Shown here piece by piece: positions 1-64,000 of a DNA stretch of 64,000 bases. A program made the translations under genes and the position numbers. The notes beneath the pieces were generated by a model. It saw nothing but the letters and a program-made list of their open reading frames with translations. It ran no database searches and had not been told where the DNA came from. Within the stretch, counting starts at the first letter, position 1. Every line of letters begins with the position of its first letter. Origin of the DNA: Eudoraea chungangensis (lineage in GTDB: Bacteria; Bacteroidota; Bacteroidia; Flavobacteriales; Flavobacteriaceae); assembly GCF_029360665.1 (NCBI RefSeq), contig NZ_JARDUB010000001.1, forward strand, positions 124,001 through 188,000, written 5' to 3'.

Positions 1-99
1 GAATTTAAAAAGGCCAAGGAGTACTATAAACGTTTAAGACAAGATGGTTTTGAGGATGAAAATACAGAGCGAATCTGGGAGCAACTAAAAGATTTTTAA
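1..99 (+). CDS. hypothetical protein, C-terminal part only
   Basis: An open frame runs in from the left edge and stops at a TAA at 97-99, giving the last 32 residues of a protein that starts outside the window. The tail is highly charged and ends in WEQLKDF, with the look of an amphipathic helix. Too little is visible to assign a family. It is followed by a 61-bp gap before the next gene on the same strand. Confidence 0.6.
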   Translation, partial: EFKKAKEYYKRLRQDGFEDENTERIWEQLKDF

Positions 100-160
100 A
101 CAAAAGTAAGCATATGTTTATTTCATATATCGTATCACAAAAAATATTAAGACAATTCAT

Positions 161-658
161 ATGAATTTAATCGTAATTAAAGCACTATCTGTATTACTAT
201 TACTAGTTCCCAAGGTATTTCAAGAGTCTAATCGAATAACTAAAGAAGAATTAAACCTTATTACGGGTTCCTGGAAGGGTAGTCTAACCTATTTAGATTA
301 TAGCTCGAATAAACCTTTTAGCATGCCGGCAAATTTAATGGTAAAACAAGGTTCAACTAAGCAGGAACTTATTCTTATGAACGACTACCCTCAGGAACCG
401 AATGCCAATAGTTCTGAAAAAATAAAGGTTTCTAAAAATGGGGAGGCTATCAATGGTTATAAAATAATTAGTAAAATAAAACGCTCCGATGGCAATCTTG
501 AAATAACAACGGAACACAAAGGAAAAAACAACAACAAAAGTGCCCTGATAAGAAATATTTATATCCTGGGTATTAACCATTTAATTATACGGAAAGAAGT
601 TCAATTTAAAGGCTCCATGAATTGGATAAGGAGGAATGAGTTTTCCTATACTCGCTAA
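161..658 (+). CDS. secreted lipocalin-like hypothetical protein
   Basis: 165 residues. Residues 1-21 form a signal peptide with a hydrophobic LLLLV core and a likely cut after VFQ; there is no lipobox cysteine, so the product is probably soluble in the periplasm. The mature part begins with an ITGSWKGSL segment (about residues 34-42), the G-x-W signature typical of lipocalin-like beta barrels, followed by alternating hydrophobic strands. The ligand is unknown. It stands alone between the partial gene and the AlkD-type gene. The exported nature is well supported; the lipocalin fold is an inference from the GxW motif and strand pattern. Confidence 0.6.
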   Translation: MNLIVIKALSVLLLLVPKVFQESNRITKEELNLITGSWKGSLTYLDYSSNKPFSMPANLMVKQGSTKQELILMNDYPQEPNANSSEKIKVSKNGEAINGYKIISKIKRSDGNLEITTEHKGKNNNKSALIRNIYILGINHLIIRKEVQFKGSMNWIRRNEFSYTR

Positions 659-728
659 AAGAAATACCATTAAACACCAACTCCTAAAATGATACTAATT
701 TGCACTATCGTCTTTAATTAAACTATCT

Positions 729-1439
729 ATGAAAGAAGATTTGGTCTCCCAAGTAAAACAGGAACTTTCTAAAAACGCAGAAACTACCACCCAGAATTCC
801 AACCAAAGATTCTTTAAAGAACCTATTCAAAATTATGGAGTTAAAGCGTCTATTGTCCACAAAATTGCTAAATCACATTTAAAAGAACTGAGAGAAAAAA
901 CAAAAGAAGAAGCATTTAATTTGTGTGAAGAATTATGGGAATCTGGGCAGATTGAAGAAACTTTAGTAGCATGTGATTGGTCATATGCCTTGAGAAAGAG
1001 TTATGTGCCGGGCGACTTTAGAACTTTTAATAATTGGCTGGCCCTTTATGTTAACAATTGGGCATCCTGTGATACCTTTTGTAACCATACCATGGGTGCT
1101 TTTATAATGATGTATCCTAAATTCATTACAGAACTCAAGGAGTTTACGCTTTCCAATAATAGGTGGCTCCGAAGGGCTGCAGCCGTTTCCCTGATAGTTC
1201 CGGTTAGAAAAGGTGCATTTCTTCCGGATGTTCTGGAAATTTCTGATAAGCTCATTTACGATCAGGACGATTTGGTACAAAAGGGGTACGGATGGCTATT
1301 AAAAGTAGCTTCTAAAAATCATCAGGAGGTGGTGTTTAACTATATCATGGACAACAAGACTCGTATGCCAAGAACTGCCTTTAGATATGCCATAGAAAAA
1401 ATGCCGACTGAGTTAAAAGAACTTGCTATGCGGAAATAG
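729..1439 (+). CDS. DNA alkylation repair protein (AlkD-type DNA glycosylase)
   Basis: 236 residues, the usual length for AlkD family HEAT-repeat glycosylases, which excise 3-methyl and 7-methyl purines without flipping the base. Positions matching the B. cereus AlkD DNA-contact and catalytic residues can be seen: W111 and D115 in NNWASCD, R148/R149 in RWLRRAAAV, and W189 in KGYGWLLK. Helical HEAT repeats cover most of the chain. No signal peptide is present, so it acts in the cytoplasm on DNA. It is monocistronic, with 70 bp upstream and 123 bp downstream. A near-consensus -7 element (TAATTTG) lies about 30 bp before the ATG. Family assignment is firm; the preferred lesion is not known. Confidence 0.85.
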   Translation: MKEDLVSQVKQELSKNAETTTQNSNQRFFKEPIQNYGVKASIVHKIAKSHLKELREKTKEEAFNLCEELWESGQIEETLVACDWSYALRKSYVPGDFRTFNNWLALYVNNWASCDTFCNHTMGAFIMMYPKFITELKEFTLSNNRWLRRAAAVSLIVPVRKGAFLPDVLEISDKLIYDQDDLVQKGYGWLLKVASKNHQEVVFNYIMDNKTRMPRTAFRYAIEKMPTELKELAMRK

Positions 1440-1562
1440 GCGGAAATTCTTCTTGACAATGAGGAAGAAAAGGAGGTAATAATACCCAATGCCCCAATTT
1501 TAGCAGTCGAAAATTATTACATTTAGAATATGTAAAGACTTTAATATCACCTAGCCATTATT

Positions 1563-2987
1563 ATGAAAACATTTAAAACCATTGCCTTGATTGCTGCTTT
1601 TTTAACTGTACACCATAGCATTTCATCTCAAAACATAGCTGCTAATTTACAAGATTTTATAGGATTAAATGATTCTATCGTTGCCATCACCAATATTACC
1701 CTCATTGATGGTACGGGAAGCCCCCTCAAAAGAAATCAGGACATCGTCTTTACCAATAACAACATCCGGTCTATTGGTAATACCGGAGAAATAAGCATTC
1801 CTGCAAATGCCACCCTCATTGACGGCACTGACAAAACCCTGATTCCCGGTTTTATTATGATGCATGAACATTTATTCTATGCCAAACCTACCGAAAACAG
1901 GTACAAGGCCGTACATATGCCCTTTACTTTTCCAAGAATGTATTTAGCCGGGGGAGTAACGACCATGAGAACTGCAGGAAGTATAGAAGCTAATACCGAC
2001 TTAAATGTAAAAATGCTTATCCAGGAAGGAAAGATGATAGGACCTAAAATAGATGTATCCACTCCACATATAGAACATGAAGGTTTTATACCACAGCTTC
2101 AGTCTCTTTATGGAAATGAAAACATAGAAGACTGGCTTAACTATTGGTTTAAAAAAGGCGTGACATCGGTTAAAGTATATAATCATATCAGTAAAGAGGA
2201 GTTAAAGGAAATAATTCGGGTCTCGCATAAAAACAAGATCAAGGTAACAGGACACCTGTGTTCTATAACCTATCGTGAAGCTGCCGAATTAGGTATCGAC
2301 AATTTGGAACACAGTTTTCTTGCTGCTACCGATTTTGTAAAAAATAAGCCTGAAAATGAATGTGTACTAGACTATAGCTCTCTTTTAAAGTTAGATGATA
2401 ATGATCCTAAGCTAATGGAACTAATGAAGTCTTTAATCGATAGAGAGGTAACCCTTACCTATACCCCAACCGTATTTGAGCCATTTACCAATAGAGAAGT
2501 GATTCCTGGAGGCGGTATAAAATCGCTCGCACCAAGTTTGAAAAAGCATTTACAAGGCATCTATGATAATCAAATTAATACTAAAGCCGATTCAACGAGT
2601 TTGGTTCAGTTTAAAAAAGAAATGACAAGAATTAGAAAGTTCCACGCTTTAGGAGGTAAGCTAACTGTCGGCACAGATCCCACAGGTTCCGGAAAAACAA
2701 TTGCAGGATACGCCAACCAAAGAGCCTTTGAATTGTTAATTGAAACAGGTTTTGCTCTGGAAGAAGCTGTTAAAATTGCAAGCTCTAACGGCGCAGATTA
2801 TTTAGGAATATCAGAAGACACAGGAACTATTGAAGTAGGAAAAAAGGTCGACTTAGTTCTTATAAACGGGGATTTATCCAAAGACATTTCGTCTATACGA
2901 AAAATGGAACTGGTTTTTAAAGATGGTGTTGGCTATGACTCTCCTAAAATCTTTTCTTCTGTGGAAGGAAAAGTTGGTCTGTATTAG
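1563..2987 (+). CDS. exported amidohydrolase family protein
   Basis: 474 residues with an N-terminal signal peptide ending near HSISSQ (residues 1-23). It is a metal-dependent amidohydrolase: the metal-binding HxH is H101/H103 in PGFIMMHEHLF, further ligand candidates are the histidines in KVTGHLCS and DNLEHSF, and the catalytic Asp lies in VGTDPTG. The composite beta domain is closed by the C-terminal VDLVLINGDL segment, typical of imidazolonepropionase/prolidase-like members. The substrate cannot be read from the sequence; a periplasmic amide or peptide is likely. A SnoaL-like gene follows 48 bp downstream on the same strand, so they may be co-transcribed. Confidence 0.8.
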   Translation: MKTFKTIALIAAFLTVHHSISSQNIAANLQDFIGLNDSIVAITNITLIDGTGSPLKRNQDIVFTNNNIRSIGNTGEISIPANATLIDGTDKTLIPGFIMMHEHLFYAKPTENRYKAVHMPFTFPRMYLAGGVTTMRTAGSIEANTDLNVKMLIQEGKMIGPKIDVSTPHIEHEGFIPQLQSLYGNENIEDWLNYWFKKGVTSVKVYNHISKEELKEIIRVSHKNKIKVTGHLCSITYREAAELGIDNLEHSFLAATDFVKNKPENECVLDYSSLLKLDDNDPKLMELMKSLIDREVTLTYTPTVFEPFTNREVIPGGGIKSLAPSLKKHLQGIYDNQINTKADSTSLVQFKKEMTRIRKFHALGGKLTVGTDPTGSGKTIAGYANQRAFELLIETGFALEEAVKIASSNGADYLGISEDTGTIEVGKKVDLVLINGDLSKDISSIRKMELVFKDGVGYDSPKIFSSVEGKVGLY

Positions 2988-3035
2988 ATTCTATTTCGTC
3001 CTAGTAAAAAAATATCGTTAGAAAAATATGAGTTT

Positions 3036-3410
3036 ATGAAGGAAATCATGAAAAACAATGCCATTGCGTTTTACAAAATGGCCTATGAAGGTAATCCTAA
3101 AAAAGCATGCAAACTATATCTTGGTTCTGAATACATTCAGCATAACGCTGAGGTAGCAGATGGTGTGGAAGGTTTTATCGATTATTTTGAACGTATGCAG
3201 GTTGAATACCCCAATAAATCTATTGAATTTGTGAGGGTTATCTCTGAAGGGGATCTGGTAGCCTTACACACGCATCAAACCTGGCCGGATAATGATGAAT
3301 ACGTAACCATGGACTTTTTTAGATTTAATGAAAACGGAAAAATAGTAGAGCATTGGGATGCCATTCAACAAATTCCTAAAACTTCAAAGAACAATAACAC
3401 TATGTATTAA
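3036..3410 (+). CDS. SnoaL-like / NTF2-fold protein
   Basis: 124 residues, no signal peptide, about the normal size for SnoaL-like polyketide-cyclase or NTF2-fold proteins. The N-terminal helix, the YIQHNAEVADG segment and the C-terminal GKIVEHWDAIQQIP strand match the family pattern; such proteins bind small hydrophobic ligands or act as isomerases and hydrolases. An alternative start at the second Met (3051) is possible. The last 75 bp (3336-3410) recur with 5 mismatches at 12014-12088 as a broken gene end, which makes this gene the left boundary of the 8.6-kb cassette downstream. Confidence 0.75.
   Translation: MKEIMKNNAIAFYKMAYEGNPKKACKLYLGSEYIQHNAEVADGVEGFIDYFERMQVEYPNKSIEFVRVISEGDLVALHTHQTWPDNDEYVTMDFFRFNENGKIVEHWDAIQQIPKTSKNNNTMY
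3336..3410 (+). repeat. left copy of 75-bp direct repeat (3' end of SnoaL-like gene)
   Basis: The 25 final codons including the stop match 12014-12088 at 70 of 75 positions. The similarity ends exactly at the stop codon on the right and fades quickly on the left. Together the two copies bracket the regulator/amidohydrolase/porin cassette. Confidence 0.85.
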
Positions 3411-3436
3411 TAAATCTATTAAGGCAAAGTAAAAAT

Positions 3437-3444
3437 TATCTTTG
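3437..3444 (+). promoter_or_regulatory. candidate -7 promoter element (TATCTTTG)
   Basis: TATCTTTG fits the flavobacterial TAnnTTTG -7 consensus and lies 92 bp upstream of the LuxR/MalT-type regulator start, just inside the left repeat. No convincing -33 element is seen, so this is tentative. Confidence 0.4.
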
Positions 3445-3536
3445 ATTAAAAAAGTTAAAATACCAGTTGGAGACGAAAGAAGACCTTCTTAACTTTAATA
3501 GCTTAACATCCTTAAAAACTCCTCGTAAATATTCTG

Positions 3537-6188
3537 ATGGCACAAGACATTATTCCAAGGCATAGAATTTTTGACTCTCTAAAAGTTAACAATGATTTTA
3601 AGGTCATAACAGCAATAGCTCCAGGCGGCTATGGTAAAAGTATTGTAATAAAGTCATGGCTAAACCATGAAAAATCTAAATACTTTTGGTTAGATCTAAA
3701 CAAAAGAAATAGTGATACAAACTTATTTCTACAAGCTGTTCTAAAACAACTAGAAAGACTTATTCCAAACGATAGACCCAAAACTTTTGAACTACTTCGG
3801 AATGTCAATGAACAGGCTCCTTATATAATAGTGGAAACATTAATTGATGACTTAAATAAAATAAAGGAAGAATTATTTATTGTCTTCGATAACTACCAAG
3901 TGATTAATAACCCCATAATCCATAAGATTGTTCATGGGGTTATTAATTATTCCAATGAGAATATCAAAATAATTCTTATAAGCAGAAATCAACCTCCAAT
4001 TAATCTGACCAAACTAAAAATAAACTTTAAGGTAAAAGAGCTTTCCATGGCAAACTTAAAGTTCGACCTGTTAGAACTCAAATACTTAGTCCAAAAACTA
4101 AATTTAAATGAGATTAGTGATGGGGACTTAGGGCAATTGATAAATCTAACTGAAGGCTGGATTATTGCTTTGCGTGTTGCGTGCAATCAAATCTTAAACC
4201 AACATAGCATTACTGAAGTCATAAAGAATCTAAACAATAATTCAGTAAAATATTTTGATTTCTTTCTTAGGGATATTTTTCAAAGGCAAGATCCATATAT
4301 TCAAAAATACCTAGTATTATCTTCATTCCTCAACCAATTTACTGCCGAATTAATTAATTCTTGTATTCAGTTAGACACTATTGAAGTTAAGAACTTTTTC
4401 AAAAGAAAGAATTTTTTGAATCATTTACTAGACGACAGTTTGTTTTTGATTAACATCGATAATACTAATGAATGGTTCAGATTTCATCATCTATTTCAGG
4501 ACTACCTCCAAAGACAACATTACAATACCATAGCGGATAAGGATCTGGAAAATTTTATCCGAATCGTCTCTTATAAATTAAGTCGCACTAATAGAGTTGA
4601 AGAGGCAATAGAATATGCTTTGTCTGTAAATAACACAGAAATAGCAATTGACATATATTGTCAACATAAGGCAGACATCATAAATAAAGAAGAATTTAAT
4701 AGACTTGCCTACATTTTATCCTTATTTCCCAATGTTATTATTGAAGCCAATGTAGAACTACTCTTAGCAAGAGCTTTATTGGCAGATTGTAGAAGAAATT
4801 ACGTTGATCTGGAAAACGATTTGGCTTTAGCCAAAGTATTAATGGATAAGGAGAATGATTATACCAAAATTGGAGACTATTATAGTCTAATTTCCTTTAA
4901 ATATTATATGGAAGGTAAGGTTAATAAATCTTATGAATTTTCATCCAAAGCGTTACAAAAACTTTTCGACACTCACGGATATATAAAAGATTATGCTGTT
5001 GGCACACATGCTATTGCTATCTTCTCCCTAAAAAATGCAGACCATAGTTCAGAATTTTTAGATAAAAAACTAGAAAAAATAACAACTTATAATGAATTAG
5101 GTCGAATAAGGCTATTATCTGCAAAATCCAATATTCTAGCCATGGAGTCAGATTTAGAATCTTGCATAAAAAACGCATTGGCCTTCTTACGTATTAGCAA
5201 GAAGCAAGGACTCTTGATGAGCTGGACTATTGCGAGCTATTTTCTTGGCATGGCTTATTATCAAACGAATCAACTAGAAAAGGCAATACAGGCTTTGGAA
5301 CCATTGATTAACTCTAAATACTATGGAAGACCATTTTGGAATTTTAACATCTATTTTATTTATTTGAAAACCTTGCTGCATTTGCATAAAAATGAGGAAT
5401 TTAAGGCTTGCCTTGTACAATTTGACAACTTGGTGGTAAATTCAAAAGATGCAAAACATACCCAGTTTCTTAAATTTGTTAAAAGTGAAATAGCACTACT
5501 TAACAATGATGTTTTAGCAGCTAAAAGATTCTATCGAAATAGCGATTTAGCTCCATTTCCAATTATATTTTTTTCATTTTTTCCGCAATTGACCAACATA
5601 AAAATAATGCTTCACTCAACACTTCCGGAAGACATTGAACAAGCAGGAGAATGCTTAAGAGAATTATGTGTGGTTGCTAAAAAGCGTAATAATAATTTAT
5701 TGCTTATCCAATGCCTAGCCCTTGAGGCAGTTTACTTCGAAAAAACTAATGCAAAACAAGAATCCATAGCTTCTCTGAGCAATTCAATTATTTTAAATAA
5801 AAACGGGATTAATATAAGACTGTATTTGGACTTGGGTCTCCTAATAGAGCCATGCTTTGAACTTTTAAATGAGGCATCCAACAAAAATACCATTGTAGAT
5901 AAAGTATCGCACATGTATTGGGAAGGTCGATGGAATAAAAAAACCATACTTCATAAGGACAATATGCAGGGAAAGAAACTATTAATTGATAAGCCTATTT
6001 CTAAACGAGAATTGGAGATTATTGGATTAATAGCTCAAGGTTCTACAAATAATGAAATAGGAAAAAAGCTTTTTATTTCCGAGGAAACAGTAAAAAAACA
6101 TCTTTCGAAGGTATATCAAAAACTCAAAGTTAAGAATAGAATTGGGGCAGTCATTGAGGCGAAAAAACTAAAGCTAATAAAAGACTAA
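3537..6188 (+). CDS. MalT-type LuxR-family transcriptional regulator
   Basis: 883 residues, close to E. coli MalT (about 900). It has a STAND-type ATPase at the N-terminus with Walker A APGGYGKS (residues 28-35) and a Walker B-like LFIVFDN. A winged-helix region and a long helical TPR-like sensor section (about 350-780) follow. A LuxR-type HTH occupies about residues 816-883, with ISKRELEIIGLIAQG and EIGKKLFISEETVKKHLSKV. Regulators of this class multimerise with ATP when an inducer binds the TPR region, and then activate nearby operons. The gene is visibly AT-richer than its neighbours. It reads toward the amidohydrolase/porin operon 381 bp downstream, its most likely target. Confidence 0.88.
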   Translation: MAQDIIPRHRIFDSLKVNNDFKVITAIAPGGYGKSIVIKSWLNHEKSKYFWLDLNKRNSDTNLFLQAVLKQLERLIPNDRPKTFELLRNVNEQAPYIIVETLIDDLNKIKEELFIVFDNYQVINNPIIHKIVHGVINYSNENIKIILISRNQPPINLTKLKINFKVKELSMANLKFDLLELKYLVQKLNLNEISDGDLGQLINLTEGWIIALRVACNQILNQHSITEVIKNLNNNSVKYFDFFLRDIFQRQDPYIQKYLVLSSFLNQFTAELINSCIQLDTIEVKNFFKRKNFLNHLLDDSLFLINIDNTNEWFRFHHLFQDYLQRQHYNTIADKDLENFIRIVSYKLSRTNRVEEAIEYALSVNNTEIAIDIYCQHKADIINKEEFNRLAYILSLFPNVIIEANVELLLARALLADCRRNYVDLENDLALAKVLMDKENDYTKIGDYYSLISFKYYMEGKVNKSYEFSSKALQKLFDTHGYIKDYAVGTHAIAIFSLKNADHSSEFLDKKLEKITTYNELGRIRLLSAKSNILAMESDLESCIKNALAFLRISKKQGLLMSWTIASYFLGMAYYQTNQLEKAIQALEPLINSKYYGRPFWNFNIYFIYLKTLLHLHKNEEFKACLVQFDNLVVNSKDAKHTQFLKFVKSEIALLNNDVLAAKRFYRNSDLAPFPIIFFSFFPQLTNIKIMLHSTLPEDIEQAGECLRELCVVAKKRNNNLLLIQCLALEAVYFEKTNAKQESIASLSNSIILNKNGINIRLYLDLGLLIEPCFELLNEASNKNTIVDKVSHMYWEGRWNKKTILHKDNMQGKKLLIDKPISKRELEIIGLIAQGSTNNEIGKKLFISEETVKKHLSKVYQKLKVKNRIGAVIEAKKLKLIKD

Positions 6189-6569
6189 TCAGGAAAGCTA
6201 GATCTCAAGCTTCAAAAATGAAGGGTAAATTTCAAAAAATACAACTTTAGTGCTATTGTATACCACCAAGCTTTTAATGACTTTTATAAAAAATTGTAAA
6301 TTTCATAGCATTGATTTTGTAAAAGACTTCTGTTTTGATTTGGAGCTGACGGTCCAGTCAAAATATTGATTAAAATTCTCCCCCAGATAAGTCTATTTCA
6401 AACTATAATTCGCAATATTTTTCAATTTCTTTTTGAACTATAGATGAGACAATATAAAAAACATCTTAATCAAAATTAATTGAAGATACTTCACTGGGAA
6501 TATTAAGATGCTATAAAAACTAATCTAGTAATAGCAACACAAATAAAATATAATTCAAAACTTAAAAAA
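6189..6569. promoter_or_regulatory. 381-bp AT-rich regulatory gap before the amidohydrolase/porin operon
   Basis: No ORF of note. It holds a 9-bp inverted repeat (CATCTTAAT at 6462-6470, ATTAAGATG at 6502-6510) that encloses a smaller GAAG-ATA-CTTC dyad at 6482-6492, about 60-110 bp before the operon start. These could be regulator-binding or attenuation elements. No clear TAnnTTTG promoter was found. The functional reading is an inference from position only. Confidence 0.35.
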
Positions 6570-8174
6570 ATGAAAAGAATTCAAGCCTTCTGCCTTCTTT
6601 TAGGATTTATTATTATAACAGGGTGTAATTTAGAAACAAAAAAAGAAGAAAATCAGTCTAAAGATGTTTCCCTTTCTGCCGACACGGAATTTGATGTGGT
6701 AATATTAAACGGTAGGGTTATGGACCCTGAAACCAATTTTGATGGCATTAGAAATGTTGGGATTAAAGACGGTAAAATAGGGCTAATAACGGAAAAAGAA
6801 ATTTCTGGTAAGGAAAGTATAGATGCTTCAGGGCATGTGGTGTCTCCTGGTTTTATTGATTTTCATACGCATGCCTCCAATATTCCATTTGGACAGCGTT
6901 TGCATTTAAGAGATGGGGTGACTACTCCATTAGAATTAGAAGTAGGTGCTTATCCCTTGGATGCTTACTACAAAAGACTTGAGGGTAAATCCTATACAAA
7001 CTATGGTGCAACAATTGGGTTGGGCGGAATTCGTGAAAAAGTATCAAATCCAGATTACAATTCGACTTCGGGAAATTTGGTAACAGACCTTTTCAATGTG
7101 AATGAACATTCATTGGCCACGTTAGGGATTACCACTTTTCAAGCTTCTCCAGAGCAAATAGAGGTTATAGCTCAAAATGTCGAAGAAGGAATAAATCGCG
7201 GTGCATTGGGCATTGGTGTGCCCGTAGGTTACATGTCTACAGGGGCAACAACAGACGAAATGATTGATATGCAACGTTTAGCTGGAAAATACAAGTTATC
7301 CACGTTTCTTCACGGGCGTTTCTCGAGTCAAAAACCACCAACTTCAGGGATATTTGGCTTTCAAGAATTATTAGGACCTGCTGGTATTTATGGAGGCGGG
7401 ATTTATATTCATCACTTGCACCAACAGGCACTTAATCAAACACCAGAGGCATTAAAAATGATTGAAGATGCAAGAGCATCAGGGACAAAAATCATTGCAG
7501 AAATCTATCCGTATTACCAAGGTGCAACTATTGTAGGGGCAGATTATTTAGTTCCAGAAAATTATGGCCCAAATATGGGACGTAGCTATGAAGATATTAT
7601 AGAAGTAGCAACAATGAAGCCTTTAACCAAAGAGCGTTATGAGGAATTGGTGAAAACAAATCCCGCAGCTTCCGTAATTTTTGGAGGGATTTCAGAAGAC
7701 GGCCTTATGTCTGCTATGGCCGATCCTACCACCATTATTGGTAGTGATGGCATGCCTCTTACTATAAGCGCCACCGGAGAAATGGCTGTAGACTTTAATA
7801 TACCATTTGATGGGGTTCAGGGGCATCCTCGTGGTGCAGGATCACATGCAAAAGTACTTCGATTAGTAAGGGAGAATCAGCTTATGCCCCTAATGTTGGC
7901 AATAGAAAAAATGACTATCATGCAAGCCAAATATCTAGAAGAAAACGGGGTGCCTGCCATGGCCAGGAAAGGACGCCTACAAATTGGTAAGGATGCCGAT
8001 ATAACTATTTTTGATCCCGCTACTGTTAAAGATAATGCCACAATGGTAAAGGCAGGCTTGCCTTCCACGGGTATTCCTTATGTGTTGGTTAATGGAACCA
8101 TTGCAGTAAAGGATTCTAAAGTCTTAGAAAATGTGCATGCAGGACAACCGATTAGAAATCCAATAAAAGAATAA
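6570..8174 (+). CDS. lipoprotein N-acyl-D-amino-acid deacylase-like amidohydrolase
   Basis: 534 residues. A lipoprotein signal peptide ends in IITGC with Cys19 as the lipid anchor. The rest is an amidohydrolase of the D-aminoacylase group: N-terminal FDVVILNGRVMDPET, metal HxH at H99/H101 (GFIDFHTH), H248 in TFLHGRF, the YIHHLHQQ cluster at about 279-286, catalytic Asp393 in IIGSDG, the GHPRGAG loop and a C-terminal GKDADITIFDP strand. The Cys metal ligand of classical D-aminoacylases (GNCG motif) is absent; LELEVG with E122/E124 stands there instead. It is the first gene of a tight operon with a secreted paralogue, a porin and an HdeD-like protein. It probably hydrolyses an N-acyl or cyclic amide outside the cytoplasm; the substrate is unknown. 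Confidence 0.82.
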   Translation: MKRIQAFCLLLGFIIITGCNLETKKEENQSKDVSLSADTEFDVVILNGRVMDPETNFDGIRNVGIKDGKIGLITEKEISGKESIDASGHVVSPGFIDFHTHASNIPFGQRLHLRDGVTTPLELEVGAYPLDAYYKRLEGKSYTNYGATIGLGGIREKVSNPDYNSTSGNLVTDLFNVNEHSLATLGITTFQASPEQIEVIAQNVEEGINRGALGIGVPVGYMSTGATTDEMIDMQRLAGKYKLSTFLHGRFSSQKPPTSGIFGFQELLGPAGIYGGGIYIHHLHQQALNQTPEALKMIEDARASGTKIIAEIYPYYQGATIVGADYLVPENYGPNMGRSYEDIIEVATMKPLTKERYEELVKTNPAASVIFGGISEDGLMSAMADPTTIIGSDGMPLTISATGEMAVDFNIPFDGVQGHPRGAGSHAKVLRLVRENQLMPLMLAIEKMTIMQAKYLEENGVPAMARKGRLQIGKDADITIFDPATVKDNATMVKAGLPSTGIPYVLVNGTIAVKDSKVLENVHAGQPIRNPIKE

Positions 8175-8209
8175 GTCGTTTTAAAAAAAATTAACACAAA
8201 ATACATATT

Positions 8210-9796
8210 ATGAAAAGAAAAAATATAACAGTTGTCTATTTACTTTTAATTTTTACAATTAATTATTCATTCGCTCAAAGCACTATATCAAAAAGTCTAC
8301 CTGTAAAAACTGACTTTGATGTGGTTATTTTAAACGGAAGAGTCATTGACCCAGAAACTAATCTTGATGCTATTAGAAATGTAGGTGTCAAAGATGGTTC
8401 TATAGGGATTATTACCGAGAAAGACATCAAGGGAAAGAAAACCATTGACGCAACCGGTAAAATAGTTTCTCCAGGCTTTATTGATTTGCACATGCATGGA
8501 TTGAACATTAGTGCATACAGAATGCAAGCCATGCAGGGAGTAACCACCGCTTTAGAATTAGAGTCAGGAATACTACCCATCAATGATTTTTATGAAGGAC
8601 AAGCAACTAAAAATCTACCCATTCACTATGGAGCCGCAGCCGCATGGACCTTTGGGCGCATTGCTACTTTTACCGAAAAAGAACCAGAAGCTACGGCCGA
8701 CTATTTTCAAAATGCTCAAGGGGTAGATAATTGGAAGAAAGAATTAGCTTCTCCTGAGCAACTAGAAAAAATTCTGAATGAAGTTGAGGAAGGCTTAAAG
8801 CAAGGTGCCATAGGGATTGGCGTTAATGCAGGTTATGCTCCTGGCAATGGACATTTGGAATATTACAAGGTTTCCAAACTCGCCAAAAAATACAATGTGG
8901 GTACTTTTACACATGTGCGCTTTATGAAAGGCCCTGAGCGCAACAATGCCTTTGAAGCCTTTCAAGAATTAATTGCCAATGCCGCTGCCACAGGTGTGGA
9001 TATGCATATTTGCCACATCAACAGTAGTTCGCAAAAGGATATTGAAAATACCTTAGAACTTTTTGAAAATGCCAAAGCCAACGGTATTTCTGTTACTGCT
9101 GGTGCTTATCCATGGGGTGCTGCAAGTACAGTTATCAAAGCCGCTATGTTCACAGGTCCAACCTGGAAGGAAGACATGGAAACCGATGAGACGGCTTTTC
9201 AATTGGGACCAAACCGCCTAACGAAAGAACAATTTGACGACTTGCAGGCTAATGAGCCTGGCACCTTTATAGTGTGGCACTTCCTAGATCCTGCAAAACC
9301 AGATGAACTTGCGTTAATGGATGCCTCTATTTTACATCCAGACGTCTTAATTGAATCTGATGCTATTCCATGGTATGCCAGTGTAGATGGTAAAATTGTA
9401 CCTTATGAGGGAGATGAATGGCCATTGCCAAACAACCTTGTTAACCACCCTAGATCTAGTGCCACGTATACTAAAATATTGCAAGATTATGTGAGGGATA
9501 GAGAGTTAATGTCTTTATCAACTGCCATCAAGAAAATGAGCCTTATGCCAGCGCAAAACATGGAAGACGCTGTTCCCCAAATGAAGAAAAAGGGTAGGCT
9601 TCAAGTGGGCATGGATGCAGATGTTCTAGTTTTTGATCTTAATGCTATTAAAGTAAATGCAAATTATATTAAACCTTACCTTGCCTCGGAAGGAATGTCT
9701 ACTGTCTTAGTAATGGGGACTCCAGTTATTGAAAATGGCGAACTATTATTAGATGCTGCTCCAGGACAAGCCATTAGGAATTCATCAAAAGATTAA
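8210..9796 (+). CDS. secreted N-acyl-D-amino-acid deacylase-like amidohydrolase (paralogue)
   Basis: 528 residues with a cleavable signal peptide (cut after SFAQ, about residue 23), so soluble in the periplasm. The first 65 mature residues are very close to the preceding gene (FDVVILNGRVIDPET), while the central part has diverged, as expected of an old tandem duplication. Metal ligands are H94/H96 in GFIDLHMH, then THVRF, HICHINSSS and an Asp in IESDAIPWY; the NHPRSSATY loop is conserved. It too has LELESG (E115/E117) in place of the GNCG cysteine motif. It lies 35 bp after its paralogue and 20 bp before the porin. The two enzymes may act on different chain lengths or on successive steps; this is inference. 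Confidence 0.82.
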   Translation: MKRKNITVVYLLLIFTINYSFAQSTISKSLPVKTDFDVVILNGRVIDPETNLDAIRNVGVKDGSIGIITEKDIKGKKTIDATGKIVSPGFIDLHMHGLNISAYRMQAMQGVTTALELESGILPINDFYEGQATKNLPIHYGAAAAWTFGRIATFTEKEPEATADYFQNAQGVDNWKKELASPEQLEKILNEVEEGLKQGAIGIGVNAGYAPGNGHLEYYKVSKLAKKYNVGTFTHVRFMKGPERNNAFEAFQELIANAAATGVDMHICHINSSSQKDIENTLELFENAKANGISVTAGAYPWGAASTVIKAAMFTGPTWKEDMETDETAFQLGPNRLTKEQFDDLQANEPGTFIVWHFLDPAKPDELALMDASILHPDVLIESDAIPWYASVDGKIVPYEGDEWPLPNNLVNHPRSSATYTKILQDYVRDRELMSLSTAIKKMSLMPAQNMEDAVPQMKKKGRLQVGMDADVLVFDLNAIKVNANYIKPYLASEGMSTVLVMGTPVIENGELLLDAAPGQAIRNSSKD

Positions 9797-9816
9797 AAAC
9801 CAGACTAGAAATTATT

Positions 9817-11136
9817 ATGAATTTAATAATGAATCGAACTGACTTTGTTTTGATGTACTTAGTAGGCGCTCTTTTTTTCTCAGCTCCAGTACTATCGCAA
9901 AATCAAGATAAAAGTGAAGTAACTACAGACACTATTCCTGCAGGAGTACGTGGGTCTATTAACCCTTTAACGGATAATAACCCCGTACATACGGGAGAAA
10001 ATTTATTGGATGACTCCTTTCCTAGTTCATGGCCATTGTTTGGCTCTGATATTCGCATGCGTATTGGTGGTTACGTTAAAGCAGATTTTATAAGAGACTT
10101 TGATTATTTGGCAGATCGATACGAATTTGAATTGGGAAGTATAGCCGTTGAAGGTTCTCCGGAGCGAGAATTAGGTGGGATTTCTACCTTTCATGCAAAG
10201 CAGACCAGGATTAATTTTGATTTTAGATCCAAGGCAAAATGGGGCAATGGCAAAGAGTTTCCGATGCAAGTGTTTTTGGAACTAGATTGGTTTTTTGATT
10301 CTGATGCTTTTAGGTTAAGTACAAGATTGCGTCATGCTTATGGGGTAATTGGAAGGCTATTAGTTGGGCGTACTTGGACTACGTCGGCTGACCTAAGCAC
10401 TTTGCCTGGAACAATTGATTTTGCAAATGGCGATGCCCTATATGGTGGGAGAACTACGCAAATTCGTTGGCAAGATAAGATTAACGATAAGTTCTCGTAT
10501 GCAGTGGCTTTAGAAGACTTTGCGCCTCAAATAGACAACGTTTTAGATCAAGAGGGGGCCGCAAGACCCTTATGGCCAAATATAGCCGCAATGGTAAAGG
10601 CGAAATCTAGTAATGGGTCTAGTATTCAATTGGGATTAGATGTTTTTCCACTAAGCTGGAAAGGACCTTCCACCGTTCCCAATTCCAATAAAACAGGGTA
10701 TGCCATAACCGCCACGAGTAGAATAGTGTTAAAGGTTACAGAATACCAAGATGCCTTTGTTTGGGGTGCGGGATATGGTGAAGGGCAAGCACACAAAATC
10801 ATTTCACTTTCTTGGGACGGCAAAGCCTCTGGGACACTTACAAACAATGATTTAACCCTAGCTCCAGCATGGTTTGCCTTCGCAGGATACAATCATTATT
10901 GGAGTAAGAAGTTTAATTCCAATATATCCACGGCTTGGAGCGGAACCACCTTATCGTCTTTACAATCGGACGATACCATTCAAAAGGCAGGTTCGGTCCA
11001 TGCCAATCTAATATACTTTCCAACTCGAATGATTTCTGCGGGGATAGAATATATGTGGGGCGTAAGAGAAAATAAAAATGGCATTGAAGGTACTGCATCA
11101 AGAGTTCAGGCCATGGTTAAATTTAAATTTAATTAA
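9817..11136 (+). CDS. DcaP-like outer-membrane porin
   Basis: 439 residues with a signal peptide (cut after VLSQ, about residue 27). The segment MRIGGYVKADFIRDFDYL, followed by long amphipathic strands with LRHAYGVIGRLLVGRTWT, is characteristic of the DcaP trimeric porins that pass small anionic carboxylates. The chain ends in an aromatic beta strand (MVKFKFN). It lies 20 bp after the second amidohydrolase and 11 bp before the HdeD-like gene, so a shared transcript is very likely. In context it would admit the acidic amide substrate or its precursor across the outer membrane. An alternative start is Met5 at 9829. Confidence 0.8.
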   Translation: MNLIMNRTDFVLMYLVGALFFSAPVLSQNQDKSEVTTDTIPAGVRGSINPLTDNNPVHTGENLLDDSFPSSWPLFGSDIRMRIGGYVKADFIRDFDYLADRYEFELGSIAVEGSPERELGGISTFHAKQTRINFDFRSKAKWGNGKEFPMQVFLELDWFFDSDAFRLSTRLRHAYGVIGRLLVGRTWTTSADLSTLPGTIDFANGDALYGGRTTQIRWQDKINDKFSYAVALEDFAPQIDNVLDQEGAARPLWPNIAAMVKAKSSNGSSIQLGLDVFPLSWKGPSTVPNSNKTGYAITATSRIVLKVTEYQDAFVWGAGYGEGQAHKIISLSWDGKASGTLTNNDLTLAPAWFAFAGYNHYWSKKFNSNISTAWSGTTLSSLQSDDTIQKAGSVHANLIYFPTRMISAGIEYMWGVRENKNGIEGTASRVQAMVKFKFN

Positions 11137-11147
11137 ATTAAAAAATT

Positions 11148-11681
11148 ATGAAAACAGTTAGTAAGTATTGGTGGTTAACTTTAGTAAGAGGTCTTGTTTT
11201 AATCCTATTAGCAGTGATGGTATTTAAGCATCCAGTAGGAGCCTTAGTTGGAGTGGCCATGTATTTAAGTATTAGTTTACTTTTTGTAGGCATTACCCAA
11301 ATATTTATGGCCATAGCAACCAAACAAACTCAAGATAATTGGGGTTGGACGCTAACGGTAGGTCTTATCGATGTTTTTATAGCCTTTATTCTGTTGTCTA
11401 ATCCTGCGGTAACGGCAGCAACCCTGCCTTTTGTAGTGGGCTTTTGGTTAATTGTGGCAGGTGTTATGAATTTTGTAAATGCCTTTCAAGATAAAAAAGA
11501 AGGCTTGGCCTACTGGTGGTTAGGATTAGTTGGTGGGGTGCTAATGATTTTAATAGGATTTAAACTTACCAATAATTTACTGGTTGGTACAATGGCCATT
11601 ACCTCTTGGATTGGCATTGGATTATTATTGGCAGGTATAATCAATATAGCTGTTGCTTTTGGATTGAAATCTTTGAAATAG
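11148..11681 (+). CDS. HdeD-like (DUF308) integral membrane protein
   Basis: 177 residues made almost entirely of six hydrophobic segments in the three-repeat pattern of HdeD/DUF308 proteins, for example LVRGLVLILLAVMVF near the start and LGLVGGVLMILIGF in the third repeat. E. coli HdeD is linked to acid resistance, though its molecular activity is not known. It is the last gene of the operon, 11 bp behind the porin. Release of acids by the neighbouring deacylases could explain its presence, but that is inference. The family call is firm. Confidence 0.8.
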   Translation: MKTVSKYWWLTLVRGLVLILLAVMVFKHPVGALVGVAMYLSISLLFVGITQIFMAIATKQTQDNWGWTLTVGLIDVFIAFILLSNPAVTAATLPFVVGFWLIVAGVMNFVNAFQDKKEGLAYWWLGLVGGVLMILIGFKLTNNLLVGTMAITSWIGIGLLLAGIINIAVAFGLKSLK

Positions 11682-11983
11682 GACCAAGTTGCAAAGCTTT
11701 TTATTTAATATTTAATGTCAATTGAACATCTGGGATATAATGAATTAAATAATGATATTCAAGGGAGTGTGGGGAAAGCACAAACAATAGTCTTTAAAGG
11801 AAATAGTAGGATTCAAAATGGAATGAAAAATAGGATTCTTCTATATTCTATCACCTAAAATAAGCATCTACTCCCTTCACGCTAATTTTATGAAGCGTAT
11901 AAACAATAGGTAAACCTGACCATTAAGAAAGCTAGCCATTTTAGAAGGAAATCAATTCTTGAATAGAAACAATCCCAATGTTT
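11682..11983. other. non-coding gap at the right end of the cassette
   Basis: About 300 bp between the HdeD-like gene and the SnoaL-like remnant. It has only a 47-codon ORF (11715-11858) with no recognisable motif. No terminator hairpin, integrase fragment or IS end is evident. This is the probable scar region of the rearrangement that left the remnant. Confidence 0.5.
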
Positions 11984-12088
11984 CCGATGATTTTTTCCAA
12001 TCTGGAGAATAGAGGCAAAATAGTAGAGCATTGGGATGCCATTCAACAGATTCCAAAAACTTCAAAGAATAATAACGCTATGTATTAA
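11984..12088 (+). pseudogene. 3' remnant of a SnoaL-like gene (right copy of the direct repeat)
   Basis: Reading in frame to the TAA at 12086-12088 gives GKIVEHWDAIQQIPKTSKNN and the same final residues as the intact protein at 3036-3410, except Ala for Thr near the end. 12014-12088 matches 3336-3410 at 70 of 75 bases. About ten codons further upstream, only scattered residues still align, and the first three quarters of the gene are missing. Four of the five mismatches are synonymous third-base changes, so the copies diverged while both were still translated. The remnant marks the right edge of the cassette. Confidence 0.85.
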
Positions 12089-12211
12089 TCCCCAATTATT
12101 TAGTACCTTGGGGTTATACCCAAATTTTACCAGTAGTTTTTAATTAAGCGGCCATACTTAAGGCAATGGTCTATACCAAAAAATAGAGTCTAGATACCAA
12201 TCGTACCAAAA

Positions 12212-13285
12212 ATGACAGAACTATTAAATGAAATTGAATGGAGTGAGCCAACCATTTCCATTGTGCATGACAAGAAATGGGAGGCAGAAGTAAAAGCCGA
12301 CATAGGCAGAGTAGCAGACGTACATATGCGCACTTCTCCCAGCCCATGGCTACGGAAAATCATCCTTAAATGGCCGCGTTATGAGGCTAAAGAGTTTCCA
12401 AGAAAATTGGCAGATATATGCGGTCTTGTCGCAGCGCAGGAAAATGCATGCAGGTATTGCTTTGGTGTTGCCCGATCCTGGATGCGACTTTGGGGATATT
12501 CTGAAAAAATGATTAATAATATAGAACGGAATGTTCAAATGGCTGATTTGGAAGAAAAGGAAAGGGCTTTTATACGCTTCTGCAGAAACCTTTCGAGATC
12601 TAATCCCCGGCCACCAAAGAAAGATAGAGACGAGCTACTGCGCTTGGGCTATTCCGAATTAGCCATTGCGGAAATGGCTTTTCTAATTGTTAACCATTGC
12701 TTTGTAAATAGGGTGTCAACCTTTATAGCCGTACCTCCCATGGAAGAATTAGAGAATCTCCCGAATAGCCTCCTTGGGAAAGCACTGAGACCTTTGTTTG
12801 GATGGAAACTCAGAAGTATTGGCTGGACAGAAACTAAGGCATTGAAGGGGAAACCAGAATCATTTCCTGGAGTTGTCCAAAAACTCATTGGGCTACCGGC
12901 GGCCTATGCCATGAATGAAGCGCTCAGCGAAGCACTAGAATCAGAAGCCCTGTCTAGGAAGCTAAAAATACTTATGTTTGCGGTTGTAGCCCATAGTCTG
13001 GAATGTAAATTTTGTCAGGCCGAAACCGCTGCCATGGCAATGGAATGCGGTTTTACAGAGGAAGAGTTTAATAAAGCGCTTGCCACGCTGTCCTCTCCCC
13101 ATTTAAATGAGCAAGAGGAAAAATTACTTGCCTGGACAAGGGAGACTATTCACTTTCAAAATGCACCTATGCAGTCCAGGATTAGGAAACTTGCAAAAGA
13201 AGTCGGAGAACCTATGATGCTAGAGGCTATAGGAGTTGCATCTCTTGCTAACTCAACTGTTAGACTAGCTGTGCTTCTCGGATAA
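12212..13285 (+). CDS. double carboxymuconolactone decarboxylase/AhpD-like protein
   Basis: 357 residues, no signal peptide. Two AhpD/CMD-like helical units are joined in one chain: the first has the redox-type CxxC at C80/C83 (ENACRYCFG), the second at C265/C268 (HSLECKFCQAE), each followed by a helix as in AhpD peroxidases. Single-domain relatives are about 150-190 residues, so this is an internal duplication or fusion. AhpD-like proteins reduce peroxides or pass electrons to peroxidases; a decarboxylase role is less likely with CxxC present. Its stop codon overlaps the start of the cyclase gene (TAATG), which implies translational coupling. Confidence 0.8.
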   Translation: MTELLNEIEWSEPTISIVHDKKWEAEVKADIGRVADVHMRTSPSPWLRKIILKWPRYEAKEFPRKLADICGLVAAQENACRYCFGVARSWMRLWGYSEKMINNIERNVQMADLEEKERAFIRFCRNLSRSNPRPPKKDRDELLRLGYSELAIAEMAFLIVNHCFVNRVSTFIAVPPMEELENLPNSLLGKALRPLFGWKLRSIGWTETKALKGKPESFPGVVQKLIGLPAAYAMNEALSEALESEALSRKLKILMFAVVAHSLECKFCQAETAAMAMECGFTEEEFNKALATLSSPHLNEQEEKLLAWTRETIHFQNAPMQSRIRKLAKEVGEPMMLEAIGVASLANSTVRLAVLLG

Positions 13286-14076
13286 TGGAATTAGTATACT
13301 ACATCGCCGGATTGCTAATAGCTTTGCTTCTTGTATTAATTCTGTTTTTTAAGCAGAAAAAGAGGAATAAACAGCTAATTAAACTCTTGGGACATACAAA
13401 TAAAAAGCTCGAAAGACTTCAAATTCATTTTGGTAGATTTACACCGGAAGAGGTTATAGAACATCTGACAGATTCTGATAGTACATTTAAACCAACCCTT
13501 CGATCTGTAACTGTATTATTTGCAGATTTGAAAGGATTTACAAAGATGTGTGAAGAAAGAGATCCTGTGGAAGTGATGGGTATTTTAAATGGTTATTTAC
13601 GCTGCATGAGTGAAGTATTAAGTCGCCATCACGGACAGGTTACAGAACTTATCGGGGACGGGATTATGTCTCTTTTTGGTGCTTTAAGCAACAACCCCTG
13701 GCAGGTACAGGATGCCGTTATGGCGGCATTGGATATGCGAAAGGCACTTCAGGAATACAATAATGAACTGCGATCCAAGTCTTTGCCAGAACTGTCTTTT
13801 GGCATTGGGATTCACAAAGGGCAAGTTCTTGCTGGGGTTATGGGTAATTATGAGTTAAGCAAATTTGGTGTGGTTGGAGACGCAATTAATGTGGCCTCAC
13901 GAGTTGAAACGCTCACAAGGGAGCATAAGACAGACATTCTAGTAACTGATACTATTGTAGCCGAATTAGATGATCGTTTTGTATTAAAAAAAATGCCTCC
14001 TGTTAAAGTGAAAGGAAAGTCGGAGCCCATTGTAACCTATGTAGTTGAAAAACTGCTTAATAAAAGTGGTACCTAA
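13285..14076 (+). CDS. membrane-anchored class III nucleotidyl cyclase, probably guanylyl type
   Basis: 263 residues: one N-terminal membrane helix (about 4-22), a short coiled-coil linker and a class III cyclase domain (about 70-255). Metal-binding Asp81 (FADLKGFT) and Asp125 (IGDGIM) are present, as are the transition-state residues Asn202 and Arg206 (INVASR), so the enzyme should be active. The purine-selecting Lys of adenylyl cyclases, four residues before Asp125, is Glu121. The second selecting position, three residues before the GD of VVGDAIN, is Gly195. An E/G pair is unlike the K/T or K/D of adenylyl cyclases and resembles the pair I recall for the cyanobacterial guanylyl cyclase Cya2. 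The start overlaps the stop of the AhpD-like gene. Confidence 0.82.
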   Translation: MELVYYIAGLLIALLLVLILFFKQKKRNKQLIKLLGHTNKKLERLQIHFGRFTPEEVIEHLTDSDSTFKPTLRSVTVLFADLKGFTKMCEERDPVEVMGILNGYLRCMSEVLSRHHGQVTELIGDGIMSLFGALSNNPWQVQDAVMAALDMRKALQEYNNELRSKSLPELSFGIGIHKGQVLAGVMGNYELSKFGVVGDAINVASRVETLTREHKTDILVTDTIVAELDDRFVLKKMPPVKVKGKSEPIVTYVVEKLLNKSGT

Positions 14077-14203
14077 ATTTAGCCGTATTCCTTTAATTTA
14101 AAAATGTATATTTCTTTAAGTTGAGATATTTATTACTATTAAAGGGATGTTTATATTCCAAATAGATGCACAAAAATTAATTAACCTTTAAATAAATACT
14201 TTT

Positions 14204-14575
14204 ATGAAACTTGGAGCCTTTTCCGTCAGTTTATCAGTGAAAGATTTAAGCAAGTCGCAGTCCTTCTACGAAGCCTTAGGGTTTAAGCTGTTTGCAGGAT
14301 CTCATGAGATGAACTACCTGATAATGAAAAATAATAAATCACTTATTGGCTTGTTCCATGGCATGTTCGAAAACAACATCCTCACATTTAATCCGGGATG
14401 GGATGAGAATGCTCAGGAGTTAGCCACTTTTGACGACGTTAGAGAAATTCAAAAATCTTTAAAAAAAGATAACATCCCCCTTCTTTCTGAAGCGGATGAA
14501 TCTACTACTGGTCCTGCCAGTTTTATGGTTTTAGATCCGGATGGTAATCAGATACTAATAGATCAACACATATAA
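14204..14575 (+). CDS. VOC family (glyoxalase/bleomycin-resistance-like) protein
   Basis: 123 residues forming a single VOC module of two beta-alpha-beta-beta-beta units: LGAFSVSLSVKDLSKSQSFY at the start and FMVLDPDGNQILID at the end, the classic tail of the family. No signal peptide, so cytoplasmic. Members bind metal and act on small toxic or stress-related metabolites; the ligand here cannot be told. It lies 54 bp upstream of the large BNR-repeat gene on the same strand, possibly co-transcribed. Confidence 0.8.
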   Translation: MKLGAFSVSLSVKDLSKSQSFYEALGFKLFAGSHEMNYLIMKNNKSLIGLFHGMFENNILTFNPGWDENAQELATFDDVREIQKSLKKDNIPLLSEADESTTGPASFMVLDPDGNQILIDQHI

Positions 14576-14629
14576 TTTTTTATAGTTTAAAAACAGCTTT
14601 TTAACAAGACTATCCAACAAATCGGACTA

Positions 14630-17600
14630 ATGAGAAATAACATCCATTACCTTTTCCTATGCGCTGCTGTATTTTTTATAACGAATACCTCTGCACAGAA
14701 CAAAACTAGTACTAGTTCAAAAGAATCTTCTTCCATACCTAAGTTGTTCTATGAAGGGCTTCAATGGCGAAATATTGGACCTCATAGAGGAGGCAGGTCT
14801 TTGGGTAGCAGTGGAAGCCCGGGGCGACCTAACGAATATTATTTTGGGGCCACAGGAGGGGGATTATGGAAAACAACAGATGGAGGTAATGAATGGTTTC
14901 CTGTTACCGACGGGCAGCTCACTAGCTCCTCCGTTGGTGCCGTTGCAGTTGCCGAAACCAACCCAGATGTGGTATATATAGGAATGGGAGAGGTGCAACT
15001 GAGAGGTAGTATTACACAGGGCGATGGGGTATATAAGACTATAGACGGTGGAAAAACCTGGAGACATCTTGGCTTAAAAGAAACCCAGGCAGTAGCTAGA
15101 ATCCGAATTCATCCAACGAATCCGGAGATTGTGTATGTGGCAGCCTTAGGGCATCCATATGGAGAAAATGAAGAACGGGGAGTATTCAGGTCCACCAACG
15201 GAGGTAATAGTTGGGAAAAGGTTTTATATGTTAGTCCTAAGGCCGGTGCAGTAGACCTTATTATAGACCGTAATAATCCTAAGGTATTATATGCCAGCAC
15301 CTGGCAGGTCTATCGTAAGGCATGGAAAATGTGGGGCGGTGGAGGCGATAGTAAGTTATGGAAATCGACCGATGGCGGGGATACATGGACAGACCTAAGT
15401 GAAAATCCAGGTATGCCAAAAGGTCCAATTGGTAAGATTGGGGTAACAGTTTCTCCTGCGGATTCAAATAGAGTCTGGGCCATAGTAGAGGCCAATGAAG
15501 GGGGAGTCTTTAGATCAGATGACGCTGGGGCAACTTGGGAACGTACCAATGAAGAGCGTAAGTTACGACAGCGTGCTTTTTATTATTCAAGAATTTATGC
15601 AGATCCCTGGGACAAAGAAACTGTTTACTGCCTAAATACCGGCTTTTATAAGTCGACCGATGGAGGAAAGACCTTTGATACCACCATTAAAGTACCTCAT
15701 GGAGACAACCATGATTTATGGATAGATCCAAATAATCCTAAACGTATGATAAATTCTAACGACGGGGGAGGAAATGTAAGTATTAACGGTGGGGATAGCT
15801 GGACGGAGCAAGACTATATTACTACACAGTTCTACCATGTAATGACCACCAATGACATCCCATATCATGTAGCAGGTGCCCAGCAAGATAACAGCACTCT
15901 AGCAATGCCTAGCGATGGGTGGGAACATATGCAGGCGAGAGGTCCAAATCACGGATGGTTTTACGCCGTAGGCGGAGGAGAAAGTGGTTGGATCACTCAG
16001 CATCCCAAAAATTTGGATATTTTCTATGCAGGAAGTCAGGGAGCCCTTTTAACCAGATATGATAGAAGCAATGGTCAGACAAGAGATATACAAGTTTATC
16101 CCCGTTTCTTTTCAGGAGAACCGGCCGATGCACTTCCAGAACGTTGGCAATGGACTTTCCCAATAATGTTTGCTCCACAAGATTCAAAAGTTATGTACAC
16201 CTGTTCCCAACATGTTTGGAAAACCATTAATGACGGCCAAACATGGGAAAAAATTAGCCCGGATCTTACGTATGCCGATCGAGAGACCTTGGGAAAAACG
16301 GGCGGTGTCATTACCATGGATATGAATGGGCCCGAAATATATGCTACCGTATTTGCCTTAGCCCCCTCCTATCATGATATCAATACCATCTGGGCAGGAT
16401 CTGATGACGGGAAAGTGCATATTACAAGAGATGGCGGTGAGCATTGGGAAGACATTACTCCTCCCGATTTACCCAAGTTTTCACGGGTAAGCATTATAGA
16501 TGAATCAAAACACCGTCCGGGCACGCTTTTTCTAGCTGCTAACCGATACCAAGTAGATGACAGAGAACCTTATGTTTTTAAAACACATGATTATGGAAAA
16601 ACGTGGCAAATGATAATTAACGGGCTAGAGAAAGGACATTTTGCCAGGGCAGTTAGAGAAGATCCAAAAAGGGAGGGTCTACTTTTTCTGGCAACAGAAC
16701 ACGGCGTATATTTCTCAGTTAATGATGGGGTTTGGTGGCAGAGTATTCAATTAAACCTTCCGGATACCCCCGTTCGGGATTTGGTAGTTAAAGACAATGA
16801 TGTGGTCATCGGTTCTCATGGAAGAGGGTTTTGGATTTTAGACGACATTCTTCCCATACGTCAATACCAGAGTACAATGAAAGATGAGGCAGCAATTCTG
16901 TTTAAACCTTCCAATGTTTATCGGGGCTTAGAAGATGCCTCCATACAATACTATCTTAACGAACAAATAGACAGTATTACCTTTGAAATTTTTGATGCAA
17001 ATGATAACCTTATAAACACATTTACCGGGAGTAAGACCAAATATGAAGCGGATCCTGATATTCCTTGGTGGATGCAAGGAGGTTCCACCAAGCCAACAAT
17101 TGCCAAGGGCCTAAATAACTTTAGCTGGGATTTAAGATATCCGGGAGCTACAGAATTTGAAGGTATGATTATCTGGAGTGCTCGTCCTCAAAGGGGTCCA
17201 AAAGCACCATTAGGCACATACAAAGTAAAGATGAAGACCAAAAGTTACGAGAAATCATATGATTTTACCGTCCAAATGGATCCCAATCTTAAAGGCGTTT
17301 CAGAAGCGGATTTACGGGAGCAGTTTAACCTGGCCAACAAAATAATGCAAAAGACCAGTGCGGCCAATGAGGCGGTTATTCAAATACGTCAAATGAGAAA
17401 ACATCTAGAAAACTCAAAGAGTAAGTTGTCTGCTGCAGATTATAAAAGAACAATAATGCCATTTATAGACAAAACTGCAATAATAGAAAAAGAATTATAC
17501 CAAGTTAAAAATCAATCCGGACAAGATCCTCTGAATTTTCCAATAAAACTTAACAACAGACTCGCCTCACTAAGAAGAAGTGTTGAAAGTGGAGATGCCA

Positions 17601-17755
17601 AACCTACAGATGGGGCATATAAGGTTTACGAGGAACTTTCTTTGGAACTTAAGCGGCATCTGGAAGATTTGAACGCTATTCTGACTAAAGATTTACCAAA
17701 AATTAATACTGTCCTTGAAAAAGTAGGTGCCACTGCTTTAAAAGGGTCAAAATAA
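14630..17755 (+). CDS. secreted VPS10/BNR-repeat beta-propeller protein
   Basis: 1041 residues with a signal peptide cut after NTSAQ (about residue 23). Asp-box motifs of the type S/T-x-D-G-G-x-T/S-W recur throughout the first 700 residues (TTDGGNEWF, TIDGGKTWR, STNGGNSWE, STDGGDTWT, SDDAGATWE, TRDGGEHWE), building one or two sialidase/sortilin-like propellers. A FEIFDANDNLINTF beta-sandwich-like segment and a helical coiled-coil C-terminus follow. Annotated relatives are called glycosyl hydrolases or VPS10-domain proteins, but a hydrolytic residue set cannot be pointed out here, so binding or scaffolding outside the cell is equally possible. No C-terminal T9SS sorting domain is apparent. Confidence 0.8.
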   Translation: MRNNIHYLFLCAAVFFITNTSAQNKTSTSSKESSSIPKLFYEGLQWRNIGPHRGGRSLGSSGSPGRPNEYYFGATGGGLWKTTDGGNEWFPVTDGQLTSSSVGAVAVAETNPDVVYIGMGEVQLRGSITQGDGVYKTIDGGKTWRHLGLKETQAVARIRIHPTNPEIVYVAALGHPYGENEERGVFRSTNGGNSWEKVLYVSPKAGAVDLIIDRNNPKVLYASTWQVYRKAWKMWGGGGDSKLWKSTDGGDTWTDLSENPGMPKGPIGKIGVTVSPADSNRVWAIVEANEGGVFRSDDAGATWERTNEERKLRQRAFYYSRIYADPWDKETVYCLNTGFYKSTDGGKTFDTTIKVPHGDNHDLWIDPNNPKRMINSNDGGGNVSINGGDSWTEQDYITTQFYHVMTTNDIPYHVAGAQQDNSTLAMPSDGWEHMQARGPNHGWFYAVGGGESGWITQHPKNLDIFYAGSQGALLTRYDRSNGQTRDIQVYPRFFSGEPADALPERWQWTFPIMFAPQDSKVMYTCSQHVWKTINDGQTWEKISPDLTYADRETLGKTGGVITMDMNGPEIYATVFALAPSYHDINTIWAGSDDGKVHITRDGGEHWEDITPPDLPKFSRVSIIDESKHRPGTLFLAANRYQVDDREPYVFKTHDYGKTWQMIINGLEKGHFARAVREDPKREGLLFLATEHGVYFSVNDGVWWQSIQLNLPDTPVRDLVVKDNDVVIGSHGRGFWILDDILPIRQYQSTMKDEAAILFKPSNVYRGLEDASIQYYLNEQIDSITFEIFDANDNLINTFTGSKTKYEADPDIPWWMQGGSTKPTIAKGLNNFSWDLRYPGATEFEGMIIWSARPQRGPKAPLGTYKVKMKTKSYEKSYDFTVQMDPNLKGVSEADLREQFNLANKIMQKTSAANEAVIQIRQMRKHLENSKSKLSAADYKRTIMPFIDKTAIIEKELYQVKNQSGQDPLNFPIKLNNRLASLRRSVESGDAKPTDGAYKVYEELSLELKRHLEDLNAILTKDLPKINTVLEKVGATALKGSK

Positions 17756-17953
17756 CAAAGGCTAAAATTTGTATACCTTTACACCTTAATTACAGAAATT
17801 AAATTTTAAGTTTTCGATTTGGGCACTCATGAAAATATATAAAGACATTCCCTAATAACTGGATGTTTCATATATGTGCCTTTACGACACCATACTATAA
17901 AGCACTTATTCCATATAGGGCAAATAGCAATAGAATTATTAGTCTTAAAAAAA

Positions 17954-18373
17954 ATGGATAGTAAAAATACTTTTGAAATTAATTTTTTAGATCATGTTGC
18001 TATTCGGGTAAAGGATTTGAAAATATCGGAAACCTGGTATACAAAAGTCTTAGGATTAAAAAAATATCAATTAGAAGAGTGGGGCGAATATCCAATTTTT
18101 ATGTTAGCGAATAAAACCGGGATTGCTCTTTTCCCTGCGAACAGAGCAGACAAGGAATTAGATATAAAATCAAAAAATGTAAAAATAGACCATTTTGCCT
18201 TTAATGTATCGAAGGAGAATTTTGAAAAAGCCCGTAAAAAATATCAAGAATTAAATATAAATTTTCATTTTCAGGATCATCATTATTTTCATTCCATTTA
18301 TACCAAAGATCCGGACGGACATACCGTAGAATTAACCACCTTAGTTGGAGATGAAAAAACATTTTACAAATAA
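17954..18373 (+). CDS. VOC family protein
   Basis: 139 residues from the ATG at 17954; an upstream GTG at 17876 would add 26 residues unlike the family, so it was not used. The first half has LDHVAIRVKDLKISETWY and the second KIDHFAFNVSKENFEKA, ending in KDPDGHTVELTT, the metal-site Glu strand of VOC enzymes. Candidate metal ligands are the His of DHVAIRV, the His of DHFAF and the Glu of TVELTT, as in glyoxalase I, fosfomycin-resistance and dioxygenase relatives. The substrate is unknown. It is a single gene between the BNR protein and the helicase. Confidence 0.78.
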   Translation: MDSKNTFEINFLDHVAIRVKDLKISETWYTKVLGLKKYQLEEWGEYPIFMLANKTGIALFPANRADKELDIKSKNVKIDHFAFNVSKENFEKARKKYQELNINFHFQDHHYFHSIYTKDPDGHTVELTTLVGDEKTFYK

Positions 18374-18515
18374 AAAATCCCTCCAAAAGAGAGCATAAAA
18401 TATTAATCCTGGAAATAATAATCTATACCTAATAGACTCGAACCTTTTTTCCAAGTAATGGAAGAGAAGAAAATAATTAACCATAAGGTAATTCGAGTCC
18501 TTAATCCAAAAAATA

Positions 18516-19784
18516 ATGACATTCGAAGATTTAAAGCTGAATCCTTCTATACTTAAAGCCTTAAAAGATCAAAATTATAGTACACCTACAGACATACAAG
18601 AGAAGTCTATTCCTTTGGTCCTAAACAAACAAGATGTATTGGGAAGTGCCCAGACCGGCACTGGTAAAACTGCGGCATTTGCAATACCGATTATTCAATT
18701 GATGAACAATAGGGAAGAAAGGCAAAGTGGTAGGCGTAAGATTAGAGCTTTAATAATTACCCCCACCAGAGAACTGGCTATACAAATTGGTGAGAGTTTT
18801 AATGCTTATGGAAAATACACTAACCTTAAAAGTACCGTCATTTTTGGAGGCGTTTCTCAAGGAGCACAAACAAGAATATTAAGAAGCGGTGTAGACATTT
18901 TGATTGCTACACCTGGACGCCTTTTAGATTTAATGAATCAAGGTTTTATTTCCTTAGATGACGTGCGTTATTTTGTGTTGGATGAGGCCGATCGTATGCT
19001 CGATATGGGATTTATAAATGATATAAATAAAATTCTGGCGAAATTACCCAAAAGAAAACAATCGCTATTTTTCTCAGCCACCATGCCAAAAAAAATATTG
19101 GAACTTTCCAATAAGATATTGGTCAATCCAAGAAAGGTGGCAGTAAATGCCGTCTCTTCTACTGCTGAAACCATTAAGCAGTACGTATATACTACCAACC
19201 AGTCTAATAAAAATGAGCTATTACTTCATATTCTTGAAAATCCTGAATTAAAGCAGGTTCTTATTTTCTCCAGGACCAAACATGGGGCAGACAGAATTGT
19301 ACGGAATCTTCAAAAAAAGAAAATAAAAAGTGCTGCGATTCATGGCAATAAAAGTCAAAATCAACGTCAAAAAGCCCTCAAGGAATTTAAAGCCGGCAAC
19401 CTAAGAGTACTGGTCGCTACCGATATCGCCGCAAGGGGAATCGATATAGACAAATTACGTTATGTAATAAACTTCGATATACCCAACGAACCGGAAACAT
19501 ACGTGCACAGAATAGGACGATGCGGAAGAGCTGGAGAAGAAGGGGTTTCCATTTCTATCTGTGAACCAGAACACAATGCCTATCTTAGAGATATTGAACG
19601 ACTCATAAAACAGAAAATAGTCTTGGTAAATGACAATCCCTTTCCGCAGACCGACAAACCCATGACCAGTGCAGAGAAAAAAGAATGGGAAAGAGAAAAA
19701 CAAAAAAGGAAACAAGAATTTTTTGCCAATAGAAAAAACAATCAATCAGGTAGGAAATCTGGATTTAGAAGGAATAAAAGATAG
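18516..19784 (+). CDS. DEAD-box ATP-dependent RNA helicase (RhlE-like)
   Basis: 422 residues with all helicase motifs in order: Q motif (TDIQEKSIP), motif I AQTGTGKT, Ia PTRELA, Ib TPGR, II DEAD, III SAT, V ATDIAARGIDI and VI HRIGRCGR. The C-terminus is a lysine/arginine-rich disordered tail (about 380-422) typical of RNA-binding extensions in the RhlE group. It unwinds short RNA duplexes in ribosome assembly or mRNA turnover, often in the cold. It is monocistronic; the ATG at 18516 opens directly into the family N-terminus. Confidence 0.92.
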   Translation: MTFEDLKLNPSILKALKDQNYSTPTDIQEKSIPLVLNKQDVLGSAQTGTGKTAAFAIPIIQLMNNREERQSGRRKIRALIITPTRELAIQIGESFNAYGKYTNLKSTVIFGGVSQGAQTRILRSGVDILIATPGRLLDLMNQGFISLDDVRYFVLDEADRMLDMGFINDINKILAKLPKRKQSLFFSATMPKKILELSNKILVNPRKVAVNAVSSTAETIKQYVYTTNQSNKNELLLHILENPELKQVLIFSRTKHGADRIVRNLQKKKIKSAAIHGNKSQNQRQKALKEFKAGNLRVLVATDIAARGIDIDKLRYVINFDIPNEPETYVHRIGRCGRAGEEGVSISICEPEHNAYLRDIERLIKQKIVLVNDNPFPQTDKPMTSAEKKEWEREKQKRKQEFFANRKNNQSGRKSGFRRNKR

Positions 19785-19892
19785 GCTTAGGAGGGCATTT
19801 AGCCAATAGAAATACTATAAATAAGACTGTAGTCTAAATTACGAACATTCAATTCTTTATAGCAGACAAACCGCCAAGTACTTGAGTTCAGT

Positions 19893-20774
19893 ATGTCGCA
19901 CCTTCTTAAAAATAAACACTTAGAGTTAGTATGGGATTTTCCCTTGGAAAAGTATCGTTTTTCTAGGTTCGACTGGACTGGTAAAATCTCCTCCTTAAAA
20001 TATGAGGGCATGGAGTTGCTTGCTAAGGAAACATTGGAGAGTCTTGATTACAATAGTATTGGCAAAGGTCTTTATAATGAATTTGGGATTTCAGAACCTA
20101 TTGGTTTTGAAGAAATACCAGTTGGAGGTTGGTTTCATAAAATTGGGGTTGGATTGTTACAAAAAGAAACCACTCCTTATTTCTTTGCTCATGATTATAA
20201 AATTAAACCTGCCAAATTTCAATTTACTGCCAACTCCCACAAAATCGCTATTCTTTGTAACTCGGCAAGCATAAATGGGTATGCTTATTCTCTGAGTAAA
20301 GAAATAGCTCTTATGGAAAAGGGGGTTATCATTAGATATCGTTTAATAAACACAGGCAAAAAAACTATCAAAACCGATGAATATACGCACAACTTTATGG
20401 GTATAGGTGGTAATTTTACAAGTGAAGATTATGTACTGAAGTTTCCGTTTGAACTAGACCCTGATATATTTAGTGAAACAGTAAATCCGGACCAAAATGT
20501 TGTTATCCAAAAAGATAAAATCATATTGGATAAATCTTTAAAAGCACAATTCTTTTTTGGCAACCTCAGCGGGGGAAAAGAACGTAAAGCTTCATGGGAA
20601 CTGCATAATGTTAGAGCTAATATTGGAATTCGTGAAACAGGGGATTTTAAAACAACCAAAATCAATTTGTGGGGTTGGAAACATGTGATTAGTCCAGAAT
20701 TATTCTTTAAAGTATCTATAAAACCATCAGAATCTATGCAATGGGTTAGGAAATACGACGTGTTTTCGCTCTAA
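19893..20774 (+). CDS. galactose mutarotase/aldose epimerase-like fold protein
   Basis: 293 residues, no signal peptide. The beta-rich pattern, with FGISEPIGFEEIP, long paired strands, a TDEYTHNFMGIGG loop and a late WGWKHVISPELFFKV strand, resembles the aldose-1-epimerase-like fold used by several carbohydrate-modifying proteins. The exact catalytic His/Glu set of GalM cannot be confirmed, so only the fold is proposed. It converges on the photolyase-like gene 58 bp downstream. It might otherwise be a conserved hypothetical protein with a lectin-like sandwich. Confidence 0.5.
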   Translation: MSHLLKNKHLELVWDFPLEKYRFSRFDWTGKISSLKYEGMELLAKETLESLDYNSIGKGLYNEFGISEPIGFEEIPVGGWFHKIGVGLLQKETTPYFFAHDYKIKPAKFQFTANSHKIAILCNSASINGYAYSLSKEIALMEKGVIIRYRLINTGKKTIKTDEYTHNFMGIGGNFTSEDYVLKFPFELDPDIFSETVNPDQNVVIQKDKIILDKSLKAQFFFGNLSGGKERKASWELHNVRANIGIRETGDFKTTKINLWGWKHVISPELFFKVSIKPSESMQWVRKYDVFSL

Positions 20775-20832
20775 GTAATCCTTCTAATCTATAATCAAAA
20801 CAGTTTCAGACTGCCAAGGAAAAGTAATTTCA

Positions 20833-21954
20833 CTATAAATTGGACAGTTGTTTTTTACACTTTTTCCAATAAGAAAAAAAAGAAGGATAATATCCTTTTA
20901 CAGGAAACATCCATTCCCTATCCTCCTTAATACCTTCATAATGCTCGGTGGTAGGATGTTCCTTAAAATATAATGAATTAAATGAGTAGGTTGCAAGGAG
21001 GTCTTGAAATTCTCCAACAAATACTTGTACCTTATCTATATTCTCTTTCGCAAGTTTTAGAATAAATTGTATAGTTTTTTTTGCCACCGGATAGTTTTTA
21101 AAATGTGAAGGTTCTAACAATAAAATTCTATTGGCCTTTATCTCTGTTCTCCAAGCGGGATCCAAGTTGTAAAAATTATAAATACAAGCCGGCAAACTTC
21201 TATCTATTGAAATATCTTCTGCTGGAGGCAGGGAGGTTGTAAATATGGGAGTTATAGTTGGTTCCAATATAGAAATTGTTTCTATGCCAGAGAAAGCCTG
21301 GTAGGGAATATCTAAAAAAGTGCTTTTCTGAGAAGTATAGCAATACCTATTAATGTTCTCCTGGTTGGCATAGTATTTTTTGTTGCTGTTACTGCCAGCC
21401 ACCCATTGCCAACTTAAGGCGTTGCTAGCCCAGTCAGCGTCTAACAAATGGTAATACATCCATTGCGCAGGTAGTTTCCAATGATTCTTGGCTAGATTAC
21501 AGCTTAAGGAGGCTATGTACATTCGGATATGATTGTGGATATAACCCGTATTATAAAAATCATCGATAGCCAAGTCAATTGCTAAAATCCCGGTAGCACC
21601 CTTATAAATTGCTTCTGCCATTCCGTAATTATTAACCGGAGTCTGCGGATTCTTTATATCTGTATTAATCTCGCTACCCTTAGCTATCCAGACCTGCTGC
21701 CAATAGTCTCGCCAAGCTAATTCCTGAATAAACTTTTCAATTTGGGCTGGCTTATACCCCCTTCTTATTACACTGTCTAATATGCGTTTTGTTGTGGTAA
21801 ATCCCCTGGATATGTAGGGCGATAAATACGTAACTTTTCCATCTACATAATTCCGTGTTCTGCCATAGCTTATAGGATCTACATTCTCAATTCTCCGTAT
21901 AACTTCATCTAATGAGCTCGGAAACAGAGGCAGGGTATTTTTTATCAAATTCAT
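20833..21954 (-). CDS. cryptochrome/photolyase-like FAD-binding protein, apparently permuted
   Basis: 373 residues. Residues about 30-210 carry the photolyase FAD domain: RNYVDGKVTYLSPYISRGF, the helix with ELAWRDYWQQVW, and the signature block DADWASNALSWQWVAGS followed by NQENINRY. The usual N-terminal antenna-binding alpha/beta domain is missing. Instead, the last 130 residues contain a Rossmann-like stretch (RILLLEPSHF, KVQVFVGEF) that resembles that domain moved to the C-terminus. The protein probably binds FAD and senses or uses blue light, or repairs DNA. It is the last gene of a four-gene minus-strand cluster, 1 bp after the TIGR03643 gene. Confidence 0.78.
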   Translation of the reverse strand: MNLIKNTLPLFPSSLDEVIRRIENVDPISYGRTRNYVDGKVTYLSPYISRGFTTTKRILDSVIRRGYKPAQIEKFIQELAWRDYWQQVWIAKGSEINTDIKNPQTPVNNYGMAEAIYKGATGILAIDLAIDDFYNTGYIHNHIRMYIASLSCNLAKNHWKLPAQWMYYHLLDADWASNALSWQWVAGSNSNKKYYANQENINRYCYTSQKSTFLDIPYQAFSGIETISILEPTITPIFTTSLPPAEDISIDRSLPACIYNFYNLDPAWRTEIKANRILLLEPSHFKNYPVAKKTIQFILKLAKENIDKVQVFVGEFQDLLATYSFNSLYFKEHPTTEHYEGIKEDREWMFPVKGYYPSFFSYWKKCKKQLSNL

Positions 21955-21955
21955 C

Positions 21956-22255
21956 CTAGCGCTTGCTGATCTTATTACCTGAAATAGCCCTTTGCCTTGA
22001 ACATTTAAAACGTGTAATATCGGGGTTCCGTTTTTTTAAGTGTTTCTGGCTTACCCCACTATTAACCCTTTTCCTCCATCTTTTAAAACTTGATTTCCTT
22101 AAGTTAGAGCGCATCAGTTTAATAACTTCTTTTTCTGCCAATTGAAACTGAAAAAGTATGGCTTCGAAAGGTGTGCGATCTTCCCAGGCCATTTCAATAA
22201 TTCGGTCTAATTCTCTTGCGGTTATAAGATCTAAATCTCGTTCACTTTTTCCCAA
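21956..22255 (-). CDS. TIGR03643 family protein
   Basis: 99 residues. The N-terminal half (ELDRIIEMAWEDRTPFEAI, then FQLAEKEVIKLMR) is the recognisable TIGR03643 core, a small helical domain of unknown function with an HTH-like look. The C-terminal third is very basic (KRWRKRV, RFKCSRQR), suggesting contact with nucleic acid. Its start overlaps the end of the DUF2452 gene by 25 bp and its stop lies 1 bp from the photolyase-like start, a tight translational unit. In flavobacteria these genes commonly travel together. Confidence 0.8.
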   Translation of the reverse strand: MGKSERDLDLITARELDRIIEMAWEDRTPFEAILFQFQLAEKEVIKLMRSNLRKSSFKRWRKRVNSGVSQKHLKKRNPDITRFKCSRQRAISGNKISKR

Positions 22256-22635
22256 ATCTGTTCTGCATTTAAATAATAACTACCTAAGGATTTAAAATTA
22301 CACTGGTCAGGTGCTATCAAAGAGAGAAAAGACTCTTCGTTATCCCTTTGGTATAAATGATAAACCTGACCCATAATTGGTTCAAAAGAAAACTTGGCGT
22401 TGTAGATGAGTTCACTGTATCTGTATTCTCTCATCATTTCATCGTATGCCTCTTTTAATTCCAAATACCTGGTTTTCAGTCTATGATTAACTTTTTGGAC
22501 GCTAATATTTTTCCAGGCGATACTATCCGTTGAGGTAATTACAGGAGCTCCAACGGAAGTTGCATAAGGTTTTAGAGCAGCATCATAGCGATTAGTCTGC
22601 TCGTTAAAGACCACATTATCTGGTTTTTTTTTCAT
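22231..22635 (-). CDS. DUF2452 domain-containing protein
   Basis: 134 residues from the ATG at 22635. An upstream start at 22671 would add 12 residues unlike the family and would overlap the small gene before it, so it was not used. KPDNVVFNEQTNRYDAALKP and YATSVGAPVI at the N-terminus are the DUF2452 hallmarks; a helical middle and the FSFEPIMGQVYHLY strand follow. Function is unknown. It lies 19 bp after the Lacal_2735-type gene and overlaps the TIGR03643 gene, pointing to one operon with the photolyase-like gene. Confidence 0.82.
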   Translation of the reverse strand: MKKKPDNVVFNEQTNRYDAALKPYATSVGAPVITSTDSIAWKNISVQKVNHRLKTRYLELKEAYDEMMREYRYSELIYNAKFSFEPIMGQVYHLYQRDNEESFLSLIAPDQCNFKSLGSYYLNAEQIWEKVNEI

Positions 22636-22654
22636 TCTATCCGTAACTAAAAAA

Positions 22655-22819
22655 CTAGTCGTACTTCTCAAGTTTCTTTAATACTTCGTTTGCATCAAAT
22701 ACTTTTTGATCACTCATTTTCCTGTTTGTTGTGGAAAGACTATGTGCCTCTTTTAATAGCTTTTCGTACTGTTCCTGTAACTTTTCTTTTTCTGATTTCT
22801 TTTTAAATAATCCAAACAT
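22655..22819 (-). CDS. Lacal_2735 family small protein
   Basis: 54 residues, read by hand. It begins MFGLFKKKSEKEKLQEQYEK and continues with EAHSLSTTNRKMSD, the conserved pattern of the flavobacterial Lacal_2735 family of about 50-60 residues. The N-terminal GLFKKK segment may touch the membrane, and the rest should form a short helical hairpin. It heads the minus-strand cluster that goes on to DUF2452, TIGR03643 and the photolyase-like gene. Function is unknown. Confidence 0.82.
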   Translation of the reverse strand: MFGLFKKKSEKEKLQEQYEKLLKEAHSLSTTNRKMSDQKVFDANEVLKKLEKYD

Positions 22820-23005
22820 AGTATTGGTTTTATATTATTAGTTACTCGCTGTCCAAGAGTCTTTTCGCTTCTTTCTAACAAAGATACTAATTGTTTAATG
22901 TTTTTTATTTTTTATTAAACATTTTAAAGAATATTTATGATTCCCGAACTTACTTTCTTTAATTTAGAGTAGAAAGTTTTAAAAAAAAACAGGTATTTTG
23001 TAATT

Positions 23006-23023
23006 TAATTGATATATCAATTA
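23006..23023. promoter_or_regulatory. 18-bp perfect palindrome, candidate MarR operator
   Basis: TAATTGATATATCAATTA is a perfect dyad centred 32 bp before the marR-type start at 23047. MarR dimers usually bind 16-20-bp palindromes in their own promoter, so this is the likely autoregulatory site for the marR/S41 pair. Confidence 0.6.
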
Positions 23024-23046
23024 TATTTACATCAAATATATTTTAT

Positions 23047-23487
23047 ATGATACTTGCTCTTCCCTCCGAAACCGTTTTTCACACCATAGAAAGTACTATA
23101 AAACAATACCGAAAGTTTGCTCAAAAAAATATTACAAAAGCATTACCCGGAATGACCGTAGATCAGGGCCTAGTACTGATTTTTTTGCACGAACATCCTG
23201 AACTTACTCAGAAAGAAATTGCGCAATTGGTTTTTAAAGACAATGCTTCGATGACTAGAATGATCAACACTATGGTTAAAAAAAAGTATTTAAAACGATC
23301 CATGAACGAAAAAGACAGAAGGCGTTATAAGTTAAAAATAACCCCAGAAGGAAAAGAGCTACTTAAAAAATTACCCCCCATAATTCAAAAAAACAGAAGT
23401 GCTTCCTTAGAAGGAATTAGCAAGAAGGAGCAAGATCAATTAACTAAAATCTTAATAAAAATTCAAACAAATTGCCAAAAATCCTAA
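23047..23487 (+). CDS. MarR family transcriptional regulator
   Basis: 146 residues with the full MarR winged-helix layout: a dimerisation helix (IESTIKQYRKFAQ), the GMTVDQGLVLIFLHEHP helix, the HTH LTQKEIAQLVFKDNASMTRMINTMVKKKYLKR, and the wing with the NEKDRRRYKLKITPEGKE motif. The C-terminal helices close the dimer. It binds DNA until a small ligand or oxidant releases it. An 18-bp palindrome lies just upstream, and the S41 peptidase gene follows after 4 bp, so the two are co-transcribed and the peptidase is a likely target. Confidence 0.9.
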   Translation: MILALPSETVFHTIESTIKQYRKFAQKNITKALPGMTVDQGLVLIFLHEHPELTQKEIAQLVFKDNASMTRMINTMVKKKYLKRSMNEKDRRRYKLKITPEGKELLKKLPPIIQKNRSASLEGISKKEQDQLTKILIKIQTNCQKS

Positions 23488-23491
23488 TATC

Positions 23492-24823
23492 ATGCATAGA
23501 ACAAAGACAATATACCTGTTATTTTTCCTTTCTAGCTTAATAGCCATTCCTGGCATAAAGGGGCAAGAAAACTTAGAGCCATTAAATCAGGCAGAAATTA
23601 GTACGGTAATAGACTCGATAAGCAATAAACTAACGGAAAACTATGTCTTCCCCAAAATTGCCTTAGCAATGTCTAATAGCATCCAAAAAAAATTTAAAGA
23701 CGGAGCATACAAGGATCTAAATGATCCTGAAATATTTGCAAATATTCTTACGGAAGATCTCCGAGACATTAGCAAGGATAAACATCTAAGAGTCACATTT
23801 ACACCTAGGCGCATAACAGAGATGCAGCAAGTAACCACTACAGAAGATAGTCTCGCCTATCTAAAACGTAGAATTGCCCGTATGGAAAGAAATAATTTCG
23901 GTTTTAAGGAAGTTAAAATATTAAGTGGAAATATAGGGTATCTTGATTTGAGGGGATTTTCTGATGTAGAATATGGAGGTGAAACCGCTGTGGCAGCCAT
24001 GAATTTCTTAAGCAATGCGGATGCAATTATAATTGATTTAAGAAATAATGGTGGCGGTAGTCCAGCGATGATTCAATTAATTAGCAGTTACTTCTTTGAA
24101 AGTGACCCGGTACATTTAAACAATTTCTATTGGCGGCCTACAGATTCTAATTCCCAAACCTGGACCTTACCACATGTCTCAGGGACTCGCAGCCCAGATA
24201 CTCCTCTGTATATTCTGACGAGTTCTGGCACTTTTTCGGCCGCCGAGGAATTTAGCTATAATTTAAAGAACCTAGAAAGGGCAACCTTAATTGGAGAGAC
24301 TACTGGCGGGGGTGCACATCCCGGTGGTTCTCTGATAGCTACTGAGCGTTTTATGGTTTGGGTACCTACCGGAAGAGCTATTAATCCAATTACCAATACA
24401 AACTGGGAAGGCACTGGTGTAACCCCACATATTAAAACATCTGCCAGGAAAGCATTAGATAAGGCATATACGATTGCATTAGAAAAGCTAATAAGTCAAA
24501 ATCCCAATGAAGAATCATTGTCTTACTACGAATGGCCCCTTACAGCAATTAAACTAAAGACTAATCCTATCACTCTATCTAAAAAGAGTCTGGAAGCTTT
24601 TGTAGGCAGCTATGGCCCCAGAAGGATAAGCATGACAGATGGAAAATTGTATTATCAGCGCGATGGCGGGAGTAAATATGCACTTTACCCCTATTCTGAA
24701 AATGCATTTATGCTAGACGGCATGGACAGCTTCCGAATAAGATTTTTATTTGAAGATGAAAAAATTATAGCCTTGGAAGGACTATACAGTAGTGGCCGTA
24801 GAGACAAAAATTTAAGAGACTAA
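23492..24823 (+). CDS. exported S41 family peptidase (IRBP/CtpA-like)
   Basis: 443 residues with a signal peptide cut after GIKGQ (about residue 25). An N-terminal helical bundle of the IRBP type (residues 35-105) precedes the S41 catalytic core: LDLRGF, IIDLRNNGGGSPAM (180-193), and the nucleophile Ser249 in SSGTFSAAEEF, then GETTGGGAHPGG. No PDZ domain is visible, as in retinol-binding-protein-type S41 members. The last 90 residues form a separate beta domain (FVGSYGPRRISM) of the kind attached to secreted hydrolases. It lies 4 bp behind the MarR gene. The substrate is unknown; it could be a periplasmic peptide or drug-like amide. Confidence 0.85.
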   Translation: MHRTKTIYLLFFLSSLIAIPGIKGQENLEPLNQAEISTVIDSISNKLTENYVFPKIALAMSNSIQKKFKDGAYKDLNDPEIFANILTEDLRDISKDKHLRVTFTPRRITEMQQVTTTEDSLAYLKRRIARMERNNFGFKEVKILSGNIGYLDLRGFSDVEYGGETAVAAMNFLSNADAIIIDLRNNGGGSPAMIQLISSYFFESDPVHLNNFYWRPTDSNSQTWTLPHVSGTRSPDTPLYILTSSGTFSAAEEFSYNLKNLERATLIGETTGGGAHPGGSLIATERFMVWVPTGRAINPITNTNWEGTGVTPHIKTSARKALDKAYTIALEKLISQNPNEESLSYYEWPLTAIKLKTNPITLSKKSLEAFVGSYGPRRISMTDGKLYYQRDGGSKYALYPYSENAFMLDGMDSFRIRFLFEDEKIIALEGLYSSGRRDKNLRD

Positions 24824-24962
24824 GTCCGTGTATGTGGAAGCTATATCCCTGGGTTTATTTCTTTGTAATAATTGAGCGTTATAATCTATAAAAATTCGTT
24901 TCAGCTGACACAAATCATTCTCTTCTGACAGAAAACTCGTAACTTTATTAAAAATAAGAATT

Positions 24963-25430
24963 ATGAAGAATTTAATTGGAATAGATAGTAAAAAAGCAGA
25001 CACGCTTGTAAGTGAATTAAACGATCTTTTAGCCAATTACCAACTGTTTTACCAAAACTTAAGGGGGTTTCATTGGAATATTAAGGGTAAGGAATTTTTT
25101 GAATTACACTTAAAATTTGAAGAATTATATAATGATGCCGTGGTAAAAATAGATGAAATTGCCGAACGTATTTTAACCCTTGGGGGGGAACCTTTACATA
25201 CTTTTTCAGACTATTTAGACACAGCAGAAATAATAGAAGAAAAGGGAATTACCAAGGGTCCGGAAGGCGTTAAGATTGTATTGGAGAATTTTAAAGTACT
25301 GGTTAACAAAGAGAGGATTATACTCTCTCTGGCATCCGATGCTAATGATGAAGGCACTGTTAGTCTTATGAGCGACTATATTACGGAAACAGAAAAAACA
25401 CTTTGGATGCTAGCATCCTATCTAAGCTAA
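24963..25430 (+). CDS. dps: Dps family DNA-protecting ferritin
   Basis: 155 residues with the four-helix Dps fold. Ferroxidase ligands can be seen in FHWNIKGKEFFELHLKFEELYND and the following KIDEIAERIL helix, set at the inter-subunit sites. The dodecamer oxidises Fe(II) with hydrogen peroxide and stores it as a mineral, protecting DNA in starvation or oxidative stress. It faces katG across a shared terminator, an arrangement that groups two peroxide-defence genes. No lysine-rich DNA-binding tail is present, so protection is probably chemical. Confidence 0.88.
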   Translation: MKNLIGIDSKKADTLVSELNDLLANYQLFYQNLRGFHWNIKGKEFFELHLKFEELYNDAVVKIDEIAERILTLGGEPLHTFSDYLDTAEIIEEKGITKGPEGVKIVLENFKVLVNKERIILSLASDANDEGTVSLMSDYITETEKTLWMLASYLS

Positions 25431-25448
25431 GGTATAAGGTACACCATT

Positions 25449-25488
25449 AAATAACGAAGGTGGTCTGTTTAGACCACCTTCGTTATTT
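25449..25488. terminator. bidirectional terminator between dps and katG
   Basis: A perfect 18-bp stem (AAATAACGAAGGTGGTCT and its complement) closes a four-base GTTT loop. A/T-rich ends give a U-run in both directions. It lies 18 bp after the dps stop and 22 bp beyond the katG stop, so it can end both convergent transcripts. Confidence 0.9.
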
Positions 25489-25510
25489 ATCAACGTTTGT
25501 ATTGAATAAT

Positions 25511-27781
<2,271 letters not shown>

Positions 27782-27785
27782 CTAT

Positions 27786-27793
27786 CAAATTTA
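27786..27793 (-). promoter_or_regulatory. -7 promoter element of katG (TAAATTTG on the minus strand)
   Basis: TAAATTTG matches the flavobacterial TAnnTTTG consensus exactly and lies 32 bp upstream of the katG ATG, giving a short 5' leader. No clear -33 TTG at the usual distance was picked out. Confidence 0.6.
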
Positions 27794-27988
27794 CCGAATT
27801 GCACCGTATTTTGAAAAGAGACATTATCTTTTTAAATGAATGTACTATTGATAATATCTATGGAATGAGAAATGCTCCAAAGTCTAACTTTTTTATTTAA
27901 AATTAATTATGTTTTATCTTTACTTGCAGCCTGTGTAAAAACCATATCAATTCTTCATATGACCTATAAGAAACCTGAATTTTTAAAT

Positions 27989-29557
27989 ATGATTCGAATG
28001 GCTTTGAGCTGTTTACTTCCCATTATATTGCTTATGGTCTCTTGCAAAGAGACGAAGGAGGAAAAAAGAAGCCCAAACATCATATACATTTTAGCGGATG
28101 ACATGGGCTATGGAGATGTTTCTATTCTCAATAAAGAGAGTAAAATTTTCACGCCAAATTTAGACAGACTAGGACAGCAGGGCATATTATTTACCGATGC
28201 ACATACCTCATCCTCCGTCTGCACTCCAACAAGATATGGCATATTAACCGGAAGATATAATTGGCGGAGTCGTCTTAAAAGTGGGGTGCTTACTGGAAAA
28301 TCAAAGGCTCTTATTCCAAATACTCGGACAACCGTAGCGTCTATGCTTAAGAAAAAAGGCTATACAACGGCCTTTATAGGAAAATGGCACTTAGGTTGGG
28401 ATTGGGCCTATGAAAATAATACAGATACAGGAGGAGATGGATGGAACAAAGAAGATTTTAAAAATATAGACTTTACTAAACCGGTTTTAAACAATCCAAA
28501 CGATCTCGGTTTCGACTATGCTTACGGGCATTCTGGTTCTTTGGATATGGCTCCTTATGTATATGTAGAGAACGGAAGAGTCACCTCTATACCGCGCTCT
28601 ACAACGGTAGATAAGGGAAAATACTCATGGTGGAGAGAAGGGCCAACGGCAAAAGACTTTGTCCATGAAGAGGTTACCCCTAATTTTTTTGATAGAGCTA
28701 ACGAATATGTCCAGAGAGCAGCGGCAAATGATACTCCTTTCTTTCTATATCTAGCCCTACCTTCACCACATACACCAATACTGCCTACAAAGGCTTGGAA
28801 AGGTAAAAGTGGATTATTACCATATGCAGACTTTGTGTTAATGGTTGACCATTATCTTGGAGAGTTACTAAATAGGTTGAAAAAAGAAGGAATTGAAGAG
28901 AACACCCTTGTGATTTTTACCTCAGACAATGGTTGTTCCCCTGCCGCAGGAATAGAAGAGTTACAAGAACTAGGCCACTATCCAAGCTATATTTACAGAG
29001 GCCACAAGGCAGACATCTTTGAAGGTGGACATCGAGTACCGTTTATGGTTAAATGGCCATCAGTAATTAAACCAGGGAGCAAATCTGATGCCTTGGTAGG
29101 GACTACAGATTTAATGGCTACTCTGGCGGAAATAACCTCTTACTCTCTTAAGGAGGATGAAGGAGAAGACAGTATATCTATGTTGCCTCTTTTTCAAGAA
29201 GAAACTAAAAATAATCACCAAAGAGAAACCGTAGTAAATCATTCCATCAATGGAGACTTCGCTATCAGAAAAGGAGACTGGAAATTGATTATGACTCCAG
29301 GATCCGGAGGGTGGAGTTATCCCAATCCAAATAGGGATAGCCTTGCGCTAAAATCCTTACCTCCTATGCAACTTTACAACTTAAGAACGGATCCTCAGGA
29401 AAGCAAAAATCTGTATGATAAGGAAACATCAAAGGTGATGGAATTAAGGAACATACTAATTAATCAAATAGAAAAAGGCAGAAGTACAAGGGGAGCGCCG
29501 CAAGAAAATGATTCTATCCATTTTGAATGGACGCAAATCGACTTTATAAATTCTTAA
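27989..29557 (+). CDS. lipoprotein arylsulfatase (S1 family, formylglycine type)
   Basis: 522 residues from the ATG at 27989. The longer frame from 27872 adds 39 residues that do not form a signal, whereas this start opens a lipoprotein signal ending in LLMVSC (Cys19). The sulfatase core has ADDMGYGDVS (metal Asp pair), the formylglycine motif CTPTR with Cys78, GKWHLGWD, and TSDNGC with a second metal Asp/Asn. The Cys must be oxidised by a formylglycine-generating enzyme, which is not in this window. The anchored enzyme removes sulfate from carbohydrate or aryl esters outside the cytoplasm. A weak TATCTTTA element lies about 75 bp upstream. Confidence 0.88.
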   Translation: MIRMALSCLLPIILLMVSCKETKEEKRSPNIIYILADDMGYGDVSILNKESKIFTPNLDRLGQQGILFTDAHTSSSVCTPTRYGILTGRYNWRSRLKSGVLTGKSKALIPNTRTTVASMLKKKGYTTAFIGKWHLGWDWAYENNTDTGGDGWNKEDFKNIDFTKPVLNNPNDLGFDYAYGHSGSLDMAPYVYVENGRVTSIPRSTTVDKGKYSWWREGPTAKDFVHEEVTPNFFDRANEYVQRAAANDTPFFLYLALPSPHTPILPTKAWKGKSGLLPYADFVLMVDHYLGELLNRLKKEGIEENTLVIFTSDNGCSPAAGIEELQELGHYPSYIYRGHKADIFEGGHRVPFMVKWPSVIKPGSKSDALVGTTDLMATLAEITSYSLKEDEGEDSISMLPLFQEETKNNHQRETVVNHSINGDFAIRKGDWKLIMTPGSGGWSYPNPNRDSLALKSLPPMQLYNLRTDPQESKNLYDKETSKVMELRNILINQIEKGRSTRGAPQENDSIHFEWTQIDFINS

Positions 29558-29607
29558 AACAGATAGAAACATAAGCAACGTCCGGTATAATAATTTAAGT
29601 AGAATCT

Positions 29608-30057
29608 ATGGAAAGTAAAAAATCGTTTATAAAGAAGAATTCCAGTAAAAGGATTCAGAGACAAAAAAGATTATTAATAGGCCTTATCACAGTTATTTCT
29701 TTGATAGTTTTATACGACTCATTTATTCATAAAACGCCCTTATATTACATAGGTTTTTATTTTTTAGGAAAGTTCGTAGGGAGAATTTATCGACGTTTCT
29801 ACACTGTTAAATACGAAAAAGAAGAAGAAATATTCTCACTATCCAGTAGTAGTTGGAATATTATCTTTACCGTATTGCTTGTTTCCATGAAACTTGTTCT
29901 GGCAAAAAAAATGCTCCATTCCTTAGATGTCATATGGACTACAGATGCCATTTATTTATTCTCTATCGGAATTTATTTTTCTAAATGGAAAAGCATTGCA
30001 AGACAGTTCGATGATTTAATTTACAATCGCATTGCTAAAATCTACAGCACTAATTGA
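29608..30057 (+). CDS. hypothetical membrane protein
   Basis: 149 residues. The first 20 residues are strongly basic and lysine-rich, followed by about four hydrophobic helices (LLIGLITVISLIVLY, LYYIGFYFLGKFVG, a segment near 90-108, and AIYLFSIGIYFS). It carries no motif I recognise. The positive N-terminus suggests a cytoplasmic N-side. It starts 50 bp after the sulfatase on the same strand, and the relation is unclear. The membrane location is well supported; no function is proposed. Confidence 0.6.
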   Translation: MESKKSFIKKNSSKRIQRQKRLLIGLITVISLIVLYDSFIHKTPLYYIGFYFLGKFVGRIYRRFYTVKYEKEEEIFSLSSSSWNIIFTVLLVSMKLVLAKKMLHSLDVIWTTDAIYLFSIGIYFSKWKSIARQFDDLIYNRIAKIYSTN

Positions 30058-30178
30058 GGAAGATCCTTCCAAGTAGTAAAGCGCCTTGTGGCAGTAGCGG
30101 AAGGCAATCTTGCTTATATTAAAGAGATTGTTTGCTTGCTTTTCCCAGTTTATCTGTAACTTATACAGAAAAATAAAA

Positions 30179-30652
30179 ATGCCACTTTATACCTTAAATA
30201 TTAATAACAATTCTTTTGAAGTGGAGGTGAATAAAGGCACCTCTTTACTCTGGGTTCTGAGAGAACATTTGGGTCTAACCGGGACCAAATACAGCTGTGG
30301 TATTGCCCAATGTGGGTCTTGTACCATACATATAGACCAAAAACCCATGAGGGCATGCATCTTAACTGTAGAAAATTTTGCCATGGGACAAAAAATTTTA
30401 ACCATTGAAGGTTTATCTGAGAAAGGGGAGCATCCCGTTCAAAAGGCATGGATTAAAACTCAGGCTCCTCAGTGCGGTTATTGCCAATCTGGTCAGATCA
30501 TGCAAGCAGTTGCCCTGTTAAAGGAGAAACCCAAGCCATCTAGAGAAGAGATAAAGTCTTACATGAATGGAATTCTTTGTAGATGTGGTACGTATATGCG
30601 CATCCTGGAGGCCATAGAAATAGCCTCAGAAGAAAATAGTGCGATTAACTAG
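30179..30652 (+). CDS. 2Fe-2S subunit of a molybdenum hydroxylase (IorA-like)
   Basis: 157 residues from the ATG at 30179; a longer frame from 30110 adds a segment not found in the family. Two 2Fe-2S clusters are clear: the plant-type set Cys40, 45, 48 and 60 (YSCGIAQCGSC) and the second set Cys99, 102, 134 and 136 (CGYCQSGQ, LCRCGTY). It carries electrons from the molybdenum site in the large subunit encoded 2 bp downstream. It has no signal of its own and probably rides out of the cell with the Tat-tagged partner. Confidence 0.9.
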   Translation: MPLYTLNINNNSFEVEVNKGTSLLWVLREHLGLTGTKYSCGIAQCGSCTIHIDQKPMRACILTVENFAMGQKILTIEGLSEKGEHPVQKAWIKTQAPQCGYCQSGQIMQAVALLKEKPKPSREEIKSYMNGILCRCGTYMRILEAIEIASEENSAIN

Positions 30653-30654
30653 AG

Positions 30655-32832
30655 ATGATGAGAGACACAAACATAAACAAAAGTAGAAGGGAGTTTTTAA
30701 AATCATCTACAGGGGTGGCTCTCTTTATTGGAATGTCTGGTTTATTGCCTTCAATTGTTTCCTGTCGAGATTCCAAAAAGATAGAGAAAACATTAGAAAA
30801 ACATAATATAACCGCCTGGGTAAGAATAACAGAGGATGGGGATATTACCATTTACAATCCTGCGGCAGAAATGGGACAAGGCTCAATGACTTCTCTGCCA
30901 ATTATTTTTGCAGAGGAAATGGATGCCGAATGGTCTAAAGTCAAGGTAGAATTTTCACCCCAAGAAGTAGAAATATATGGTTCAGAGGGATGGACACCTG
31001 GCAGTAAGCTTATGTTTACTGTTGGAAGTAGAATTACTAAAAGTAATTTTCCTCTTATGCGTCAATCCGGAGCTCAGGCACGTCATATTTTAATGTATTC
31101 AGCTGCTAAGCACTGGGATGTTCCTCTGGAAGAACTCACCACAGATAAAAGTGTAATTACGCACCCAAAAACCAAAAGAAGCATTCCCTATGGGGCTTTA
31201 ATACCTTTCTTAAAAACCCCTAAACACTTGCCAAAATATAGTTTAAACGAATTAAAAAAAACCGAAGATTTCAGACTTATTGGCAAAGAAATTCCAAGAG
31301 TAGATATTCCTGACAAGGTTAATGGCTCGGCTAAATTTGCCGGAGACCTTCGTATGCCAGACATGCTCTACGGAGTTTTAGAAAGAGGAAACCTTCATGG
31401 GGCAAAACCCTCATTGGAAAACGAGCAGGAAATATTATCAATACATGGGGTCATTAGCCTGCTTCCATTTAATTATGCTATTGGCGTTATAGCCAATAGC
31501 CTAGAAGTTGCTTTGGATGCAAAAAGTAAGCTAAAAATAAAATGGAGTGAGACAGATGCCACTAACTTTAACTCTCAGGAAATCTACAATAGCTACGAAA
31601 ATATCGCAAAGGACGCTTCCACTGGAAAAATAATACGTGAAAAAGGCAATGTCAATATAGAACAAAACACCAATTTTAAAACATTCGTATCAGATTTTAA
31701 AAATGACTATGTCTATCACGCCCAGATGGAGCCTCTCAATATTGTAGTACAGGTAATTCCAAACCAACAAAGGGCGGAAGTTTGGGTAGGCAGTCAGCAA
31801 GGGGTAGATCCGAAGTTGGGCATCCCGGACTTACTGGGTTATCCTCCGGAAAATATAAATATACATTTACAATATTTAGGAGGTGGTTTTGGCAGAAGAA
31901 GCATGAATGACTTTGTACATGAAGGGGTTCTAATGGCGAAGGAAGTTGGACCAAAACCCTTAAAATTACTTTGGACAAGAGAAGATGATATCGGATATGG
32001 AGCGTTTAGACCTCTTTCTCTTCAAAGACTTAAGGCAGTTACAGGTATTAATGGCGCTATTTTAAGCCTATCGCACTGTATTATTGGAGACGGTGGCAAT
32101 CTGGTAGCCAGTGGTACAAGGAATGATCATTATGACATCCCAAATGAACTAGTAGAGTGGCGTGAAACAAAACATGGAATTCGCTTAAAACACTGGCGAG
32201 CTGTAGGCCATGGACCAAACAAGTTTGCAATAGAGTGTATGCTGGATGAAATTGCTGCAGACCAAAGAATAGATCCTATTAGCCTTAGAAAAAACTTAAT
32301 GCAAAATTCGCCCAGGGCTTTGGCAACCATGAAAAAAGTGGAAGAAATGTCTAATTGGACAGAGACTTCATCTATGGATAGAGCTAAAGGGGTAGGATTT
32401 GTAGAACACGGTTCATTAGGTTCTGGAGTATGCGAAATATCCGTAAACAAAGCTACAGGTGAAATAAAAGTACACCATTTTTGGGTCGCATTGGATGCAG
32501 GAATTATTATACAACCGGATAATGTAAAAGCGCAGATTGAAGGTGGGATCATAATGGGAATGAGCAGCGTGTTAAAAGAACAAATTACCATAGAAGACGG
32601 GCGAGTAGTGCAGTCTAATTTTCACGATTACAATTTGCTTAGAATACAGGACATTCCGGAAACTATTGAAACTTTCTTAATCCCTTCTAATGAAAATCCT
32701 GAAGGCGTTGGGGAAACAGCCACACCAATGGTAGCTTGCTGTATTGCGAATGCATTTTTAAGACTAACTGGGAAGCATCTAAGACATTTACCCTTTACAC
32801 CAGAAAGGGTATTAGATGCCCTAAATACATAA
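30655..32832 (+). CDS. molybdopterin-binding subunit of an isoquinoline 1-oxidoreductase-like hydroxylase (IorB-like)
   Basis: 725 residues. The N-terminus has a Tat motif SRREFLKSS followed by a hydrophobic stretch, so the folded complex should go to the periplasm. Cofactor segments are EMGQGSMTSLPI, QMEPLN, GGGFGRRSMNDF and the C-terminal GVGETATPMVACC, whose Glu is the catalytic base of the xanthine oxidase family. With the adjacent 2Fe-2S subunit it forms a two-subunit enzyme lacking the FAD subunit, like isoquinoline 1-oxidoreductase and periplasmic aldehyde oxidases. The substrate is probably an aldehyde or N-heterocycle. The external electron acceptor gene is not seen here. Confidence 0.9.
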   Translation: MMRDTNINKSRREFLKSSTGVALFIGMSGLLPSIVSCRDSKKIEKTLEKHNITAWVRITEDGDITIYNPAAEMGQGSMTSLPIIFAEEMDAEWSKVKVEFSPQEVEIYGSEGWTPGSKLMFTVGSRITKSNFPLMRQSGAQARHILMYSAAKHWDVPLEELTTDKSVITHPKTKRSIPYGALIPFLKTPKHLPKYSLNELKKTEDFRLIGKEIPRVDIPDKVNGSAKFAGDLRMPDMLYGVLERGNLHGAKPSLENEQEILSIHGVISLLPFNYAIGVIANSLEVALDAKSKLKIKWSETDATNFNSQEIYNSYENIAKDASTGKIIREKGNVNIEQNTNFKTFVSDFKNDYVYHAQMEPLNIVVQVIPNQQRAEVWVGSQQGVDPKLGIPDLLGYPPENINIHLQYLGGGFGRRSMNDFVHEGVLMAKEVGPKPLKLLWTREDDIGYGAFRPLSLQRLKAVTGINGAILSLSHCIIGDGGNLVASGTRNDHYDIPNELVEWRETKHGIRLKHWRAVGHGPNKFAIECMLDEIAADQRIDPISLRKNLMQNSPRALATMKKVEEMSNWTETSSMDRAKGVGFVEHGSLGSGVCEISVNKATGEIKVHHFWVALDAGIIIQPDNVKAQIEGGIIMGMSSVLKEQITIEDGRVVQSNFHDYNLLRIQDIPETIETFLIPSNENPEGVGETATPMVACCIANAFLRLTGKHLRHLPFTPERVLDALNT

Positions 32833-32927
32833 AGATTTATTTAAGACAAGCATAAAATGCCTATCTTACCTAGGCATGTCTCTAGTTTAAAGCGAACCAA
32901 TCAAATCCCGTTAAACCAAGCTTTCTT

Positions 32928-34202
32928 ATGAAGACCAAAGAATATATAGAACAACTGAACTCCCGTTTTTTTAATGGCAAATTATCTTCCGATTTTAAGG
33001 AAGAGCTAGAAAAACTTCCAATCGATAGACCAGATGTATATGCCTTTGTAGAAAGAGCATTTGGTTTTATAAACCAAGCCGGAGTACCTGCAACGGATAT
33101 GTCCATTATGCTTGGTGAGATATTAGGATCACTTCTAGCCCGTCTCTTACCTGGTGCATGGGAGGGAAGAATTCCTCCAATAACCGTTCCTGGCAGACAT
33201 GCCGAAATAGATAATTATATTAAATCTAATCCATGGGTTAAGATCGGAAATCGGAAAATGCTCGATATTGGATGTGGTTTTCCACCCTACACCACCTTAG
33301 ATGCATCCAATAGCCTGAAAGACTGGTATATTACTGGGGCAGATCCTTCCCTTCCTATGTACTTAGTCCATGATTCCGAAGGGAATTACGCCACCTTAGA
33401 CCAGAATAGGTCTACTATCTATTTTCAACCATCTCTGCCCTCAATAGAAAATTGGAATAGTTTATTAAAGGATTCTAAAGCGACAAAAAAAAGGTTTGAA
33501 CAATTATTAAGCGAGCTCTTAGAAGCGCCTGAGAAAGATAAGATCGGTCTTCAAAAGCTACAAATCGATCCAATAAAATCTTATGAAACTGACCGGCTTA
33601 AATTTTTAAACGGGGGGATTGGTCAGATATCCATTGACCCTCAAAACATTATTCGCTGTTTTAATGTTTTGATATATTTTGATGACGTATTTTATCAAAA
33701 TACATTAGACTGGTTTAAGGAGAATCTGGAAGAAAATGGCATAGCAATAATAGGAGCCAACTGGGCTGTTTCAACAGAAAACTATTACAATATCTACAAA
33801 AAAGAAGGAGATCAATTAATCAATAAAGAGTTTGCATTTAGTCTGGATAATATCAATCCATTCAGTGTGGTTACCTGGTATGCAAATTATGACGACGATA
33901 GGCAAACAGCTACTTTGGCAAATTATATTCGCCTAATACGTGAGGATGCAACTTTCATGAAGGAGTATTATACTATTAATGACGCCCAACGTCTTAAATA
34001 TAAAATATGCCCGAGGAATTCCGAAGGCTACTACGGAAAAACAGACTCCTCCATTCCTCCAAACGAGCTATGGGCGCTTATAAGGCAGATGTTAGATGAA
34101 CTGAATGAACTAGGCCTAAATCAGAAGGCGGCTGAGGTCTTGCAGAAAGCAGGTCTTAAAGCTCGAGTTAACGAGGTAGGCCATATATCTATATCCACTT
34201 AG
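32928..34202 (+). CDS. class I SAM-dependent methyltransferase-like protein
   Basis: 424 residues. The SAM motif I, MLDIGCGFPPYTTLD, lies at about residues 107-121, preceded by a helical N-terminal domain of about 100 residues. An acidic loop GADPSLPMY and an NVLIYFDD post-II motif follow at normal distances. The long N- and C-terminal helical extensions make it larger than minimal methyltransferases (about 250), so they may select the substrate. The amine oxidase gene follows 44 bp downstream on the same strand, suggesting joint work on an amine. The substrate is unknown. Confidence 0.7.
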   Translation: MKTKEYIEQLNSRFFNGKLSSDFKEELEKLPIDRPDVYAFVERAFGFINQAGVPATDMSIMLGEILGSLLARLLPGAWEGRIPPITVPGRHAEIDNYIKSNPWVKIGNRKMLDIGCGFPPYTTLDASNSLKDWYITGADPSLPMYLVHDSEGNYATLDQNRSTIYFQPSLPSIENWNSLLKDSKATKKRFEQLLSELLEAPEKDKIGLQKLQIDPIKSYETDRLKFLNGGIGQISIDPQNIIRCFNVLIYFDDVFYQNTLDWFKENLEENGIAIIGANWAVSTENYYNIYKKEGDQLINKEFAFSLDNINPFSVVTWYANYDDDRQTATLANYIRLIREDATFMKEYYTINDAQRLKYKICPRNSEGYYGKTDSSIPPNELWALIRQMLDELNELGLNQKAAEVLQKAGLKARVNEVGHISIST

Positions 34203-34246
34203 ATGATAACTTAAACTATTTAACCTCTACTAGATTTTTTAACCAT

Positions 34247-35290
34247 ATGGTCATCATAATTGGGGCTGGACTCTCAGGATTATTAACTGCTTACCATTTA
34301 CAAAAAGCACAGATTCCTTTTAAAATTTTAGAAGCCAGAGACCGTATTGGGGGACGAATTCTTACATACTATGGCTCTAAAGGAACAGCCGTTGAGATGG
34401 GAGCCACTTGGTTTGGGCCACAACACCAACTGCTTATTCAGTTAATAAGGGAATTGAATCTTGGTTATTTTGAACAATATATGCAAGGGACTTCCTACTA
34501 TCAAGCCTCCGCAGGCGCCTTGGCTCAAGCCATAATTCTTCCTAATCAGGATCCTAGTTATAGGATTACAGGTGGCACAACTGAATTGATAAAACAGCTA
34601 TACAATAGTTTGGACAAAGATTCTGTATTGCTAAACCAAACAGTAAATAAACTAGAATTACAAGACAATTCGGTCTTGGTAAAGGCGAAAATAGTACTTA
34701 AAGCCAAAGCAGTAATTGTAAGTTGTCCACCAAAACTATGGGCACATAAAATCACCTATGAACCCAAGTTGCCCGAAAATCTCATAGACGTTGCAAAAGC
34801 AACACATACTTGGATGGAAGATTCCATAAAAGTAGGTTTTGTCTATCCAGAACCCTTTTGGAGAAACAATAAACAATCCGGAGCTCTTTTTTGTAATTCC
34901 GGACCCCTTACAGAATATTATGATCATTCTAATGAGGAAGGAACGAAGTTTGCTTTATGTGGTTTTTTACATCCGGCCTATAAAAAAACCACACAGCAAG
35001 AAAGAAAATTAATGGTTTTAAATCAGCTAAAAGAGGTCTTTGGGGAAAAATCCTTATTATTTACAGAGCATTTTGAGCTAATATGGCCTTCGGAAAAACA
35101 CACTTTTTATCCTTCTCTTTCTTATCAGTTTCCCCATCAAAACAATGGAAACGATATATATGAAGAGTCCTACTTCGGCGGTCGATTACTATTTTCAGGT
35201 ACAGAAACCTCCGCGCATTTTGGAGGATATATGGAGGGTGCCGTATATGCTGCCAAGGCAGTTTGTGATAGACTCAATTCGGGTTTTTAA
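34247..35290 (+). CDS. flavin-dependent amine oxidase
   Basis: 347 residues. It starts at once with the FAD-binding Rossmann motif GAGLSG (residues 6-11) and the ribose-binding Glu in ILEARDRIGGR. MGATWFGPQHQ is the conserved second flavin contact, and FSGTETSAHFGGYMEGAVYA is the C-terminal flavin lid of the amine oxidase family. It is shorter than typical MAO/PAO enzymes (430-500), mainly in the substrate domain. No covalent-flavin Cys is seen. It oxidises an amine with oxygen in the cytoplasm. Its upstream partner is the methyltransferase-like gene. Confidence 0.85.
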   Translation: MVIIIGAGLSGLLTAYHLQKAQIPFKILEARDRIGGRILTYYGSKGTAVEMGATWFGPQHQLLIQLIRELNLGYFEQYMQGTSYYQASAGALAQAIILPNQDPSYRITGGTTELIKQLYNSLDKDSVLLNQTVNKLELQDNSVLVKAKIVLKAKAVIVSCPPKLWAHKITYEPKLPENLIDVAKATHTWMEDSIKVGFVYPEPFWRNNKQSGALFCNSGPLTEYYDHSNEEGTKFALCGFLHPAYKKTTQQERKLMVLNQLKEVFGEKSLLFTEHFELIWPSEKHTFYPSLSYQFPHQNNGNDIYEESYFGGRLLFSGTETSAHFGGYMEGAVYAAKAVCDRLNSGF

Positions 35291-35341
35291 ATAAAAATCA
35301 AAGTGGTAAATTCGTAAGAACTAATATTTATTGTCTTTTCT

Positions 35342-36397
35342 ATGTTTACAAAGAGAACATATTCTACGGTACAAATGGTCTGGTGGACCAGGTTTGAAAG
35401 TTTATTCTTTTTAACACTTATACTTGTTTGGGTAGCCGTCTACTACTTTTTCGATTTGGCCTGGTTAAAAATACCGTGGACTCCTCTTGCCTTAATAGGC
35501 ACTGCTGTGGCCTTTGTTATTGGGTTTCAAAATAATGCTGCCTATGGGAGGATTTGGGAAGCCAGAAAAATTTGGGGAGGCATTGTTAATACCTCTAGGA
35601 CATTTGGCATGTTTGTCCAGGACATGGTTACCAATGAGCATACTGTTACCGACATACCTAAGGAAGAAATAAAAAAAGAGGTTAGAGTACTTACCTATCG
35701 TCATATTGCCTGGATGAATGCTTTGCGCCATGCTATGCGGATGCCTCGACCATGGGAGACCACTGTAAATCACCGTACGAATCAGGAATGGGATATGAAA
35801 CCTCCAGAATTACAAACTACTGTCGAAGAAGATCTTAAACCATATTTATCGGATACGGATTTAGACTATGCCATGAGTAAAGGAAACAAACAAACAGCAA
35901 TTCTTTATCTTCAGTCGCATCACTTACAACAACTTAAAGAACGGGGACTGATTTGGGAATTTTCCTTTCTGCAATTAGAGGGCGTCCTTGAGGAATTATT
36001 TACACAGCAAGGAAAGAGTGAACGAATTAAGAATTTCCCATATCCCAGACATTTTGCGACCTTAAATCATTTCTTTATGTGGATTTTTGTGTTATTGTTA
36101 CCTCTGGCATTGGTTCCGCAATTCGCTGAGATTGGAATTAAAATAGCAGAAGATCATGGCTATATTGGGCAATTTTTTATTTGGTTATGTGTGCCTTTCT
36201 ACGTTATTGTAGCCTGGATTTTTCATACCATGGAGAGAATAGGGAGAACCGGTGAGAATCCCTTTGAAGGCACGGCCAACGATGTCCCAATTTCTACCAT
36301 AGCAAGAGGAATTGAAATAGACCTGAGGGAGAATTTAGGAGAATCTATTCATGAAATCCCCGTACAGTTTGAAATCAAACACGACACACAGTTTTAA
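35342..36397 (+). CDS. bestrophin family channel protein
   Basis: 351 residues. The N-terminal RTYSTVQMVWWTRFESLFF, the FQNNAAYGRIWEARKIWGG helix and the late FPYPRHFATLNHFFMWIFVLLLP segments are hallmarks of bacterial bestrophins (often called RFP-TM or YneE), which form pentameric ion channels. Four transmembrane helices are likely (about 20-40, 55-70, 235-255, 275-295). The C-terminal ENPFEGTANDVPIS motif matches the conserved bestrophin tail. Ion selectivity cannot be told. It appears to be monocistronic. Confidence 0.88.
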   Translation: MFTKRTYSTVQMVWWTRFESLFFLTLILVWVAVYYFFDLAWLKIPWTPLALIGTAVAFVIGFQNNAAYGRIWEARKIWGGIVNTSRTFGMFVQDMVTNEHTVTDIPKEEIKKEVRVLTYRHIAWMNALRHAMRMPRPWETTVNHRTNQEWDMKPPELQTTVEEDLKPYLSDTDLDYAMSKGNKQTAILYLQSHHLQQLKERGLIWEFSFLQLEGVLEELFTQQGKSERIKNFPYPRHFATLNHFFMWIFVLLLPLALVPQFAEIGIKIAEDHGYIGQFFIWLCVPFYVIVAWIFHTMERIGRTGENPFEGTANDVPISTIARGIEIDLRENLGESIHEIPVQFEIKHDTQF

Positions 36398-36480
36398 ATA
36401 GATTTTGACCGTATCCAAGTACGTTCAACTCTTTACATTATTAAAGAATTAAATAAATTTACGAGAGCCAATAGCATAAA

Positions 36481-38889
36481 ATGAAATACCTCAAGTTTTT
36501 CCTTTCATTTCTCCTGACTGCCGCAATTTTTTATGGTTTAAACACTAAGTTCGGCTCAATCCCCCCAATTGGTAAGTTTCTAAATCCTTATACAGGAATA
36601 TGGCAGAATGAGAAAGAAGCCAAGATAGACGGTACGCTGTCCTTAGAAGGATTAAGTAAAGAGGTGACCGTGCACTACGACGAGAACCTGATTCCCCATG
36701 TTTTTGCCCAAAACGACCTGGATTTATACAGGGTCCAAGGTTATCTTACGGCAAGGCACCGACTTTGGCAAATGGAATTTCAAACGCATGGTGCCGCAGG
36801 CAGAATATCTGAAATATTTGGAGATGTTGCTTTAGATTATGACAGGCATCAAAGGCGACGGGGAAATATTTACGGAGCCGAAAGGGCCTTAAAACAAATG
36901 CAAGAAGACAAGGTGCTATCTTCGGCTTTAGATTCCTATGCAGCTGGTGTAAATGCCTTTATAAATGAATTAGACGTTGCTAATCTTCCTGTTGAGTATA
37001 AATTATTAGACTATCAGCCCGAAGTATGGACTCCCTTAAAAACAGCTCTGCTTTTAATGTATATGACACGTGATTTAGCCGGAGGTGACAATGATCTGGA
37101 ATATACCAATGCGTTGAGAATTTTTGGGAAGGAACGATTTGATTTACTCTTCCCTGATTTCTTTGAAACGGTAGATCCGGTGATCCCTATGGAAACAGAC
37201 TGGAGCTTCATTACAACACCCATAACCCCAGTTCCTCAAGGAGAAATGCCATTAGATACAATTACGGAAACACTTCCTAATCCTCCACGAGGTATTGGAA
37301 GTAACAATTGGGCCGTTTCTGGAAAAAGAACCTATTCCGGCAATGCCATTCTGGCTAACGATCCTCATTTGAAATTAAATCTACCATCCTTATGGTATGT
37401 CATGCAGTTAAGCACCCCAGAGTATAATTCTTTCGGTGCTACCCTTCCCGGAGCCTTAGGAGTTATTTCTGGTTTTAATAAGCATATCTCCTGGGGTGAA
37501 ACCAATGCTACCAGAGATGTTATGGATTGGTATAAAATTGAGTTTAGGGATTCAACAATGAAGGAATACCGCTTCGACGGAATATGGGAAAAGAGTTCCT
37601 TCCGTGTAGAAGAAATAAAAATAAGAGGGCAGTCAACCTTTATTGATTCAGTTACCTATACACGCCATGGTCCCATAGTCTTTGACCCTAATTTTAGAAA
37701 AAAAAGTGGTTATTCAGGTTATGCCATGAAATGGATGGGTCATGAAGGAGGCAATTCACAGTCGACATTTATTAAACTAAACAAGTCGAAAAACTATTCG
37801 GAGTATAAAGAGGCGCTAAAGGATCATATAGCTCCTGCCCAAAACTTTGCCTTTGCATCTGTAGATGGAGATATTGCCTTATGGATACAAGGCAAATTTC
37901 CAAATAAATGGAAAGGACAGGGCAAGTTTTTAATGGATGGCAGTAATCCGGAACACGAGTGGCAAGGATTCATCCCGCAAGAATTTAATGCTCATACGCT
38001 CAATCCTGAAAGGGGTTTTGTAAGCTCCGCCAATCAACACCCTGTAGATCCGTCCTATCCTTATTTTGTTTTTAACGATTTCTATGAGGCTTATAGAAAC
38101 AGAATTATTAATAACTTTTTCAATTCTAAGGAAACCTTTGATATCCAGGATTTTAAAAATCTTCAAAACAATAATTATAACCTTAAGGCCCATGAACTTT
38201 TACCCTTTATTTTTGAGACAATGGACAGTAGCTCTCTTAGCACAGATGAGCTTGCGATTTATAATAATCTAAAGGAGTGGGATTATTACAATGACTTCTC
38301 TAAAATTGAACCTACTATTTGGGCAAGCTGGTGGGAAGAATTATTTGAACTAACCTGGGATGAATTTAATAAAGAAGGAATAGCCTTAACAAAACCAACC
38401 TCATATCAAACTATACATCTTCTAAAAACTAAAGGAGACGACATCTTTATGGATATTCTAAAAACCCCAGAAAAAGAAGTGGCAAAAGATTTATTTGTAA
38501 TAAGTTTTCAAAATGCTGTAAGTAGCTTAGCTGATTGGAAAGAAAAAAATGGAGAATACAGTTGGCAGAATTATAAAGGCACTTATGTTGGACATCTATT
38601 ACAGGGACTTCCGGCATTTTCACATTTTAATCTTCCAATTGGTGGTGATGGGAGTTCCGTAAATGCAGCTACCGAAAATACCGGGGGTTCCTGGCGTATG
38701 ATAGTAGAAATGACCTCCCCTCCTACCGCCTACGGCATCTATCCCGGTGGGCAGTCTGGAAATCCTGGTAGCAAATATTACGACAATTTTGTAGATCCTT
38801 GGGTTAAAGGAAAATATCACAAATTACTTTTCTTGCAATCCAAAGATGAGAAAGCAGGTATTATGACAACCCAGACCTTAATCCCGTGA
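36481..38889 (+). CDS. penicillin acylase family Ntn-hydrolase
   Basis: 802 residues. An N-terminal hydrophobic segment (about 4-20) exports or anchors the proenzyme. The alpha part covers about residues 50-260. Maturation should cut before Ser274 in RGIGSNNWAVSG, which becomes the N-terminal nucleophile of the beta chain; NDPHLKLNLPSLWY and SWGETNATRDVMDWY are conserved beta-chain segments. Relatives cleave beta-lactam side chains, acyl-homoserine lactones or other N-acyl amides in the periplasm; the motifs do not separate these. The next membrane protein gene starts 4 bp downstream. Confidence 0.9.
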   Translation: MKYLKFFLSFLLTAAIFYGLNTKFGSIPPIGKFLNPYTGIWQNEKEAKIDGTLSLEGLSKEVTVHYDENLIPHVFAQNDLDLYRVQGYLTARHRLWQMEFQTHGAAGRISEIFGDVALDYDRHQRRRGNIYGAERALKQMQEDKVLSSALDSYAAGVNAFINELDVANLPVEYKLLDYQPEVWTPLKTALLLMYMTRDLAGGDNDLEYTNALRIFGKERFDLLFPDFFETVDPVIPMETDWSFITTPITPVPQGEMPLDTITETLPNPPRGIGSNNWAVSGKRTYSGNAILANDPHLKLNLPSLWYVMQLSTPEYNSFGATLPGALGVISGFNKHISWGETNATRDVMDWYKIEFRDSTMKEYRFDGIWEKSSFRVEEIKIRGQSTFIDSVTYTRHGPIVFDPNFRKKSGYSGYAMKWMGHEGGNSQSTFIKLNKSKNYSEYKEALKDHIAPAQNFAFASVDGDIALWIQGKFPNKWKGQGKFLMDGSNPEHEWQGFIPQEFNAHTLNPERGFVSSANQHPVDPSYPYFVFNDFYEAYRNRIINNFFNSKETFDIQDFKNLQNNNYNLKAHELLPFIFETMDSSSLSTDELAIYNNLKEWDYYNDFSKIEPTIWASWWEELFELTWDEFNKEGIALTKPTSYQTIHLLKTKGDDIFMDILKTPEKEVAKDLFVISFQNAVSSLADWKEKNGEYSWQNYKGTYVGHLLQGLPAFSHFNLPIGGDGSSVNAATENTGGSWRMIVEMTSPPTAYGIYPGGQSGNPGSKYYDNFVDPWVKGKYHKLLFLQSKDEKAGIMTTQTLIP

Positions 38890-38893
38890 TACT

Positions 38894-39250
38894 ATGAGCC
38901 AAAAAACAATCAATTTTACAGCTACTTTTATCCTCGCCTTGATTCTTTCTATTTTTCTACCCTGGTGGTCTGTGATGACTGCAGCCATAATAACAGCCCT
39001 CTTTGTTGAGCTAAAAGGTTTTGCTGTCTTTTATATTCCTTTTTTGGCAATCTTTTTACTGTGGGTCTTGTATGCTTTTATGTTATCCAATGCCAATGAT
39101 TTTACTTTAGCTAAAAAAATAGCCGTATTACTGCCCTTAGGAGGTAATCCCTATACTTTAATTTTAGTAACAGGATTTATTGGAGGGCTAGCTGCCGGTA
39201 TAGCCGGTATTTTTGGAAAAGAATGCAAACTATTATTTCGCTCCAGGTAG
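38894..39250 (+). CDS. small hypothetical membrane protein
   Basis: 118 residues with four hydrophobic stretches: FILALILSIFLPWW, AAIITALFVELKGFAVFYI, LAIFLLWVLYAFML and a glycine-rich TGFIGGLAAGIAGIFG near the end. The C-terminus is basic and cytoplasmic. It starts 4 bp after the penicillin acylase family gene and is probably co-transcribed with it. No family is recognised beyond a generic inner-membrane protein. Confidence 0.65.
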   Translation: MSQKTINFTATFILALILSIFLPWWSVMTAAIITALFVELKGFAVFYIPFLAIFLLWVLYAFMLSNANDFTLAKKIAVLLPLGGNPYTLILVTGFIGGLAAGIAGIFGKECKLLFRSR

Positions 39251-39380
39251 TAATTTTAGAACTTTAATTAATATACTTAAATTTCTTTTACTTTATAGCT
39301 TATACTTAATAAGAGAATAATCCATTAGTTCGAAGTATTTCCTATTTTAGTAGACCACTAAAATTAACCAACCAATCACT

Positions 39381-40655
39381 ATGAAACACTTACTTTTAGC
39401 ACTTCATTGCTTTTTTATTTCCTCAATTGTCTTAGCTCAAACCACAGTTTTAAAAGCGGATGCTTACATTGACGTTGCAGAAGGAAAACTGATAAGGCCA
39501 GCAGTTATCGTTATTGAAAACGGTATTATAAATGCTATAAATCCCATACAACTTCCTGAGGACATTGAAGTGACCGACTTAGGTGCCAAAATACTCTTAC
39601 CGGGCTTAATGGATATGCATGTGCATCTAGGACTGGATTTTGGAAAAAATGCCTTTGGAATTGTCACCAAAGAAACTGCCACCAAAGGAAGTATTAGAGC
39701 GGTGAAAAACGCAAGAAAAACTCTTATGGCGGGCTTTACAACGGTCCGAAATGTTGGGCAATTACATCCAACTACGGAACTAATGGATGTTGCCTTGGCC
39801 GAGGCATCTGATGAAGGTTGGATAGCAGCACCAAGAATAATACCCTCCGGTCATATGATAAGTATTCTGGGTGGACATGGAGATTTATCCATGGCTGAAG
39901 GTTTGGCAGAAGGCATACTCGAATTAACGCCTCATGAAGGAGTAATAAGTGGTGTAGATGAGGCTATAAGAGCTACACGCTATCAAATAAAGTATGGAGC
40001 CAAAACTATAAAAATCCATGCAACAGCTGGCGTTCTATCGCTTGAAGAGGCCGTAGGAGCGCAACAACTAAACAATGAAGAAATGCGAGCTATAGTGGAA
40101 GAAGCTAAAAGGCATGGAATTCCTGTTGCAGCTCATGCCCATGGTGTTGAAGGAATAAAAGCAGCTATACGTGCCGGTGTTAATTCCATTGAGCATGGCT
40201 CCATCTTAGACGAAGAAGCAATAAATATGTTTTTAGAAAAAGAAGTAGTGCTGGTTCCCACCACAGGACTAACAGATAAGATGAATCTCACTATGCTGGA
40301 TCCTATTAGAAAAGCAAAGGCAGACTATGTACTTCCTTTGGCCAGAACCTCTGTATCGAAGGCGATAGACGCCGGGGTAAAAATTGCTTTAGGAACAGAT
40401 GCCCCGTTGATAGACCATGGGGATAACGCATACGAATTAACAGCAATGATTAATAGGGGAATGTCTAGAAAGGTAGCATTGCAAGCAGCGACCATTAATG
40501 CTGCCGATCTTATTAATAGAAAGGATTTGGGACAGATTAAAGAGGGGTTTTATGCAGACATAATTGCTGTTGACGAAAATCCTTTAGATGATATTAAAAC
40601 CTTAGAAGAGGTCTCTTTTGTTATGAAGGAAGGCGTGATTTATAAAAATGAATAA
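39381..40655 (+). CDS. exported metal-dependent amidohydrolase (Xaa-Pro dipeptidase-like)
   Basis: 424 residues with a signal peptide cut after IVLAQ (residue 20). Metal-site HxH is H80/H82 (LMDMHVHLG), the bridging carboxylated Lys is likely the Lys of TIKIHATAG, further His residues are in AAHAHG and SIEHGS, and the Asp is in LGTDAPL. This set is that of the Xaa-Pro/Xaa-Arg carboxypeptidase-like subgroup of periplasmic amidohydrolases, which cleave C-terminal residues from dipeptides and acyl amino acids. It is a single gene, with 130 bp upstream and 95 bp downstream. Confidence 0.86.
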   Translation: MKHLLLALHCFFISSIVLAQTTVLKADAYIDVAEGKLIRPAVIVIENGIINAINPIQLPEDIEVTDLGAKILLPGLMDMHVHLGLDFGKNAFGIVTKETATKGSIRAVKNARKTLMAGFTTVRNVGQLHPTTELMDVALAEASDEGWIAAPRIIPSGHMISILGGHGDLSMAEGLAEGILELTPHEGVISGVDEAIRATRYQIKYGAKTIKIHATAGVLSLEEAVGAQQLNNEEMRAIVEEAKRHGIPVAAHAHGVEGIKAAIRAGVNSIEHGSILDEEAINMFLEKEVVLVPTTGLTDKMNLTMLDPIRKAKADYVLPLARTSVSKAIDAGVKIALGTDAPLIDHGDNAYELTAMINRGMSRKVALQAATINAADLINRKDLGQIKEGFYADIIAVDENPLDDIKTLEEVSFVMKEGVIYKNE

Positions 40656-40703
40656 GTGCGGTATTTATAAATCCTTGAAGCATCTTAGGTCTCAAAGCTT
40701 CCT

Positions 40704-40711
40704 TAATTTTG
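40704..40711 (+). promoter_or_regulatory. -7 promoter element (TAATTTTG)
   Basis: TAATTTTG matches the TAnnTTTG consensus and lies 39 bp before the outer-membrane protein gene at 40751. A TTG at 40675-40677 is a little too far to be a confident -33 partner. Confidence 0.45.
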
Positions 40712-40750
40712 CGTCTTAGCTCAACTATCTGAAATAACTATGTGATTTAA

Positions 40751-41608
40751 ATGAGTAATAGTAACTATGGTAATATCATAAAGTTTAACAGGAAAACACC
40801 GAGTAACCTTTTGTTACTGTTTGTAGTTCTCCTATGTCTGTGCTATGCACCTTTGTCTGCACAAAAATCTCCACAGGAAAATTATTACTCCTTTAGCGAT
40901 AAACATTGGGAAGTAGAAATTCCTCTATGGATCCCAGGCTTTAGGGGGCAAATGGCATATGGTAGTTTTAGCTCATCTGCCTCAAACTCCACAGCGGAAA
41001 AAGAATTTAACAGAATAAATAAAGACGGTGGCCTTGAGTTTTATTTTATGGGTGGCTTGTCCGTGAAATACGGAAAAATTTGGGGGCAGTTAGATGCTTT
41101 TTCAGGGCAGGTAGGTACGGCGTTCACCTATAACCGGCTGGTTAGAGAAAATTTAGAAGACATAGTAGACATAACCATAAAAGGAACCATTCCTAGACTT
41201 AATTTGGGATATACCATTTGGAAAAAAACCAAGGGGGATCATTTTAAATTAGAAATAATCCCACATTTAGGCATTCGCTATATCAATATTAATTTAACTA
41301 CGGACGTATTCGATAATTCGGAAATTATTGATGTAAGACCCGAGTGGTTTCAACCAATTGCAGGGCTCTATATACCCTTAAGCTATAAACGGTTTAGACT
41401 TGAGTTACAAGGCGATATAGGCGGTGACTCAACAAAAAACTCATGGTCCGTAAATAATAGATTTAAATATCGCTTTTCGCGACTTATGGAGGTACAACTT
41501 GGCTGGAGTATTTTGGGTTTGAAATATAACGAAAGTCTCAGCGGGCAAAATCTAGATTTTAACATAAGAATGTTTGGTCCTACCGCCGGTTTAGGATTTT
41601 GGTTCTAA
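40751..41608 (+). CDS. outer-membrane beta-barrel-like protein
   Basis: 285 residues. A hydrophobic signal segment (NLLLLFVVLLCLCYAPLSAQ) ends at about residue 37, after an unusually long polar N-terminus; a later start is possible, but no in-frame Met precedes the core closely. The mature chain has alternating strands (EIPLWIPGFRGQMAYG, LSVKYGKIWGQLDAF) and ends with FGPTAGLGFWF, a C-terminal aromatic typical of barrels inserted by the BAM machinery. The function is unknown. It converges with the VOC gene 8 bp downstream. Confidence 0.6.
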   Translation: MSNSNYGNIIKFNRKTPSNLLLLFVVLLCLCYAPLSAQKSPQENYYSFSDKHWEVEIPLWIPGFRGQMAYGSFSSSASNSTAEKEFNRINKDGGLEFYFMGGLSVKYGKIWGQLDAFSGQVGTAFTYNRLVRENLEDIVDITIKGTIPRLNLGYTIWKKTKGDHFKLEIIPHLGIRYININLTTDVFDNSEIIDVRPEWFQPIAGLYIPLSYKRFRLELQGDIGGDSTKNSWSVNNRFKYRFSRLMEVQLGWSILGLKYNESLSGQNLDFNIRMFGPTAGLGFWF

Positions 41609-41616
41609 TTACGGAT

Positions 41617-42132
41617 TTAGTTTTCAGGTGGTGCAACGAGCTCAACAAAAACGCCATCCGGATCTTTAATAAACAACAATTGGTAGGTCTCTCTTTTTAC
41701 CCACCCAAGAATATCAATATTGGCTTTTTTAATTCTATCAACCGTACTCTTAAAGTCATCCAAGGAAAGGTGAAAAGTTAAATAATTAACTCCTGCATTA
41801 ACATCGATACCTGTCTGTGGTGGTCTAGGAGCTATCTTGTCAAAATAAGCAAGTTTTAAAATGGTAGCTGAAGCTCCTTCTTTAATTTTAAACATTTTAA
41901 CCGAAAATGGCTTATTCCCAGCCGCTCCGGCCTCTTTACTCCATTCTTCATCTAAAGAGAATGCTCCTGCAGGACTCATCCCTATTATCTGCGTATAAAA
42001 ATTTTCAGAACTCTCAATATCTGAAACCACCAAGCCAATGGCAGCCACGCCAAGTTCTGCTCGTTTATCTTGCCCACTTAAATTTCCTATCAATAGAATA
42101 AATAATACACTCGTAATAACTCTTTTCATCAT
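41617..42132 (-). CDS. exported VOC family protein
   Basis: 171 residues with an N-terminal signal peptide (RVITSVLFILLIGNLSGQ), unusual for this mostly cytoplasmic fold. The first unit reads LGVAAIGLVVSDIESSENFYTQIIG and the second ends KDPDGVFVELVAPPE, with the metal-site Glu. It should act in the periplasm on a small molecule, or bind one. It is convergent with the barrel protein gene, with only 8 bp between stops. Confidence 0.8.
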   Translation of the reverse strand: MMKRVITSVLFILLIGNLSGQDKRAELGVAAIGLVVSDIESSENFYTQIIGMSPAGAFSLDEEWSKEAGAAGNKPFSVKMFKIKEGASATILKLAYFDKIAPRPPQTGIDVNAGVNYLTFHLSLDDFKSTVDRIKKANIDILGWVKRETYQLLFIKDPDGVFVELVAPPEN

Positions 42133-42455
42133 TTTAAATTTAATGCTACTGAAGATACTAAAAAAAGTCGCACCTAATATAGATTAATACGTTCTTTACA
42201 GAAGCTAGAGAAGTACTATAAAAAACATCCTATCCAAAATTTTCCTCCTTTTATCGAAACATTTATCATTTGCCCTTTAACGCCCATTGGGTGGCATACT
42301 TCTTGATTTTGCCTGCATAGCCATTTAAGTCAATAGCAGTCCCAGATTCTAATGAATAGATTTATTTGAATTCTTTATTACATAATACACCAAGCAGTTT
42401 AACTATTAATGACAGGGAGAAATAGTTTTCTTAATCTTCAAAATTCTAAACAACT
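42133..42455. other. 323-bp gap with a possible gene remnant
   Basis: This lies between two divergent genes. The only structure noted is a 32-codon stretch on the minus strand (42266-42361), listed separately. No hairpin or consensus promoter stands out. Confidence 0.5.
42266..42361 (-). pseudogene. possible C-terminal remnant of an unknown gene
   Basis: In one minus-strand frame the DNA reads SLESGTAIDLNGYAGKIKKY and then ATQWALKGK before a TGA; an in-frame TAA just upstream prevents a complete gene. The composition is protein-like, with charged and aromatic residues well mixed, unlike the surrounding AT-rich spacer. No family is recognised. It could also be chance. Confidence 0.3.
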
Positions 42456-43103
42456 ATGAAAATTTTTAACAATTTCCATCTTCCTAGCTTTCTGTTTTTT
42501 TTTCTTGTTGGAGGATTTACGGTCTTGCCACAAAAGGGTTATGAATCCGGCTATATAATAAGTAAAAATAACGATACCATTTATGGAAGAATCAAAGATC
42601 GAAAGACTAATACCTTTAATTCCACCCTTTACGAAAAAATCAGATTTAAGAGGCAAAATAAACGGAGGACAAAAAAATTTAATGCCGATATGATAAAGGG
42701 CTATGCCGTTGGTGACAGAAAATATATTAGTTTTAATATGGAGTCTGAGTCGAGTTTCTTCAACGTAATTTATTGGGTTGGGGAAAATCCTAAAAACCGT
42801 AGTTTTCTTAGAATTATTTATGATGGTTATTTGTCTTATTATTACCAAGAATATATTGATGAAGACAATAATTCCATCGAATTTGTAGACTATTTTAAAA
42901 AACAAAACCAAAAGGAATTAGTAAGAGTAACTCAAGGTATTTTTGGACTCAAACGAAAAAAACTTATCAAATTCTTCAGTGATTGTCCGGATTTACAGCT
43001 CAAATTAAGGAACAAAGAATTCAAAAAACCCTTCCAGGTAATTGAGTATTACAACCAGTGGATTTCGGCAAACCCAAAAAACGAGGCTTTACTTAATTCT
43101 TGA
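42456..43103 (+). CDS. secreted hypothetical protein
   Basis: 215 residues with a signal peptide (FLFFFLVGGFTVLPQ). The mature start GYIISKNNDTIYGRIKDRK is a pattern common in Bacteroidota secreted proteins of unknown function. The remainder is basic and beta-rich. No catalytic motif can be seen. It stands alone between a gap and the alcohol dehydrogenase. A long minus-strand frame over the same DNA was judged a shadow. Confidence 0.55.
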   Translation: MKIFNNFHLPSFLFFFLVGGFTVLPQKGYESGYIISKNNDTIYGRIKDRKTNTFNSTLYEKIRFKRQNKRRTKKFNADMIKGYAVGDRKYISFNMESESSFFNVIYWVGENPKNRSFLRIIYDGYLSYYYQEYIDEDNNSIEFVDYFKKQNQKELVRVTQGIFGLKRKKLIKFFSDCPDLQLKLRNKEFKKPFQVIEYYNQWISANPKNEALLNS

Positions 43104-43293
43104 AACACAATTCTCATTAATAGCAGATAGCACTGTCCATTACCTGTGAATTTTTAGTACTTTTAGGAATGAAAGCAGGGAAGTATCGCTGTCATTTTGG
43201 ATGCTCTTAAGTAAGATATGACGATTTCGCTTAACTGCTAAAAAAATATTTCTAAGTAGATTTTATTCTATTTTTCAGAATACCAATTCAGAT

Positions 43294-44412
43294 ATGCCCA
43301 TAAAATCTAAGAGTGCCATAGCTACGGGAGACGGCCATTTCCTAATCGATTTTGTTGACGTCGCCGAACCAAAAGCCACAGAGGTTGTGGTTAAAATAAA
43401 AGCTGCAGGTCTATGTCATACAGACTACGACTCCCTTTCATGGGGCAAACCAATTATTATGGGACATGAAGGAGCCGGAATCGTAGTAAAAGTCGGAGCA
43501 AATGTAGATCGTATAACCATAGGAGACCAAGTTCTATTAAATTGGGCTACACCCTGTCTGAAGTGTTTTCAATGTTCGCAAAACAACCAACACCTTTGCG
43601 AAAATAATTCTCCGGTAGTTGCCGGAGCAAACGGATATACAAAAGGACATGCCCATTTAGATGGTACGAAATGGAGAAAAAATCCTATTGAGCGTTCATT
43701 TAACCTGGGCACCTTAAGCGAATATGCTCTAGTCCAGGAATCGGCCCTCGTAAAAGTCTCAGGGGAACCACTACATTATCCCGCGGCCAGTATTCTGAGT
43801 TGTGGGGTTATGACTGGTTATGGTTCCGTAATAAATACGGCAAAAGTCAAAGCTAACAGTTCGGTAGTTGTATTGGGGTGCGGAGGTGTAGGCCTCAATG
43901 TTATTCAGGCTGCTAAAATTGCAGGAGCCACTAAAATTATCGCTATTGATATTAAAAAAGAAAAACTGGAATGGGCTAAACAATTTGGCGCCACACATAC
44001 GCTGCTTGCAGATAAAAATGATAACGGACTACTAGAGGCAGCAAAAGAAGTTATGGAGCTATGCGACAAAAGAGGTGCTGACTATGCCTTTGAATGTACT
44101 GCAATTCCCTCTTTAGGAGCTGCGCCACTAGCCATGGTTCGAAATGCAGGCTGTGCGGTTCAAGTTAGCGGTATTGAGGAAGAAATTACCATAGACATGC
44201 GTTTATTTGAATGGGACAAAACCTACATTAATCCACTATACGGAAAGTGTAACCCGCAGAAAGATTTTCCAATACTAATTAAACAATACAGAGAAGGAAG
44301 TCTTAAATTGGATGAAATGATTACAAAACGATATAAGTTAGAGGATCTTAAGCAGGCATTTGCGGATATGTTAAACGGTAAAAATGCTAAAGGAGTAGTT
44401 ATTTTTGAATAA
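43294..44412 (+). CDS. zinc-dependent alcohol dehydrogenase (class III-like MDR)
   Basis: 372 residues, standard for MDR dehydrogenases. Catalytic zinc ligands are Cys41 (GLCHTDYD) and the His58/Glu59 pair (MGHEGAG). Structural zinc is held by Cys88, 91, 94 and 102 (CLKCFQCSQNNQHLC). The NAD motif is GCGGVG. The C-terminal NPLYGKCNPQKDFP segment is of the class III formaldehyde-dehydrogenase/aryl-alcohol type. An esterase of the esterase D superfamily starts 6 bp downstream, recalling frmA-frmB pairs. It oxidises an alcohol or thiol-hydroxymethyl adduct with NAD in the cytoplasm. Confidence 0.85.
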   Translation: MPIKSKSAIATGDGHFLIDFVDVAEPKATEVVVKIKAAGLCHTDYDSLSWGKPIIMGHEGAGIVVKVGANVDRITIGDQVLLNWATPCLKCFQCSQNNQHLCENNSPVVAGANGYTKGHAHLDGTKWRKNPIERSFNLGTLSEYALVQESALVKVSGEPLHYPAASILSCGVMTGYGSVINTAKVKANSSVVVLGCGGVGLNVIQAAKIAGATKIIAIDIKKEKLEWAKQFGATHTLLADKNDNGLLEAAKEVMELCDKRGADYAFECTAIPSLGAAPLAMVRNAGCAVQVSGIEEEITIDMRLFEWDKTYINPLYGKCNPQKDFPILIKQYREGSLKLDEMITKRYKLEDLKQAFADMLNGKNAKGVVIFE

Positions 44413-44418
44413 AAATCT

Positions 44419-45219
44419 ATGAGTCACTTTAGAACCCTAGAAATATCGGATAGCGCATATGAAAATGATGGCCTAAAGTTTCTTACTATAAAATCTCAAA
44501 ATCTTCATGGACGAGGCAATGTTTGTCTTTTTGTTCCGGAAAATACGCAAGACTTTAGTAGGCTTCCCATTTATATTCTTCTTCATGGCGTCTACGGTAG
44601 TGCATGGTCTTGGGCATTAAAAGGTGGTGCACATAAAACTGCCAAAACATTGATGGAAAATCAAGATATTGCTCCAGCAATTATTGCTATGCCTTCAGAT
44701 GGCCTTTGGGGCGATGGCTCGGCATACCTGCGGCATAATGGAAAGGACTTTGAAAAATGGATTGTTTCTGATGTTCCCAGAGCAATTAATGAAGTTTTGT
44801 CATGCACCAATAGCCAATCTCCAATTTGTCTTGCCGGACTTTCTATGGGAGGCTTCGGGGCATTTCTTCTAGGGGTTAGAAATGCATCAAAAATAAGTGC
44901 AATTTCCGCACATAGCGCAATAACTCAATTTAAGGACCTGTCTAATTATGTGGAAGAACCTCTTGCTAGTTATGATTTAGAACACAAAAACCTGGATGTT
45001 TTGGAAAGCTGTATCAAGTACAAGAATAATCTACCCCCAATCCGTTTTGATTGCGGCATGGAAGATCCACTGCTCGGGGCAAATAGACATTTACATCATG
45101 AATTAGCAAAACACAAAATTCCTCACGTTTATGAAGAATTTAAAGGAGATCACGAATGGTCCTATTGGAAAGAACACCTAAAAAAGACTTTACTATATTT
45201 TAATCATATTCTCAAATAA
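44419..45219 (+). CDS. esterase D/FrmB-like alpha/beta hydrolase
   Basis: 266 residues, no signal peptide. The oxyanion region is ILLHGVYGSAWSW; the nucleophile elbow GLSMGG holds Ser142; a candidate acid lies in FDCGMEDPLL and the His is in KGDHEWSYW. The length and the order of motifs fit the PF00756 esterase family that includes S-formylglutathione hydrolase. It lies 6 bp after the class III-like alcohol dehydrogenase, so the pair may handle formaldehyde or another aldehyde through a thiol adduct. A sugar-ester esterase role is the main alternative. Confidence 0.82.
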   Translation: MSHFRTLEISDSAYENDGLKFLTIKSQNLHGRGNVCLFVPENTQDFSRLPIYILLHGVYGSAWSWALKGGAHKTAKTLMENQDIAPAIIAMPSDGLWGDGSAYLRHNGKDFEKWIVSDVPRAINEVLSCTNSQSPICLAGLSMGGFGAFLLGVRNASKISAISAHSAITQFKDLSNYVEEPLASYDLEHKNLDVLESCIKYKNNLPPIRFDCGMEDPLLGANRHLHHELAKHKIPHVYEEFKGDHEWSYWKEHLKKTLLYFNHILK

Positions 45220-45255
45220 ACAATACTAAACCTAATTTGAAATAAGACGTTTACC

Positions 45256-46812
45256 ATGTATAAAAGACTTACCACAAGTGCATTTATTATTACCTTAGTT
45301 GTACTGTTTTTCTCTTGCAAGCAACAAAAAAAAGAGGAAAACACAGAAATGCAAGAATTGCCAAACATCGTTATTATATATTTAGACGATTTAGGTTATG
45401 GGGATGTTAGTTACCAAAATTCAGGTAGTTTAAAAACTCCAAATATTGATAAGCTTGCAATGGCTGGAGTACGTTTCACCAATGGCTATGCCACCTCGGC
45501 TACCTGTACTCCCAGCAGATATGCACTCCTTACCGGAACCTATCCCTGGCGAGAAAAAAATGCAAAAATTTTACCCGGAACGGCACCTCTTATAATTGAC
45601 ACTGCCCAAGTTACGCTTCCAAAAATGCTCCGCACTAAAGGGTATCATACCGGTATCGTTGGAAAATGGCATCTAGGTCTTGGAGAGGGGAATGTAGACT
45701 GGAACATGCCAATACATCCGGGGCCCAATGAAGTAGGTTTTGACTACGCCTATATATTAGCAGCAACGCAAGATAGAGTACCTACGGTTTATATTGAAAA
45801 TAGTAGGGTTGTAAACCTAGATCCAAACGATCCTATTGAAGTGGATTATAAAAAGAATTTTAAGGGCGAACCTACAGGACTAGAAAATCCGGAATTACTA
45901 GACTTGAAATGGCATCATGGACACAATAATAGTATTGTAAATGGTATCCCACGAATAGGTTTTATGAAAGGAGGTAAATCTGCTCTATGGAGTGATAAAA
46001 ACATGGCGGACCACTTTTTAGAAAAAGCAAAGAAATATGTACACCAAAACAAGGACAGACCTTTCTTTTTGTACTATGCCATGCAACAACCCCATGTTCC
46101 TAGAACACCCAATCCCCGCTTCAAGGGCATAACAGGTTTAGGGGCCCGGGGTGATGCCATAGCGGAAGCAGATTGGTGCGTTGGGGAATTTATAAAAACC
46201 CTAGAAAATGAGGGTATATTAGAAAACACCATAATTGTATTTTCAAGCGACAATGGTCCGGTATTAAATGATGGTTACTATGACGAAGCCGTAGAGAAAA
46301 ATGGTAGTCATAGACCATGGGGGGATTTAAGAGGTGGGAAATACAGCCTATATGAGGCCGGTACAAGAGTACCTTTCTTTGTTTATTGGAAGGGCAAAAT
46401 CGCTTCTAAACAATCCGGTGCCCTTGTATCTCAAATAGATTTGCTTTCCTCTTTATCTACCCTGGTAAGTAGCGACATAAAAACAGAAGACAGTAAAGAT
46501 CTTATGGATGTTTTTTTAGGAAGATCTAACATCGGGAGGGAGAATTTAGTCCTAGAGGCTACTTCAAGGACGGCATTTAGAAAAGGACATTGGATAATGA
46601 TTCCTCCATACAGTGGTCCGGCAATTGCAAAGCAGGTAAATATCGAAATAGGAAACCAAGATTCCTATCAACTCTATGATTTAAACGAAGACCTCGGACA
46701 ATCCACCAATTTGGCAGAATCCAATCCAGCTATACTCGAAGAGTTACGGCAAGAATTTTTAGAAATTAGAGGAAATGGCTTTGATGACACTAAATCTCTG
46801 GAACTAAAATAA
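45256..46812 (+). CDS. lipoprotein arylsulfatase (S1 family)
   Basis: 518 residues with a lipoprotein signal ending in VLFFSC (Cys21). Metal Asp pair in YLDDLGYGDVS, formylglycine precursor Cys84 in CTPSR, then GKWHLGLG and SSDNGP with the remaining metal ligands. It is clearly a different subfamily from the sulfatase at 27989, with a WHHGHNNSIVNG insert. It is followed by galactokinase after 34 bp, so the substrate may be a sulfated galactose unit. Activation requires a formylglycine-generating enzyme encoded elsewhere. Confidence 0.88.
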   Translation: MYKRLTTSAFIITLVVLFFSCKQQKKEENTEMQELPNIVIIYLDDLGYGDVSYQNSGSLKTPNIDKLAMAGVRFTNGYATSATCTPSRYALLTGTYPWREKNAKILPGTAPLIIDTAQVTLPKMLRTKGYHTGIVGKWHLGLGEGNVDWNMPIHPGPNEVGFDYAYILAATQDRVPTVYIENSRVVNLDPNDPIEVDYKKNFKGEPTGLENPELLDLKWHHGHNNSIVNGIPRIGFMKGGKSALWSDKNMADHFLEKAKKYVHQNKDRPFFLYYAMQQPHVPRTPNPRFKGITGLGARGDAIAEADWCVGEFIKTLENEGILENTIIVFSSDNGPVLNDGYYDEAVEKNGSHRPWGDLRGGKYSLYEAGTRVPFFVYWKGKIASKQSGALVSQIDLLSSLSTLVSSDIKTEDSKDLMDVFLGRSNIGRENLVLEATSRTAFRKGHWIMIPPYSGPAIAKQVNIEIGNQDSYQLYDLNEDLGQSTNLAESNPAILEELRQEFLEIRGNGFDDTKSLELK

Positions 46813-46846
46813 TAATTTGTCTTAACTATAGTTGTATAAAACTCTT

Positions 46847-47986
46847 ATGAATCCTTTTGAACTTAAGTCCCCAGACATTGTAATTACTTCTCCAGGTAGA
46901 ATTAATCTTATTGGAGAACATATAGACTACAATGGTGGTGAAGTCTTACCGGCAGCCATTGATCTTAAATTAAAATTATCTTTTAAACGAACAGATACTG
47001 AGGAGGCCTTTATTTTTTCTAAGGATTTGAAGGAGAGTTTTAAACTAAATCTAAACAAGCTTCAGAAAGGAGATATTGAATGGCATAATTTTTTTATTGG
47101 GGTAGTCTACTATATACAGAAAAAGTTCCCGGATACCATTAAAGGTTTTACCTGCGTGGTAGAAAGTGATATCCCTTTTGGTGCAGGAGTTAGCTCTTCC
47201 GCTGCACTTGAATGCGGTATTGCTAAGGGTTTGGATAAGCTATTTAATATAGGATTATCAGATTCGGAAATTATTACTTTCTCCCGAGATGCAGAACATA
47301 ATTTTGTTGGCACCAAATGTGGGATTATGGACCAATTTGCGGTAGTAAAAGGGAGAAAGAACTCATTGATTCAATTAGATTGTGCCACCTTAAATTATAA
47401 ATACGTCCCAGCCTTTTTTGACCCCTATTGCATAGTACTGTTAAACTCAAATGTAGAACACAATCTTGCCAGCAGTGAATACAATAAAAGACGCCAAAGT
47501 TGTGAAGAAGGGTTAAAAATAATAAAAGAAAAAAATCCGGAATTCAATTATTTGGCTCATGTCCCTTTGTTAATTGTCCAGGAAATGAAACCTCAGTTTT
47601 CCCTTTCAACCTATCAAAAGTTAGTATATGTTATTGAGGAAAATGAGAGAACTAAAGCAGCTGCTAAAGCACTTGAAGATAAGGATCTTAATCGCTTTGG
47701 TAGCTTATTATTTGCTTCACATCAGGGTCTAAAATCTAAGTATGAAGTTAGCTGTAAAGAACTAGACTTTCTAGTAGACTATGCCTCTTCTTATGAAGGC
47801 GTGCTAGGCGCAAGAATGATGGGAGGTGGTTTTGGAGGTTGCACCATTAATCTTGTACATAAAGATAAAGTCGTTGATTACATTCACAAAATAGGGAAGG
47901 CCTATGCAGAAGCCTTCCATATAACACTTACACCGCACATGGTTGCAATAGACGATGGGGTTAAATGGATTAGAAATGAAAAATAG
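46847..47986 (+). CDS. galK: galactokinase
   Basis: 379 residues from the ATG at 46847; the upstream TTG at 46832 is not needed. All GHMP/galactokinase motifs are present: the GalK signature GRINLIGEHIDYNGG, the phosphate loop PFGAGVSSSAALE and the C-terminal GGGFGGC. It phosphorylates alpha-D-galactose at C1 using ATP, the first step of the Leloir pathway. galT and galE are not in the window. The stop overlaps the start of the next gene by 11 bp. The sulfatase upstream and symporter downstream support a sugar-use context. Confidence 0.93.
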   Translation: MNPFELKSPDIVITSPGRINLIGEHIDYNGGEVLPAAIDLKLKLSFKRTDTEEAFIFSKDLKESFKLNLNKLQKGDIEWHNFFIGVVYYIQKKFPDTIKGFTCVVESDIPFGAGVSSSAALECGIAKGLDKLFNIGLSDSEIITFSRDAEHNFVGTKCGIMDQFAVVKGRKNSLIQLDCATLNYKYVPAFFDPYCIVLLNSNVEHNLASSEYNKRRQSCEEGLKIIKEKNPEFNYLAHVPLLIVQEMKPQFSLSTYQKLVYVIEENERTKAAAKALEDKDLNRFGSLLFASHQGLKSKYEVSCKELDFLVDYASSYEGVLGARMMGGGFGGCTINLVHKDKVVDYIHKIGKAYAEAFHITLTPHMVAIDDGVKWIRNEK

Positions 47987-48476
47987 AATTGAAAATAGTA
48001 AAGAGATTGTTCTTGTTGGAAAATGTTTGCGCATGTCTTTGGCAAATAATAAAACTGCAGAAATTTGGAAGAGTTTTATGCCTTTTCGGCATCTCATAAA
48101 AAATAAACTAGGGGAAGAGTATTATTCCGTTGAGGTTTATAAGGATTTGGATTTTTTTAAAAGCTTTGATCCTGAAAGAGAATACATAAAATGGGCAGCC
48201 CTTAGAGTAACCAAAAAAGAGAACGTCCCGGATGATATGCAAGTATTAAACATTCCAGCAGGTCTTTATGCTGTGTTTAATTACAAAGGGAGGTCTAGTA
48301 AGGTAAGTGAGGCCTACCAATATATCCTTCTAAACTGGCTGCCCAATTCGGACTATGGTTTAGATAACAGACCACATTTTGCCATTATGGGGGAGAAATA
48401 TATTCAGGATAATCCCGAATCTGAAGAAGAGCTATGGATTCCAATAAAATCTAATGCATCGAAGCTGCAAACCTAA
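47976..48476 (+). CDS. GyrI-like effector-binding domain protein
   Basis: 166 residues from the ATG at 47976, overlapping the galK stop by 11 bp. An upstream GTG at 47955 was not used because it extends further into galK. The beta-alpha-beta pattern, with LVGKCLRMSL, YSVEVY, IPAGLYAVFNYKG and LPNSDYGLDNRPHFAIMG, matches stand-alone GyrI/AraC-effector-binding (SOUL-like) domains that hold small amphipathic ligands. No DNA-binding domain is attached. Its role next to galactokinase is unclear, and translational coupling is likely. Confidence 0.7.
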   Translation: MKNRIENSKEIVLVGKCLRMSLANNKTAEIWKSFMPFRHLIKNKLGEEYYSVEVYKDLDFFKSFDPEREYIKWAALRVTKKENVPDDMQVLNIPAGLYAVFNYKGRSSKVSEAYQYILLNWLPNSDYGLDNRPHFAIMGEKYIQDNPESEEELWIPIKSNASKLQT

Positions 48477-48489
48477 TTATAATCCTTAA

Positions 48490-49017
48490 ATGAGTCCTAC
48501 AAATACCCATGTGAGTTTTGAAACAGACAGACTATTCCTTAGACCAACCTCTATAGGGGACGCCAGCTTTCTACTGGAGCTTATGAATACACCTAAATGG
48601 CTGCAATTTATTGGAGACCGAAAGATTGAAACCTTAAAAGACGCGGAACAATATATTGAAGATAAAATTCTACCCCAATTAAACCGTCTGGGGTATTCTA
48701 ACTATACTGTTATTCGAAAATCGGACGATATAAAACTTGGTAGCTGTGGCCTATATGACCGTGATGGTGTGGAAGGCGTTGATATTGGTTTTGCATTTTT
48801 ACCCGCTTTTGAAAAAATGGGATACGCCTTTGAAGCAGCCAATAAACTAAAAATCAAAGCAGGAACCGTATTTGGAATAAAGGAATTATATGGTATTACC
48901 CTCCAAGAAAACGAAGCTTCTCAAATACTACTGGAAAAACTGGGTTTTACTTTTAAAAAAATGACAAGAATACCTAACGACCAGGCAGACCTGATGCTTT
49001 ACCATATTTCATTGTAG
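48490..49017 (+). CDS. GNAT family N-acetyltransferase
   Basis: 175 residues. FETDRLFLRPTSIGDASFL is the usual opening of RimJ/RimL-type GNAT enzymes; the strand KLGSCGLYDRDGVEGVDIGFAF, the acetyl-CoA loop in EKMGYAFEAANKLK and the final YGITLQENEASQILLEKLGF complete the fold. It transfers an acetyl group to an amine on a protein or small molecule; the acceptor is unknown. It lies 13 bp after the GyrI-like gene and probably shares the galK transcript. Confidence 0.87.
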   Translation: MSPTNTHVSFETDRLFLRPTSIGDASFLLELMNTPKWLQFIGDRKIETLKDAEQYIEDKILPQLNRLGYSNYTVIRKSDDIKLGSCGLYDRDGVEGVDIGFAFLPAFEKMGYAFEAANKLKIKAGTVFGIKELYGITLQENEASQILLEKLGFTFKKMTRIPNDQADLMLYHISL

Positions 49018-49112
49018 ACCCTCTCTTCTATCCCAAATTATAATTAATACAGCATGCAATAACCATATTATTTTACTTACTTTATCCATATTCTTAAATA
49101 CTCATAACTACA

Positions 49113-51122
49113 ATGTCTTTTAAACACACTCTTCTCTTTTTACTATCTATTGTTTTTATCGGCCTAGCTAAAACAAATGCTCAGAATACAAAAAAACCCA
49201 TAAACATAGAACACTTAATGCAAATTAAGAATGTAAATAATCCCGTAATAAGTCCGGATGGAAAATGGGTGGCCTACACTTTATCGCAGTACAATATTGA
49301 AGAGGATAAATCAGAAACTCGTATTTGGATGATACCTACCTCGGGAGGGGAAGCAATTCCCATGACCGGTAAAGGTTACTCCGCTAGTAGCCCCAAATGG
49401 AGTTATGACAATAAGTTTCTTTCCTTTTTGGCCAGTAAAAAAGGGGAGAAAACCCAAGTTTGGGTATTAAATCGACAGGGGGGCGAGGCAGAAAAAATTA
49501 CCGAAATACCTCAAGGTGTAAGCGGTTATGAATGGTCTCCCGATAAAGAGACCTTACTTCTTCTTTTAAAAGACCCAAAACCAGAAGACCTAACGAAAGA
49601 TAAAGAGGATGATAAAAAGAAAAAACCAATCGTAGTAGATAGACTCCAATTCAAGAGAGATTATGTAGGCTATTTAGATAGATATAGAACCCATTTATAT
49701 ATCTTAAAACCAGGCGACTCCCTCCCTAAACAATTAACTTTTGGCGATTTCGAAGATAAGAACCCCGCATGGAGCCCAGACGGAAAAAACATAGCTTTTG
49801 TTAGTAACAGAACGGAAAATCCAGACGCAAATGATAATGACGACATCTGGATCGTATCTACTACTTCAAAAGATGAAAAACCTACCTTAAAGAGAATTAC
49901 TTCCAATGAAAATAGAGACGACTCTCCTCAGTGGAGTCCGGATGGAAGGCAAATAACATATACAACTATTTTGGATAAAAAAGCGATCTGGTACGCTACC
50001 CAATTTTTAGCAGTAAAGGATATTGCTAAAGATGACCCGATTATTTTAACCAAACAGCTAGACAGAAATATTAGTAAGCCAAAGTTTTCAGCAGACGGCA
50101 AAAAAATATTTTTCTTATTGGAAGAACAAGGAAGTTCCTCGGTAAGTAGTATAAATCTTAGAACAAATAAAATAGAAAGAGTAGTAAAGGGAGAGATTAG
50201 CGTTGCAGATTTTAGTGTCCATGAAGAAACTATTATTAGCCTTCTTGGTAAGAGTAATGAACCAAGAGAATTATATAAATACTATGATAAGACTCTTGAG
50301 GCTCTAACAAAAGTAAATACAAGGCTTTTAAATGAAGTCAAGAAACCGGAAATAGAAAAAATATCCTTTAAGAGCAAAGATGGTACTCTCATTGAAGGTT
50401 TTTTGGTAAAGCCAACGGACTATAGTGAAAATCAGACCTACCCTACTATTTTGTGGAATCACGGCGGTCCTGTTAGTCAATACGAATATCGATTTCATGC
50501 TACTGCTCAATTATTTGCCGCTAATGGCTATGCTGTTTTGTTAATCAATCCTAGGGGATCTTCCGGATACGGCCAGGAGTTTTCTGAAGTACTGTTTGCC
50601 GATTGGGGAAACAAAGATTTTCAGGATGTTCTTTCCGCAGTAGATTATGCCATAGATCAAGGCATAGCAGATCCTGACAAATTAGGTGTTGGAGGATGGT
50701 CCTATGGCGGCATATTAACCAACTACGTTATTACACAAAGTAATCGTTTTAAAGGAGCTATTTCTGGAGCTAGTGAAGCCTTATATCGTTCTAACTACGG
50801 CCATGATCATTACCAACTTTATTGGGAACTAGAATTAGGTCTCCCTTGGGAAAACGCAGAAGCCTGGGAGCAAATATCTCCCTTTAACAAAGTTGCGAAC
50901 ATCATTACCCCTACTTTGTGGATGGGCGGTAGTGATGATTGGAATGTTCCTATACTTAATTCTGAACAGATGTATCAGGCTATGAAGAGACTAGGGATTG
51001 AAACGCAGTTAGTAGTTTATCCTGATGAACATCACGGTATCAAAAGACCTTCTTTTATAAAAGATCGATACCAAAGATTCCTCAGTTGGTTTAACCATTA
51101 TGTAAAACAATCAGAAGAATAA
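49113..51122 (+). CDS. S9 family prolyl oligopeptidase-type peptidase
   Basis: 669 residues with a signal peptide (cut near KTNAQ, residue 24). A beta-propeller of PD40/WD-like repeats (SPDGKWVAYTLSQ, SPDGKNIAFVSNR, SPDGRQITYTT) covers residues 40-400. The C-terminal alpha/beta hydrolase has nucleophile Ser530 (GGWSYGG), the Asp near 608 (GGSDDW) and His near 640 (DEHHGI). It cuts short oligopeptides or acyl-peptides in the periplasm. Its stop overlaps the next lipoprotein gene by one base. Confidence 0.9.
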   Translation: MSFKHTLLFLLSIVFIGLAKTNAQNTKKPINIEHLMQIKNVNNPVISPDGKWVAYTLSQYNIEEDKSETRIWMIPTSGGEAIPMTGKGYSASSPKWSYDNKFLSFLASKKGEKTQVWVLNRQGGEAEKITEIPQGVSGYEWSPDKETLLLLLKDPKPEDLTKDKEDDKKKKPIVVDRLQFKRDYVGYLDRYRTHLYILKPGDSLPKQLTFGDFEDKNPAWSPDGKNIAFVSNRTENPDANDNDDIWIVSTTSKDEKPTLKRITSNENRDDSPQWSPDGRQITYTTILDKKAIWYATQFLAVKDIAKDDPIILTKQLDRNISKPKFSADGKKIFFLLEEQGSSSVSSINLRTNKIERVVKGEISVADFSVHEETIISLLGKSNEPRELYKYYDKTLEALTKVNTRLLNEVKKPEIEKISFKSKDGTLIEGFLVKPTDYSENQTYPTILWNHGGPVSQYEYRFHATAQLFAANGYAVLLINPRGSSGYGQEFSEVLFADWGNKDFQDVLSAVDYAIDQGIADPDKLGVGGWSYGGILTNYVITQSNRFKGAISGASEALYRSNYGHDHYQLYWELELGLPWENAEAWEQISPFNKVANIITPTLWMGGSDDWNVPILNSEQMYQAMKRLGIETQLVVYPDEHHGIKRPSFIKDRYQRFLSWFNHYVKQSEE

Positions 51123-51946
51123 TGCGACTTGCTATAAAGTGTCCTTTACTACCATTATGTATGTTATTAATTGGTCTTGGTAGTTGTAAAAAGAATCAAA
51201 CCCCTCCAGGGTTCAACCCAGGAACAGAAAACCCAATTGCCTTACACCACTATAGGCTAGGTTGGATGCAAATCATGGACTATGGGGAATGGACAAAAGC
51301 TGAGAATTCTTTCCGTACGGCTACCAAAGCCGATCCTAATTTTGCCCTAGGTAATTGTTTAGTAGGAAGAATAAGCACAAATATGGCAGAAAGAAAGCGG
51401 TTGCTTGAAAAAATTACTGCTCAGGAGAAAAATGCTACAAAAGATCAAAGACTCCTCATTGAAATCTATAAATCGTCTATCATTCGTATGAACAATCGGG
51501 AGATGGGCATACAAATACCTGATACCCTTAAAGCCGTGCGCTATTTGTTAGCTGAAAACAATAGCAAAAAGTTTGTTCAAAAATACCCTGAAGAGGATTA
51601 TGTTAAAGCGGAATATATAGAAATCCTACATTCAAAATACGGGCCCGAAACTGCATTAGATTCTTTAGAATTCCTTACAAATAGTTTACAAAAGGTCCTA
51701 CCTTTTTACTTAGGTTATGCAGCAACACTACACGCAGAAATTGGCAATTACGGAGAGGCATCCCTACTTCTCCAAGTTTTAAAGAATAGACAAAACGACA
51801 CCTTAAGACCTAACTACTATCTAAGCAAAGGACAAGTATATAAGGAATTTGATAGTATTGCCCTAGCCAAAAAATACATTAAAAAAGCAATAGCATTAGA
51901 TACCAATCACCTCATAGCCAAAAGACTTTTGAATTCTTTTCATTGA
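51122..51946 (+). CDS. TPR-like lipoprotein
   Basis: 274 residues with a lipoprotein signal ending in LIGLGSC (Cys22). The body is made of helical pairs that look like TPR units, for example EWTKAENSFRTATKADPNFALG and a last unit with SIALAKKYIKKAIALDTNHLIA. TPR lipoproteins act as adaptors for protein complexes at the outer membrane. Its ATG overlaps the stop of the S9 peptidase gene (TAATG), so the two are translationally coupled and may work as a pair. Confidence 0.72.
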   Translation: MRLAIKCPLLPLCMLLIGLGSCKKNQTPPGFNPGTENPIALHHYRLGWMQIMDYGEWTKAENSFRTATKADPNFALGNCLVGRISTNMAERKRLLEKITAQEKNATKDQRLLIEIYKSSIIRMNNREMGIQIPDTLKAVRYLLAENNSKKFVQKYPEEDYVKAEYIEILHSKYGPETALDSLEFLTNSLQKVLPFYLGYAATLHAEIGNYGEASLLLQVLKNRQNDTLRPNYYLSKGQVYKEFDSIALAKKYIKKAIALDTNHLIAKRLLNSFH

Positions 51947-52071
51947 ACCTAATACAGCGATTGGAAATTTGAAAAGTCTTGAGGTATACCACCACGATAT
52001 GTCATATATACCATAACACATCTAAATAAAATCACTCCCAGGACAAGCCTTGTAACTAGACTATCTGTCCC

Positions 52072-53697
52072 TTATAGGCTCAGGGTACTAAAAGAAATCA
52101 TGATATACCCGACAATGGCAATAATAAGTATTGAAGTTGCTATATCTACCCAGTTATAGCTGGCCTTATTTTCTGCTTTTTGGCTTGCATCAATTGTACC
52201 GAAAGTTAACCCTTTTAACTGACTTGCAGAAGGAGCAGGGTAAAGAAGACTTACGGATACTGCAATTGCTATACATAAGGCGAAGAAATAAGCTCCAAAC
52301 ACCAACCAATTTATATCTGCGATGGCGTAAATAAAGCTTCCTTCTGTGAAATTAGATTTGATAATTTCCAAAGTTAATTTTCCAAAACCGATTAAAAAGC
52401 CTCCTACTAGGGTTGCCAGTGCCCCGTTTGCGTTCAGTCTCTTATAGAAAATTCCCAGAAGAAACACTGCGGCTATGGGAGGTGAAATATAGGCTTGGAC
52501 ATTTTGCAAATATTCATAAAGTCCATCAGACAAAGTAGTAATAATTGGTATCCACAATAAACCAAGTCCTACTACAAAAAAGGTAGCAATTCTTCCGGTT
52601 TTAACCAATTCTTCTTCGGGTTTTTCCGGCTTAAGTTTTTTGTAGATGTCCAGTGTAAATAATGTGGAACACGAATTAAAAACAGAAGCCAAAGAACTCA
52701 TAAGCGCTGCTAAAAGACCTGCCGCCACCAACCCTCTCAGCCCTGAAGGCATTAAATTGCTCATCAATACTGGAAAGGCCTCGTCCGGATTCTCCCAGTG
52801 TAATTTTCCTTGCATTTTTAGGGCCAAGGCTATGACTCCGGGAATCAAAAAGAGAAAAACAGGCATTAACTTTAAAAGTGCTCCAAAAATACTCCCTCTT
52901 CTGCCTTCTTTAATATTTTTAGCAGTTAGAACTCTTTGAACAATTACCTGATCGGTGCACCAATACCATATTCCAACAACAGTACTGGTAATAAATAAAG
53001 GAAGCCAAGGATAGTCCGGATCAGAATTTGCACGCCACATATTAAAGTATTCAGGCCCAACCGTATCTTTTAACTCACCCCAACCGCCAACAGCATCCAA
53101 ACCTAAAAAGGTCAAAATTCCAGCTCCAAGCACCAAGACTATTGCCTGTATGGTTTCGGTATAGACTACAGCTCGCATACCTCCTAAAACGGTATATATT
53201 CCCGTAAGAACCACTGTAGCGACGGCACCTATCCAAAATGGAATTCCTAAAAGTGCTGAAACCACCACGCCTCCGGCATAAATAGTTACGGAAACTTTGG
53301 TAAGAATATAGGCAATGAGTGATACTACAGACAAAACCCATCTGGATCTGGAATCAAATCTCTTTTCCAAAAACTCTGGCATGGTAAATACCCCACTTCT
53401 GGCATAAAATGGCAGAAACACCCACCCTAGCATTAGTACAATCCAGGCATGTAATTCGTATATCAGCAAGGGCATCTTATCCCCCGCCCCATTTCCTGCA
53501 AGACCTACAACATGTTCAGACCCAATATTTGAGGCAAATATGGAGGCTCCAACTACAAACCAGCCAATGTTTCTGCCGGCGAGAAAATAGTCTTCCGTAT
53601 TTTTTTGTTTTTGTTTTATTACCCACCAGGCTACTCCCAAGAGCACCAAAAAATATAGGGCAATAACAAGCCAGTCCAAACTATCTAATCCCTTCAT
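52072..53697 (-). CDS. sodium:solute symporter (SGLT-like, SSS family)
   Basis: 541 residues with about 13-14 transmembrane helices. The N-terminal DWLVIALYFLVLLGVAWWV, YFLAGRNIGWFVVGASIFASNIGSE and later LMSSLASVFNSCSTLFTLDIY segments are signatures of the SSS family and of its sugar/sodium branch (vSGLT-like). It imports a solute with sodium. Its closest candidate substrates here are galactose or another monosaccharide, given galK and the sulfatase on the opposite strand. It is transcribed alone, and its start is 262 bp from the next structure. Confidence 0.85.
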   Translation of the reverse strand: MKGLDSLDWLVIALYFLVLLGVAWWVIKQKQKNTEDYFLAGRNIGWFVVGASIFASNIGSEHVVGLAGNGAGDKMPLLIYELHAWIVLMLGWVFLPFYARSGVFTMPEFLEKRFDSRSRWVLSVVSLIAYILTKVSVTIYAGGVVVSALLGIPFWIGAVATVVLTGIYTVLGGMRAVVYTETIQAIVLVLGAGILTFLGLDAVGGWGELKDTVGPEYFNMWRANSDPDYPWLPLFITSTVVGIWYWCTDQVIVQRVLTAKNIKEGRRGSIFGALLKLMPVFLFLIPGVIALALKMQGKLHWENPDEAFPVLMSNLMPSGLRGLVAAGLLAALMSSLASVFNSCSTLFTLDIYKKLKPEKPEEELVKTGRIATFFVVGLGLLWIPIITTLSDGLYEYLQNVQAYISPPIAAVFLLGIFYKRLNANGALATLVGGFLIGFGKLTLEIIKSNFTEGSFIYAIADINWLVFGAYFFALCIAIAVSVSLLYPAPSASQLKGLTFGTIDASQKAENKASYNWVDIATSILIIAIVGYIMISFSTLSL

Positions 53698-54069
53698 TAT
53701 GTCTAAATAAAATAAATTTTACCACGAATTCTCCGGCAGTTAGTTTCAAGAATTGCCGTTAAAAAAGGTAAGATAAACAAATCCTTTAAAACTTATTTGC
53801 AACCGCATAAAATCGAGCAATATTAAAAGTTTATAGTGTTTATATTCTCCCACCATATAAGGTATACCTGATAAACTAAGTCATAAAAATCTTTAGATAT
53901 ATTTATTGCGGTAAGGTTGATCTTTAGTATTAAAAACTAAAAACTTTCTTATTTTTATCGTGAAACCAAATACAAGAGGCCCATTTCTATTTATACTCCT
54001 TCTAGAACACCTACCCTTTTAAGGTGGTCTGCATTATGGCTATTCTTTTTCTGTTCTCAAACCCACGTT
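53698..54069. other. gap with the probable broken 5' end of the next gene
   Basis: The first 260 bp are AT-rich spacer without a clear promoter. From 53960 a GTG frame reads MKPNTRGPFLFILLLEHLPF and stops. From 53941 on, the frame of the downstream barrel gene is open and encodes a signal-peptide-like LLRWSALWLFFFCSQTHVLA but has no ATG or GTG. Confidence 0.55.
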
Positions 54070-54810
54070 TTGGCACAAGAGCAAAAAAAAGTTGATTCTT
54101 TATGGAACGATTGGAATTTCCGTATTAGCCCTTATTTCTGGTTTATTGGTCTTGAAGGTACCATTTATAGACCTCCGGAACCAACAAACTTTCCAATTCC
54201 CCCACCTCCAAAGTACGATATAGATGTAGGCTTTAAAGACATTCAAAACTCCATCAAATTTGCGCTAATGTTGGCAGGTCAGTACCGAGCTAAAGATATT
54301 GTTGCTCAGTTTAACTATTCCACACTAATATTAGAAAGTGAAGCAATAACGCCCTTGGAATTGATTTTTCAAGATAATATTATCAAGCTCACCTATATGT
54401 CTGGCGATTTTGGCATTGGTTATCGTTTATTAAAAAAGAAAAAAATTGAAACGGATATCTTACTAGGGAGTAAGTTTTTGTACTTCAAAATTGATTTGAC
54501 TACAAATTTAAAAGGAGACATTCCCATTACAGGAAGACGAAGCAACTTTTGGCTGGATCCGGTAATTGGGACTAATCTGAGGTATCGCCCTCATAAAAAA
54601 ATAGAATTTGTTGGATATGCTGATTATGGTCCAAGAATTCTAAATGATATAAATTCTTATCAATTCATTATAAATGCAAAATACCTTTTTACCAAAACTT
54701 TTATGGCTTCATTTGGCTTTAGAAGCTATCATTTAGATTTTCCCGCGGATGAGGCTATTTTCAACGGAAATATAAACGGGTTTTATATTAAAATCGGATT
54801 CCAGTTTTAA
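54070..54810 (+). CDS. outer-membrane beta-barrel-like protein, 5' end uncertain
   Basis: 246 residues from a TTG. The mature barrel has WNFRISPYFWFIGLEGTIYRP at its start and ends GFYIKIGFQF, with the terminal Phe of BAM-inserted barrels. The TTG falls at the signal-cleavage site (VLAQEQ), so this reading lacks its signal peptide. The signal lies in-frame upstream (54019-54075) without a normal start codon. A GTG at 53960 is in another frame and would join after one extra base in the T4 run at 54017-54020. This is either a one-base frameshift or a rare start. The function is unknown. Confidence 0.6.
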   Translation: MAQEQKKVDSLWNDWNFRISPYFWFIGLEGTIYRPPEPTNFPIPPPPKYDIDVGFKDIQNSIKFALMLAGQYRAKDIVAQFNYSTLILESEAITPLELIFQDNIIKLTYMSGDFGIGYRLLKKKKIETDILLGSKFLYFKIDLTTNLKGDIPITGRRSNFWLDPVIGTNLRYRPHKKIEFVGYADYGPRILNDINSYQFIINAKYLFTKTFMASFGFRSYHLDFPADEAIFNGNINGFYIKIGFQF

Positions 54811-54823
54811 TATATTACTATCA

Positions 54824-55003
54824 TTATTCAAGAGTATTGGCTTGAAAAGATTGTAAAATTTCGCCTTCAAAATGAATACTTATTTCTATGGGGTTGCAAC
54901 ATATTTCACAATCTTCAATATATAGTTGCTGGCGAATAGAAGGATCTAAAAGCATAGATATTTCTTCCCAGCAATAGGGGCATTGAAAAAATTGTTCTAA
55001 CAT
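54824..55003 (-). CDS. CPXCG-motif cysteine-rich protein
   Basis: 59 residues, read by hand. MLEQFFQCPYCWEEISMLLD carries the first Cys pair (C8, C11) and DCEICCNPIEI the second (C32, C35, C36), which would bind one zinc ion. Proteins of this kind occur widely with unknown function. It lies between the barrel gene (convergent) and the TolC-type gene upstream on the same strand, with a 42-bp gap. It may be the last gene of the efflux transcript. Confidence 0.82.
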   Translation of the reverse strand: MLEQFFQCPYCWEEISMLLDPSIRQQLYIEDCEICCNPIEISIHFEGEILQSFQANTLE

Positions 55004-55045
55004 TTTAAGACATCTTCAGAAATCTTGAACAAATGCAAAAGACAG

Positions 55046-56392
55046 TTAATAATCCACATTAAGTAATTGTCCGGTTAATTGCAATAACTGCAATTCGGCC
55101 AATTTAGCATCATATTTTGCCAAATTCTTAATGGTCTGGGCATTAAGCAGGTTTATCTGCGCCTGCCTAAATACAATAGAAGTAATTCTCCCTAATTGGT
55201 ACTGTTCCTGTGAACGTTCAAAATTATTTCTATTTGTAATTACGGCCTGTTCCTGGATCTCAAAGATCGTAAGTCTGTTCTGATAAGTCTCCAAAGCATT
55301 TTGAATATCTCTGTTTACCTCCAAAGCAACTTGATTCTTTATTAGTTCCTGGTTTTCATAGGCGATCTTGGCATTACGGACACGTGTAATAGTGCTTCCT
55401 CCATCAAATAAATTCCAACTCAAGCTCGCTCCAAGCGCTAAATTCATAGTGGTGTTATTTACTCCGGGAAAAAACGCACTATTGGCAGTTTGATTCAAAT
55501 TCCATCCATAAGAACCAACCAGACCAACTACAGGCAAATACCCAGATTTACTAACTTTTATATCGTACTCATTTATAGCAAGGCTACTTTCAGTCTGCAA
55601 AATAGATACATTGTTCTCATCTCCCTCTTCTACCATTTCCAATATTTGGGGTTTGGGAATAAAACTAATTAAGGTATCCACCTCATAAGTGTTGTATATA
55701 TCTTCATTTAAAACAACATTTAAATCGCGTTTGGTATTATTTAGTAGTTGCTGCGTATTCAAAAGAGTAATACTATCGTTGGTAAAATCTACCTCAGCAT
55801 TAAGTACGTCTAATTGCGTATTTTGCCCGTATTCAAAGGCGTATTCGGCTCTTTTTATTCTGTCTTTTGAAATTTCTAAAGCCTGTTGCTGTACTTTTTC
55901 GTTCTCCGTAAGCCGGGCTACCTCAAAGTAAATAGTCATTAATTCAAGAATAGTTAATTCGATAGTCTGCCGAGCCTGCAATTCCGTTAGCTGATATTGT
56001 TCCTGAAGGCTTTTATAGTTATAATAACGACCCATTCCATCAAACAAGGTATAATTCAAATTTAAGCCGGCATTGTAGCGTTGAGATTCGGCCTGTCTAA
56101 GTTCCAGATCAGGTCTTGGATTCCCATCTTCATCTACCTGCCCAGGAAATTCAATATTGGAATCATCCCTATTATAATTAGCCCCAGCTACGCCTGTCAA
56201 GGAAGGTAAAAAACCGGAATTTAAAACATCCTGATTATTGTCGGCTATGGCCACGTCATTTCTTGCCACTAGTATTCCAAAATTCTTTTCCAGAGCCAGA
56301 CTAATGGCTTCAGATTTAGACAATAATCTTTCCTGTGCTTCAGATGTGATTAAAACACCTAAAAGCATAACTACTGTTACAATTTTTCTCAT
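55046..56392 (-). CDS. TolC family outer-membrane efflux protein
   Basis: 448 residues with a signal peptide (cut after TSEAQ). The typical two repeats of long coiled-coil helices and barrel strands can be seen (KSEAISLALEKNFGILVARND, then a second helical half with VNRDIQNALETYQNRLTI). The repeated YNAGLNLNYTLFDG and LSWNLFDGGST barrel segments are usual for the family. It forms the exit duct of the tripartite pump. The start overlaps the stop of the RND gene by 4 bp (ATGA), so translation is coupled. Confidence 0.92.
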   Translation of the reverse strand: MRKIVTVVMLLGVLITSEAQERLLSKSEAISLALEKNFGILVARNDVAIADNNQDVLNSGFLPSLTGVAGANYNRDDSNIEFPGQVDEDGNPRPDLELRQAESQRYNAGLNLNYTLFDGMGRYYNYKSLQEQYQLTELQARQTIELTILELMTIYFEVARLTENEKVQQQALEISKDRIKRAEYAFEYGQNTQLDVLNAEVDFTNDSITLLNTQQLLNNTKRDLNVVLNEDIYNTYEVDTLISFIPKPQILEMVEEGDENNVSILQTESSLAINEYDIKVSKSGYLPVVGLVGSYGWNLNQTANSAFFPGVNNTTMNLALGASLSWNLFDGGSTITRVRNAKIAYENQELIKNQVALEVNRDIQNALETYQNRLTIFEIQEQAVITNRNNFERSQEQYQLGRITSIVFRQAQINLLNAQTIKNLAKYDAKLAELQLLQLTGQLLNVDY

Positions 56393-59300
56393 TGTTGTTT
56401 CCCTTCTAGTTCTTCAATTGGTTGGCTCTGTTCAGAAGAATGGGAAGATCCATTTGAGGAATCTTCAACCAGTTTAGAGAGCATCTGACTATTTAAATTA
56501 AGTTCTTCGTGCTGTTCTTTTATTGCTCTTTCTACTCCTTCTTTAGCAACTTTGTTGCCCGTAGCTAGCCATTTTGTTGACACCTTCATTTTGTTACTGA
56601 AAGACAAGAAAATTGGAAGCATAATTAACGTAAGTACCGTTGCAAATGCAATACCATAGGCAATAGAGATGGCCATTGGTATTAAAAATCTGGCCTGTCT
56701 GCTTTGTTCAAGCATTAAAGGAGCAAGACCTGCAATAGTTGTTAAAGAAGTCAAGAATATTGCTCTAAAACGAGATCTGCCAGCTTCCATTAAGGCATCA
56801 TCAAAAAGCATTCCTTTCCGCAGGTTATTATTAAACTTTCCAATAAGGACTAATCCATCGTTCACCATAATCCCAATTAGCGCTATAATACCCAACATGG
56901 ATATAATATTAATAGGAAAATCATGAATATAATGTCCCCAGGCGACGGTGGTTAAACTAAAGGGCACTAGAAGTAAGAGCATTAAAGGCTGACTAAAGCT
57001 TCTAAAAGTGAAAGCTATGGTTAGATACATCAAAAACAATACACTTAAACCTACAAATTTTAAAGAGCGAAGTAGTTTTCCTGCTTCTCTATTCTGCCCT
57101 TCATAAGAAGGAGTTACGGTAGGATATCTGGATAAAATATCCGGCATTATTTCTGTTCGTATTTCCGTCATAACATCCGTAGCACTAACCTTTTTTGCAT
57201 CTGTTAGGTCGGACGACAACTGGATCTCTCTTTGCCCGTCTAAATGGTTAATGGCTACATCACCTCTTTCTATAGTGTAGGAAGCAATTTCCTTAAAGGG
57301 AATTCTACTTCCATTTGGAGTAACTATTCTCATTTCATCCAAATCCGTAATAGAGGATCTATTCGCTCTATCGTAACGCACCCAAACTCTAATCTCATCC
57401 TGTCCCCTTTGGAAGCGCTGTGCCTGAGTCCCGAAAAAGCCAGCTCTTACCTGATTCATTACGGTTCTCAGATTGAGCCCTAATAAATAGGCATTCTCCT
57501 TAAGTTCTATTCTAATTTCCTTTATTCCTGCGGGGTCATTGTCCGCTACATCTTTTAAAGCAGGGTTGTCTAACATCGCCTGCTTAAGCTCATTTTTGGC
57601 TCCTTTTAGTTCTTTTATATTGTAACCCAATAAAGAAACCGAAACAGGATCTCCCCCAAAATTTCCTCCTGAACCATAGACTAAACTTTCTACGCCAATA
57701 ATGGGACCTACCAATTCCCTAACCCGATTCGAAACCATACTGGAAACAATAACATCCGGTCTTTCTTCACCAGGTAATAAGTTAATAGACAAGGTTGCCG
57801 CGGCAGATCCAGGACCAACATTTTTTATTATGTTTTCGTAAAGTGTCTTCCCTGTTCCTTTTAAGTATTTCTCTGTTAATTCCTGATTTACAATTTCAGC
57901 CTTTTCCTCTATTAATGAAATAATAGAATCTGTAACTCTTTCATTTGTTCCATTAGGCATGTTCAATTCTATTTGAACCCTGTCACTGGCAACATTTGGA
58001 AAGAAAGTCATTCGTATGATACCTCCGCCAATAGACCCAAAAGTGATAATTAGTGCAAAGACAAAGAAGGAAAAAGTAAGCAACTTATACTTCATTGCAA
58101 AAATCAGTGTAGGTGTATACATCTTATCTCTCAGCCAAGACATCAGATCGTCTCCCCATTTATTAATCACCCGGAGTTTTGCGAATATTTTGCCAAACAT
58201 CGTAGTAGGGTTAGGATTGTGTGGTCTTAGTGCCTTGGAATGTGCTAAATGGGCTGGCAGTATAATTAATGCTTCCAAGAGAGATACGGCCAAGGTTATG
58301 ATAACAATTACCGAAACTTCCCCAAAAAATTCACCTATCCTTCCATCTAAGAACAGGAAGATAGAGAATGCGAGAATTGTGGTAACAATCGCAGTGACAA
58401 TAGGAGGAATTACTTCCATAGTGCCATCAATGGCGGCTTGAATGGGCGACTTACCTTTTTCGTAATGTTGGTAAATGTTTTCTGCTATTACGATTCCATC
58501 ATCTACCAGAATTCCTATTACAATAATCATCCCAAATAAGGAAAGAATATTAATAGTAACATTAAAGAAGCCCGCAAATACAAACATGGCCAAAAACGCA
58601 ATTGGCAAACCAAAGGCAACCCAAAATGCTAGGCGTGTATTTAAAAACACAGAGAGAAACAACAAGACCAAGATCATACCCATTATGGCATTCTTGGTAA
58701 GAAGTTCCGTTCTCTGGTTAAGGGTAATGGAAAGATCTCTTACTACATCTAACTTAACATTATTGTACTTCCCATTAAAATCGTCAACATAGGCTTTTAC
58801 TTTTTCAGCAGAAGAAATTAGATCCTCGGTATTGGTACTTGTTACCGTTGTAGTTACCGACAGGTTACCGTCGAAATAGGCCGCATTCGGTGTTTCTGCA
58901 AATCTATCTCGAACGATGGCTACATCTTTTAGCCGTACGGTTTGTCCACCCGGGTCTGCCCTAATAATTAAATTGGACAGCTCATCTCCATAATACGATC
59001 TGTTATTCGCCCTAATAAGATATTCTTCGGCATTGGTTTTTATATTTCCCCCAGTGACAAGGATATTGGCATTAGAAACTGCCTGAGAAACCTCGGTAAA
59101 AGACATTCCATAGGCCAAAAGACTATTTTCATTAACTGCAATTTCAATTTCTTCCTGCGGATATCCGGAGATTGTAATTTGCGAGATGCCGTCTATTGCC
59201 CTAAGATCCATTTCAATCTGCCGTGCAATCTGCTTTAAGGTAACCAGCGGAATCTTTTCTCCACTAATGGCAAAAGTTATAGTAGGTCTTACCGCCTCTC

Positions 59301-59691
59301 TCTTGGACACTACCAGAGGTTCCATCCCTGTTGGAAATGAAGGCACCCTATCTACAGAATTCTTTACCTCGAGTAGCATAAAATCGATACTTCTACCCTT
59401 TTCTATTTCTACATCGATTGTACCACTATTTTCTCTCGCGGTTGAAGTAACGCGTTCTACCCCTTCTAGGCCTTTTAAATTATCTTCAATTTTCAGGACT
59501 ATTCCCTCTTCTATCTCCTGAGGAGAGGCGCCCGGATAGTTTATGGTTATAGTTACATTTTTGGAATCCGCTAATGGAAAGAATGAAGACTTTAAAGAAG
59601 ATGCCCCAACAACTCCAAAAATTAGAATTGCGATAATAATAACATTTACCGCTACATGATATTTTATAAAATATGCAATTATATTTCTCAT
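56389..59691 (-). CDS. RND efflux transporter permease (AcrB-like)
   Basis: 1100 residues, slightly longer than AcrB (1049) because of an 80-residue polar C-terminal tail. Twelve transmembrane helices with two large periplasmic loops are evident. NVTITINYPGASPQEIEEGI, the GILVDDGIVIAENI segment of TM4 with its proton-relay Asp pair, and GIMVNDGLVLIGKFN of TM10 are family signatures. It pumps drugs or toxic metabolites using the proton gradient. It overlaps its adaptor and its TolC partner by 4 bp at either end. Confidence 0.93.
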   Translation of the reverse strand: MRNIIAYFIKYHVAVNVIIIAILIFGVVGASSLKSSFFPLADSKNVTITINYPGASPQEIEEGIVLKIEDNLKGLEGVERVTSTARENSGTIDVEIEKGRSIDFMLLEVKNSVDRVPSFPTGMEPLVVSKREAVRPTITFAISGEKIPLVTLKQIARQIEMDLRAIDGISQITISGYPQEEIEIAVNENSLLAYGMSFTEVSQAVSNANILVTGGNIKTNAEEYLIRANNRSYYGDELSNLIIRADPGGQTVRLKDVAIVRDRFAETPNAAYFDGNLSVTTTVTSTNTEDLISSAEKVKAYVDDFNGKYNNVKLDVVRDLSITLNQRTELLTKNAIMGMILVLLFLSVFLNTRLAFWVAFGLPIAFLAMFVFAGFFNVTINILSLFGMIIVIGILVDDGIVIAENIYQHYEKGKSPIQAAIDGTMEVIPPIVTAIVTTILAFSIFLFLDGRIGEFFGEVSVIVIITLAVSLLEALIILPAHLAHSKALRPHNPNPTTMFGKIFAKLRVINKWGDDLMSWLRDKMYTPTLIFAMKYKLLTFSFFVFALIITFGSIGGGIIRMTFFPNVASDRVQIELNMPNGTNERVTDSIISLIEEKAEIVNQELTEKYLKGTGKTLYENIIKNVGPGSAAATLSINLLPGEERPDVIVSSMVSNRVRELVGPIIGVESLVYGSGGNFGGDPVSVSLLGYNIKELKGAKNELKQAMLDNPALKDVADNDPAGIKEIRIELKENAYLLGLNLRTVMNQVRAGFFGTQAQRFQRGQDEIRVWVRYDRANRSSITDLDEMRIVTPNGSRIPFKEIASYTIERGDVAINHLDGQREIQLSSDLTDAKKVSATDVMTEIRTEIMPDILSRYPTVTPSYEGQNREAGKLLRSLKFVGLSVLFLMYLTIAFTFRSFSQPLMLLLLVPFSLTTVAWGHYIHDFPINIISMLGIIALIGIMVNDGLVLIGKFNNNLRKGMLFDDALMEAGRSRFRAIFLTSLTTIAGLAPLMLEQSRQARFLIPMAISIAYGIAFATVLTLIMLPIFLSFSNKMKVSTKWLATGNKVAKEGVERAIKEQHEELNLNSQMLSKLVEDSSNGSSHSSEQSQPIEELEGKQQ

Positions 59692-60821
59692 GACTTTTTA
59701 TTGTTTGCAGGGTCCTCTCCATATACTTTAACCAGCATTCCGGCATACGCGCCAACTACCGGCCTGGTAATAATTGTAGTCCCGTCGGGGATATCCTTAA
59801 GAACAACCTGTCTATCAGAAAAATATACAGGTTTCACATCAATAAGGTCTAAAAGAGAATCTCTCACTACGAAAATTTGATTGTTTTCTAAAAGTAAACT
59901 CCTGTCAATCTCTATGGCATCAGTTTCTTCTTTTGCATTTAAACTCGCTTCTAGATACATTCCCTCTCTCAGGTCTTTATCGCTTACGTCTATAAATGCT
60001 TTAATCGTTTGGGAGGCCTGATCTATGCTTCCATTTATTCGTGCTACTTTACCATTGTAAGTCTTGGTCCTCTCTAAATTCACCAGTTCTACCTGCTCGT
60101 TAACCTTTAAGAGATCGCTGTAGGTTTTACTCACAGAGACTTCCAGTTCATACACATCGGTATTAATAAATTCTCCAAGTTTCTGACCAGACCGTACCAA
60201 AGTTCCCTCGGTCACCAAAGCCTCGGTTAGAACACCGCTAAAAGGTGCATAGATTTTGTATTTACTTAAACGCTGCTCCTGATTTTTAACATTATAATAA
60301 CTGGTTAAAATACCTCGGCCAGAAATAAAGAATTTCTCCTTTTCGGTTGTCATCTCAGGAAACTCGGGGGTAGACTTGTCTAAATCAAAGCTGGTTAAAT
60401 ATGCCTGCCATTTAGGATATACTTCTGGATAGTCTAGCCTTAAATCCGGCATTATGGAGGTGATGAGGTTATATAAATCGCTTTTGGAAGATTGTACGCT
60501 GGCATAATATTCTGCAGCATCAATATTTATAATGGTCTCTCCCTTTCGATAAGTCTCTCCAGCCTTAAAATATTTATTCCCTTTTTTAAACACTCCTTGA
60601 ACCTCAGAAAAAAGCTCTACTCTCCTCTTGGCCACAAGATTGCCATTCGCCGGAACAACGATGGGGACTACGCCATTCTTCACTTGTTCGGCAAAAACTG
60701 TTTTAACCACTTTTTCTACCTTGGCCTTTGGTCTCGTTTTACTGTTTATAATAGACCTAGCAATAAAAAAGGATGCTATTATAATAACGATTCCAAGAAT
60801 TGATAGTATTATTTTTCTCAT
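59688..60821 (-). CDS. RND efflux periplasmic adaptor (membrane fusion protein)
   Basis: 377 residues. An N-terminal hydrophobic segment (ILSILGIVIIIASFFIA) anchors it in the inner membrane. The barrel-sandwich/lipoyl halves (NGNLVAKRRVELFSEVQG and KYKIYAPFSGVLTEALVTEG), a helical hairpin and the beta-barrel EVSVSKTYSDLLKV follow. It links the permease to TolC. It starts 10 bp after the MarR gene stop and its stop overlaps the permease start (ATGA). Confidence 0.92.
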   Translation of the reverse strand: MRKIILSILGIVIIIASFFIARSIINSKTRPKAKVEKVVKTVFAEQVKNGVVPIVVPANGNLVAKRRVELFSEVQGVFKKGNKYFKAGETYRKGETIINIDAAEYYASVQSSKSDLYNLITSIMPDLRLDYPEVYPKWQAYLTSFDLDKSTPEFPEMTTEKEKFFISGRGILTSYYNVKNQEQRLSKYKIYAPFSGVLTEALVTEGTLVRSGQKLGEFINTDVYELEVSVSKTYSDLLKVNEQVELVNLERTKTYNGKVARINGSIDQASQTIKAFIDVSDKDLREGMYLEASLNAKEETDAIEIDRSLLLENNQIFVVRDSLLDLIDVKPVYFSDRQVVLKDIPDGTTIITRPVVGAYAGMLVKVYGEDPANNKKS

Positions 60822-60831
60822 GTAATCTGAT

Positions 60832-61296
60832 TTAATATGTATCTAAGGTTCGATTGAAATTCTTCTGTATTTTTTTCAGGGTAGCAATTAATTGGTCTTT
60901 CTCCTTTTGTGAAATATCATCCTCCATAATCTCTTTCAGCCTATGAATAATTGGGCGGGTTTTTTTAAAAACATTTCTGCCTGTATCCGTTAAATAAACT
61001 ATATTAATTCTCTTATCTGAACGATGCTGTTCTCTAAAAATGTAGTTCTTCTTCTCCATTTTTGCCAATAATCTGGCAAGAGAAGACTTATCTCTTAAGG
61101 TTAGATAAGCCAATTCATTCTGCATTAAGCCATCTTTCTCATGTAATTTTTTTAAAATTACCATTTGTTCTTTACTCAAGTCCAGTCCATTTTGAAGAAA
61201 GGACTCTTGTAAATAACAATCTGCCATTTTAGAGGTTTTGCCAATCCAAGGGGCAACCAATGCATCAAGGTCAATAATTAAATCTATCTCACTCAC
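60832..61296 (-). CDS. MarR family regulator of the efflux operon
   Basis: 154 residues from a GTG at 61296. The winged helix reads LDLSKEQMVILKKLHEKDG, MQNELAYLTLRDKSSLARLLAKMEKKNYIFREQ and the wing SDKRINIVYLTDTGRNVF. It heads the adaptor-permease-TolC operon and very likely represses it through the 30-bp palindrome just upstream (61316-61345). A consensus -7 element lies only 4 bp before the GTG, so the mRNA would be nearly leaderless. The start is chosen from that promoter and from full MarR length. Confidence 0.88.
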   Translation of the reverse strand: MSEIDLIIDLDALVAPWIGKTSKMADCYLQESFLQNGLDLSKEQMVILKKLHEKDGLMQNELAYLTLRDKSSLARLLAKMEKKNYIFREQHRSDKRINIVYLTDTGRNVFKKTRPIIHRLKEIMEDDISQKEKDQLIATLKKIQKNFNRTLDTY

Positions 61297-61300
61297 GTCG

Positions 61301-61308
61301 CAAATCTA
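61301..61308 (-). promoter_or_regulatory. -7 promoter element of the efflux operon (TAGATTTG on the minus strand)
   Basis: An exact TAnnTTTG match just upstream of the MarR GTG. The palindrome at 61316-61345 covers the area where the -33 contact would lie, so bound MarR would block the polymerase. Confidence 0.6.
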
Positions 61309-61315
61309 ACGCAAA

Positions 61316-61345
61316 TAACTTTAGTTGCATATGCAACTAAAGTTA
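61316..61345. promoter_or_regulatory. 30-bp perfect palindrome, MarR operator of the efflux operon
   Basis: The centre is TTAGTTGCATATGCAACTAA (61321-61340), and the symmetry extends without a mismatch to 61316 and 61345. It lies 20 bp upstream of the MarR start. The TTGCATATGCAA core is the kind of two-fold site that MarR dimers bind. A perfect dyad of this length is very unlikely by chance. Confidence 0.85.
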
Positions 61346-61478
61346 AAACTATCTTAATTTATGTTTAATTTATTGTCTTGAAAAGTATAACAAAACAGTG
61401 CAAGAAAGTGTATTGCATTTATTTCTTTATTAGGTAGCGATACCCAAGGAAGATATGATAGACAAATTCACAGAAGGC

Positions 61479-63389
61479 TTAGAAATTTTCTAAATCCATA
61501 GTAATTGTCTCCCATTCTACCATCAGACTTTCTAAATCTTTTTTCTTTTTTTGATAGGCATCAAAAAAACCTTCTTTAGCTATAGTTTTATCATAATCCA
61601 TAAGTAATTCATGATCTATGGTCCCAATCTCTTTCTCTAGTTGAGAAATCTTAGATTCTACAGAGCTCAACTTATTTTTCAGGGACTTTATTCTCTTTTG
61701 TGCGGTATAATCTTGGCCAAGGGTCTTTGCTTTTTTTCCTTTTTGTTTTTTATCTGTTTTCTTTTCAATTTCTCTAAAGTTTTCGGCCTGTCTTTCTTCC
61801 AGAAAGTAGTTTATATCGCCCAAGTATTCCTTAATGTTTCGATCCTTGAATTCGTATACTTTATTAGTCAGATCTTGAAGAAAATCCCTGTCGTGAGAAA
61901 CTACTATTAAAGTTCCTTCAAACTTAATTAGGGCTTCTTTTAAAACTTGTTTAGATTTAATGTCTAGATGGTTGGTTGGCTCATCCATGACCAGCACATT
62001 AAATGGTTGAAGGAGCATCTTTGCCAAGGCCAATCGATTTCGCTCTCCCCCCGACAATACTTTAACATATTTATCTACATCATCTCCCTGGAATAAAAAA
62101 GACCCTAGGATGTCTCTTACCTTACTTCGATTAGACTCGTTGGCCGCATCAATCATGGTATCTAAAATAGTCTTGTTCCCATCCAGATAATCCATTTGAT
62201 TCTGGGCAAAATATCCTATCTGCACATTATGTCCAAGTTTTAAGATTCCCTCATATTCCAGTTCGCCAACCAATATTTTAGCCAAGGTGGTTTTTCCCTG
62301 TCCATTTTGTCCTACAAAGGCAATTTTGGTATCCCTTTCCATAAGAATATCTACCCCTTGTAATACCTCCTTATCGCCGTAGCTCTTTGCCAAATTATCC
62401 ATTTCAAAAACTACTTTCCCCGGAGTTACAGAAACAGGAAACTTCAACTTCATGGCAGAAAGATCATCTTGGTCTACCTCAATACGCTCCATTCGATCTA
62501 ACTTCTTAATTAACGACTGCGCCATGGTTGCTTTCGAAGCTTTGGCTCTAAACTTGTCGATTAGTTTTTCTGTTTGCTGAATTTCCCTTTCCTGATTTTT
62601 TTGAGCACTTAACTGTTGCGCCTTTATTTCATCACGCAAAAGAAGGTATTGTGAATATGGCTTGTTATAGTCATAGATTCTTCCAAGTGAAATCTCGATA
62701 GTTCTGTTGGTCACCTGGTCTAAAAACATTTTGTCGTGCGAGACAATCACCAAGGCCCCGCTATAATTCAACAAAAATTGTTCTAACCATAAAATAGAGT
62801 CAATATCCAAATGATTCGTAGGCTCATCTAATAGCAGTACATCGTTATTTTGAAGAAGTAACTTTGCCAGTTCTATTCGCATACGCCATCCACCAGAGAA
62901 AGTCTCTGTTGGCTTGTTAAAATCTTCCCTTTTAAAACCAAGTCCCAGTAATATCCTCTCTGTTTGTCCCTGATAATTATATCCGCCGAGTACTTCATAT
63001 AAATGTGTAAGATCATTTAAATCTACCATCAACTGATTATAAGACTCGGTTTCATAATCTGTACGCTCTGCTAATTGAGAATTAACGTCATCAAGCTTTC
63101 GTTCTATTTCTTTAATCTGATCAAATGCCTCATAAGCCTCCTCTAATACAGTTCTGCCATGCTCAAATTCCAGGTCTTGTTTTAGAAATCCAATCCGAAC
63201 ATCCTTTTCTGTGGCCAAGGTACCAGAATCAGGAGAGGTCTCTTTAGCTAGGAGTTTTAAGAGAGTAGACTTGCCAGCACCATTTTTTCCTATTAGCCCA
63301 ACCCTATCTCCGCCGTTTAAGCGAAAAGCTATTTCCTGAAAAAGATATTCTCCTCCAAAGGCGACGGAGAGATTATGGACATTTAGCAT
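61479..63389 (-). CDS. ABC-F family ATPase (Uup/YheS-like)
   Basis: 636 residues with two ABC domains and no transmembrane part. First domain: Walker A GKNGAGKST, signature FSGGWRMRIELAKLL, Walker B with DEPTNHLD. Second domain: Walker A GQNGQGKTT, signature LSGGERNRLALAKML, again DEPTNHLD. The linker is charged and helical (about 240-300), as in ribosome-associated ABC-F factors. A C-terminal coiled coil (about 540-636) resembles the Uup DNA/RNA-binding tail. It acts on the ribosome E site or in related roles; a drug-resistance role is possible but not specifically indicated. Confidence 0.92.
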   Translation of the reverse strand: MLNVHNLSVAFGGEYLFQEIAFRLNGGDRVGLIGKNGAGKSTLLKLLAKETSPDSGTLATEKDVRIGFLKQDLEFEHGRTVLEEAYEAFDQIKEIERKLDDVNSQLAERTDYETESYNQLMVDLNDLTHLYEVLGGYNYQGQTERILLGLGFKREDFNKPTETFSGGWRMRIELAKLLLQNNDVLLLDEPTNHLDIDSILWLEQFLLNYSGALVIVSHDKMFLDQVTNRTIEISLGRIYDYNKPYSQYLLLRDEIKAQQLSAQKNQEREIQQTEKLIDKFRAKASKATMAQSLIKKLDRMERIEVDQDDLSAMKLKFPVSVTPGKVVFEMDNLAKSYGDKEVLQGVDILMERDTKIAFVGQNGQGKTTLAKILVGELEYEGILKLGHNVQIGYFAQNQMDYLDGNKTILDTMIDAANESNRSKVRDILGSFLFQGDDVDKYVKVLSGGERNRLALAKMLLQPFNVLVMDEPTNHLDIKSKQVLKEALIKFEGTLIVVSHDRDFLQDLTNKVYEFKDRNIKEYLGDINYFLEERQAENFREIEKKTDKKQKGKKAKTLGQDYTAQKRIKSLKNKLSSVESKISQLEKEIGTIDHELLMDYDKTIAKEGFFDAYQKKKKDLESLMVEWETITMDLENF

Positions 63390-63429
63390 TATTATGAAAG
63401 TTATTAGGGTTATAAATTACTTAAAGTCG

Positions 63430-63437
63430 TAATTTTG
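63430..63437 (+). promoter_or_regulatory. -7 promoter element of the DUF983 gene (TAATTTTG)
   Basis: An exact TAnnTTTG match 15 bp before the ATG at 63453. Its position argues for this ATG over the TTG at 63435, which falls inside the element. Confidence 0.6.
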
Positions 63438-63452
63438 TATAAACTTTTGCAA

Positions 63453-63839
63453 ATGTTAAAAAAAGGCACCAAACTCTACAGTATTTTAACAGGAAGTTGT
63501 CCCAAATGTCACGAAGAGAGTATGTATAAAGTAAAAAACCCCTATCATTTGGGTTCTTTATTTAAGATGTATGAGCGTTGCTCTCATTGCCAGACGAAGT
63601 ATAAAATAGAGCCCTCTTTTTTTTACGGTGCCATGTACGTTAGTTATGCGGTAGGAATTGCATTCGCTGTAGCAGCTTTTGTAGTAGCATTTTTTGCATT
63701 TAACCTAAGTCTTTTTCATACTTTTTTAGCCATAGTAGGTACTCTAATAGTTTTTATGCCCATCATAATAAGACTATCCCGAAATATCTGGATTAATATT
63801 TTTATTAAATACCAAGGGAAGTCAATTCAGATCGACTAG
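63453..63839 (+). CDS. DUF983 domain-containing membrane protein
   Basis: 128 residues. Two CxxC knuckles (CPKCHEES and CSHCQTKY) near the N-terminus suggest a bound zinc ion, followed by FFYGAMYVSYAVGIAFAVAA and a second hydrophobic hairpin. This is the DUF983 pattern common in Bacteroidota and alphaproteobacteria; its function is unknown. The start is set at 63453 because the TTG at 63435 lies within the promoter element. Its stop codon interlocks with the stop of the convergent oxidoreductase gene (shared CTAG). Confidence 0.85.
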   Translation: MLKKGTKLYSILTGSCPKCHEESMYKVKNPYHLGSLFKMYERCSHCQTKYKIEPSFFYGAMYVSYAVGIAFAVAAFVVAFFAFNLSLFHTFLAIVGTLIVFMPIIIRLSRNIWINIFIKYQGKSIQID

Positions 63840-64000
63840 AACTTTACATACTTTTTCCTATATCTGGCTATATCCATATCCTTATCTAAAGGGATATCCT
63901 TTTCTATATAGTTAAAAAGTCTTTTGGCAGCATATGGTGCAATAAGAACCCCTCTGGAACCAAATCCATTTAAAACATACATATGTTCATATTCTGGATG
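63836..64000 (-). CDS. FAD-dependent oxidoreductase (DAO-like), C-terminal part
   Basis: The last 54 codons are present; the gene runs in from beyond the right edge. NGFGSRGVLIAPYAAKRLF is the C-terminal flavin-contacting motif of D-amino-acid-oxidase/glycine-oxidase-like proteins, followed by a short DIARYRKKY tail. The exact enzyme cannot be told from the tail. It ends on a CTAG shared with the DUF983 stop. Confidence 0.75.
   Translation of the reverse strand, partial: HPEYEHMYVLNGFGSRGVLIAPYAAKRLFNYIEKDIPLDKDMDIARYRKKYVKF

Follow-up and report, generated by a model that had tools for sequence, protein, structure and literature searches.

Direct repeats of 12–54 bp are quoted for streptococcal elements with tyrosine integrases, and for the elements at guaA and rplL the repeat is reported to contain precisely the 3′ end of the protein gene (PMC4701971). 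A locus of Eudoraea chungangensis resembles the guaA and rplL elements in that the exact 3′ end of a gene is repeated directly around a block, with one copy on each border. It differs from those elements in that the repeat spans 76 bases and holds five differences, and also in that no integrase or conjugation gene was seen and no empty site was found. The locus can also be compared with a truncated paralogue near an intact copy. Both arrangements hold a full and a partial gene on the same strand, and these are closest kin. The locus departs from a plain truncated paralogue in that a five-gene unit separates the copies and the 5′ part is only faintly traceable. In the literature, no paper was found that joins three of the topics SnoaL, Flavobacteriaceae, horizontal gene transfer and gene remnant. 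The features of the locus are as follows, in coordinates of the window (the whole stretch of 64,000 nucleotides that was analysed):

3036..3410, + strand: intact SnoaL-like gene, 124 aa (Pfam SnoaL, 1.8e-12); its last 75 bases, 3336–3410, are the left repeat
3537..6188, + strand: MalT-like LuxR-type regulator, 883 aa (GerE, 1.3e-18; 238.5 bits with the MalT model, short of the cut-off of 537)
6570..8174, + strand: amidohydrolase 1, D-aminoacylase type (Amidohydro_3; NF006560 over cut-off)
8210..9796, + strand: amidohydrolase 2, same family as amidohydrolase 1 (NF006560 over cut-off)
9817..11136, + strand: DcaP-like outer-membrane porin (DcaP, 5.8e-11)
11148..11681, + strand: DUF308 (HdeD-like) membrane protein (DUF308, 8.4e-23; 41.8 bits with the HdeD model, short of the cut-off of 189)
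11926..11975, + strand: possible remnant of the start of a SnoaL gene, faint, without the start codon and no more than suggestive (sequence likeness)
12014..12088, + strand: right repeat, a SnoaL-like 3′ gene end without a complete gene (sequence match, genome search)

Between the two copies lie one regulator and one operon, as the original prediction had described and as a Pfam scan bore out. The four genes that follow the regulator are tightly packed, with spacings of 35, 20 and 11 bases calculated from the coordinates. Amidohydro_3 enzymes here adjoin both a regulator and an outer-membrane porin, as in operons of the D-aminoacylase type, and the solved structures nearest to amidohydrolase 1 by sequence are D-aminoacylases. 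The cassette is an ordinary nutrient-use unit; judging by family membership, its operon would take up and deacylate N-acyl-amino-acid-like compounds. Promoter and terminator scans gave results at chance level. Elsewhere in the window, two palindromes, one of 30 bases (61316–61345) and one of 42 (25448–25489), are near-perfect and are perhaps intergenic terminators.

The cassette is also a recurrent kind of nutrient-use locus. Relatives of amidohydrolase 1 (E up to 1e-60) are present in 10 of 249 genomes of the family, its own included. In G254, an operon in a different gene order from that of the window matches the amidohydrolases at 72% and 82%, the porin at 84% and the DUF308 protein at 61%, with no match to the regulator in the 18 kb read around it. 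G177, G107 and G163 hold fewer of the same gene types than G254, and in G001 and on contig C2 of the same genome as the window a similar-sized regulator adjoins such amidohydrolases. For the cassette regulator itself (E up to 1e-60), the closest matches are only 26–27% identical and come from 2 other genomes of the 249. The regulator/amidohydrolase/porin operons of the family are alike in gene types to the cassette of the window, whereas the order of the genes, the number of amidohydrolases and the presence of a regulator or porin all vary. As to the cassette at other sites, which had been proposed as a check, loci of a similar kind thus recur in G254, G001 and on contig C2.

The repeat was found where the original prediction had placed it. 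Bases 3336–3410 and 12014–12088 form a direct repeat with 70 of 75 bases identical, as confirmed by alignment of the tails and by a genome search, and a longer alignment of the two SnoaL tails reaches 93.4% over 76 bases, with sharp edges on both sides. The whole 3.73-Mb genome yields two matches to the repeat in total (E 3.2e-33 and 2.7e-26), and a dispersed repeat sequence was rejected because the genome holds these two alone. The likeness sets in at codon 101 of 124 and ends one base past the stop codon. Downstream of the stop codons, the flanks (3411–3536 and 12089–12211) are no more alike than background. The tails were compared with those of 36 other genes of the same gene family for which loci were available; 7 of these belong to genus-mates and 29 to the wider taxonomic family. 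Since the best of these agrees with the left copy at 61 of 75 bases and with the right copy at 60 of 75, the left and right tails are each other's closest kin, as is expected of a truncated paralogue and its intact copy.

The right repeat may be the remains of a second SnoaL-like gene that was internally deleted, with an ordinary cassette lying between the copies, and we hold this reading at about even confidence. Four of the five differences between the tails are synonymous, on 13 sites, and one is nonsynonymous, on 59 sites. This is an excess of synonymous changes if neither copy is assumed to be constrained (Fisher 0.003); if the left copy alone is constrained, at least four synonymous changes of five would arise by chance with a probability of 0.03 to 0.06. 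With four synonymous differences out of five, the evidence tends to favour a divergence of two functional genes before one of them broke; the two may have shared a genome or belonged to separate, closely related lineages. Under such a course of events, two SnoaL-like genes, closest kin of each other, would have diverged while both worked; the start of the right one and about 230 bases from its middle would then have been deleted, and only the 3′ end would remain. The unit would have come to lie between the copies by tandem duplication, or on an acquired segment that carried a SnoaL gene.

A possible trace of the missing gene start lies ahead of the right tail. Bases 11926–11954 match the SnoaL start region at 3020–3048 at 72% of 29 bases, colinear and in the same orientation, but about 230 bases nearer the tail than in the intact gene. 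Among 116 start regions of the same genome, the SnoaL start gives the best match under two scorings (29 against 23 for the next, and 45 against 40). Within the adjacent 101 bases, the background fraction is 0.0003–0.003 for the start region and 0.002–0.013 for the whole gene. These fractions grow with cheap gaps or when the whole 332-base gap is taken, where they reach up to 0.014 (start region) and up to 0.32 (whole gene). When about 12,700 overlapping windows were ranked, the best rank fell between 1 and 32, depending on scoring and stretch. Shuffles of the chosen pair of regions, which were picked after the first match had been seen, never reached the score of the trace (0 of 1000), whereas shuffles of the whole gap against longer left regions did as well in 451 and 547 of 1000. 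In an earlier test with 100 plain shuffles, the trace scored 29 and the best shuffle 30. The likeness is suggestive of a gene start before the right tail, rather than proof of one. The original prediction had called the right copy only a gene end; there is indeed no complete gene there, but given the faint, suggestive start trace before 12014, the right copy probably comprises more than that. The trace fits a second gene copy whose middle was lost. Against that reading, the short trace is not significant in the wider tests, the downstream flanks show no likeness, and neither the nine genus-mates nor the family draw yielded a relative with a second full copy.

Relatives offer little that can be aligned with the locus. 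SnoaL is present in eight of nine genus-mates, with one match each, and G003 has no match. The surroundings were read in seven of the eight, the locus of the remaining one (G004) being cut by a contig end, and in 12 further loci of the family, two of them uninformative (L091 and L094, where SnoaL was not parsed as an ORF). In six of the seven genus-mates, SnoaL lies in one shared operon, at a place different from that in the window. This context is fixed in the six genus-mates, whereas contexts vary in the rest of the family: in L017, L018 and L020–L023, SnoaL lies beside conserved genes that were judged by eye, without a scan, to be DnaJ-like and CbpM-like. None of the seven has the window genes from 161 to 14575 around SnoaL, and the few genes near SnoaL in G007 and G008 that resemble genes of the window or its left flank correspond to those at −5701, 14630, 19893 and 25511, outside the finding. 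In a protein tree of 37 rows, the window gene does not group with the copies of the six genus-mates, at weak support, and a single origin of the gene for the genus would still be compatible with this tree. Another SnoaL-like gene of the family, at G018:C19:268684-269044, looks split into two frames.

The original prediction had proposed, as a check, that relatives should be sought in which SnoaL directly precedes the AhpD-like gene; no genome compared shows this order. The AhpD-like right neighbour is absent from all nine genus-mates at E 0.001 and occurs in 3 of 249 family genomes, its own included; the two others both fall outside the set of 38 genomes that match SnoaL at E 1e-20. In these two genomes, as in one named Flavobacteriales MAG, the gene before the AhpD-like gene is not SnoaL. 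No empty site was found among the nine genus-mates and the family draw, which comprise one genome per species, so this absence says little about sister strains. At the DNA level, window bases 1–20000 give only scattered matches of single genes or parts in the nine genus-mates, and none of them has an equivalent of the block at this position. Gene order here is therefore not conserved, and no empty or filled site can be compared. A second SnoaL tail was found in no other genome of the family draw of 249, where the extra tail matches beyond full genes have E 2e-6 or weaker and lie in open frames of 265–489 aa. Likewise, no relative with the same gene order and two full SnoaL copies was found among the nine genus-mates and the family draw.

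Three alternatives rank below an internally deleted second gene: first homologous uptake, next an island whose integrase was lost, and last a gene end that was copied astray. Homologous uptake could take the form of a single crossover with a circle or of a one-sided exchange. In either form, DNA of a near relative would have recombined in the resident gene; besides the cassette, this DNA would have brought the 3′ portion of the relative's SnoaL gene, leaving a hybrid full gene on the left and a truncated one on the right. This is possible but rather unlikely. The tails differ mostly synonymously, as genes of two lineages would, the cassette type is found elsewhere without SnoaL, the window SnoaL stands apart from the copies of the six genus-mates in the weakly supported tree, and gene order at the locus is not conserved. 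However, neither a donor nor an empty site was found, and unless the incoming DNA included a complete gene, the start trace would have to be put down to chance. The composition of the whole block is also ordinary, with 23 of 96 background stretches deviating as much, so that a foreign composition of the block is unsupported; taken separately, the regulator (11 of 262 background stretches) and the operon (16 of 230) are mildly unusual. A stray copy, in which template switching or a similar repair event pasted the gene end 8.7 kb away, is improbable. The sharp edges of the 76-base match, and other direct repeats outside genes in the same genome, would suit it, but mostly synonymous differences fit it poorly (0.03–0.06) and the start trace would be chance.

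The original prediction was that the block had been inserted into, or exchanged at, the SnoaL-like gene, as an island that restores the 3′ end of its target. Some insertion or exchange is plausible because, at the DNA level, the nine genus-mates lack the block at this position and SnoaL does not lie beside the AhpD-like gene in the three other AhpD-bearing genomes, but the key evidence for the island is absent. It is doubtful that a since-lost integrase inserted the block in the SnoaL 3′ end, restored that end and left the old one at the far side. The end of the repeat at the stop codon plus one base would suit such an event, as would the exact 3′-end repeats reported at guaA and rplL (PMC4701971). 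On the other side, the repeat exceeds the 12–54 bp range given there and holds five differences, no empty site was found, and no second tail turned up in the nine genus-mates or the family draw. That no integrase remains at the block had been noted from the start, and the scans agree: none was seen among the ten proteins at 161–13285 (Pfam scan), and the seven tyrosine integrase matches in the genome all lie outside the window, the nearest at C1:90842-91354, about 36 kb to the left. Another match, at G000:C3:708716-709195, has an internal stop codon and is probably a broken integrase gene. The block amounts to a regulator plus an operon; among the ten proteins scanned, neither a mobility gene of another kind nor a conjugation gene was seen. 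The window has neither a tRNA nor an Rfam match at gathering score. In a viral collection, neither of two patterns used for the SnoaL tail found a contig that bears it, and viral contigs gave no relative of amidohydrolase 1 or the regulator. SnoaL homologues occur on 140 plasmid records (best 75%) and on 4 phage records (about 32%), and amidohydrolase homologues on 104 plasmid records, all under 60%. Loss of a paralogue, which the original prediction had named as its own refuting case, would fit better than the island, short of proof. A broader version, in which metabolic cassettes in this family attach or are exchanged at the SnoaL 3′ end, through an unseen recombinase or recombination of diverged copies, is very improbable; an attachment site of this kind, if real, would add one more protein gene to the known island targets in this group. 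If the right repeat is instead a remnant of a second gene, as the evidence favours, it is a small scar of past rearrangement. In our judgement, duplication or recombination left an ordinary scar here, in a region with little conservation of gene order.

Bracketing by a direct repeat is in itself nothing rare in this genome, since a comparison of 164 kb of it with itself revealed two other direct repeats of 80% or more. The longer, of 457 bases at 92%, lies in L081 at 2302–2755 and 5552–6006 (C1, about 1,034,300 and 1,037,550); it holds no open frame over 75 aa and brackets two genes just before another amidohydrolase gene. The shorter, of 120 bases at 82%, lies outside called genes in L128 (C3) at 11646–11765 and 13621–13740, and 71 of its bases recur at 87% near L013/L014, close to a gene with two SnoaL-like stretches.
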